DNA from: Rhodobacterales bacterium 32-67-9 | GTDB lineage: Bacteria > Pseudomonadota > Alphaproteobacteria > Rhodobacterales > Rhodobacteraceae | Direction: 5' to 3' | Assembly (NCBI GenBank): GCA_002280515.1 | Contig: NCEA01000025.1 | Span: 1-36,445 of the forward strand | DNA: 36,445 nucleotides | Shown: positions 1 through 36,445 of the stretch, one piece after another | Layout of the letters: each line of letters starts with the position of its first letter | Numbering within the stretch: position 1 is the first letter of the stretch | Notes under the pieces: generated by a model | The model's database searches: none | The model's input: the letters and a program-made list of their open reading frames with translations, nothing else | Told to the model about the DNA's origin: nothing | Program-made: the position numbers and the translations under genes

Positions 1-696
1 CACCTCGCCGCCGCCGCCCGCGAGGTGGCCGAGACCCAGAGCTACGACCTGCGCATCCCGCGCGCGATCCAGCTTGACCGCGAGGCTTACGGCGATGCGG
101 CGATCGACAGGGGTCACATGGTCCGGCGGTCCGAGACCAACTGGGGTGACACGGACGCGGAGGCGAAGCGCGCCAATCTCGACAGTTTCCACTACACCAA
201 TGCCAGCCCCCAGCATGCCGGGCTGAACCGCAACGCGGACCTTTGGCTCGGGCTCGAGGACTATATCCTGACCAATGCCCGCACCTTCGGCTTTCGCGCC
301 AATGTCTTCACCGGGCCGGTCTATTCAGACGACGATCCAGAACTTGGCACGACCGGTGCACCGCTGCCGCTGAGCTTCTGGAAAGTGGTCACGATGCTGG
401 CCGAACAGGAGATGGAGACGATCCGCCTGCACGCCACTGCCTATGTGCTGAGCCAGGGCCACCTGATCCAGAAACTGCTTTCCGACCGCGATCTGGTCGA
501 GGCGGCGGAAGGCTTTGCCTTCGGCGAGTACAAGACCTTCCAGGTTCGTATCCGCGACCTTGAAGCGATGACGGCCTATTCCTTCGGCGCGCTGAAGGAT
601 GCCGACCCGCTGGAGCGGGCAGAGGTGCAGGAGGCGCGCGGTCTGACGAAGAAGCCTGTGCTGCTCGTGAACCGGTTCGAGGAAGTCGCGCTCTGA
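1..696 (+). CDS. DNA/RNA non-specific endonuclease, 3' part (5' end outside window)
   Basis: The reading frame is open from the first base of the window to a TGA at 694-696, so the true start lies upstream; the GTG at 25 is only an internal candidate. The protein carries the DRGHMV motif of the beta-beta-alpha metal (NUC/EndA) nuclease superfamily, in which the His (codon 115-117) is the general base. Further on it has the TNASPQ...LNRNADLW stretch, where an Asn normally binds the catalytic Mg2+. Members cut single- and double-stranded DNA and RNA and are usually exported. The N-terminal domains that would tell whether this one is secreted, self-protecting or fused to another module are not in the window. 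The gene converges on cpaA, 9 bp away. Confidence 0.85.
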   Translation, partial: HLAAAAREVAETQSYDLRIPRAIQLDREAYGDAAIDRGHMVRRSETNWGDTDAEAKRANLDSFHYTNASPQHAGLNRNADLWLGLEDYILTNARTFGFRANVFTGPVYSDDDPELGTTGAPLPLSFWKVVTMLAEQEMETIRLHATAYVLSQGHLIQKLLSDRDLVEAAEGFAFGEYKTFQVRIRDLEAMTAYSFGALKDADPLERAEVQEARGLTKKPVLLVNRFEEVAL

Positions 697-710
697 CCCC
701 GGGGGTCAGA
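692..710. terminator. Palindrome spanning both convergent stop codons
   Basis: TCTGACCCC (692-700) and GGGGTCAGA (702-710) are perfect inverted repeats around one base. The palindrome contains the TGA of the nuclease gene (694-696) and the reverse-strand TGA of cpaA (706-708). In RNA it would form a GC-rich hairpin at the end of both transcripts. There is no U-tract on either side, so it may be a processing or decay barrier rather than a full intrinsic terminator. Confidence 0.45.
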
Positions 711-1191
711 CGGGCAGACGGGAGGCGATCAGGATCGTGGCGGCCGGGTGAACCAGCCCGGCCATCGCGATCGACAGGCCCATCGGAAAACCGGTGCTGC
801 CCGAGATCGACTTCCAGCCGAGCCTATGGGCGGCAGGCAGCCGCCGGAGGCCGAGCACGATGGCGATCCCCGCCAGCATCGAGGCTGAGAAAACGAAGCC
901 GAAGAGCGGCATGGTCGGGGTTGGCACGAAGAGAAGCAGCGCCGACAGCATCTTTACGTCGCCGCCACCGAAGAGCCCGAGGCAAAAGGCGCCGAAGCCA
1001 AGCACGAAGACCGTGCCGGCGACCGCGATCCGCAAGACCAGATCGTCGGGCGGCGCGATGAGCGCATAGAGCCCGAAAACCGCCACCGCGACGAGGCTGA
1101 GCGCGTTGGGAATTCGCATGCGGCTCAGGTCCGAATAGGCCACGGCCACCAGGAGCGGCGCGATCAGCAGCAGCGGGACCATCGGCGCCAT
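706..1191 (-). CDS. cpaA: Prepilin peptidase CpaA/TadV (A24 family)
   Basis: A 161-residue, very hydrophobic protein with about five to six membrane segments. It has the two aspartates expected of A24 aspartyl prepilin peptidases: Asp21 in YSD after the first helix and Asp78 in FGGGDVK. The short form, lacking the N-terminal methylase domain of PilD, is typical of CpaA/TadV. It would cleave the leader of the Flp pilin and the TadE/F-like pseudopilins encoded at 6965-10730. It starts 3 bp after the stop of the LuxR gene and is probably co-transcribed and translationally coupled with it; no separate strong ribosome site is visible. The location of the peptidase with a regulator, apart from the main Tad operon, is a small rearrangement of the usual order. 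Confidence 0.88.
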   Translation of the reverse strand: MAPMVPLLLIAPLLVAVAYSDLSRMRIPNALSLVAVAVFGLYALIAPPDDLVLRIAVAGTVFVLGFGAFCLGLFGGGDVKMLSALLLFVPTPTMPLFGFVFSASMLAGIAIVLGLRRLPAAHRLGWKSISGSTGFPMGLSIAMAGLVHPAATILIASRLPV

Positions 1192-1194
1192 GGT

Positions 1195-2055
1195 TCAGGC
1201 GCAGCGCAGGTCGGACAGCGCCGAGGCGTCCGGCCGTGCCCGCAAGAGGTTGAAGACCAGCTCGGCAAGGCTCGATGTGTCGGTCTTTGCGTAGATGCTA
1301 CGCAGATGCGACCGGATGGTCGCCTCCGATACCGAAAGCTCCTCGGCGACACCCAGCGTCGAGAGGCCGCGGCTGAGAAGCAGGCACACCCGGAATTCCG
1401 CGCGACTGAGCTTTGCGGGATTGGATGGGCCGAGCAGCATTCTGGGCCCCGGGTTCACCTGACCGATATCCTGCGCGATGCGGTGGTTGAGCACGGTCCG
1501 GGTCACCAGTCCGACCTGTCGGCTTGCCCATGTCCGCGCCATCGTCGGCAACACGACGCTCAGCGCCGACTGCATTGAGGCCGACACCCGATCGGTAAAA
1601 TGCAATTCGACGTGATCGCGCGTCATCGGTCCGCTGCTGAGGACCAGGACCGCGAAATCGGACATTCCGCGCCGCGATTGCCAGATGTCGAGCGCCGGAT
1701 CGGCGTCGCCGTCACCTTCATGCATCGAAGCGAGCCAGACAGAGGCGGGCCGTGGCCGCGCCAGATGAGGGCCGAAATGGCCGTCGGCAAAGGATGTCTT
1801 CAGCGGCGAGCTGCTGCGCTCGGCCTGGTTGTCCCAGATCGCGATGCGGATCGGGCGCAAATCGTTCAGATGGGTCCGGACCAACATTCCGGCCTCGGCC
1901 CCAAGTCCGGTGGCCAGCGCCGCGAATGCGTCCTGCAAGGCGAGGTCGCCGTGAAGGGCGTCGCACCAGTCGGCGATCGCCTCGATAACATTGGACTCGA
2001 TAAAACCGTTTTCCGCAGGCACCCGATGCGGCTCTTCGAAAATCGCACGTTCCAT
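1195..2055 (-). CDS. LuxR-family transcriptional regulator of the Tad locus (probable)
   Basis: A 286-residue protein. Residues 216-272 form a LuxR/GerE helix-turn-helix (LSRAEFRVCLLLSRG followed by VAEELSVSEATIRSHLRSIYAKT). The N-terminal 200 residues lack a receiver Asp or an acyl-homoserine-lactone motif that I can recognise; the predicted fold is mixed alpha/beta and could be a GAF/PAS-like sensor, which is an inference. It sits between tadC and cpaA in the same direction, so regulation of pilus genes is the likely job. The ATG at 2055 is preceded by a GTGGGG ribosome site at about 8 bases. The 296-bp upstream gap carries two inverted repeats and two CGGA(A/C)-type half-sites, consistent with autoregulation or control by another LuxR-type protein. 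Confidence 0.75.
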   Translation of the reverse strand: MERAIFEEPHRVPAENGFIESNVIEAIADWCDALHGDLALQDAFAALATGLGAEAGMLVRTHLNDLRPIRIAIWDNQAERSSSPLKTSFADGHFGPHLARPRPASVWLASMHEGDGDADPALDIWQSRRGMSDFAVLVLSSGPMTRDHVELHFTDRVSASMQSALSVVLPTMARTWASRQVGLVTRTVLNHRIAQDIGQVNPGPRMLLGPSNPAKLSRAEFRVCLLLSRGLSTLGVAEELSVSEATIRSHLRSIYAKTDTSSLAELVFNLLRARPDASALSDLRCA

Positions 2056-2351
2056 TTATTACCCCACACAAATCAATCAGCGGGATCCGGTCCGTTAAAA
2101 TACGGACATATCGGAACGCGTCCCGATGCTTATTCATTTTGGAAAGGCACCCACGCCCGTCCCCCGAAGGAAAGTGTCCATTGACGACACTTTTCAGTCA
2201 ACAAATTGCCGCAATCCCTCGGTGAATCGTTGAAAAAATCAATCCTAGGTTGAATATCGGGCGCTTGGCGCGATCAAATTCGGAATAAATCGCCGGCATT
2301 GTCGATAATTCCGAGAGATTCGCGGCGGTTGGCTGGGCGATTTTAAGAGAC
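2056..2351. promoter_or_regulatory. AT-richer regulatory gap between tadC and the LuxR gene
   Basis: This 296-bp stretch holds no convincing gene and is clearly poorer in GC than its flanks. Four elements can be seen. GTCCGT (2090-2095) and ACGGAC (2102-2107) form an inverted repeat with a 6-bp spacer, and CGGAAC follows at 2112-2117. AAAGTGTC (2171-2178) and GACACTTT (2186-2193) form a perfect 8-bp inverted repeat with a 7-bp spacer. Read toward luxR, the second repeat lies directly behind a TTGACT hexamer (2196-2201, minus strand), so it could cover the -10 side of a promoter. CGGAAT (2281-2286) and ATTCCG (2308-2313) could form a stem-loop about 40 bases after the tadC stop, but no U-tract follows. 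Confidence 0.45.
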
Positions 2352-3350
2352 TCATCCCGCCATATAACGCATATACCGAATGACGACAGGGCCGAGCGTC
2401 AGAAGCAGAAGGGCCGGCAGCATCAGTGATGCCATGACGCCGGACATCTTGACCGGCAGCTTGTTGGCCATTTCCTGGGCGCGGAACTCGCGGTTGCGGC
2501 GCATTTCGCTCGCGTAGGCGGTCAGCGTGTCGGAGATGCTGGTGCCGAACTTCATCGACTGCAGGACGACATTCGCGAAGGCGCTGACCTCTTCCACGCC
2601 GGTGCGGCCGGCCATGTCGAGAAGCGCGCGGTCACGAGACCGGCCGGCCTGGATCTCGCGCTGCGCTGCCAGCATCTCTCCGGCGATTGCCGGTGCGGTC
2701 TTTTCCAGCTCGTTGCCGACACGGATCATCGCGGCGTCGAAGCCAAGCCCCGCCTCCACCGAAATCTGGATCAGGTCGAGCGCGTTCGGAAAGCTCTCTT
2801 CGATCGCACGCCGCCGTTCCTCCGCGCGGGATCTCAGAGCGATCGCCGGTCCGAAGAAACCGACGGCGACCAGGACGCTCAGGATCTGGAAGACATGCAA
2901 CTGGCTCCAGCCGCCGATCCGGGTGTCGAGCGCTTCGGGCAGGGCAATGATCCCGGTCCGCGCCGCCCAGATCACGGCAAGCAGGGCCGCCGGAAGCACG
3001 ATCCCGAAGCCGAGCCGCAGGAGGTAGTAGTTGCGCACCGAATGCGGGCCGGTGAACCCGGCCAGCGCCAGCTGCCGTTCGACCTCGGTGCGTTCCTTGC
3101 GGTCGACGGGGATCAGCGTCTTCATCAGCCCCTTGGGATCGGAACTTCTGTGGCGCAAGAGACCTGCGTCCTCCGCCACCGGTCGGCCGCGCGCCTGTGC
3201 TTCCATCCGGCGCAGGACCGGGTCCTTGCCCGCCATTGTGCCGGAGAGGCCGAAGACAACCAGCATCGCGCCGACGCCGGTGCCGAGGACGATCAGCGTC
3301 TGCGGCGTGAGGCCGACGGAAAGCAGGTACGTCGCGAACGATTCGAACAT
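2352..3350 (-). CDS. tadC: Tad pilus inner-membrane protein TadC (T2SS F family)
   Basis: A 332-residue polytopic membrane protein. It has an N-terminal helix (about residues 10-35), a cytoplasmic region, two helices (about 110-175), the GspF-type cytoplasmic domain with SFPNALDLIQISVEAGLGFDAAM, and a C-terminal helix ending VIRYMRYMAG. Length and layout match TadC. TadB and TadC together form the inner-membrane platform that the TadA ATPase drives. It is the last gene of the main Tad operon here, 16 bp after tadB, with a strong GGAGGG ribosome site before the ATG at 3350. No tadD (TPR lipoprotein) follows, although tadD commonly does. Confidence 0.9.
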   Translation of the reverse strand: MFESFATYLLSVGLTPQTLIVLGTGVGAMLVVFGLSGTMAGKDPVLRRMEAQARGRPVAEDAGLLRHRSSDPKGLMKTLIPVDRKERTEVERQLALAGFTGPHSVRNYYLLRLGFGIVLPAALLAVIWAARTGIIALPEALDTRIGGWSQLHVFQILSVLVAVGFFGPAIALRSRAEERRRAIEESFPNALDLIQISVEAGLGFDAAMIRVGNELEKTAPAIAGEMLAAQREIQAGRSRDRALLDMAGRTGVEEVSAFANVVLQSMKFGTSISDTLTAYASEMRRNREFRAQEMANKLPVKMSGVMASLMLPALLLLTLGPVVIRYMRYMAG

Positions 3351-3366
3351 GGCTGTCCCTCCGGGG

Positions 3367-4331
3367 TCAGAACCTGAAATTCACCAGCCGCCGCATGACC
3401 AGGAAGTTGGCCACGATGAGGACGCTGACGATGATCGCGAACGGCTTGAAAAGGGGGTCGCCGCTGACGTCGACATAGTAGCCCGGCGCGGTGATCGAGG
3501 TGGCGCCGAGGATGATCAGCGGCAGGCACGACAGGAAGATCGAGGTCAGCCGCCCTTCCGCCGAGATGGCCTTGATCCGCCGCCGCATCGCCATTCGCTC
3601 GCGGATCACCTTGGACAGCGTTTCCAGAACCCGGGCGAGATTGCCGCCGGTGCCGTGCTGGATCGCGATCGCGACCGCAAGATAGCGCACGTCCTCCAGC
3701 CCGGTCCTGTCGGCGAGGTCCATCACGGAACCGACGATGTCGTCGCCATAGCTGATCTGGTCGACCATGATGCCGAACTCCGTCGCGACCGGGTCCTTCA
3801 TGTCGGTGGCGACCGACGCGATCGTCGCATTCAGAGGATGGCCGACCGTCAGGCCCCGCGCCATGAGTTCGAGCGCATCGGGCAATTGTGCGACCAACGC
3901 CGCCATCCGGCGATTGCGCAGCATCTGGACCCAGATCACCGGGACGACGAGGCAGGCGAGGACCGCGATCGCTCCCGCCAGCAGCGCCGGAACCACGGTC
4001 GACGCGGCCAGCGCCAAGACCGCCGTCCCGCCCGCCGCAAGCATCATGAAGAGGCCAGGGCGGATTAGCAGCCCGGCCTTGCGCAGATCCGCCGGCAAGG
4101 TGCCGAGGAACGGCACACCGTCGAGTTGCCAGCCGTCGCGGCCGGGTTTCAAGAGCCGCAGAAGCTCTTCTGTCGATGCGCCGGCCGCGATCATCCGCAT
4201 CCGCCGGTTCCGCGCCTCCGACCGGCTCTCGCTCCGCGAGGCGATCTGGCGCAGGCCCTCGAAGGTCATCAGGACGCCGAGGAAGATTCCGACATAGACC
4301 AGCGACGACCAGTCGAACTCGGTCAGGAGGG

Positions 4332-4335
<4 letters not shown>
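3367..4335 (-). CDS. tadB: Tad pilus inner-membrane protein TadB (T2SS F family)
   Basis: The 322-residue product starts MTLLTEFDWSS with an N-terminal membrane helix, followed by a basic cytoplasmic segment (SRSESRSEARNRRMRM). Two helices follow at about residues 95-140, then the GspF domain (QLPDALELMARGLTVGHPLNATI...DDIVGSVMDLADRTG) and two more helices to the C-terminus. The ATG at 4333-4335 overlaps the tadA stop in an ATGA arrangement, which fixes the start and indicates translational coupling; a longer frame reading upstream runs into tadA and is rejected. It works with TadC as the assembly platform. Confidence 0.9.
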
Positions 4336-5723
<1,388 letters not shown>

Positions 5724-5735
5724 GGCCGTTTCTCC

Positions 5736-6926
5736 TTATGATCTGGACCGGTGAGCGGTGGCGGAGTGGCCACTGCGCGTGGACCGGGCGAGCTGCGTCA
5801 TCGCCTTGCCGAGGGCAGAGCGCGGCGCGACACGTGACAGGGGCTTTCCCCGATCAGAGGCGGCGGCGGCCGAGCGTGGGTCGTGCGGCAGCCAGTGGTC
5901 GAGCTTGCGGTCGAGCACCTTGGCTGCCTCGCGGTGCAGCCGCGACCGAAACAGCGGCCGGCGCTGGTGGTTGACGACGATCTCGACCGACAGGGCAGGA
6001 TTGTCCTGGGTGAAAAACTCGATCAGCCGCCGGCAATGACGAATCGAAGGCACCGAAATGTCAGTGACGACCAGGAATTCATCGGCGCGCTCTACGATGG
6101 GTTCGATCCATCCGACAAGGGCGCGTGGCAGGTCGACAATGATGTAATCATGTGTCTCGCGCAATGTGTCGAGGATCGCCGCGACCTGCTCGGACCTGAG
6201 CGAATCGAGCGGCGCGAATTTCGACGGCGCCGCAAGGACCGAAAGGCCGTTCTCGGCCACCACCATCGATTGTTCGAGGAAATTCGCATCCGGGACCGTG
6301 CCGTCGAGCGCGAGTTGCAGAAGCGTGTCCTGTTCGCCGAGGTCGAGGAACGATCCGATCGTGCCGAACTGCAGATCGAAATCCACGATCGCCACCTTCG
6401 GGCGCGCCTCGCGTCTTCTGAGGCCGGCGCCGGCGGCCAGCTGATCGGCGAGGTTGACCGCGACGGTGGTCGATCCGACCCCGCCGCGCGCCTGGGCAAC
6501 GGCGATGATCCGGCCGGCGCGGGTGCCGCCGCCCGCCTGTTGCCGGCCGAGCCGCGCGACCTGCCGGTCCACGTCGCCCGCTGCCGTCGGCAGGGGCAGG
6601 ACCTCGTCCACGCCGGCGTTCGACAGCGCCCGCGCCTGCGTCAGGGAGATGTTCCCGTCGGCCAGCGCCACAAGCTTCGTGCCGGACCGGCGATGCGCGA
6701 CCAGATCGCGGATCGCGGAAAGTTCAGCCTGATCGTCGGGGCTCGTCTGAAACAGGATGACGTCGTAGTCGGCCAAGGCCTTGACCGCCCGCCCGTTCAT
6801 TCCGGCGAGCGTCGAGGTCTGGGTGTCCACCCGCACGCCCTTGTCGCCAGACAGCGATTTCCCGATCGCTTCCGAGACGCTGGCCTCGGGCGCAATCACA
6901 AGCATGGATTTGGTCGTCGTGGTCAT
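5736..6926 (-). CDS. tadZ: Tad pilus localisation protein TadZ/CpaE (atypical ParA/MinD ATPase)
   Basis: A 396-residue protein with an N-terminal atypical receiver-like domain (about 1-125, no clear phospho-Asp pocket) and a C-terminal ParA/MinD-type domain. The P-loop reads ARGGVGSTT (146-154): the deviant Walker A lysine is missing, as is often seen in TadZ/CpaE proteins that act as polar targeting factors. IVDFDLQFGTIG and YIIVDLPRALV are the later nucleotide-domain strands. TadZ places the Tad machine in the cell. I chose the ATG at 6924-6926 because it has an AAGGA site nearby and the extra upstream residues are low-complexity and overlap the preceding gene. The C-terminus is Arg/Ser-rich and probably unstructured. 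Confidence 0.88.
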   Translation of the reverse strand: MTTTTKSMLVIAPEASVSEAIGKSLSGDKGVRVDTQTSTLAGMNGRAVKALADYDVILFQTSPDDQAELSAIRDLVAHRRSGTKLVALADGNISLTQARALSNAGVDEVLPLPTAAGDVDRQVARLGRQQAGGGTRAGRIIAVAQARGGVGSTTVAVNLADQLAAGAGLRRREARPKVAIVDFDLQFGTIGSFLDLGEQDTLLQLALDGTVPDANFLEQSMVVAENGLSVLAAPSKFAPLDSLRSEQVAAILDTLRETHDYIIVDLPRALVGWIEPIVERADEFLVVTDISVPSIRHCRRLIEFFTQDNPALSVEIVVNHQRRPLFRSRLHREAAKVLDRKLDHWLPHDPRSAAAASDRGKPLSRVAPRSALGKAMTQLARSTRSGHSATAHRSRS

Positions 6927-6964
6927 CTCGTCATCCTTCCGGCGGGCGGGACGCCCGCGTCCAC

Positions 6965-7603
6965 TCATCCGTTCTCACCAAGATCGAGGTCTTCGCCCGG
7001 CAGAGACATGCTCATTGCCGGGAAGGGCAGGGTCGTACCGGGGCCGGTTCCGGCGCCGCCGGTCGCCAGTGCCGCGAGCCCGCCAAGGGGCGTCACGAAC
7101 TGGAAGTTCAGGTTGCGGATTTCGACCGTCACGACCGGCACGTAGGGCCCGCCGAGGAAGTTGAGATTCGGGTCAAAGGCATACTCGAACCAGAGGTCCC
7201 CGACGCTTGACCCTTGCGGCATCAGTGGCGATATGGCCGTCCAGATTTCTGCTGCCGTGGGATCGCCAGGGCTACCGACACAGGAGACCGGTGCAGGGCT
7301 TGCGCAGATTGCTCCGCCGGACGCGCATTTGGTGCCGAAGGCTGGCGGAACCGTGTTCGGCGCCACCACGGCACGCGGATTGAACGTGGGGACACTGGCG
7401 CAGGCCGGCGGCCGCACAACGGCAATACGCGACGCGAGTTGCATAGCCTTGTCGGCCATCACGTATTCCGCGCCCATCCGGCCGAAATCCACCAGCGCGA
7501 AGAAGATCAGGAGGAAGAGCGGGATCACGATCGCCAGTTCGACCAGCGTGGTGCCGTCCTCGTCGCGCCGGAAGCGGCGCAGGATATCGCGGGTCCGGGT
7601 CAT
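6965..7603 (-). CDS. TadE/TadF-like pseudopilin (second copy)
   Basis: A 212-residue protein with a short basic cytoplasmic leader (MTRTRDILRRFRRDEDG) followed by TTLVELAIVIPLFLLIFFALVDFGRMG. This is the TadE motif, with a prepilin-type cleavage site after Gly17 and a Glu at +5. The periplasmic part contains at least four cysteines, suggesting disulfides. TadE and TadF are minor pseudopilins cleaved by the CpaA peptidase. The ATG at 7601-7603 overlaps the stop of the neighbouring TadE gene (ATGA). The open frame continues upstream antisense-like through tadG, but that part does not resemble a protein family. Confidence 0.8.
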   Translation of the reverse strand: MTRTRDILRRFRRDEDGTTLVELAIVIPLFLLIFFALVDFGRMGAEYVMADKAMQLASRIAVVRPPACASVPTFNPRAVVAPNTVPPAFGTKCASGGAICASPAPVSCVGSPGDPTAAEIWTAISPLMPQGSSVGDLWFEYAFDPNLNFLGGPYVPVVTVEIRNLNFQFVTPLGGLAALATGGAGTGPGTTLPFPAMSMSLPGEDLDLGENG

Positions 7604-8109
7604 GAGCCGAAGACCCGCGCTGAATCGCTGACATTCGTGACGATCGGCGCCAGCGTCCCCCCGTTCAGTCCGAAGATGCCGGCGAAGGGAAAGGTGATGG
7701 AGACTTTGGCGGTAACGCTCGCCACCGGGGCCGGACTGATCCGGTAGGTGCCCGCGACGCAGGTGAGCGCAGGCGTCACGGAGTTGACGATGACGCCGGC
7801 CGGCAGGAAAGAACCGCCGGACGTGCTCTGGCCGACGATGGTCTGCAATTGCGGCGCATAGCCCGAGACCGAGCCCCCGGTCGTGCAGATGTCCGACGGC
7901 ACGACGCGGGCAAGATAGCGCGTGGCGTCGCGCACTCCGCCGATGGCGCTCTGGAAGGCGATCATCAGGCGGCTGCCCTCGATGATGACCGCGAAGACGA
8001 GAAGCATCATCGGCAGGACGATGGCGAACTCGACCAGCGCGGCCCCGTCTTCGCCGCCCAGGAAGCGGCGGAGCCGACCGAAACGTCCGGATGTGGGGGT
8101 TCGGGTCAT
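7600..8109 (-). CDS. TadE-like pseudopilin
   Basis: A 169-residue protein with a basic leader, then GGEDGAALVEFAIVLPMMLLVFAVIIEGSRLM. This is the TadE N-terminal signature, with cleavage predicted after the Gly of EDG and the conserved Glu five residues on. The rest is a periplasmic beta-rich region with two cysteines (ICTTGG, ALTCVAG). It lies 3 bp after the TadG-like gene and overlaps the next pseudopilin by 4 bp. Both pseudopilins share the same start of sequence (MTRT) and the same layout, so they probably arose by duplication. Confidence 0.82.
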   Translation of the reverse strand: MTRTPTSGRFGRLRRFLGGEDGAALVEFAIVLPMMLLVFAVIIEGSRLMIAFQSAIGGVRDATRYLARVVPSDICTTGGSVSGYAPQLQTIVGQSTSGGSFLPAGVIVNSVTPALTCVAGTYRISPAPVASVTAKVSITFPFAGIFGLNGGTLAPIVTNVSDSARVFGS

Positions 8110-8112
8110 CGC

Positions 8113-9603
8113 CTACCTGTAAAGCTGCACGACATCGTGGAAGACCCCGCCCGACCCACCGGTGCCGCTGCCGGCCCCGCCGGCCGAACCCACCACCTCG
8201 ACCCAGAGATCGAGCGTCGGCGGCGACAGGCCGTCGGTGCCGACCGGCTCGGTCAGGAACATGCGGAAGAACTCCTCGACCGGCACGTTGTTGGTCTGGC
8301 CGTTGATCTGGGTTCCACCGGCGTTGGGGTCGCAGTTGACGGCGGCTGCGACGACGACGCGGCGGTCGGGGTCGATCGACTGGTAGCTGGAACATTGCGG
8401 GCGCCCGGTCTCGGCCAGGCCGCTGAGGATCGCGGTGGTCGACGCGCCGCCACCGGCCGCGGCGATCTCGGCGAGGTAATATTCGTAGCGCGTCGAAGCA
8501 CCGGGATGCGGATCGGTGCCGCCGTAGTTCGCCGCGACATAGGCGGTGCGCCCGACCGACCAGTCGCCGTCCCCATAGCGGCCGCCGCTGCCGCAGGTGC
8601 CGGCGCCGAAGCAGGTGTCGCGCGGCAGGCCGAGCGTATCGGGCGAGGGTTGCGGATTGCCCCCGATGCAGGCACCACCGCCGCTCGGCACGATGCCCTT
8701 GATCACGTTCGGCGCCGGCGCATAGGCCGGATCGTTCTTCTTGCCGTTCATGATCGCATTGTAGATGTCGAAGCGGACATTGAAGCTCGCATCCTCGATC
8801 CCGACCTTCTGGCCCGGCTCGGTATCGACGCCGCGCTGGGCGAAACACTGGGTGATGGAGCCTTGCGCCCCCAGCAGGCAGGCATCGAGTTGCGCACCCG
8901 TCAGGCCGCCGCAGGGTCCGTTCGGGTCGACCTTGGCCTTGGAGGGGTCGAGGAAGCCGAAATCGCCCGGCCCCCAGGCCGCGTTGTTGCCGCCCGACCG
9001 CAGCAGGATCATGTCGCCGATATTGGCGTCGGCCTTGTAGTTCGGCGTGGGCAGGCAGAACATGAGCGGAGTGATGTCGCAGGCGTATTGGGTGAACCCG
9101 GCGACCGCAGTGGCGCCGACGCTGTTGTTGGCGGGCGTGTTGCCGGTGAGCGCGAAGAAGGCCGCACCGAAGGAGAAGGCGACGGTCTTCGGTGTCATCA
9201 CCACGCGGGCATAGATCGCGTCCTCGGGCACCGTCGTCAGCCCGGCGGCGAGGCTCGCCGTGTCGCTGGCCGCCGGCAGCGTGTCGTAGAAGTCGATGGC
9301 ATAGTCGACACCGCCCGCCAGCGCTTGCGCGCCGTTGCCGAAGGTCTGGCTGTCGGTGATCAGGTTCGCCGCCGCATTCGTGGCGCGGGTGATCGAGTCG
9401 CTCCGCCCGTCAAGCTCTCCGGCGGCGGCGAGCGCGACCTGGTCGGCATAGGCCTGAAGCTCGGACTGCGTCGCGGCGATGCGGCCGAAATCGAAGGAGA
9501 GCGCCACGATGCCGAGCACCACGGCGAGCGCCAGGGCCCAGAAGACCAGCACCGCGCCGGCTTCGTCCGACGTGAAGGTCGCGATGGCGCGGCGGCGTGT
9601 CAT
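8113..9603 (-). CDS. tadG: TadG-like pilus assembly protein
   Basis: A 496-residue protein. The N-terminus (SDEAGAVLVFWALALAVVLGIVALSFDFGR) is a TadE/G-like helix of the DUF2134/TadG type, followed by a helical segment that starts SELQAYADQVALAAAGELDG, as in TadG proteins. The large periplasmic part is Gly/Asn/Cys-rich. I do not see a clear von Willebrand A MIDAS motif. The start at 9603 (MTRRRAIATF) has a GGGAG ribosome site; a longer version from 9651 overlaps the region before cpaB and adds an implausible N-terminus. It lies between cpaB and the pseudopilins in one apparent operon, where other Tad loci often have the secretin genes. Confidence 0.75.
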   Translation of the reverse strand: MTRRRAIATFTSDEAGAVLVFWALALAVVLGIVALSFDFGRIAATQSELQAYADQVALAAAGELDGRSDSITRATNAAANLITDSQTFGNGAQALAGGVDYAIDFYDTLPAASDTASLAAGLTTVPEDAIYARVVMTPKTVAFSFGAAFFALTGNTPANNSVGATAVAGFTQYACDITPLMFCLPTPNYKADANIGDMILLRSGGNNAAWGPGDFGFLDPSKAKVDPNGPCGGLTGAQLDACLLGAQGSITQCFAQRGVDTEPGQKVGIEDASFNVRFDIYNAIMNGKKNDPAYAPAPNVIKGIVPSGGGACIGGNPQPSPDTLGLPRDTCFGAGTCGSGGRYGDGDWSVGRTAYVAANYGGTDPHPGASTRYEYYLAEIAAAGGGASTTAILSGLAETGRPQCSSYQSIDPDRRVVVAAAVNCDPNAGGTQINGQTNNVPVEEFFRMFLTEPVGTDGLSPPTLDLWVEVVGSAGGAGSGTGGSGGVFHDVVQLYR

Positions 9604-9622
9604 GGCGATGGCTCCCAACGTG

Positions 9623-10426
9623 TCACTCGACCTCCACGACCTCGACGGCATTGGCGCGCCGTACCTTGATCGTGGACTTGGCGACGACTTCTGTCACCGG
9701 CGACTTGTCGCGCAGGATGTCGGAGAGGCGGATCGAATCGAGCGGCTGGTCGACGGCATTGTCGAGCGTGCGGAGCGACAGGCTGAGCGTGCCGGCCTTC
9801 TGCGCCAGCGCCAGCGTCTGGCCCTGCTCCGGCGTCACCTCGACCGTGACAGTCTTGGCGATCTCGGGTTGGTCGCTTTGGCGGTCCGCATCCTGGTCGA
9901 CGCCGAGGATGCGGATGTTCTGCAAGATAGTGACGGCCCGCAATGTGGCGTCGCGGCCCTGGGTCAGCACGATATCGACGCTGTCGCCCGGCGTGACAAA
10001 ACCACCGACGGCGGTCTCGGCCTCGACCTTGATCGCCATCGCGCGGGTATTTTCGCCAAGGCTTTGCACGATCGTCACCTTCTCGCCGAAGTCGGAGACC
10101 TTGGAGGAGAGGATCAGTTCGCCTTGCGCCATCTCGCGGGTGGCCCGGCGCGGCGGCATGCCGGGGGCGGGAACGAGCGTGTCGAGTTCGGTGATGGCAC
10201 CCGGCGGCAACGCCGTGCGGGGCCAGGCCATGACCTGCAACATCTGCGGCTGTATCGCCTGACCGAAGGGAATATCGCGTCCCGCCACGATGACGGAGAC
10301 GAGTGCGGCCTCGGGATCGGTCGCGGCGACGGCGCGGCTGCGGTCGAGGTATTCGCGGGCGCCGAAGGCCGATCCTCCGGCGACGGCGACACCGAGCAGG
10401 GCGACGAGGATGGAACGGGCTCCCAC
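9623..10426 (-). CDS. cpaB: Flp pilus assembly protein CpaB/RcpC
   Basis: A 267-residue protein with an N-terminal membrane helix (about residues 5-25). A SAF domain follows (VIVAGRDIPFGQAIQPQMLQVMAWP), then the RcpC/CpaB central domain (ENTRAMAIKVEAETAVGGFVTPGDSVDIVLTQ) and a C-terminal region ending in VEVVEVE. CpaB is a periplasmic, inner-membrane-anchored component thought to link to the secretin. I place the start at the GTG 10424-10426, because AGGAGA lies 7 bases upstream; the frame before it has no family resemblance. Its usual partner cpaC (secretin) is not next to it. Confidence 0.87.
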   Translation of the reverse strand: MGARSILVALLGVAVAGGSAFGAREYLDRSRAVAATDPEAALVSVIVAGRDIPFGQAIQPQMLQVMAWPRTALPPGAITELDTLVPAPGMPPRRATREMAQGELILSSKVSDFGEKVTIVQSLGENTRAMAIKVEAETAVGGFVTPGDSVDIVLTQGRDATLRAVTILQNIRILGVDQDADRQSDQPEIAKTVTVEVTPEQGQTLALAQKAGTLSLSLRTLDNAVDQPLDSIRLSDILRDKSPVTEVVAKSTIKVRRANAVEVVEVE

Positions 10427-10504
10427 GGCAATTCTCCTGATAACTGGTCGGGACGGGGTGAAGTGCGCGTCAGTCCCGGGTCGCGCTTGGCTTGAAGTCG
10501 TTGT

Positions 10505-10538
10505 GCAGGCCGGGTCGTTGGTGCGCCGCCCGGCCTGC
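10505..10538 (-). terminator. GC-rich hairpin between flp and cpaB (possible attenuator)
   Basis: GCAGGCCGGG (10505-10514) and CCCGGCCTGC (10529-10538) form a perfect 10-bp stem with a 14-base loop, starting 16 bases after the flp stop. No U-tract follows. Its position suggests partial termination or a 3'-end stabilising structure that would let the major pilin be made in excess over the assembly proteins. That role is inferred from position. Confidence 0.5.
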
Positions 10539-10553
10539 AAAAGCTCTGGTGGC

Positions 10554-10730
10554 TTACGGCATCGCAAGGCCGGCCGCGGCAAGCGCGCCGTTGATGTCGC
10601 CGCCGAGCGCCAAGAGGCCGCCGGTTCCGACGGCGACGGCCAGGGCGACTGCGACGCCGTATTCGACCAGGGTCACACCTTCGTCGTTGTGACGGAAGGA
10701 ACGAAGCTTCTTCATCAGAGTTGCGCGCAT
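10554..10730 (-). CDS. flp: Flp family type IVb pilin
   Basis: A 58-residue protein that is too short to be obvious by size alone. It has a basic leader (MRATLMKKLRSFRHNDEG), then the Flp motif G/VTLVEYGV (cleavage after Gly18, Glu and Tyr at +5 and +6). The hydrophobic helix of mature Flp pilin follows, and a short tail ends GLAMP. The ATG at 10728-10730 has a GAGGAG ribosome site 7 bases upstream. It is the first gene of the Tad operon and the major pilus subunit; a hairpin separates it from cpaB. Confidence 0.93.
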   Translation of the reverse strand: MRATLMKKLRSFRHNDEGVTLVEYGVAVALAVAVGTGGLLALGGDINGALAAAGLAMP

Positions 10731-11003
10731 TGGAATCTCCTCACATGCGTTCAAATTGGTCCCGGACGATCCGGGGCAGAGAGAGACGAACCGAAGATCA
10801 AGCTTGCGGCTCCTCTTCAGAATTGCGGCGGAAATGTGGCGGCCGCATCGTCTGAAACGATGAACCTTTCGCGGCTGGGTTGTATTTTCGGCGGGACTAC
10901 CCGGATTCCACCGGCTCGGCGCAGCCTGCGATCCGGGCTTGCGAAGCGGCCATCGCGCGATCATCCTCGGCCGGCGACGAAGCCGGGACGGAGGAAAGAT
11001 CCC
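10731..11003. promoter_or_regulatory. Divergent promoter region, flp and lyxose isomerase genes
   Basis: This 273-bp gap separates the leftward flp operon from the rightward isomerase gene, so it must hold both promoters. I see no strong -35/-10 pair. GGTCC and CGGAC lie back to back at 10758-10767, about 30 bp upstream of flp, resembling the half-sites noted near the LuxR gene and the two-component system, but this single occurrence is weak evidence. Confidence 0.35.
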
Positions 11004-11678
11004 ATGAAGCGATCCGAGATCAACGCCATCCTCGGCGAGGCCGATGCCTTCATCCGCTCTTTCGGCTACACCCTGCCACCCTTCGCCTACTGGTCGCCGG
11101 ACCGGATGCGCGCGGCCATCGCGGCAGGCAGCGACCATGCCGCGCGCGGGCTCGGCTGGGACATCACCGATTACGGGCAGGGCCGGTACGACGCGCTTGG
11201 CCTGTTTCTCTTCACCGTCCGCAACGGCGATGCCGCCGACCTCGCGCGCGGGCGGGGAATGCTTTACGCCGAAAAGATCATGATCTCGCGCAAGGACCAG
11301 TTGAGCCCGATGCACCGGCACAACATCAAGGCCGAAGATATCATCAACCGGGGCGGCGGCACGCTGGTGCTGGAGCTTTTCGCGCCCGATGCGGCGGGCG
11401 GGATCGACCCCGCCGCCGAGGTTGCGGTGCCGGTCGACGGCACCCTCCGGCGCCTGCCGGCCGGCGGGCTTCTGAAGCTTGCGCCGGGGGAATCCGTCAC
11501 GCTGATGCCGGGCGTCTGGCATGCCTTCTGGGCCGAGGGCGCCGACGTGCTGATCGGCGAGGTCTCGACCGTCAACGACGACCGCACCGACAACGTGTTC
11601 CGCGACCCGATCGGCCGCTTCCCGGTGGTGGAGGAAGATGTCGCCCCCCGCCACCTTCTGGTGTCCGACTATTCCTGA
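11004..11678 (+). CDS. D-lyxose isomerase-like cupin sugar isomerase
   Basis: A 224-residue protein resembling the D-lyxose ketol-isomerase (EC 5.3.1.15) family of cupin-fold, Mn-dependent sugar isomerases, which convert D-lyxose to D-xylulose and D-mannose to D-fructose. The cupin metal ligands are visible: His104 and His106 in SPMHRHNIK, Glu111, and His173 in MPGVWHAFWAEG. The N-terminal part (RSEINAILGEADAFI...WDITDYGQGRY) is also typical of the family. The ATG has GAGGAAAG 8 bases upstream. It stands alone; its last 10 bases overlap the end of the convergent RND gene. No sugar transporter or kinase is adjacent, so the physiological substrate is not shown by context. Confidence 0.8.
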   Translation: MKRSEINAILGEADAFIRSFGYTLPPFAYWSPDRMRAAIAAGSDHAARGLGWDITDYGQGRYDALGLFLFTVRNGDAADLARGRGMLYAEKIMISRKDQLSPMHRHNIKAEDIINRGGGTLVLELFAPDAAGGIDPAAEVAVPVDGTLRRLPAGGLLKLAPGESVTLMPGVWHAFWAEGADVLIGEVSTVNDDRTDNVFRDPIGRFPVVEEDVAPRHLLVSDYS

Positions 11679-14600
11679 GGTTCCGGCTTCACCCGGAAGA
11701 CGGCGAGGTAAAGCGCTGGCACGAAGACCAGCGTGATGATCGTCCCGGCGATGATGCCCCCCATCATCGCGTAGGCCATCGGCCCCCAGAAGATCTGCCG
11801 CGAGATCGGGATCAGCGCGAGGCTCGCCGCCGCCGCCGTCAGCAGGATCGGCCGGGCGCGGGCGTCCGAGGCCTCGAAAACCGCGTCCCAGGCCGACCGG
11901 CCCTTTTCGCGCAGGACCTCGATCTCGTCGACGAGGATGATCGAGTTGCGGATCAGGATACCGATGAGGGCGAGGACACCGAGGATCGCGACGAAGCCCA
12001 ATGGCGCGCCCGACGGCACCAGCGCGGCGACGACGCCGATCAGGCCAAGCGGCGCGGCGCAGAGGACGACGAAGGCGAGGCGGAAGCCCTGGGTCTGCAC
12101 CATGATCAGCGTCAGCATGATCAGGATCATCAAGGGCACGACGGCAGCGATGGGCGCCTGGCTTTTCTCGCTTTCCGCGACGGCGCCGCCGACCTCGACA
12201 TGGGCGCCGGGGGGCAGGGCGGCATCGAAATCCGCGATCCGGTCGGCGAGTGCTGCGACGATGGTCGCCGGCTGGTCCTTCGTCGTGATCGCCGCCTTGA
12301 CGGTGATCGTCGGCATCCGGTTGCGCTGGTGGATCACCGGCTGCTCGGTCCCGTATTCGAAGGTCGCGAGCGAGCGGAGCGGGATCGTCACGCCGCCCGT
12401 GGTCGAAAGTTGCAGTCCCGCCAAAGCCTCGACCGACCGGCGCGAGGTCGCATCGCCGCGCGCGACGATGTCGACCAGATAGGCGGCGTCGCGAAGCTCG
12501 GTGACGGTTGACCCGTCATAGATCGCGTTCAGTGCCGCGGCAATGTCGCGCGGGGTGACGCCAAGCTGGCGGGCCTTGTCCTGCTGGATGTTGACCCGGA
12601 CGACGCGGGCCGGTTCGTTCCAGTCCATGACGATGTTGGCCAGCCGCTCGTCGGTCGAGAGCAGGGCGGCAAGTTCGCGGGCGCGGTCGCGCAGCACGCC
12701 GACATCGGGGCCGCTCAGCCGGTACTGGACCGGGCGGCCGACCGGTGGGCCGATATCCAGCAGCTTGACGTAGATGTCGATGCCGGGAAAGTCGCGCGCC
12801 GCGATCTCGCGCAGTTCTGCCCGGAGCGTGTCCCGCGCCTCGACGGAAGGCGTCTGGATCACGATCTGGCCCATGTTCGGGCCGGGCGTCGGCACGTCGT
12901 AGGCAAGCAGGAAGCGCGGCGCGCCGCGCCCGACATAGGCCGACCAGAACAGCACCTTGTCGTTGCCGTCGAGTTGCTCTTCCATCCGCGCCATTTCGGC
13001 CGAGGTCTCGGCGATGGAGGCGTTCTGCGGCAGCGCGAAATCGAGGATCAGCTCCGGCCGGTCGGAGTTCGGGAAGAACTGCTGCTCGACGAAGCGCATG
13101 CTGTAGATCGAGAAGCCGAAGGCCGCGACGGTCAGCGCGATCGTGACCCAGCGGAACCGCATGGCAAGCCGCAGGAGACGGTGAAAGCCACGCCGCGCCC
13201 GGCCAGGCCCCGTGTCGTGATGCTTCATCTTCGCGGGCAGGAAGGTGACGCCCAGAAGCGGCGCGAAAAGCACCGCGACGATCCAAGAGACCAGCAGTGA
13301 CACCGCGATGACGACGAAGAGCGAGAAGGTGAACTCGCCCGCTGCGGAGTTGTTGAGGCCGACGGGGATGAACCCCGCCACCGTGACCAGCGTGCCGGTC
13401 AGCATCGGAAAGGCGATCGAGGTCCAGGCATAGGAGGCGGCGCGCGACAGGCTCTCGCCCTTCTCCAGCCGCGCGATCATCGTCTCGATGGCGATCATCG
13501 CGTCGTCGACGAGAAGGCCGAGCGCGATGATCAGCGCGCCGAGAGAGATGCGTTGCAGGGTGAAGCCCGAATATTGCATCACCACGAAAGTAATGGCGAG
13601 GACGAGCGGGATCGTCAGCGTGACGACCAGCCCGGCGCGCATCCCGAGCGAGATGAAGCTGACGGCAAGGACGATCAGTACCGCCTCTAGAAGTGCCTTG
13701 AGGAAATGGCCGACCGCCTCGTCCACCACATGCGGCTGGTTGGCGACCTGATGGATGTCGATGCCAATCGGCAGCGCCGCCTGCGCCTCGGCGATGACCG
13801 CATCAAGCTGGGCGCCGAACTCGATGATGTTTGCGCCCTTCTTCATGCCGACGGCCAGTCCGACCGCCCCCTCTCCCCGGTAGCGGAAGAGGGTGGATGG
13901 CGGGTCCTCGTATCCGCGCCGGATCTCCGCCACGTCGGCGAGCCGGAAGAAGCGGTCGCCGACACGCAGGTTGATCTCCTCAAGGCTCTCGGTGCCGGAG
14001 AACTGGCCGCCGATGCGCACCAGCACCTGCTCCGGCCCGGCGTCGATCACGCCCGATGGCAGGATCGCGTTCTGCGCGGCGAGCGTCGCCTGCACCGCCT
14101 GCTGGTTGAGGCCGAGCGCGGCGAGCCGCTCGGTCGAAAATTCGAGGTAGATCACCTCGTCGCGGGTGCCGAAGATCTCGACCTTGCCGGCGTCGGGCAA
14201 AGCCTGCACCGCGCGGCGCACGGTCTCGGCATAGTCGCGCACCTCGCGCGGGGTGAACCCGTCCGAGGTGAAGGCGTAGATGTTGCCGAAGACGTCGCCG
14301 AAATTGTCGTTGAACTGAAAGCCCGCAAATTCGGCCGGAAATTCCGGCCGGATGTCGGCCATCATGTTGCGCACGCGCTGCCAGATGAGCGGCAGTTGCG
14401 CGGGTTTGGTCGTCGGCAGAAGCTCCAGGTAGACAACAGCGCGGCCCGGCGCCGTGACCGACCGCGTGAAGTCCAACTCGTCGAGGTCTTCGAGCTTCTT
14501 CTCGATCCGGTCGGTGACCTGGGTCAGCGTCTCGGCTGTGTCGGCACCGGGCAGGGCGGCGCTGATGATCATCGTCTTGATCGCGAAATTGGGGTCTTCC

Positions 14601-14713
14601 TCGCGTCCGATGGACAGATAGGACAGAATACCCGCGACCAGCGAAACGATCATCAGGAACCAAACGAAGGAGCGGTGGTTGAGTGCCCAGTCAGAAAGGT
14701 TGAAGCGGCTCAT
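11669..14713 (-). CDS. RND-family efflux transporter (inner-membrane pump)
   Basis: A 1014-residue protein with the full RND layout: a first helix (SFVWFLMIVSLVAGILSYLSI), a large periplasmic porter domain, and helices 2-6 with LIIALGLLVDDAMIAIE holding the paired proton-relay Asp403-Asp404. A second porter domain follows, then helices 8-12 including IGILIRNSIILVDEIEVLREKG. It is slightly shorter than AcrB but complete. It exports hydrophobic or amphiphilic compounds by proton antiport with the two adaptors encoded just upstream. The start overlaps the adaptor stop (ATGA). No TolC-type channel gene is present, so an outer-membrane partner encoded elsewhere is implied. The C-terminus overlaps the convergent isomerase gene by 10 bp. 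Confidence 0.93.
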   Translation of the reverse strand: MSRFNLSDWALNHRSFVWFLMIVSLVAGILSYLSIGREEDPNFAIKTMIISAALPGADTAETLTQVTDRIEKKLEDLDELDFTRSVTAPGRAVVYLELLPTTKPAQLPLIWQRVRNMMADIRPEFPAEFAGFQFNDNFGDVFGNIYAFTSDGFTPREVRDYAETVRRAVQALPDAGKVEIFGTRDEVIYLEFSTERLAALGLNQQAVQATLAAQNAILPSGVIDAGPEQVLVRIGGQFSGTESLEEINLRVGDRFFRLADVAEIRRGYEDPPSTLFRYRGEGAVGLAVGMKKGANIIEFGAQLDAVIAEAQAALPIGIDIHQVANQPHVVDEAVGHFLKALLEAVLIVLAVSFISLGMRAGLVVTLTIPLVLAITFVVMQYSGFTLQRISLGALIIALGLLVDDAMIAIETMIARLEKGESLSRAASYAWTSIAFPMLTGTLVTVAGFIPVGLNNSAAGEFTFSLFVVIAVSLLVSWIVAVLFAPLLGVTFLPAKMKHHDTGPGRARRGFHRLLRLAMRFRWVTIALTVAAFGFSIYSMRFVEQQFFPNSDRPELILDFALPQNASIAETSAEMARMEEQLDGNDKVLFWSAYVGRGAPRFLLAYDVPTPGPNMGQIVIQTPSVEARDTLRAELREIAARDFPGIDIYVKLLDIGPPVGRPVQYRLSGPDVGVLRDRARELAALLSTDERLANIVMDWNEPARVVRVNIQQDKARQLGVTPRDIAAALNAIYDGSTVTELRDAAYLVDIVARGDATSRRSVEALAGLQLSTTGGVTIPLRSLATFEYGTEQPVIHQRNRMPTITVKAAITTKDQPATIVAALADRIADFDAALPPGAHVEVGGAVAESEKSQAPIAAVVPLMILIMLTLIMVQTQGFRLAFVVLCAAPLGLIGVVAALVPSGAPLGFVAILGVLALIGILIRNSIILVDEIEVLREKGRSAWDAVFEASDARARPILLTAAAASLALIPISRQIFWGPMAYAMMGGIIAGTIITLVFVPALYLAVFRVKPEPQE

Positions 14714-15771
14714 GGCGTCACGCGCGGGCCGACGACCTGCCCGTCCTCAAGCGAATGGATGCCCTTTGTCACGATCTCGTCGCCGGCGGTGAGGCCCGAC
14801 ACGACGAGGACGAAGCCGCCCAATGTCGCTCCGAGCGTGACCGGCGTGCGGGCAACACTACGGTCGTCTGGGGCGACGACCCAGACCGCCGGGGCGCTCT
14901 CGGGGTCAAGGACGGAACCGACCGGCAGCACGACACCGGCGCCGGCGTGGACCACCGGCGTGACCCGCGCCAGCGCGCCGAGGCGGAACCCGTCGGGCGG
15001 ATCGGTGAGCGTCAGGTGCAGCCGCCGCGTGCGGGTGGCGCGTTCGGCCACCGGGTCGACGCGGGTGAGGACAGCGGGCGCAGTGACGGCCGCGTTGGCG
15101 GCGAGCCGCGCGGTGAAGGTGGCGCCCGGCTGGATGGCCGCGACATCGGCCTCGCTGAGGTCGATGACGATCTCGCGCTCGCCGGTCGCGGCCAGACGCA
15201 GCACCCGCTGCCCGGCCGAAAGCGTGGCGCCCGGTTCGGCTGCGACCTCGGTCACGACCCCGTCCTGCGGCGCGGTCAACGTCGCAAGCCGGCGCAGGTC
15301 GGCGGCGCGCGCAAGCGCGGCACGGGCCTGTTCCAGCCGCGCCTCGGCGGCGACGAGCGCCCGGCTGGCATCCTCGAGCCGCGTGGCGCTGCCGACGCCG
15401 CGCGCCGCGAGTTCCCGGGCCCGGTCGCGGGCGTCGGTGGCCGAGCGCAGCTGCGCCTCGGCCACGGCGACGCCGGCCTCTGCCGCGCGCAGGTCGGCGT
15501 CGAGGTCTTCGGGATCGAGCCGCGCGAGGACCTCGCCGGTCACGACGGTATCGCCCGCCGAGACGGGCCGCTCCACGATCGTGCCGGCCTGCGGAAAGCC
15601 GAGGTCGGTCTCGATCCGGGCGGCGACGGTGCCGACATAGGTCACGGGCAGGCCGGACTGCGGATTGACGATGAGCGAGACCACGGGGCGCGGCGCGGCA
15701 CCTTCGGGCGCCGGCGCGTCCGCCGCCACAGCGGGGCCGGCGAGGGCGAGGATCAGCAGGAGCCGCTTCAT
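14710..15771 (-). CDS. RND efflux periplasmic adaptor (second of two)
   Basis: A 353-residue membrane fusion protein. It has an N-terminal signal peptide (MKRLLLILALAGPAVAAD) and a barrel-sandwich half-motif (GFPQAGTIVERPVSAGDTVVTGEVLARLD). An Ala/Arg-rich coiled-coil hairpin (about residues 85-150) follows, then the second lipoyl half (LTAPQDGVVTEVAAEPGATLSAGQ), a beta-barrel and a membrane-proximal domain. The ATG at 15769-15771 overlaps the stop of the first adaptor. The frame extends upstream into that gene, but the signal peptide fixes this start. It is a distinct protein from the first adaptor, not a recent duplicate. Confidence 0.9.
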   Translation of the reverse strand: MKRLLLILALAGPAVAADAPAPEGAAPRPVVSLIVNPQSGLPVTYVGTVAARIETDLGFPQAGTIVERPVSAGDTVVTGEVLARLDPEDLDADLRAAEAGVAVAEAQLRSATDARDRARELAARGVGSATRLEDASRALVAAEARLEQARAALARAADLRRLATLTAPQDGVVTEVAAEPGATLSAGQRVLRLAATGEREIVIDLSEADVAAIQPGATFTARLAANAAVTAPAVLTRVDPVAERATRTRRLHLTLTDPPDGFRLGALARVTPVVHAGAGVVLPVGSVLDPESAPAVWVVAPDDRSVARTPVTLGATLGGFVLVVSGLTAGDEIVTKGIHSLEDGQVVGPRVTP

Positions 15772-16826
15772 TGCGTGCCCTCCGCCGCCTGCACCGACCG
15801 GCCGGGGAAGAGAAGCTGCGCGCCCTTGCCGACGATCAGCATGCCATCCTCGATGCCCGAAGCGACGACGATCCGTCCGGTCTCGTAGCGGTCGATCACG
15901 ATCGGTTGCGCGGCCACTTTCATCGTGTCCGGATCGACCCGCCAAACCGACGGCCCGTCGACCGTGGCCGAGATCGCCGAATAGGGCAGGATCACCTGGG
16001 CGGGGCCGGTCCGCACGACGGTGCCGCGCACCGCATCGCCAAAGGTCAGCCCCGCGGGCGGCGCGTCGATCGAAACCTTCACCGTGACGGTTCCGGTCGT
16101 CGCGTCGACCACCGGCGAAATCTCGTCGATCCGTCCGGTAAAGGTGTCGTCCGGCGTGTCGAGGAGGTTGAGCGTGACGACCGGCGGCGCCTCTCCGATG
16201 GAGAGCATCACCTCCGGCACATCGAAGACCGCGTCGACCTCGGTGCCGAGTGCCAGTTCGATCACTGGCTGGGCCGCGCCGACGATCTGTCCGGCCTCGG
16301 CCATGCGGCGGGTGACGGTCGCGCTTTCCGGCGCCAGCAGCACGGTATCGGCCACCGCTTTCGTCGCCTGGTCCAGTTCCGCCCGCGCCTGGGCCAGAAC
16401 CCCCTCGGCGATGCGCAGCGCGTCCTCGGCGCTGTCGCGGGCGATCCGGGTCGTCGCGCCCCGTTCCAAGAGCGTGTCCTGCCGGTCGAGATCCTCTGCC
16501 GCCTGCCGGTAATCGGCGGTCGCGGTCAGCATCCCGGCCTCTGCCGCGCGCAGCGACTGTTCCTGCTGGACAGAATCCATCCGCGCGAGGACCGAGCCCT
16601 TTTCGACGCGCATTCCTGCATCGACCAGAACCTCGATAATCCGCCCGCCCATCGGAAATGCGGCGCTCAGGGTTTCATGGGCGCGGATATCGCCGGTCAG
16701 CGAATAGCTTTGGGACTGCGCCTCCGCATGAGCGGTGACGATTTCCACCGTCAGCGGCATCTCGGCCAGAGCCGGCAGAGGAAGGGCGATCAGCCCGGTC
16801 AGGGCCAGGGTTCGGGCTAGGGGCAT
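15768..16826 (-). CDS. RND efflux periplasmic adaptor (first of two)
   Basis: A 352-residue membrane fusion protein with a signal peptide (MPLARTLALTGLIALPLPALA, residues 1-21). The barrel-sandwich motif GGRIIEVLVDAGMRVEKGSVLARMD is followed by a coiled-coil hairpin (about 85-160) and LLAPESATVTRRMAEAGQIV. Beta-barrel and C-terminal domains complete the fold. It is the first gene of a three-gene operon adaptor-adaptor-pump. Pumps needing two adaptors are known (for example TriABC of Pseudomonas aeruginosa), so a heteromeric adaptor ring is plausible. No regulator gene is linked. Confidence 0.9.
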   Translation of the reverse strand: MPLARTLALTGLIALPLPALAEMPLTVEIVTAHAEAQSQSYSLTGDIRAHETLSAAFPMGGRIIEVLVDAGMRVEKGSVLARMDSVQQEQSLRAAEAGMLTATADYRQAAEDLDRQDTLLERGATTRIARDSAEDALRIAEGVLAQARAELDQATKAVADTVLLAPESATVTRRMAEAGQIVGAAQPVIELALGTEVDAVFDVPEVMLSIGEAPPVVTLNLLDTPDDTFTGRIDEISPVVDATTGTVTVKVSIDAPPAGLTFGDAVRGTVVRTGPAQVILPYSAISATVDGPSVWRVDPDTMKVAAQPIVIDRYETGRIVVASGIEDGMLIVGKGAQLLFPGRSVQAAEGTQ

Positions 16827-17074
16827 CGGCTCTCGTTCCGTTCACGCCGGGAATCGGATTTCCACGAATAGCGTAGCAGTCTTCGACGCGAGGTCGAGAT
16901 GCTGCGCCGGTTTTCTCGCCGTGCGGACGCTACGGCAAGTCCGGCTGCGCGCCCCCGCATTCTCCTGTTGACAGGCCCTGCCGGCCGCACGTCTCTTGGC
17001 GCAGGTTAAGACGGTGCCGGTTCGGCCGGCGCGAAGTGCGGCGACCGGCCGCGACAGATCAGGGAGACTTTGAG
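16827..17074. promoter_or_regulatory. Divergent promoter gap between RND and ABC operons
   Basis: This 248-bp gap must hold promoters for both operons. A perfect TTGACA is present at 16968-16973 on the plus strand, but no good -10 hexamer lies 16-18 bp after it. A TTAAGA lies further on, at 17006. AGGGAG at 17061-17066 is the ribosome site of the solute-binding protein gene. No clear operator palindrome was seen. Confidence 0.3.
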
Positions 17075-17899
17075 ATGACATTCGGCAAGATCGGGTTCTC
17101 GGCGATGTTCACGCTGGCCTTTGCGGCCGGTGCCGCCACGGCCGACGAAAGCTGCGCCGTGGGCAAGACGCTGAAAGAGGGCGTGCTGACCGTCGCCACC
17201 GGCAATCCGGCCTATTTCCCCTGGGTGATCGACAACGATCCGGCCTCCGGACAGGGGTTCGAAGCCGCCGTTGCCTACGAGATCGCCGCGCGGATGGGGT
17301 TCGACCGCGATCATGTGGAATGGACCTCGACCACGTTCGACCAGGCGATCCAGCCGGGCCCGAAGGAGTTCGACTTCAACCTCCAGCAATATTCGATCAC
17401 CGCCGAACGGGATCAGACCATCGACTTCTCCGAGCCCTACTATGCGGCGGCGCAGGCGGTTCTGGTGCGCAAGCCGACGGTCGACGGCGGCGCAACGCCG
17501 ACCGTGGCCTCGCTGAAGGCGCTGAAATGGGGGCTCGCCGCCGGCACGACCGCGCCCGCGCTGGTCCAGGAACTGGTCGGGCCGGACAGCGATCCGCTGC
17601 TGTACGATGAGACCGCCGACACCGCCGAGGCGCTGAAGGCCGGACAGATCGACGCGACGATGATGGACCTGCCCACGGCGCTTTTCACCGCAGCCGTTCT
17701 CCTTGACGACGGCGTCGTGCTCGGCCAGTTCCCGAAAGGGGCCGAGGCGCCGGATTCCTTCGGCCTCGTCTTCGAAGAGGGCAACCCCCTTCGCGACTGC
17801 ACCAACGAGGCGCTCGCGGCGATGACCGAGGACGGCAAGCTGGCCGCGATCGAGGCCGAATGGCTGCAGGAGGCGACGGGCGTTCCGGTGATCGAGTGA
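17075..17899 (+). CDS. ABC transporter solute-binding protein (polar amino acid type)
   Basis: A 274-residue secreted protein with signal peptide MTFGKIGFSAMFTLAFAAGAATA. The mature part is an SBP_bac_3 (type II periplasmic binding) domain: LTVATGNPAYFPWVIDN, GFEAAVAYEIAARMGF, ERDQTIDFSEPYYAAAQAVLV and the GLAAGTTAPALVQE segment. The usual ligands of this class are amino acids or small related compounds. It is the first gene of an operon with a permease, an ATPase, a purine nucleoside phosphorylase and an MTA/SAH deaminase-like enzyme, which suggests a ligand linked to nucleosides or to S-adenosylmethionine by-products. That is an inference from context. The ATG at 17075 has AGGGAG upstream. 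Confidence 0.88.
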   Translation: MTFGKIGFSAMFTLAFAAGAATADESCAVGKTLKEGVLTVATGNPAYFPWVIDNDPASGQGFEAAVAYEIAARMGFDRDHVEWTSTTFDQAIQPGPKEFDFNLQQYSITAERDQTIDFSEPYYAAAQAVLVRKPTVDGGATPTVASLKALKWGLAAGTTAPALVQELVGPDSDPLLYDETADTAEALKAGQIDATMMDLPTALFTAAVLLDDGVVLGQFPKGAEAPDSFGLVFEEGNPLRDCTNEALAAMTEDGKLAAIEAEWLQEATGVPVIE

Positions 17900-17909
17900 C
17901 CGTGCGGCA

Positions 17910-18773
17910 ATGACCCCGGACGGGGCGGAAACGACCGCCGCAGGCAGCAGCGCCGCGCGCGGCCCCACGCGACGCGAACTGCGCGAGGCGCACTTGCGCC
18001 GGCGAAGCCTGATGATCGCCGCCGCCAGCACGGTGGCGGTGGTCGCGGCGATCGTGATCCTCGTGCCGATGGCGCCGGGGTGGGAGAGGGTGCAGAAATC
18101 CTTCTTCAACCTCGACATCTTCACCAAGACCTTTCCCGGCCTTCTGCGGGCCTTCCTCGTCGACGTGATGATCTTCGCCTGGTGCGCGCCGATGATTGCA
18201 GTGCTCGGCCTTGTCATCGCGCTTGCCCGCGACGCACGTTCGCCCGCGCTTTTCCCGCTCCGGCTTTTCGGGACGGTCTACAACGACGTCTTTCGCGGCG
18301 TGCCGGTGATCCTGGTGATCTACCTCGTCGGGTTCGGTATTCCCGGTCTTGGCCTGCCGCGGCCCTGGAACAGCCCCTATATCTGGGGCACCGTCGCGGT
18401 TGTGCTGACCTATTCGGCCTATGTGGCGGAGGTTTACCGGACCGGGATCGAATCCATTCACGAAAGCCAGCGCGCCGCGGCGACCTCGCTCGGCCTTTCG
18501 CACTGGGACACGATGCGCTACGTGATCCTGCCGCAGGCGATCCGCCGGGTAATCCCGGCCAACATGAACCTGCTCATCGCGCTCCAGAAGGACGTGGCGC
18601 TTCTCTCGTTCATCGGCCCGGTGGAGATCCTTCGCCAGGCCGGGGTCTACAAGTCGATCCATGCGAATTTCACGCCCTATCTCGGGGCTGCGCTGATCTT
18701 CCTCGCGGTGACGGTGCCGGCCACCCGCGCGGTCGACCGGATGATCGCCCGCCAGAACCGGGCGCGCAGCTGA
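17910..18773 (+). CDS. ABC transporter permease (His/Glu/Gln/Arg type)
   Basis: A 287-residue membrane protein with an Arg/Ala-rich cytoplasmic N-terminus, a first helix ([21 protein letters not shown]) and a BPD_transp_1 domain. The ATPase-coupling EAA loop [21 protein letters not shown] continues into [11 protein letters not shown], which is typical of the HisM/GlnP type. Only one permease gene is present, so it would act as a homodimer. It begins 10 bp after the binding-protein stop and overlaps the ATPase start (TGATG). Confidence 0.9.
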
Positions 18774-19504
18774 TGGCGGCGAAACTGCAGATGATCGACG
18801 TCTGGAAGAGCTTTGGCGCGAACGCGGTGCTGCGCGGCATCGACCTCGAGGTCTCCGAAGGCGAAATGGTCTGCCTGATCGGCGCCTCCGGCTCGGGCAA
18901 GTCCACGCTCCTGCGCTCGCTGAACCTGCTGGAACCTGTCGACGACGGCCTTATCCTGCTCGACGGCACCGACATCACCGACCCCGAGCTTGATCCCCAG
19001 CCGATCCGCCAGCGCATCGGGCTGGTGTTCCAGAGCTTCAACCTCTTCCCGCACATGACCGCGCTGGAGAACGTCCTGCTCGCCCCGCGCCGCATCCAGC
19101 GCAAGACCCGCGCGGCGCTTCTGCCGGGGGTGGAGGCGCTTTTCGTCCGCTTCGGCCTCGCCGACCGGATGGGTCATTATCCCGACCAGCTTTCAGGCGG
19201 CCAGCAGCAGCGGGTGGCGATCATCCGGGCGCTTGCCATGAAACCCGAGGTGATGCTCTTCGACGAGGTGACCTCGGCGCTCGATCCCGAACTGGTGGGC
19301 GAGGTGCTCGACGTTCTGCGTACCCTGAAGGCAGAGGGCATGACGATGATCCTCGCCACGCACGAGATGGCCTTCGCCCGCGAGGCGGCCGACAAGGTGT
19401 GTTTCCTCGATGCCGGTCGGATCGTCGAGGAGGGTCCACCCGCCGAGATCTTCAGCAACCCGCGCGAGGCGCGTACCCGCGCCTTCCTCGCCCGCATTCT
19501 CTGA
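18773..19504 (+). CDS. ABC transporter ATP-binding protein (polar amino acid type)
   Basis: A 243-residue ATPase with Walker [10 protein letters not shown] (37-45), a Q-loop in [19 protein letters not shown], signature LSGGQQQR, Walker [15 protein letters not shown] and the switch His in LATHEMAF. The sequence is close to GlnQ/HisP-type ATPases. It pairs with the permease encoded at 17910-18773. The 79-bp gap after it is the longest inside this operon. Confidence 0.93.
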
Positions 19505-19583
19505 TCGACGGCAGACCGCCGACGGGCTTGCCCCGGCACAACCTGAGTGCGAAAACCGTCCGGCACCAGCTGGGGGAGGACCC

Positions 19584-20421
19584 ATGCTCAGATCCAAAGT
19601 GGACGAGGCGGCGGCCTTCATCCGGGGGCGGACCGGCATCCGTCCCGAAATCGCGCTGGTCCTCGGGTCCGGCCTCGGGCCACTGGCCGATCAGGTCGAG
19701 GGCACCACCATTCCCTATTCGGAGATCCCCGGCTTTCCGGTCTCGACCGCGCCGGGCCACCAAGGGCGGCTGATCCTCGGCCGGCTTTTCGGACGCGACT
19801 GCATCGTGATGCAGGGCCGGGTGCATCTTTACGAGGGCTATTCACCGCAGCAGGTGGTGTTTCCGGTCGCCGTCATGGCCGCGCTCGGGGGCGCAGGCCA
19901 TCGTCCTGACCAATGCGGCGGGGGGCATGAACCCCGACTATGCCGTCGGCGATCTGGTGGTGATCGAGGATCACCTCTCGCTCGCCGTCGCCTCAGGTCT
20001 CGACCCGCTTCTCGGGCCGAACGATCCCGGGCTTGGCCCCCGCTTCGTCTCGATGAACCGCGCCTACGATCCCGATCTCGTTGCCCTTGCCGAACGCATC
20101 GGCGGGTTGAAGCGCGGCACCTATGCCCATGTCGCCGGGCCGAGCTTCGAGCCCCCCGCGTTGATCCGTCTCCTGCGGTCGGCGGGCTGCGACCTCGTCG
20201 GCATGTCGACCGTGCCCGAGGTGATCATGGCCCGCTATCTTGGTCTTCGCGTCCTTGCCATCTCCGCCGTGACCAATATCGCGGTGGCCAGCACCGCCGA
20301 TTCCCATGTGACGAACGAGGCCGAGGTATGGGAGGCCGCGAAGGCGCTGCAACCGAAGCTTCTTGCGCTGATGCAGGCGCTGATCCCGGCCTTGCCGGCC
20401 CAACCGGAGAGGCCCGGATGA
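19584..20421 (+). pseudogene. Class I purine nucleoside phosphorylase, broken by a +1 frameshift
   Basis: The first frame (from ATG 19584, ribosome site GGGGGAGGA) encodes the PNP N-terminus with the phosphate-site VLGSGLG, the AGHQGRLILG loop and MQGRVHLYEGY. It goes out of frame in a run of five G at 19887-19891. Removing one G restores ALGAQAIVLTNAAGGMNPDY and joins it to the second half, which contains GPSFEPPALIRLLRSAGCD, VGMSTVPEVIMARYLG and AVTNIAV. The repaired protein would have 278 residues, normal for hexa/trimeric class I PNP (EC 2.4.2.1). The Asn of VTNIA points to 6-oxopurine nucleosides rather than methylthioadenosine. Either this is a homopolymer sequencing error or the gene is recently inactivated. 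The end overlaps the next start (ATGA). Confidence 0.88.
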
Positions 20422-21773
20422 CCGAATTCCCCGTGCGTGCCGACACGCTCATCACCAATGCCCGCATCCTGACGATGGACGCGGAGTTCACCGAGTTCGC
20501 CGAGGGGGCACTGGCGATCACCGGCGGCAGGATCACCGCGCTTGGCCCGGTCACAGACGCCGCCCGCACGCAAGCGGACGAGGTGGTGGATGCGGCAGGC
20601 AGTCTTCTTCTTCCCGGCTTCGTCAACACCCATTGCCACGCGGCGATGGTGCTCTTTCGCGGCCTTGCCGACGACCGTCCGCTCGACGGTTTCCTGAAAG
20701 CCGTCTGGGCGGCCGAGGCCGCGCATGTCACGCCGGACACGGTGCGGGCGGGCGCCACGCTCGGGCTGGCGGAAATGGCGCTTGGCGGGGTGACGCATGT
20801 CGTCGACATGTATTTCCATCCCGACGCGACGATCGAGGCGGCAGGAAAGGTCGGCGTTGGCCTTACCTCCGGGCCGGTCTTCATCGGGTTCGACGGCATC
20901 GACCACCTGCCTTGGCCCGAGCGACTGCGCTTTGCCGAGGACTTCGTCGCCCGTCATCGCGGCACCGAGGGGCTCGAATTGATGCTGATGCCACATTCGG
21001 CCTACACGCTCGACGCGGAGAAATTGCGCGAGGTCGCGGCGATGGCCGGCCGCCTCGGCCTTCCGGTTCATATCCATGCCGCCGAGGCGCCGTCCGAGAT
21101 GCGGCTGGTGGCGGACCAGCACGGCACGACGCCCGCGCGGATCCTCGACACCTGCGGCATCCTTCAACCCGGCACGCTTCTTGCCCATGCCGTTCATCTC
21201 GACGATGCCGAGATCGCGCTTCTGGCCGAGCGGGGCGTCACGGTGGCGCATTGCCCGCTGTCGAACGCGAAGCTTGCCTCCGGCATGGCGCGGCTCAAGG
21301 CGCTGCGGGCAGCCGGGCTGACCCTGTCGCTTGGCACCGACGGGGCTTCCAGCGGCAATGACCTCGACATGTTCAAGACGATGCGGCAGACGGCCTACCT
21401 CGCCATCCTCGCCACCGGAGAGCCGGATGTCCTGCCCGCCCGCGACATCGTTGCGATGGCGACGCGCGGCGGGGCGGCGGCGGCGGGGCTTGGCGCCCGG
21501 AAGGGGGTTCTGGCGCCGGGCATGGACGCCGACCTGATGCTGGTCGACCTTGCCGCGCCGCATCTCATCCCGGCCTACGACCCCTATTCGACCCTCGTCT
21601 ACGCGGCGGGACGCGAAGATGTGCGCGATGTCTTCGCGCGCGGGCGCCGGATCGTTGCCAGCCGCCGTCTGGTTGCCGGAATCAGCGACGAGATCGCGGC
21701 GGTTCGGGCCGTTGCCGCGCGTATTGCGGAAAATGCTGTGGGAAAGCAGGCGAAGTACCCAATACGGCAGTAA
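20418..21773 (+). CDS. Amidohydrolase, MTA/SAH deaminase-like (MtaD/ATZ-TRZ family)
   Basis: A 451-residue metal-dependent hydrolase. The ligands are visible: His72 and His74 in NTHCHA, His220 and Glu223 in VHIHAAE, a His in HCPLSN (279), and Asp308 in LGTDGASSGND. This pattern, including SSGNDLDMF, is that of 5'-methylthioadenosine/S-adenosylhomocysteine deaminases (EC 3.5.4.31/28). Related enzymes deaminate guanine, 8-oxoguanine or other purine-like rings. The start overlaps the PNP stop by 4 bp, so the two were translated together. Deamination followed by phosphorolysis would turn an adenosine-type nucleoside into hypoxanthine and sugar phosphate; that sequence of steps is inferred from the neighbourhood. 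Confidence 0.85.
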   Translation: MTEFPVRADTLITNARILTMDAEFTEFAEGALAITGGRITALGPVTDAARTQADEVVDAAGSLLLPGFVNTHCHAAMVLFRGLADDRPLDGFLKAVWAAEAAHVTPDTVRAGATLGLAEMALGGVTHVVDMYFHPDATIEAAGKVGVGLTSGPVFIGFDGIDHLPWPERLRFAEDFVARHRGTEGLELMLMPHSAYTLDAEKLREVAAMAGRLGLPVHIHAAEAPSEMRLVADQHGTTPARILDTCGILQPGTLLAHAVHLDDAEIALLAERGVTVAHCPLSNAKLASGMARLKALRAAGLTLSLGTDGASSGNDLDMFKTMRQTAYLAILATGEPDVLPARDIVAMATRGGAAAAGLGARKGVLAPGMDADLMLVDLAAPHLIPAYDPYSTLVYAAGREDVRDVFARGRRIVASRRLVAGISDEIAAVRAVAARIAENAVGKQAKYPIRQ

Positions 21774-21823
21774 CCCGTACCGGCTGATACCTGCTAATCC
21801 GGAACAAATCCGAGACCGGGCAT

Positions 21824-21852
21824 TTGAATGTTGCCGCAATCACCGATAATAT
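21824..21852 (+). promoter_or_regulatory. Sigma-70-like promoter for the 21967 gene cluster
   Basis: TTGAAT (21824-21829) and TAATAT (21847-21852) are separated by exactly 17 bp, in an otherwise AT-richer stretch. This would place the transcript start near 21859 and give a leader of about 107 bases. CGGAAC (21800-21805) lies just upstream and CGGACC (21869-21874) just downstream of the predicted start; both resemble half-sites found before the two-component system. Confidence 0.55.
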
Positions 21853-21922
21853 CCGAGTCTGTGGTGGTCGGACCTGCTTCATCTGCCGAAACGGGTTCGT
21901 GGGTAACTTAATAGTCGGCCTT

Positions 21923-21959
21923 GGGTCAGTTGGACCCTCTTCGCTGCCGTCAAGAGGGT
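21923..21959 (+). promoter_or_regulatory. Two overlapping hairpins covering the ribosome site of the 21967 gene
   Basis: Hairpin A: GGGTC (21923-21927) with GACCC (21933-21937). Hairpin B: ACCCTCTT (21934-21941) with AAGAGGGT (21952-21959), a perfect 8-bp stem with a 10-base loop. B sequesters AGAGGG, the ribosome site of the ATG at 21967. Because ACCC at 21934-21937 is needed by both, A and B exclude each other, the arrangement of a simple RNA switch or thermosensor. No function is demonstrated. Confidence 0.5.
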
Positions 21960-21966
21960 GGGGCTA

Positions 21967-23520
21967 ATGGAAAGAACGGCGACGAATGTCGCTTCACCGC
22001 CAATCGTGGGCGGTGATTTGCCAAGCTTCGACGAGCTTCTGGCAAAGGGGTCGTTCCATGCCCGACTGGCGCGTGCGCGGGCAGAGCGCGAGCAGGCGCT
22101 GGCCCGGTCCGGCGAAGCGTCCGGCGACGAATTCATTCTCAACACCGGCCGCAAGCCATGGGAAAAGGGCGCGAACCCGGCGCCAAAACGCGACCGGATG
22201 GCCGAGGCGTTGAGCCAGTCGGTAGCCGTCGTCCCGCTGGTGGAACGGCAGGCGCGCGCGCCTGCGCCAGCCAAACCTGTCCCGACGCCGGCCCCGATCC
22301 CGGCCATTGCGCCGGCCGCGAAACCCGCCATCGCGCCGACCGCAAGGGTCGGGCAGCCGGCCGAACGGCTGAAACCGCCCCAACCTGTCGAACGCCTGGT
22401 CCTGGTGGCCGCGAAGCCTGTCCGCAAGCCGGTGTATGTCGTCGCGGGCTTCGGTGCCGGCCTGCTCATCGGCGCCGCGACCGCCCTCTTCGGGCCGATG
22501 CTGCGCGATGTCGGGACGGGATCGGTCCCGGTCGCGCCCGAAACCGTCGCTTCGGTTTCCACCGCGCAGGCGCCGGTCGCCGGCATGACGCAACCCGACC
22601 CGGCAGTGCTTTCCACGGTGGTGACGCCGGTGCCGGTTCCCGCTCAGCGCCCGCTGCTCGTCGTTGCCGCGCGGCCTGCGGAGCCGCAGGCCGCCGACGT
22701 GGCGCCACGGGGCGCGCAGAACGGACCGCTTCTCGCCAGTTCGGTGCCCGTCGCGCTTGCCTCACCGGCCACTGCGATCCAACCGTTGCCGTCCGGGCCG
22801 GCCGATGCCGGACCCGTTATCCTGCCGCGCCCGACCGCCACCCCGGTCGGAATGCCGGTTCCGGCGGACCTGCTGCCGACCGACAGCGCCCTGCCGCCCG
22901 AACTTCCGAATATCGGCGCGGGCACCACGGACCTCGCAGCCGTTGCCCCGGCCGACCCCGCTATCCTCACTGCCGCCGCTATTGCTGGCTGGGCCGCGCC
23001 CGCGCCCGGCAGGCTGACGTTGCCGCGCGTTACCGAAGGCGATGCGCCGCTTTCCCGCCAGCCGCTGCCGGCCGCCTACTCGGCACCGGAGCCTGCGGAG
23101 CCCAGCCCGCCGGCCGCGCCGCTCTTTTCCGGCTCGGTGGTCCTGCACGCCCCCGCCGGCGTCGCCGACGCCACGCTTGTCGAGACCGTGGACAAGCTCG
23201 TTGCGGTGGGTGTGCCGGTGGGCGAGCCGAGCCGCGTGGGTTTCACCATCTCGGAAAGCAACGTGCGCTATTTCCATGCCGCCGATGCCGAGGCCGCCGC
23301 CGCGATTGCTACCGAGGTCGGCGCCCGTCTTCGCGATTTCACCAGCTTCGACCCGGCCCCGCCGGCCGGCACGATTGAGGTCTGGCTGGCCGGGAAGGGC
23401 GGCGCCGCGTCCGCGCCCGCGCGGAAATCGACGAAGCGGACGCGCAGCACGGGCAATCCGCAGCTATTGAACCTTAGAAACCGGATCCTGCAGCAACTCA
23501 GGAACGGCGATCACCTTTAG
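21967..23520 (+). CDS. Unrecognised Pro/Ala-rich single-pass membrane protein
   Basis: A 517-residue protein of unknown function. Residues about 15-60 are charged and helical (LPSFDELLAKGSFHARLARA), followed by a Pro/Ala-rich linker. One membrane helix (VYVVAGFGAGLLIGAATALF, about 155-175) follows, then a long Pro/Ala/Val-rich periplasmic region. The compact C-terminal domain (about 390-490) contains SGSVVLHAPAGV, then VRYFHAADAEAAAAIATEVGARL. The last motif recalls LytR-C-like or related small periplasmic domains, but I would not assign it. The C-terminus is basic. The ATG at 21967 is preferred over a GTG 9 bases earlier because AGAGGG is spaced 8 bases before it. It heads a cluster with glycosyltransferases, so a role in envelope or surface-glycan assembly is possible. 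Confidence 0.65.
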   Translation: MERTATNVASPPIVGGDLPSFDELLAKGSFHARLARARAEREQALARSGEASGDEFILNTGRKPWEKGANPAPKRDRMAEALSQSVAVVPLVERQARAPAPAKPVPTPAPIPAIAPAAKPAIAPTARVGQPAERLKPPQPVERLVLVAAKPVRKPVYVVAGFGAGLLIGAATALFGPMLRDVGTGSVPVAPETVASVSTAQAPVAGMTQPDPAVLSTVVTPVPVPAQRPLLVVAARPAEPQAADVAPRGAQNGPLLASSVPVALASPATAIQPLPSGPADAGPVILPRPTATPVGMPVPADLLPTDSALPPELPNIGAGTTDLAAVAPADPAILTAAAIAGWAAPAPGRLTLPRVTEGDAPLSRQPLPAAYSAPEPAEPSPPAAPLFSGSVVLHAPAGVADATLVETVDKLVAVGVPVGEPSRVGFTISESNVRYFHAADAEAAAAIATEVGARLRDFTSFDPAPPAGTIEVWLAGKGGAASAPARKSTKRTRSTGNPQLLNLRNRILQQLRNGDHL

Positions 23521-23568
23521 GACCGAAGGCCGGAAGGGCCGGGGTCGAAACGAAATGATGGGGGCGAA

Positions 23569-23892
23569 ATGCCTGAACCAAGACTTCTCGCGATCATTAC
23601 AGCGTTTCTGCTGATCGCCGGCGCACCGGCGCGGGCCGATTACGACATCGCGCAATTGCAGCAGATCGAGCAATTTATCCTGCAAAAGGATAGCGCCGCG
23701 CTCTGGAAATACCTTGTCGACAACCCCGGGATCATGTCGGGCAACGATGCGCTCGCGCTCGAACTCAAAGCCTTCGTCGCCGCCATCGAAAGCGGCCAGC
23801 TCGCCATTTTCGCCGCGCGCCCGGCGCAAACCGCCGTTGTCCCGCCGACGGCTGCGGTGAGCTTCGCGGCGACGAGGACGGCCATCTATTGA
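23569..23892 (+). CDS. Small exported protein of unknown function
   Basis: A 107-residue protein with a clear signal peptide (MPEPRLLAIITAFLLIAGAPARA). A short mature part begins DYDIAQLQQIEQFILQKDSAALWKYLVDNPGIMSGNDALALELKAF and ends with an Ala/Val/Thr-rich tail. It would be periplasmic, about 84 residues after cleavage, and mainly helical. I recognise no family. It lies between the membrane-anchored Pro/Ala-rich protein and the glycosyltransferases, spaced 48 and 28 bp, and reads as part of the same operon. Confidence 0.7.
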   Translation: MPEPRLLAIITAFLLIAGAPARADYDIAQLQQIEQFILQKDSAALWKYLVDNPGIMSGNDALALELKAFVAAIESGQLAIFAARPAQTAVVPPTAAVSFAATRTAIY

Positions 23893-23920
23893 CCGCCGCA
23901 TCCCGACCCGGAGGAAAGAG

Positions 23921-24973
23921 ATGACCGGGCCGGGCCGCATTGCCTACCTGCTCGACCCGCGCTTTCCCGGCGGCACGTCATCCGCCGTGGCCGAGGAGTT
24001 GCGGACCATCGCGCCGCTTTGCCAGCCCGCCGTGCATGCCGTCAGTTCGCGCATGTTCGCGGGGCATGACCCGGCGCCGCCGCTTGCCGCCGCTTTCGAG
24101 GCGCTGGGAATCGAGTCGGTCTGGGACGCGGACACGGTCAGCGCCGACACGGTGATCCTTCACAATCCCTCGTTCCTGAAATTCGAGTCCGGTTTCGGCC
24201 GCCGTGTCCTGTGCCGCCACCTGATCGTCGTCACTCATGAAAACTTCCTCCGGCCCGGCGGCGAGGAGGCGTTCGACGTAACCGGCTGCCTTGACCGGAT
24301 TGACCGCGGCACGCTCGCTCTGCGCAAGTCGCTGGCCCCGATCTCGGCGCACAACCGGGCCACGGTCGCCGCATGGGGCGGGCGTTTCGGCCTGCCGCCC
24401 GGCTGGGACGTGCTGCAAGAGGACTGGTTCAACATCTGCGATCTGCCGATGATCGCGCCGACCGATACCCCGCGCGACCGGCGCGGCCGCCATTCCCGTC
24501 CGGGATTCGAGAAGTTTCCGCCCCCCGGCGATCTCGGCCTTTGCTTTCCGAGCCATGCCGAGGCCAATGTGATCCTCGGCGCCGACCTCCTGATTGCCGA
24601 GGGCGCCCCCGCGCACTGGCAGGTCTATCCGTTCCGGGGCCTTGAACTGGCTCGGTATTTCGGAATGATCGACTTCATGGTCTATTTCACCGCACCCACC
24701 TGGCAGGAAAGCTTCGGCCGTGTGCTCGCCGAAGGCATCGCCGCCGGCAAGGTGGTGATATCGGACAAGGCGACGGCGGCCGGATTCGGCGGCGGCGTGA
24801 TCGGCGCGCGCCCCGAGGAGGTCGACGGCATCATTCGCGCCTTCGTCGACGACCCGGCGCGGTTCGCTCGCCATGTCCGAGCGGCGCAAGCGGCGCTCGC
24901 CGCATTCTCGGCCGACGCGTTCCGGGCGCGGTTCGCGGGCCTTTTCGATCCCCGGACCGGAGCGGCCGCATGA
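23921..24973 (+). CDS. Glycosyltransferase, GT-B fold (GT4-like)
   Basis: A 350-residue cytoplasmic protein. The N-terminal Rossmann half starts IAYLLDPRFPGGTSSAVAEEL, with the Gly-rich acceptor-side loop. The C-terminal half has the segment TAPTWQESFGRVLAEGIAAG, the E-x7-E motif typical of GT4 and related GT-B retaining enzymes. Acceptor and sugar cannot be told from sequence. It overlaps the next glycosyltransferase gene by 4 bp (ATGA), so the two probably act on the same glycan. Confidence 0.75.
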   Translation: MTGPGRIAYLLDPRFPGGTSSAVAEELRTIAPLCQPAVHAVSSRMFAGHDPAPPLAAAFEALGIESVWDADTVSADTVILHNPSFLKFESGFGRRVLCRHLIVVTHENFLRPGGEEAFDVTGCLDRIDRGTLALRKSLAPISAHNRATVAAWGGRFGLPPGWDVLQEDWFNICDLPMIAPTDTPRDRRGRHSRPGFEKFPPPGDLGLCFPSHAEANVILGADLLIAEGAPAHWQVYPFRGLELARYFGMIDFMVYFTAPTWQESFGRVLAEGIAAGKVVISDKATAAGFGGGVIGARPEEVDGIIRAFVDDPARFARHVRAAQAALAAFSADAFRARFAGLFDPRTGAAA

Positions 24974-27039
24974 TCCTTATCGAGGCCGGCGAGCGGACCG
25001 ACAAGGCGTTCGACGCCAAGCTTCTGGTCGCGACGCAGCTTGCCGCGCGTGGCCACCGTGTCGTCCTCGACGACCGCACCCGCCCCGAGAAGGTGGAGCG
25101 CTACCAGAAATACGAGGTGGCGGCCTTTCTCGCCGATCTGGGCGGCGTGACGCTGCGCCGGGTGATCCTGATCGGCGCCGAAAGCGTTGCGCAGGACACT
25201 ATGATGGCGCTGCGCGGATTACGGCTCGGCGCGGACGTGGCGGTTTCCGTCGTCGGCCGCTTCGCCGACCGGCAATCGGCCATCGCGGCGCGGGCCAAGG
25301 TCGCTTATGCCATCGGGCGCGAACCCGACCTCGTCGATCTCGCCACGCTTCAGGGGCCGCCGCTCGTCGCCAATGCGATCTCGCCGCTTGCCGCAGCGCC
25401 GACGCCGGTGCCGCCAGAGCGGTTGACGCAAGTGTTCATAGTCCTGCCGCAGGAGGCGCTGGATGATCCGCAGACCCTGCCGGTCCTCTCGGCGATGGAC
25501 AACCTGCCGGACTACCGGCTGAACGTGATCCTGCCCGGCAAGGGCAAGGAGCAGGTCAAGGCGTCGCGCCATGCCGGGCTGACGGTCTTCGGCTATTCCG
25601 AACTTTCGCCGGCCGCCTTCGCCCGGCTCGCCGACATTGCCGCCTTCTTCGGCGACAGTGTCCCCGGCGAACGCATGGCGGCCTTCGCGCTCGATCTCAT
25701 GCGGTCAGGGCGGGTGGCGATCGATTGTACCGCGTCGGGCGGCTTCCTCGCGGGCGGCGCGCCCGTGCTGCGCGGCCCCGAAGAGATCGCGGCGCTCGCG
25801 AACTATGTCCAGCACACCGTGCTGGTGAACCGGCGCGAGATCGGTCGGCAGGCGCAGAAAAGCCCGTGGCTGGCGACGCATTCTGTCGAGGCGCTGGAAC
25901 AGGCGCTGGGCCTTGAGGCAACCGTGACGGCGGCCGACGCACCTGAGGGGACGGCAGCAAGCCGGTCAGTCTTTTTGCCCACCAACGGTGTCGGCCTAGG
26001 CCATGCGCGGCGCTGCACCCTCATCGCCGAGGCGATGGGGCCGGGCGCCGACCCCGCCTTCGCCGCCTTCCCAAGCTGCGTGCCGCTCATCCTCGACCGG
26101 GGGTTCGACTGTCTGCCGCTGGTGCAGAAAAGCCCGGACCATGTGGAAGACCACGCCAACGACCTTCTGAGCTACCTGCGGCTCCGCCGGGTGCTGAGGT
26201 CGGGCGACCGGCTGATTTTCGACGGCGGGTTCGTCTTCGATTCGATCCACCGGGTGATCCTTGAGCACGGCCTTGACGCGACATGGATCCGGCGCGGGCT
26301 ATGGCAGGCGGGGCAAACCCTCGCCACGGCACTTGACCGCGAACACACGTTTGCCCGGGTGATCGTGCCGGGCGAGGCTTTTGCCGAACTGAACAGCGAC
26401 CGCAGCACCGGCACGCATGTCCACGCCGTCGGGCCGATCGTCCAGCGACTGCCGCAGCCGGATGGCGCCGAACGGGCGGCCCGCCGGGCGGCACTTGGCC
26501 AGATGCTCGGGCGCGAGGTGGGCGAACTGGTCGTGACCATGCTCGGCGGTGGCGTTGCCGCAGACCGGACGGCGCAGATGCAGGCGCTCGCCACGCAGCT
26601 CGATCTACGGCCGGGCTGCCTTCACCTCATCGTGGTCTGACCCGGCGCGGTGGTTCCGGCCGGCCTTGCAAGCTGGCGCAACACGTGCGTGGTCCAGACC
26701 CAGAACGCCCTCGCCCTGTGCCAGATCGCCGATCTGGTCGTCTCGGCCACCGGCTACAATTCCTTCCACGAACTGCTCTACCATGCGGTGCCGACGATCT
26801 TCGTGCCGCAGATGGCGACCTTCATGGACGATCAGGAACGCCGCGCGCGCGCCGCTTCGGACCGGGGTCTGGCCGAGACTGTGCTGGCCCACGAGGTCCT
26901 GCTTCTGGAGCGCGAGGTGCGGGCTTTCCTCGACAAAGACAAAGCCGAGCGGATCCGTGCCGCGCTGGTGGCGGCGACGTTGCCCGAACCCGGCAACTGC
27001 GACGCGGCCGCCCTCATCCTCGGGGAGGAACCGCGATGA
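24970..27039 (+). pseudogene. Two-domain glycosyltransferase interrupted by an in-frame TGA
   Basis: One frame runs from ATG 24970 to TGA 27037-27039 with a single internal TGA at 26638-26640. Residues 1-320 resemble a degenerate GT-B domain. From about residue 330, FLPTNGVGLGHARRC is the acceptor-domain start of a MurG/UGT-like enzyme. After the TGA, in the same frame, comes the matching donor domain with LVVSATGYNSFHELLYHAVPTIFVP, then MDDQERRARAA. The full product would be about 689 residues; the truncated one (556) would lack the nucleotide-sugar site and should be inactive. A single base change from TGG would explain the stop. Readthrough cannot be excluded, and the 3' part could be translated separately only from a weak start such as GTG 26650. 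Confidence 0.75.
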
Positions 27040-27470
27040 CCCCGGACCACTGGCTTTCGGTTCTGGCCCGGATCACGCCCGCGGGCCCGGTCGACCTCGA
27101 TGCCGGCGAGGCACCGTCTGTGCGGCGGGGGACGGGGCTTGGCGGTTGGCCGTCCGACCTTCCGCCGCCGTCGCCCCGGCTCTGGGACCGCGAGGATACC
27201 GGCGCCACCTATCTCGGCATCCGGATCGACGCGCCGCTCCCCGATCCGGCCCGCACCGCGCTGCGTCTCGCCGCTGCCGCGCTCGAACGCGGGGTGACGC
27301 CGATCATCCTGACCTCTCACGCGCAATGCGGGTTCGAGCGTTTCGGCTTCCGTGTCGAACGGTTCGTGCCCGGCGTCGGCGCCGACCGCGCCGCGTGGGA
27401 GGCCGAGATGACCGCCTTCTGGTCGCTCGCGCTCATCATCGACGCGACCGACGTCGCGGCGCTTGGCTGA
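27036..27470 (+). CDS. Unrecognised 144-residue protein
   Basis: A 144-residue soluble protein, without signal peptide or membrane helix, that I do not recognise. It has Pro-rich and acidic stretches, then an alpha/beta-like C-terminal part (LRLAAAALERGVTPIILTSHAQ, VERFVPGVG, MTAFWSLALIIDATDVAALG). The single Cys lies in HAQCGFERFGF. Its ATG overlaps the stop of the glycosyltransferase gene (ATGA), and the strong G/C third-position bias supports a real gene. The link to glycan synthesis rests on operon position only. Confidence 0.65.
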   Translation: MTPDHWLSVLARITPAGPVDLDAGEAPSVRRGTGLGGWPSDLPPPSPRLWDREDTGATYLGIRIDAPLPDPARTALRLAAAALERGVTPIILTSHAQCGFERFGFRVERFVPGVGADRAAWEAEMTAFWSLALIIDATDVAALG

Positions 27471-27476
27471 GCCTTT

Positions 27477-27500
27477 CGGAACTCATCGGACCAAAGGCCG
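27477..27500 (+). promoter_or_regulatory. Candidate response-regulator site before the two-component genes
   Basis: CGGAAC (27477-27482) and CGGACC (27487-27492) are spaced 10 bp start to start. The second belongs to a 21-bp stretch (27480-27500) that matches 31107-31127 at 18 of 21 positions without gaps, sharing the exact core TCATCGGACCAA. The site ends 58 bp before the kinase start codon, a good place for control of the kinase/regulator operon. Confidence 0.5.
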
Positions 27501-27558
27501 TATCGCCCGGAGACAATGGCCCCTAGAACGTAACGCGAGGTAGCCGGCCGGACGCGCG

Positions 27559-28956
27559 ATGAAGCCACTCTTAAGGTCCTGGAACGATCTTTCGCTTGCG
27601 GTGCAGTTTGCCATCGCGGGCGGCGTGATCATGGTTCTGTCGATGGTTCTCATTGGCCGCATCGTCACGGCCCGGATTCAAGACGGGGTGGTGCGCAACA
27701 CCGCGCTTGCCACGTCGCAATACATGGACAGCATCATCTCGCCGCTAAGCCAGGACATGGCGGACGGTGATGTGCTGTCTTCCGGCGCCCGCCGCGCGCT
27801 GGACGAGATCTTAACAAACACACCACTCGGCGGACGAGTGGTTTCGTTCAAGCTCTGGAAGCCGAGCGGGCTGGTCGTCCACGCGACCGATCCTACGATC
27901 GTCGGGCAAACTTTCGAAGTCAGCAGTGATCTCGGCGCGGCCATCGCGGGCGAGGTGCGCGCCAACTTCAAGGATTTGAATGACGAGGAGAACCAGAGCG
28001 AAAACGCCCTCGGCATGCCGCTCCTGGAGGTCTATTCTCCGGTGCGCGAGGTCTGGTCCGGCAAGGTGATCGGTGTCGCCGAATTCTACGAGGTTGCGAC
28101 CCAGCTTGAACACGACCTCACAGCGGCCAAGCGCAACAGCTGGACCGCCGTGGCGCTGACATTCCTGTCGATCGGCGGAATTCTCTATCTCATAGTCCTG
28201 CGAGGCAGCCGGATCATCGACCGCCAGCGCGACGAGCTGACCGCCCAGCTTCGCGAGCGCGACGCGCTGTCGGCCCATAACATGGCGCTTCGCCGCAGGG
28301 TACAGCAGGCGGCCGCCCGGGCCTCGGCTATGAACGACCAGGCGCTTCGGCGCATCGGCGCCGATCTTCACGACGGCCCAGCCCAGCTTCTCAGTTTCGC
28401 GGCGCTTCGGCTCGACGCGCTGCGCGGTCAGGTCCGCGACACCGCCGAACTCGACTCGGTGGAGCGCGCGGTCAAGGACGCGATCCGCGAAGTGCGCTCG
28501 ATCTCCAAGGGTCTCTCGCTGCCCGATATCGACAGCCGCAACGCCGAGCAGATCGTGCGCGGCGTCGCCGAGACCCACGCGGCGCGGACCGGGGCGCCGG
28601 TCGCCGTGAACTGTGAGCTGCCGGTGGATCTCAGCTTGTCGCAGGCGGCCAAGATCTGCCTCTACCGCTTCGTGCAGGAAGGGCTCAACAATGCGTGGCG
28701 CTATGCCGGCGGGGCCGGGCAGGAGGTGGAGGTCCGCTCTGCCGACGGTGTCCTGCACCTTGCGGTCAAGGACCGGGGGCCGGGAATGACGCCGGGGGCG
28801 GACGGATTGCCGGCTGGTGGCGGGGACTTTTCCGGCATCGGCCTGCGCGGTCTGCGCGACCGGATCGAAAGCCTCGGCGGAACCCTGACCGCGGGCAACC
28901 GCGAGGACGGGGCAGGCGCCGAGATACGGATGGAACTGGACATGAGGTCAACGTGA
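27559..28956 (+). CDS. NarL-type sensor histidine kinase
   Basis: A 465-residue membrane kinase. The first helix is at about 13-35, a periplasmic sensor region of about 155 residues follows (PDC/CHASE-like by size, not confirmed), and the second helix is at about 194-215. A coiled-coil linker (DRQRDELTAQLRERDALSAHN) leads to the HisKA_3 box IGADLHDGPAQLLSF with phospho-acceptor His271. The ATPase domain has FVQEGLNNAWRYAGG (N box), DRGPGMTP (G1) and GIGLRGLRDRIESLGG (G2). The signal is unknown. The stop overlaps the response-regulator start (TGATG). A phased CGGA(A/C)C site pair lies upstream. Confidence 0.92.
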   Translation: MKPLLRSWNDLSLAVQFAIAGGVIMVLSMVLIGRIVTARIQDGVVRNTALATSQYMDSIISPLSQDMADGDVLSSGARRALDEILTNTPLGGRVVSFKLWKPSGLVVHATDPTIVGQTFEVSSDLGAAIAGEVRANFKDLNDEENQSENALGMPLLEVYSPVREVWSGKVIGVAEFYEVATQLEHDLTAAKRNSWTAVALTFLSIGGILYLIVLRGSRIIDRQRDELTAQLRERDALSAHNMALRRRVQQAAARASAMNDQALRRIGADLHDGPAQLLSFAALRLDALRGQVRDTAELDSVERAVKDAIREVRSISKGLSLPDIDSRNAEQIVRGVAETHAARTGAPVAVNCELPVDLSLSQAAKICLYRFVQEGLNNAWRYAGGAGQEVEVRSADGVLHLAVKDRGPGMTPGADGLPAGGGDFSGIGLRGLRDRIESLGGTLTAGNREDGAGAEIRMELDMRST

Positions 28957-29603
28957 TGGATCAAATCCGCGTGGTCATTGCCGACGATCATCCGCTCTAT
29001 CGCGAAGGGGTGGCGCGCAGCTTGTCCGATGATGCGGCGATCACGGTCGTTGGGCAGGGGATGGACGCCGACACGGCAGTCGAGCTGACCGAGCGGCTGC
29101 AGCCCGACATCGTGCTTCTCGACCTCTCGATGCCGTCTGGCGGCGGGATCGGAGCGCTCCGCCGGATCATGGCGATGGAGGCGCCGCCACGGGTCGCGAT
29201 GCTGACCGTGTCCGAGGAGGACGACGATGTCATGCAGGCGCTGAAGGCGGGCGCGGTCGGCTACGTGCTGAAAGGCGTCGGTTCGCGCGAGCTTGTGTCC
29301 ATCGTGAAAGACGTGGCGCGGGGGCAATCCTATGTCTCGCCGACGCTCGCCGCGCGCATTCTCAACGCGATGCGCGACGGCGGCACGGCGCGGCGCAGCG
29401 CCAACCCGATCGACGATCTTTCAAAGCGGGAAGAGGACATCCTCATGCTCGTCGCCGAAGGCAAGAGTAACAAGGAAGTTGGCCGCGCGCTCGACCTTCA
29501 GGAAAAGACCGTGAAGCATTACATGACCGCGATCCTGCAAAAGCTGCATGTGCGCAACCGGGTGGAGGCGGCGGTGCTGGTCCGCGATCACCGGAAGAAA
29601 TAG
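28956..29603 (+). CDS. NarL/FixJ-type response regulator
   Basis: A 215-residue regulator. The receiver domain has Asp10-Asp11 (VVIADDHPLYREG), phospho-acceptor Asp56 (IVLLDLSMPSGGG), Thr84 in MLTVSEED and Lys106 (VGYVLKGVGS). A LuxR-type helix-turn-helix follows (LSKREEDILMLVAEGKSNKE, then VKHYMTAILQKLHVRNRVEA). It is the cognate partner of the kinase encoded immediately before it. Its gene converges with the acidic repeat protein gene, 16 bp apart. The shared 21-bp sites at 27480 and 31107 are the best guess for its binding sites. Confidence 0.93.
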   Translation: MDQIRVVIADDHPLYREGVARSLSDDAAITVVGQGMDADTAVELTERLQPDIVLLDLSMPSGGGIGALRRIMAMEAPPRVAMLTVSEEDDDVMQALKAGAVGYVLKGVGSRELVSIVKDVARGQSYVSPTLAARILNAMRDGGTARRSANPIDDLSKREEDILMLVAEGKSNKEVGRALDLQEKTVKHYMTAILQKLHVRNRVEAAVLVRDHRKK

Positions 29604-29619
29604 TCGGCCGCGCCGGATT

Positions 29620-30306
29620 TCAGTCGAGGTTCAGCATCTCGCGGATGCGGCGAATATCCTCGGTCGTGACGGGGCGGCGGGCGACGGTGCGGCCGCGCGG
29701 GTCTTTCAGAACGTAAGAGCCGCGCGAAACGATCTCGCGCCAGCCGCGGAAATCGGTGATGTCGATGGCGCCGCTCGCCTCGTTCACCTGGGCCACGTTC
29801 TGCACGCCTTGCCGGCCTGCCGCCGACCCGAGCGTCCGCAGCCGGTTCAGGTCCGACCGCCGCGCCGCCCGTCGTTCGACGACACGACCGCGCGCGTCGA
29901 GCTTTTCGAAGCGGCTGCCGCGAATGCGTTCGGTGTGGCCATCCGAAAACTGGACATGGATGCCGTCGCCGCCAAAGAGCGCGGCACCACCGGATCCCGA
30001 TCCGCCGGATGCGGTGCCGGCGTTTCCTGACGCCGAGTTGCCTGTGCCGGAACTGCCTGAGCCGGAACTCCCTGAGCCGGAACTCCCTGAATTTGAACCG
30101 CTGCCTGATCCGGAACTGCCTGAGCCCGAGTTGCCTGAGCCGCTTCCGCTGTTGTCGTCGTCATCGTCGTCATCGTCATCGTCATCATCCGAGGATCCGC
30201 TGCTGGCATGGGCCGCGCCGCTGTCAGCGTCAACAAGCGGCTGAATCACCGGCAGAACGCCCCAGATCAGGGCGGCGAGAAGGAAGAAGACAACGAACCG
30301 CCGCAC
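29620..30306 (-). CDS. Exported Asp/Ser/Gly-linker protein with two copies of an unrecognised domain
   Basis: A 228-residue protein from the GTG at 30304-30306, which is preceded by AAGGGGG at 5 bases; longer starts give an unlikely N-terminus. A signal peptide or anchor (FVVFFLLAALIWGVLPVIQ) is followed by 12 consecutive Asp (coded by 30154-30189) and about 55 residues of Ser/Gly/Asn repeats. The C-terminal 125 residues hold two related segments: VQFSDGHTERIRGSRFEKLD followed by ARGRVVERRAARRSDLNRL, and ITDFRGWREIVSRGSYVLKD followed by PRGRTVARRPVTTEDIRRI. The same segment ends the neighbouring protein (30408-30962). I know no name for it. An acidic linker of this kind may bind Ca2+ or keep the domain extended; both are guesses. 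Confidence 0.7.
   Translation of the reverse strand: MRRFVVFFLLAALIWGVLPVIQPLVDADSGAAHASSGSSDDDDDDDDDDDDNSGSGSGNSGSGSSGSGSGSNSGSSGSGSSGSGSSGTGNSASGNAGTASGGSGSGGAALFGGDGIHVQFSDGHTERIRGSRFEKLDARGRVVERRAARRSDLNRLRTLGSAAGRQGVQNVAQVNEASGAIDITDFRGWREIVSRGSYVLKDPRGRTVARRPVTTEDIRRIREMLNLD
30048..30189. repeat. Short tandem repeats coding the Ser/Gly and Asp linker
   Basis: From about 30048 to 30150 a degenerate 15-bp unit of the form CTGAGCCGGAACTCC recurs, coding Ser-Gly-rich pentapeptides on the minus strand. 30154-30189 is a pure run of GTC/ATC trinucleotides coding 12 Asp. Unit lengths are multiples of three, so slippage would change linker length without breaking the frame. Confidence 0.7.
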
Positions 30307-30353
30307 AGGGGCCCCCTTCGAAAAGTGACCGGTAGCTGGACGACCGGCCGAAA

Positions 30354-30380
30354 CCCGGGGCGCGCTGCGCACGCCCCGGG
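30354..30380 (-). terminator. Hairpin terminator between the two acidic repeat genes
   Basis: CCCGGGGCG (30354-30362) and CGCCCCGGG (30372-30380) form a perfect 9-bp GC stem with a 9-base loop. In the minus-strand direction it is followed by a short TTT. It begins about 28 bases after the stop of the gene at 30408 and would limit transcription into the 29620-30306 gene. Confidence 0.6.
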
Positions 30381-30407
30381 CCTTGTCACACATTGCGCCT
30401 GACCACC

Positions 30408-30962
30408 TCAGTTGAGACTCAGGATCCGGTCGAGATCGGCCTGCGTCGCCCGGCGTTCCTCGACCGTGCGACCGGCTGCATTCTTGCGCTCGTAGCGGCC
30501 GTTTTCGATCTCTTCCTTGGTGCCGTCGGAATAGCGGACCTCGACCCCGGAAGAGGAGACCTCGATCTTGGAAACGGTCACGCCACCGTTCGCCCCGTCT
30601 GTCGAACCGCTGCTCGTACCGCCGGAACTGGACGAGGACGAGGAGTCGTCGTCGCTGCTGTCGTCGCTGCTGTCGTCGTCATCGTCGCTGTCGTCGCTGC
30701 TGCCGGAGCCGCTGCTGTCGTCATCATCATCGTCATCGCTGCCCGAACCGCTGTTGTCGTCATCGTCGTCATCGCCACCGCCGGAGCCGCTGTGGTCGTC
30801 GTCGCCATCGTCATCGCCACTTTTCGCGAACGCCTGGGACGCTTTCACTGCGATGATGCCCTCGGCCTTGTCGAAGGTCATGTGGAACGGCAGCGCAACG
30901 ATGAAGGCCGCGGTGCCGAGCATAACGGCGAGACGACCGGACTTGAATGTGATGTCTTCCAT
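30408..30962 (-). CDS. Exported Asp/Ser-rich protein with one copy of the same unrecognised domain
   Basis: A 184-residue protein. The N-terminus has one hydrophobic helix (LAVMLGTAAFIVALPFHMTF), likely an uncleaved anchor or long signal. Residues about 48-115 are almost only Asp, Ser and Gly in blocks of acidic runs separated by SGSG. The C-terminal 50 residues (IEVSSSGVEVRYSDGTKEEI, then GRYERKNAAGRTVEERRATQ) match the two segments in the 29620-30306 product. The net charge of the linker is strongly negative. The ATG at 30962 has AAGGAA 7 bases upstream. The promoter region holds a cluster of CGGACC half-sites, suggesting control by the adjacent two-component system. Confidence 0.75.
   Translation of the reverse strand: MEDITFKSGRLAVMLGTAAFIVALPFHMTFDKAEGIIAVKASQAFAKSGDDDGDDDHSGSGGGDDDDDDNSGSGSDDDDDDDSSGSGSSDDSDDDDDSSDDSSDDDSSSSSSSGGTSSGSTDGANGGVTVSKIEVSSSGVEVRYSDGTKEEIENGRYERKNAAGRTVEERRATQADLDRILSLN
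30640..30822. repeat. Trinucleotide-rich tract coding Asp/Ser blocks
   Basis: The plus strand reads as runs of GTC, ATC, GCT and CTG triplets with occasional CCGGAGCCG spacers. On the coding minus strand these give Asp and Ser blocks with Gly-Ser-Gly breaks. The tract is probably prone to slippage and to collapse in assembly. Confidence 0.7.
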
Positions 30963-31034
30963 GTTCGTATTCCTTGCTGGTGATCGCCGGCCTCTCCGAC
31001 GCTGTCACACTCGTCGCACAAGGGCCAAGTCGTT

Positions 31035-31128
31035 CGGAACACCCCCGCGACCAGTGCGGACCTTCCCCGGACCTCATGCCTGGCATCATCGGCCATTCGT
31101 CCGTGCAAGTCATCGGACCAAGGTCCGA
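31035..31128. promoter_or_regulatory. Cluster of phased CGGACC half-sites upstream of the acidic repeat gene
   Basis: CGGAAC (31035-31040), CGGACC (31057-31062) and CGGACC (31068-31073) lie 22 and 11 bp apart, that is on one face of the helix. A perfect palindrome TCGGACC-AA-GGTCCGA occupies 31113-31128. The stretch 31107-31127 matches the site before the kinase gene at 18 of 21 positions. The rest of the gap (30963-31164) shows nothing else I can identify. The leftward gene starts at 30962. Confidence 0.55.
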
Positions 31129-31164
31129 AGATCGGAGGTTCGCGGTGGTTGGGGGGCGTCCGGA

Positions 31165-32211
31165 TCAGTCGGGCTGGTAGCCGCCGATCAGTTGCCGAAG
31201 GCCGAACATGCCGCCGGCGACGATCGCGGCCAGCGTCACCGGCGCCGAAAAGGCGAGCGTCGCCATCGCGGTGACGCCCTGACCGACCGAGCAACCGAGC
31301 GCCAGCGTACCGCCGATCCCCATTAGGGCCGCGCCGGAGACCTGCCGGCCAAGCTCGCGCGGGTCTTCGCAGGCTTCCCAGCGGAAGAGGCCGCGGATCG
31401 ACGATCCGGCGAAGGCGCCGAGAAGCACGCCCGAGACGATGCCGACCGAAAAGGTCACGCCGCCGGCCGTCGAGGTCATGAAGAAGATGATGGTGCGGCC
31501 GAGGGGGGCGGTGAAGGAGGGGCCTTCCACCCCGATCTCGCCGAAACTCGCTTCGTAGAGCCAGCTTGTCGCGACAAGGCACCAGACGACGGAAAGGCCG
31601 GCCGCGACGCCCCAGGCGACCTTGGCCCTCGCCTGCCTCAGCGGGGCATGCGACAGGCCCCAGCCGAGGACGGCAAGACCGACGACCAGCGCGAAGGCCA
31701 ATGGCGGCAGACCTGTCCTGGCCGAGAGCCAATGGGCGATGCCTTGGGGGCCGGTCGCGTCGGCCTGCGGAAAGAGCGCGGTGCGCAGCGCCGCAATCGG
31801 GCCGGACAGGGTGACGAAGGCGAAGATGCCGATGACCACGACCACGACAAGTGACCGGAGGTCGCCGCCACCGAAGCGCACCAGCGCGCCGAAACCGCAA
31901 TTGCCGGCCATCGCCATGCCGTAGCCGAAGATCAGCCCGCCGACGATCGAGGCTGCGGGACTCCAGGCAATCGTATGGTAGAAAGCTGCGGTCGGATCGG
32001 CGAGGCCGAGGGCTTCGGCCACGAACGTGCCAATGATCGCGACACCAAGGACAACACCCCAGAGCCGAAGGCGCCGTTGATCGGCGCCGTAGACCGCCGA
32101 TTCGAGCGCGCCGAGCGTGCAGAAATCGCCGAGCCGTGCCGCGAGGCCCAGTACGAGACCGCCCATGAGGCCCGCAAGAGCGGCCAGAACGCCCGGTGGT
32201 ATCGTCTCCAT
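31165..32211 (-). CDS. soxT: SoxT, YeeE/YedE (TsuA-like) sulfur-compound transporter
   Basis: A 348-residue membrane protein with about nine to ten helices. The Cys positions conserved in YeeE/TsuA thiosulfate channels are seen: Cys31 (RLGDFCTLGAL), Cys105 (AGNCGFGALVRFGGGD) and Cys307 (LALGCSVGQGV). TsuA passes thiosulfate by transient hydrogen bonds to such cysteines. In sox loci the homologue next to soxR is called SoxT and is thought to import a sulfur compound, possibly the inducer of SoxR. It is the last gene of the leftward soxS-small ORF-soxR-soxT unit, 23 bp after soxR. Confidence 0.87.
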   Translation of the reverse strand: METIPPGVLAALAGLMGGLVLGLAARLGDFCTLGALESAVYGADQRRLRLWGVVLGVAIIGTFVAEALGLADPTAAFYHTIAWSPAASIVGGLIFGYGMAMAGNCGFGALVRFGGGDLRSLVVVVVIGIFAFVTLSGPIAALRTALFPQADATGPQGIAHWLSARTGLPPLAFALVVGLAVLGWGLSHAPLRQARAKVAWGVAAGLSVVWCLVATSWLYEASFGEIGVEGPSFTAPLGRTIIFFMTSTAGGVTFSVGIVSGVLLGAFAGSSIRGLFRWEACEDPRELGRQVSGAALMGIGGTLALGCSVGQGVTAMATLAFSAPVTLAAIVAGGMFGLRQLIGGYQPD

Positions 32212-32234
32212 TCCCGTTCTCCCCCCTGCCGTAT

Positions 32235-32606
32235 CTACCTCTCCCGGCAGAACAGCTCGTTCAACAGTCCGATCATGCGTGCGGTTCGCGGGTCGCTCAA
32301 GGAATAGTGGATCAATTTCCCGTCGCGCCGCGCCTTGACCAGCCCCTCCAGCCGCAGTCGGGCGAGCTGCTGGCTGACCGCAGCCTGCCGCGAGGCAAGC
32401 AGCGTTTCAAGTTCAGTCACCGATTTTTCGCCGTCGATAAGATGGCACAGGATCATCAACCGGCCTTCGTGGGCCAGTGCCTTCAGGTAGCCGGCCGCCG
32501 CGTCCGCCTGACCGACAAGATCGTCGGCCACTTCCGGCCCGACATCTTCGGCAGGTGGATGGCTTGCAACGCCGGACCCCCGGCGGTTTTCAAAGGGCCA
32601 GGTCAT
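32235..32606 (-). CDS. soxR: SoxR, ArsR-family repressor of the sox genes
   Basis: A 123-residue winged-helix protein of the ArsR/SmtB family (LKALAHEGRLMILCHLIDGE, then SVTELETLLASRQAAVSQQL, then the KARRDGKLIHYSL wing). Two cysteines, Cys54 in helix alpha-2 and Cys120 near the C-terminus, sit where the persulfide sensors SqrR/BigR have their redox pair, so it probably senses sulfane sulfur and releases DNA when the pair is bridged. Homologues repress sox genes in Paracoccus. The start at 32606 has no strong ribosome site and overlaps a 40-codon ORF, which could supply translational coupling; a shorter start near residue 26 (GTG) is possible. Candidate operators are at 33100-33120 and 34532-34547. 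Confidence 0.9.
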   Translation of the reverse strand: MTWPFENRRGSGVASHPPAEDVGPEVADDLVGQADAAAGYLKALAHEGRLMILCHLIDGEKSVTELETLLASRQAAVSQQLARLRLEGLVKARRDGKLIHYSLSDPRTARMIGLLNELFCRER

Positions 32607-32712
32607 CCACGATCGCCGCGATACCGTCGCGGGCCCGCTCGTGACCGCTCTCGGGTGCGTCGGTGGCAGTGGCGCCGGCCAGCATGTCCTTCTCGCCCCA
32701 TTGCCGCCTCAT
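32590..32712 (-). CDS. 40-residue small ORF between soxS and soxR
   Basis: An ATG at 32710-32712 overlaps the soxS stop (ATGA). The frame runs 40 codons to a TGA at 32590-32592, overlapping the first 17 bases of soxR. The peptide starts MRRQWGEKDMLAGATATDAP and ends GIAAIVDDLAL. Third positions are mostly G or C, as in real genes here. It has no Cys, membrane helix or signal. It may encode a real microprotein of the sox regulatory unit, or act only as a coupling frame that brings ribosomes to the weak soxR start. I know no named family. Confidence 0.5.
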   Translation of the reverse strand: MRRQWGEKDMLAGATATDAPESGHERARDGIAAIVDDLAL

Positions 32713-33083
32713 CGCACCGCCTCCACTTCGTACTCACCGGTATCCGTCAGCATCCGCGCGAGGAGGCCCCAGAAGAAGTCCTCTCCCGGATAGCCTTCGA
32801 TCCGGCCGGCTTCCCGGTCACCCTGAACCAGGATGAAGGTCGGTGTGAAGACCGGACGCGGCCCGAGCGCGATCCCCTCGGGATACGGGCCGCGCAGCTG
32901 CACCCGTTCCAGCGGCGCGGCCTGTCCTTCCGGCGTCTTGGGGTAGATCGGCGCGATATCGGCATTCCAGCGCGCGCAATAGGCGCAGCCCGGCTGCTCC
33001 ACCATCAGGAGCCGCAATTCCGCCGCTGCCGGCGCCGCGAAGGCCGCCAGAGCGAGGGGCAGAAGGGCAAGAGCGCGCAGCAT
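32709..33083 (-). CDS. soxS: SoxS, periplasmic thioredoxin-like protein
   Basis: A 124-residue secreted thioredoxin-fold protein with signal peptide MLRALALLPLALAAFAAPAAA. The CxxC pair Cys33-Cys36 lies in EQPGCAYCARWNADI, and a cis-Pro is in FTPTFILV. In Paracoccus, SoxS keeps the thiol of SoxY active and is needed for full sox expression. It is the first gene of the leftward unit, divergent from soxV, with AGAGG 9 bases before the ATG. The intergenic gap of 71 bp holds an AT-rich inverted repeat. Confidence 0.9.
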   Translation of the reverse strand: MLRALALLPLALAAFAAPAAAELRLLMVEQPGCAYCARWNADIAPIYPKTPEGQAAPLERVQLRGPYPEGIALGPRPVFTPTFILVQGDREAGRIEGYPGEDFFWGLLARMLTDTGEYEVEAVR

Positions 33084-33085
33084 GG

Positions 33086-33154
33086 TTGACGCCTCTGCAA
33101 TTACATATAAAAATTGTAATATGTTTTTGCGTTAGGGGCAAGGCGGGGACACCC
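33086..33154. promoter_or_regulatory. soxS-soxV divergent promoter with candidate SoxR operator
   Basis: ATTACA (33100-33105) and TGTAAT (33115-33120) form a perfect inverted repeat with a 9-bp AT spacer, in the most AT-rich spot of the sox region. Toward soxV, TTGACG (33086-33091) with TAAAAA 16 bp further is a possible promoter whose -10 lies inside the repeat. The soxS-soxV gap is one of the two places where Paracoccus SoxR is known to bind. GGCGGGG before 33155 is the soxV ribosome site. Confidence 0.6.
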
Positions 33155-33895
33155 ATGCTTTTCGATCCGACCTTCGCTGGCGCGCTCCTGGCGGGGCTGC
33201 TGTCTTTCCTCTCGCCCTGCATCCTGCCGATGGTGCCGTTCTACCTGTGCTACATGGCCGGGATTTCGATGGCGGAGCTGCGGTCGGACCAGACCATTGC
33301 GCCGGGGGCGCAGAAGCGGCTGATTCTCTCCGCAATCGCCTTCGCGCTTGGCGTCACGTCGATCTTCATGCTTCTCGGCATGGGGGCGACGGCGCTGGGG
33401 CAGGTGTTCCGGCAATGGCTAGAGCCGCTGTCCTGGGTCGCCGCCGCGATCCTCATCGTCTTCGGCCTGCATTTCCTCGGCATCCTGCGCATCCCGTTCC
33501 TTTACCGAGAGGCAAGGATTGAGGCGAAGGTGGAACCGACGACGGTCGTCGGCGCCTATATCATGGGGCTGGCCTTCGGCTTCGGCTGGACGCCTTGCGT
33601 CGGACCGGCGCTGGCGGCGATCCTGATGGTCGCGTCCAGCCTCGACGCGATCTGGCGAGGTGCGGCGCTGCTTTTCGTCTACGGCGCGGGCATGACCGCG
33701 CCCTTCGTACTCGCGGCGGTGTTCGCGAAACCGTTTCTTGCCTGGATGAACCGCAACCGCAAATATCTTGGCCATGTGGAAAAGATCATGGGGGTGATGC
33801 TCATCCTCTTCGCGGTGCTGATCGCCACCGGCTCGGTCAATGCCATTGCCGACTTCATGATCCGATACATGCCCTGGACGACGAATTTCACCTGA
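33155..33895 (+). CDS. soxV: SoxV, CcdA-type membrane thiol reductant transporter
   Basis: A 246-residue protein with six predicted helices. The two redox cysteines of the CcdA/DsbD-beta family are Cys22 in LSFLSPCILPMVPF and Cys148 in FGFGWTPCVGPALA. SoxV passes electrons from cytoplasmic thioredoxin to periplasmic SoxW and is needed for thiosulfate oxidation in vivo. The ATG at 33155 is preceded by GCGGGG; an upstream in-frame start would place coding sequence over the operator and is rejected. soxW follows after 21 bp. Confidence 0.92.
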   Translation: MLFDPTFAGALLAGLLSFLSPCILPMVPFYLCYMAGISMAELRSDQTIAPGAQKRLILSAIAFALGVTSIFMLLGMGATALGQVFRQWLEPLSWVAAAILIVFGLHFLGILRIPFLYREARIEAKVEPTTVVGAYIMGLAFGFGWTPCVGPALAAILMVASSLDAIWRGAALLFVYGAGMTAPFVLAAVFAKPFLAWMNRNRKYLGHVEKIMGVMLILFAVLIATGSVNAIADFMIRYMPWTTNFT

Positions 33896-33916
33896 CATCC
33901 CAGAGGGGGGGACACC

Positions 33917-34492
33917 ATGCTTCGCTTTTTCGCTTCCGCCGCCGTCGCGCTTTCGCTCGCCCTTCCGGTTGCGGCGCTCGAGGTTCCGCCTCTCGGCGAC
34001 GACGGCTTGCACAAGCCGACCTGGCTGCGCGACACGTTCAAGGACATGCGCGAGGATCTGGCCGAGGCCAATGCGGAAGGTAAGCGCCTTCTGGTCATTG
34101 TCGAGCAAAGGGGCTGCATCTACTGCACCAGGATGCACGAGGAAATCTTTCCCGAGCCCGAGATCGACGCTCTGATCCGCGACAACTATTTCGTCGTGCA
34201 GATGAACCTCTTTGGCGATGTCGAGGTCACCGACTTTGACGGGGAAGCGCTGCCCGAGAAGGACATGGCGGTGAAATGGGGGGTCGTCTTCACCCCGACG
34301 ATGATCTTCCTGCCGGAGGAGGTCGCCGAGGGGCAGACTGCCGCGCAGGCGGCCGTCGTGTCGATGCCCGGTGCCTTCGGCAAGCAGACCACCGCTGCAC
34401 TGCTGACGTGGGTGAAGGACCACGGCTACGACTCGGGGGAACATTTCCAGAAATACCTCGCTGAACGGGTCACCGGCGGCATGTCGAACTGA
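33917..34492 (+). CDS. soxW: SoxW, periplasmic thioredoxin
   Basis: A 191-residue thioredoxin-fold protein with signal peptide MLRFFASAAVALSLALPVAA. The CxxC pair Cys67-Cys70 is in VEQRGCIYCTRMHEEIF, and the cis-Pro lies in VVFTPTMIFLPEE. It takes electrons from SoxV and is thought to reduce Sox proteins in the periplasm. The ribosome site before 33917 is AGAGGGGG. A 121-bp gap with a promoter and operator follows before soxX. Confidence 0.9.
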   Translation: MLRFFASAAVALSLALPVAALEVPPLGDDGLHKPTWLRDTFKDMREDLAEANAEGKRLLVIVEQRGCIYCTRMHEEIFPEPEIDALIRDNYFVVQMNLFGDVEVTDFDGEALPEKDMAVKWGVVFTPTMIFLPEEVAEGQTAAQAAVVSMPGAFGKQTTAALLTWVKDHGYDSGEHFQKYLAERVTGGMSN

Positions 34493-34524
34493 GCGCGGAC
34501 GGGCGGCGATCCGTCTTTTACGCA

Positions 34525-34553
34525 TTCACATATTCACGCAGTTGAATTTTATG
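34525..34553 (+). promoter_or_regulatory. soxX promoter with SoxR-type operator in the spacer
   Basis: TTCACA (34525-34530) and TTTATG (34548-34553) are 17 bp apart. The spacer contains ATTC (34532-34535)-N8-GAAT (34544-34547), the type of site I recall for the persulfide-responsive repressor SqrR. A repressor bound there would block RNA polymerase directly. The soxW-soxX gap is the second known SoxR-binding region in Paracoccus. Confidence 0.6.
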
Positions 34554-34613
34554 TTGCATCTGGAGGCCGGCCTCCGCTACCTTCGGATTCGGGAGAGAAC
34601 AGGGAGGACTTCA

Positions 34614-35087
34614 ATGAAGCGCCATATTCTGCTGGGCCTGCTGCTGTCCGCCGTCGCGGTTCCGGCGGCCACGGCCGAAACCGCTCCGGCCGCCGTGACC
34701 TTCGAGGAAGGCGCCGTCGCGCAGTCATTGACGGGTGCCGCGGGTGATCCGGCTGAAGGGGCGAAGGTCATGTCGAGCCGCGCGCTTGGCAATTGCGTCG
34801 CTTGCCATACCGTGTCGGCGATGCCGGACGTGGCCTTCCAGGGCAACGTAGGTCCGTCGCTCGACGGCGCGGCCGGCCGGTGGGAGGAAGCCCAGCTTCG
34901 TGGAATCGTCTCTGATGCCAAGATGACCTTCGACGGCACGGTGATGCCGTCCTTCTACAAGACCGGGCCTTATATCCGTCCCGGCGACGCCTTCACCGGC
35001 AAGGCGGCGGAGGGCGAACTGCCGCCGCTGCTGACCGCGCAGCAGATCGAGGATGTCGTGGCCTATCTCCTGACGCTCAAGGATTGA
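34614..35087 (+). CDS. soxX: SoxX, monoheme c-type cytochrome of SoxXA
   Basis: A 157-residue periplasmic cytochrome with signal peptide MKRHILLGLLLSAVAVPAATA. The heme site is Cys61-Val-Ala-Cys64-His65 in GNCVACHTVS, and the likely distal ligand is Met111 in GTVMPSF. SoxXA couples thiosulfate to the SoxY cysteine and passes electrons to a small cytochrome. The ATG at 34614 has AGGGAGG 7 bases upstream; longer starts cross the promoter. Length and motifs are normal. Confidence 0.95.
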   Translation: MKRHILLGLLLSAVAVPAATAETAPAAVTFEEGAVAQSLTGAAGDPAEGAKVMSSRALGNCVACHTVSAMPDVAFQGNVGPSLDGAAGRWEEAQLRGIVSDAKMTFDGTVMPSFYKTGPYIRPGDAFTGKAAEGELPPLLTAQQIEDVVAYLLTLKD

Positions 35088-35128
35088 GCGGCCAGGGGAT
35101 CCGAACCAGACAGGAAAAGGAGCGTAAG

Positions 35129-35551
35129 ATGCAACTATCGAGACGGAATGCCCTGGCGCTCGGCCTTGGCGGCGTCGCCTTCGCCGCGCTTCCGCTGCCG
35201 GCGATGGCGGCGGGAACGGTCGAGGAGCTGACGGCGGCCTTCGCCGGCGGCGCCACGGTGGGCACCGGCGGGATCACCCTGACCGCGCCCGAGATCGCCG
35301 AGAACGGCAACACCGTGCCGATCACCGTGGACGCCCCAGGTGCCACCGCGATCATGCTTCTGGCCTCGGGCAACCCGACGCCGTCGGTCTGCACGTTCAA
35401 CTTCGGCCCCGCGGCCGGTTCGCAGGCGGCCTCGACCCGCATCCGCCTCGCCAAGACGCAGGACGTCGTCGCGCTGGCGAAGATGGCGGACGGCAGCGTC
35501 GTGCAGGCCTCGTCCACGGTCAAGGTCACCATCGGCGGCTGCGGCGGCTGA
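35129..35551 (+). CDS. soxY: SoxY, sulfur carrier subunit
   Basis: A 140-residue protein with a Tat-type signal (QLSRRNALALGLGGVAFAAL) and an Ig-like fold. The C-terminal swinging arm ends in GGCGG, so Cys138 is the residue that carries the sulfur substrate. SoxY is exported folded as a complex with SoxZ, which has no signal of its own. The ATG at 35129 is preceded by AGGAG. A second Cys is present in PSVCTFNFGP; it is usual for some SoxY proteins. Confidence 0.95.
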   Translation: MQLSRRNALALGLGGVAFAALPLPAMAAGTVEELTAAFAGGATVGTGGITLTAPEIAENGNTVPITVDAPGATAIMLLASGNPTPSVCTFNFGPAAGSQAASTRIRLAKTQDVVALAKMADGSVVQASSTVKVTIGGCGG

Positions 35552-35569
35552 GCTTAGGGAGCAAGAAAC

Positions 35570-35899
35570 ATGGCAAAAGATGTCAAACCGCGCGTGAAAG
35601 TCCCGAAGTCGGCCGCTGCCGGTGACGTGGTGACGATCAAGACGCTGATCAGCCACCCGATGGAATCGGGCCAGCGCAAGGACAAGGACGGCAACGTCAT
35701 CCCGCGCTCGATCATCAACCGCTTCACCTGTGACTTCAACGGCGTGAACGTGATCGACGTGACGCTCGACCCGGCGATCTCGACCAACCCGTATATCGAA
35801 TTTGACGCCAGGGTCGATGCGGCCGGCGAGTTCAAGTTCACCTGGTACGACGACGACGGCTCCGTCTACGAGGACACGAAGCCGATCGAAGTGGCCTGA
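35570..35899 (+). CDS. soxZ: SoxZ, partner of the sulfur carrier SoxY
   Basis: A 109-residue protein without a signal peptide, with the SoxZ signature KPRVKVPKSAAAGDVVTIKT, then LISHPMESGQRKD and ATG-proximal basic residues. It is an all-beta Ig-like domain that binds SoxY and travels with it through the Tat system. It starts 18 bp after soxY; both genes are commonly translated together. Confidence 0.95.
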   Translation: MAKDVKPRVKVPKSAAAGDVVTIKTLISHPMESGQRKDKDGNVIPRSIINRFTCDFNGVNVIDVTLDPAISTNPYIEFDARVDAAGEFKFTWYDDDGSVYEDTKPIEVA

Positions 35900-35962
35900 C
35901 GCAAGCGCCGAGGACAGGGCTGCTGCCGGGTTGCCGGCGCGGTCTCTCAGGGAGGATAACGC

Positions 35963-36445
35963 ATGAAGATCAAGACACTCGCCGGAACTTGCGCGGCCGC
36001 GGCCTTCGCCTTTGCGGGGCTTTCTGCATGGGCCGAGCCCGTGGACGACACTCTGGTGATCAACGAAGAGACCGAGATCGTCACCCACACGACCTCCGCC
36101 CCCGACTACATCGACGGGCTGAGCGAGCAGTATTCCGGCTGGCATTTCCGCGAAGACGATACACGCGACATGCAGCGCGACGATTTCGACAACCCCGGAA
36201 TGCTCGGCGTCGAGGCGGCGATGGATGTCTGGAACACCGAGGACGGGACGGAAGGCAAGTCCTGCGCCTCCTGCCACGAGGCCCCGGAAAGCATGGCCGG
36301 CGTGCGGACCCAGATGCCGAAGTTCAGCGAGGCGAAGGGTACGATGATGACGCTCGAGATGTATGTCAACGAGTGTCGAACCGAACGCATGGGCGCCGAG
36401 GCCTGGGGCTGGGACGACGCGGCTATGGTCAACATGACCGCGCTC
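35963..36445 (+). CDS. soxA: SoxA, c-type cytochrome subunit of SoxXA (3' end outside window)
   Basis: The first 161 codons of soxA are present and open to the window edge. The signal peptide is MKIKTLAGTC plus AAAAFAFAGLSAWA. The mature start contains SGWHFREDDTRDMQRDDFDN and the first heme-binding site Cys101-Ala-Ser-Cys104-His105. A Cys further on in VNECRTERMG matches the family. The second heme site (if diheme) and the active-site Cys persulfide ligand lie beyond the window. GGGAGGA precedes the ATG. soxB and later genes would be expected downstream. Confidence 0.93.
   Translation, partial: MKIKTLAGTCAAAAFAFAGLSAWAEPVDDTLVINEETEIVTHTTSAPDYIDGLSEQYSGWHFREDDTRDMQRDDFDNPGMLGVEAAMDVWNTEDGTEGKSCASCHEAPESMAGVRTQMPKFSEAKGTMMTLEMYVNECRTERMGAEAWGWDDAAMVNMTAL

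Follow-up and report, generated by a model that had tools for sequence, protein, structure and literature searches.

Whether one regulator encoded at this locus governs both a two-component system and the acidic repeat proteins encoded beside it is a question raised by two similar sites in the window (the whole 36,445-nucleotide stretch of Rhodobacterales bacterium 32-67-9 DNA analyzed here). In an ungapped alignment, the stretches 27480-27500 (aactcatcggaccaaaggccg) and 31107-31127 (aagtcatcggaccaaggtccg) are identical at 18 of 21 positions, and they have in common the exact 12-mer TCATCGGACCAA (27483-27494 and 31110-31121), precisely as the original prediction stated. Its further claim that such a match is unlikely by chance is borne out by the draft genome (3.7 Mb in 60 contigs; 93.6% complete), in which the 12-mer occurs twice, both times in the window, and a reversed-pattern control does not occur; the agreement of the two stretches is not chance. 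A looser 16-mer (three or fewer mismatches) shows no genome-wide enrichment (420 matches vs. 450 in the control), so what is special is the pair rather than a genome-wide family of sites.

Each stretch overlaps a 16-bp operator-like element. Operator 1 (TCGGACCAAAGGCCGT; 27486-27501, forward strand) is a quasi-palindrome in the promoter of the kinase gene, whose ATG at 27559 lies 58 bp after 27500; it is centered at about -42 and aligns with sites in relatives. Operator 2 (TCGGACCAAGGTCCGA; 31113-31128, no strand assigned) consists of two perfect 7-bp arms around AA, and its extent is one base past the end originally given for this palindrome. It begins 151 bp upstream of the acidic gene, which runs on the minus strand from 30962. 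Operator 2 also falls just past the stop of a Sulf_transp gene that is read in the same direction as the acidic genes. A second near-palindrome in tandem, Operator 2b (ACGGACGAATGGCCGA; 31089-31104, minus strand), lies 24 bp from Operator 2 in the acidic promoter; it was absent from the original prediction and is newly added here, and a match 24 bp from the main acidic-side site is also found in five other loci (L033, L034, L037, L039, and L056; 6.0 to 15.7 bits). The extra half-sites previously noted are all present, with CGGAAC at 27477-27482, 10 bp from the first site, and CGGAAC at 31035, CGGACC at 31057 and CGGACC at 31068, at spacings of 22 and 11; the kinase-side one, however, is not conserved in relatives across the aligned kinase promoters. 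Arrays like that on the acidic side, which includes two direct GGTCC half-sites 11 bp apart (31057-31073, minus strand) of putative function, recur by eye in several relatives.

To follow the palindrome across relatives, we used a matrix trained exclusively on 12 kinase-promoter sites chosen after inspection of aligned kinase promoters (strong site: 14 bits or more). Within the window, Operator 2 has the highest matrix score and Operator 1 the second highest, the latter sequence (the same as that of L033) being itself one of the 12 training sites. The 58 loci analyzed comprise the window, 40 named loci and 17 further ones (L106, L109, and L125, which share contigs with named loci, were left out), and they are not fully independent, because near-identical Mesorhizobium loci were kept in the counts. 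The palindrome TCRGACC-WW-GGTCYGA recurs in Rhodobacterales upstream of the kinase orthologues and of adjoining acidic-protein genes, and on the acidic side it is present in Mesorhizobium and Limibaculum loci as well. Of 37 loci with an acidic gene, 28 show a strong acidic-side site (expected 1.3; mean 3.6 and maximum 12 loci with 100 permuted matrices). The other nine loci fall short of 14 bits, and six of these also of 12; four of the six (L039, L058, L059, and L068) have 15-19-bit sites at greater distance, and close-by sites in the other two (L114 and L119) reach only 10.5 and 9.8 bits. Among the 44 non-training loci, 14 have a strong site in the kinase gap (expected 0.34; permuted mean 1.3, maximum 5). 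Conservation in orthologous gaps, on which the original prediction hung, therefore holds on both sides but is not universal at the kinase, where 30 of the 44 promoters lack a site that reaches 14 bits; gaps without one include the Cypionkella/Tabrizicola-like group (grouped by likeness of gene surroundings) and 11 of 12 Mesorhizobium loci. Eight of the 13 loci in the Cypionkella/Tabrizicola-like group have a site immediately after the regulator gene.

The exact palindrome occurs in 7 of 198 genomes of the family (control: 0 of 198), and five of the seven are among the 22 genomes with a strong match to the kinase (hypergeometric p 2e-4, window genome included). Four genomes that carry the kinase stretch without an acidic gene were searched. 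In two of them (G111 and G132), acidic-domain genes on different contigs were reached through the palindrome alone; in the other two (G034 and G006), this search found no acidic gene. Locus L154, in a relative with its acidic genes on a separate contig, has three sites. Of the 20 non-local palindrome regions retrieved (22 were found), 18 are without an acidic gene, and several of the sites are intragenic.

The palindromes might instead be RNA hairpins (a terminator or attenuator), repeats or a chance match. The position of Operator 2 behind the Sulf_transp stop, on the strand shared with the acidic genes, speaks for a hairpin, but a normal loop would need more than the 2-nt spacer and there is neither a T-run nor a terminator call; the 12-mer is not a repeat in the genome, and conservation far exceeds the permuted controls. 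We consider this explanation highly improbable.

The genes behind Operator 1 encode a plausible sensor and effector. The sensor histidine kinase (27559-28956, forward strand) matches HisKA_3 and HATPase_c, with the His of HDGPAQ at residue 271, and structure prediction places an extracytoplasmic PAS-type fold between two membrane helices, predicted to be a CitA/DcuS-like periplasmic sensor; scores for WalK and other PAS sensors are close, and Pfam scans matched neither a CitA/DcuS-type sensor domain nor a GAF domain. The response regulator (28956-29603, forward strand) fits the NarL/FixJ class (receiver PF00072, 7e-24; GerE helix-turn-helix PF00196, 6e-19), with receiver residues Asp10/Asp11, Asp56, Thr84, and Lys106 all in place and the recognition helix EKTVKHYM. 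EKTVKH is found in all 49 orthologue rows with a readable frame (61 rows in all).

Could another, unlinked transcription factor occupy both sites, the locus regulator acting elsewhere? The genome has genes for at least 13 regulators with a GerE domain, and the locus regulator is tied to the site by inference from sequence. However, EKTVKHY appears in none of the 11 other GerE proteins that could be aligned (12 with the window regulator; L178 did not align), exact palindromes cluster in genomes with this kinase, and the site directly behind the regulator gene in the Cypionkella/Tabrizicola-like loci likewise argues for the regulator of the locus. An unlinked factor is accordingly quite unlikely in our estimation.

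At the kinase promoters, the center of the palindrome lies some 42 bp ahead of the inferred start (near 27536 in the window) and the site adjoins the -35 region, which by sequence would be a class-II activator position. Class-II activation typically involves a center near -42, a poor or absent -35 hexamer and a -10 element at constant distance. A putative -10 element, TAGAAC (27524-27529, forward strand), occupies positions 39-44 from the operator start, and a -10-like hexamer recurs at this fixed distance (T39 in 16, A40 in 21, and A42 in 17 of 29 promoters, a count that leaves out the duplicates L106 and L125 and two promoters that do not fit, those of L063 and L070, which have the kinase site but no -10 at the common distance). 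A simple scan found no consensus sigma-70 promoter. The acidic promoter of the window has no clear -10, and in L067 the acidic-promoter hexamer lies off the common distance. An operator adjoining the -35 region is also compatible with repression, whereby the regulator on both sites would block polymerase until a signal arrives; we regard this as unlikely given the class-II-like geometry and the lack of a sigma-70 consensus in the simple scan. Activation is most likely, position being the sole basis for preferring it.

We hypothesize that the locus is a self-regulated two-component module whose regulator binds the palindrome and activates its own operon and the acidic genes, a reading to which we assign a probability of roughly 0.8. 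The kinase would sense a periplasmic signal through its predicted CitA/DcuS-like PAS domain and, judging from the order of the genes and the intactness of its signature residues and those of the regulator, phosphorylate the NarL-type regulator, which as a dimer would bind the conserved TCRGACC-WW-GGTCYGA. Since the site is centered at about -42 and abuts the -35 region, the regulator most likely serves as a class-II activator of its own operon; at the acidic promoter, the tandem sites 24 bp apart and the half-sites would drive two acidic proteins that have in common a new small domain. Because the site is kept in many relatives before both the sensor-regulator pair and the acidic genes, it is most likely the sensor's switch for both. 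Comparative genomics thus supports the proposal that a shared site may place the operon and the acidic proteins under the NarL-type regulator, which most likely activates, besides its own operon, a small and mostly exported regulon.

The proposed targets in the window are an Asp/Ser-repeat protein (30408-30962, minus strand) with one C-terminal copy of the conserved domain (30411-30584) and a Ser/Gly/Asp-rich protein (29620-30306, minus strand; start assumed, the open frame extending to 30393) with two copies, both acidic and apparently exported. The unnamed domain spans ~58 residues; neither protein has a Pfam or NCBIfam match above curated cut-offs, 52 copies of the domain gave only weak Pfam matches, and the TCP10 domain of the centriole protein CPAP is one of the closest known systems. 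A gene with this domain adjoins the kinase and regulator genes in 24 of the 40 named loci (Rhodobacterales, Mesorhizobium, Limibaculum). The proteins probably act outside the cytoplasm and, speculatively, perhaps bind cations.

Several known systems resemble this one. Escherichia coli NarXL likewise has a HisKA_3 kinase, and NarL gives the regulator its best match both among curated families and in the PDB (NF007935, 177.3 bits; 1a04, E 5.9e-39), yet the score is below the equivalog cut-off of 250 and the NarL heptamer, TACYYMT, differs from the window operator. The MctSR system was also rejected (76.6 bits vs. a cut-off of 700 for MctS, 138 vs. 300 for MctR). CitA/DcuS resembles the predicted sensor fold, whereas the kinase core here is HisKA_3. 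The best PDB matches of the regulator also include DevR (3c3w), and EKTVK stands in both recognition helices. The DosS and DosT sensors are heme-binding GAF domains, unlike the predicted CitA/DcuS-like fold of this kinase. DevR/DosR of Mycobacterium tuberculosis and OsdR of Streptomyces, as the window system may, pair a NarL/FixJ regulator with short palindromic operators (OsdR consensus AGGGCCGATCGGCCCT), including sites around the regulator's own genes (PMC5069765); compared by eye with that consensus, the window palindrome is of a similar short kind and the half-site letters differ, and the window regulon looks local and small beside theirs. Among the literature matches listed, mostly outside subscription journals, no title or abstract opening describes this system.

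In other lineages, the operator stands before different genes. DUF4956/VTC genes (Pfam assignments) in L114, L117, L119, and G070 likewise have a site, 98-116 bp ahead of them. One tentative and rather doubtful reading is an undescribed alphaproteobacterial signaling module that keeps regulator and operator and exchanges its cargo, serving a cell-surface, phosphate or cation-handling response under a periplasmic CitA-like sensor. Most lineages would then carry acidic domain proteins as cargo. The Cypionkella/Tabrizicola-like group would have small exported proteins of the "GGSGC" or "RRGRGADD" kind, some Mesorhizobium a protein with DUF1236, four relatives an operon of the polyphosphate-polymerase type (DUF4956/VTC), and individual genomes either a multicopper oxidase together with SCO1 or a giant protein resembling RTX/cadherin proteins.

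The analysis gives an uncharacterized two-component system an operator and an activation geometry, both predicted, along with a short list of putative targets. It further delineates a protein family of Rhodobacterales and Rhizobiales whose members are acidic, apparently exported and marked by a conserved, unnamed domain, and their proposed control by a periplasmic sensor would offer a route to asking what these proteins are for.

The two 21-bp stretches that the original prediction had paired, 27480-27500 in the kinase promoter and 31107-31127 on the acidic side, do agree at 18 of 21 positions and share the 12-mer TCATCGGACCAA exactly, and at the second lies a perfect palindrome (31113-31128, ending one base past the stretch) whose 7-bp arms flank AA without a mismatch; as a whole, the observation of paired sites is confirmed. 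Across the 3.7-Mb genome (60 contigs, 93.6% complete) the 12-mer occurs twice, both times at these sites, and the reversed pattern, used as a control, does not occur. The acidic promoter additionally carries a near-palindrome on the minus strand (31089-31104), 24 bp from the main palindrome, that had escaped the original prediction. Family searches identify a HisKA_3 histidine kinase (27559-28956) and a receiver-GerE regulator (28956-29603), and the two acidic genes (29620-30306 and 30408-30962) lie on the minus strand. The best-supported reading, to which we assign a probability of roughly 80% from sequence comparison, is that the NarL-type regulator governs the operon that encodes it as well as the acidic genes.

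Conservation was assessed with a 16-bp symmetric matrix whose training set was limited to 12 sites upstream of kinase genes and which was then applied to all loci. The locus set comprised 40 kinase loci from named genomes and 20 stretches from further family genomes, with L106, L109 and L125 left out as their contigs match in length those of loci already among the 40; together with the window, 58 loci were analyzed. The closest kinase relative among the named genomes belongs to a Rhodobacteraceae isolate (85% identity), followed by Defluviimonas. The fetched DNA includes an acidic-domain gene in 37 loci, 24 of which belong to the 40 from named genomes, and in 28 of these 37 a site of at least 14 bits lies near its 5′ end, against 1.3 expected from the remainder of the same loci and a mean of 3.6 (maximum 12) for 100 column-permuted matrices. 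Kinase promoters outside the training set carry such a site in 14 of 44 cases (0.34 expected; permuted matrices, mean 1.3, maximum 5). The acidic-side site is therefore strongly conserved and the kinase-side site is kept in part of the family, the other 30 of these 44 promoters having no site at that threshold. Both sites are present in the Rhizobiales loci L063 and L070; in Mesorhizobium, 9 of 12 loci have an acidic-side site of at least 12 bits, and L070 alone of these nine adds a kinase site. The window's exact 16-mer recurs in Limibaculum (L067) upstream of a gene for a protein with four acidic-domain copies and a DUF4214 domain. In six of the 37 acidic loci the tested interval lacks a site of at least 12 bits: strong sites lie elsewhere in L039 (15 bits), L058 and L059 (15) and L068 (19), the site adjoining the acidic gene scores 10.5 bits in L114, with a 16.6-bit site ~0.7 kb further upstream, and that in L119 scores 9.8 bits.

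The closest solved structures to the regulator are NarL, VraR and DevR, the last of which has EKTVK in common with it. EKTVKH followed by YM or HM was found in all 49 orthologue rows read in frame (61 rows, two of them duplicates; L035, L036, L052, L056, L061, L065, L072, L113, L115, L122, L124 and L125 left out), and the window regulator is the sole carrier of this helix among 12 aligned GerE proteins of its genome (13 were found; L178 lies outside the alignment). The operator of a related regulator, OsdR, is described as a 16-bp palindrome (PMC5069765).

When 29 kinase promoters are aligned at the operator, a −10-like hexamer appears at positions 39-44 (T39 in 16, A40 in 21 and A42 in 17), which in the window is TAGAAC (27524-27529); L063 and L070 stand outside the 29, as their hexamer position does not fit. 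A transcription start seven bases past the hexamer would place the operator center near −42, the position of class-II activators. Among seven acidic promoters checked, the hexamer lies at 39-44 in L070, L118 and L120 and one base later in L063, and none was seen at that distance in L067, L116 or the window. The window's kinase-promoter operator (27486-27501) begins 16 bp past the last base of a gene (27036-27470) for a 144-residue protein without a match in Pfam or NCBIfam.

The palindrome also led to acidic genes elsewhere. A search that tolerated a single mismatch to TCRGACYWWRGTCYGA in 16 genomes with a strong kinase match (those of 15 relatives plus the window's own) gave 40 forward matches, against 11 for the reversed control. 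In four of the 16 the fetched kinase stretch contains no acidic gene (G006, of which only 3.9 kb was fetched, G034, G111 and G132), and 20 of 22 non-local regions were examined; acidic-domain genes were found in two of the 20, from G111 (L154, three acidic genes and three sites) and G132 (L148), each on a contig other than that of the genome's kinase. With start codons chosen by us, sites lie 147 and 145 bp from two starts in L154 and 104 bp in L148, compared with 151 bp in the window. No acidic gene occurs in the remaining 18 regions, among them those of G034 and G006; several of their sites fall within genes, and their number is of the order predicted by the reversed control. The exact palindrome TCRGACCWWGGTCYGA occurs in 7 of 198 family genomes (reversed control, none of 198), five of them among the 22 with a strong kinase match (E < 1e-60; p = 2e-4), one of these five being the window genome, itself the source of the pattern. 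Outside the strong set, the G022 site is within a gene, and G104, whose kinase match is only weak, carries one of its two sites in front of the gene for a giant RTX/cadherin-like protein. A further region of G132 (L147, ~1317-2091) encodes an exported-looking protein without a Pfam match, preceded by tandem operators at 2052 and 2076 with a spacing of 24 bp.

Neither window acidic protein matches Pfam or NCBIfam. The acidic proteins have in common a domain of ~58 residues (consensus IEVxYxDGxxEEIExGRYExKDxxGRTVxxRxATxADxxRL), present in one to four copies and situated behind Asp/Ser/Gly-rich stretches in many Rhodobacterales proteins. Its AlphaFold model has five strands and a C-terminal helix (mean pLDDT 95), and comparison with solved structures returned no confident relative. 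The Asp-rich runs suggest that these proteins may bind cations.

Beyond the acidic genes, a sox-like sulfur-oxidation neighborhood spans 31165-35899, in which family searches identify Sulf_transp and CcdA/DsbD-like genes, a regulator of the ArsR type that comes nearest to BigR but scores under that family's cut-off, and a gene whose product weakly matches thioredoxin, together with what we take from translations to be soxW, soxX, soxY and soxZ; it is not a repeated companion of the kinase-regulator module in relatives. Positions 700-10600 presumably form a tad/flp-type pilus locus, judging from translations (prepilin peptidase-like, TadB/C-like, CpaF-like ATPase, CpaE-like and CpaB-like).

Other genes stand behind the operator in other lineages. 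Thirteen Cypionkella/Tabrizicola-like loci (L041, L043-L045, L047-L051, L053, L055, L057, L060) have neither an acidic gene nor a kinase site in the fetched DNA, and eight of them have a site of at least 10 bits directly behind the regulator gene. A small exported-looking protein comes next in seven of the eight: a GGSGC protein in L044, L045, L047, L053, L055 and L060 and an RRGRGADD repeat protein in L048; none was found behind the site in L049. L043 and L050 have such small proteins with weaker or absent sites. The GGSGC motif lies near the C-terminus, Pfam returned no match for the protein of L044, and a second, weaker operator-like site follows 34 bp further on in L044, L049 and L060. In Mesorhizobium (L061, L065, L072), a DUF1236-type gene is preceded by a site at a distance of 138-185 bp; L068 joins this gene cluster by BLAST, and one member was confirmed by Pfam. 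All three DUF4956 genes seen in 14 gene tables have a site 98-112 bp upstream (L114, 12.3 bits; L117, 16.5; L119, 15.0), and a fourth, in G070, was found via its own site 116 bp upstream; the Pfam check, which covered the L114, L119 (L128) and G070 (L132) genes, confirmed the domain in each. The L114 gene adjoins a VTC-domain gene (polyphosphate-polymerase-type, by Pfam), and DUF4956 genes with an operator-like site ~100 bp upstream suggest that in some relatives the regulon includes a polyphosphate-type operon. In G008, which has the kinase and regulator, three tandem sites (L165, starts 2324, 2345 and 2363; region 2324-4866) precede a multicopper oxidase and an SCO1-type/cytochrome c gene, a possible extra target of the regulator. 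These lineage-varied cargo genes are the basis for a possible, though less likely than not, reading of the system as one in which regulator and operator are kept and the cargo is exchanged.
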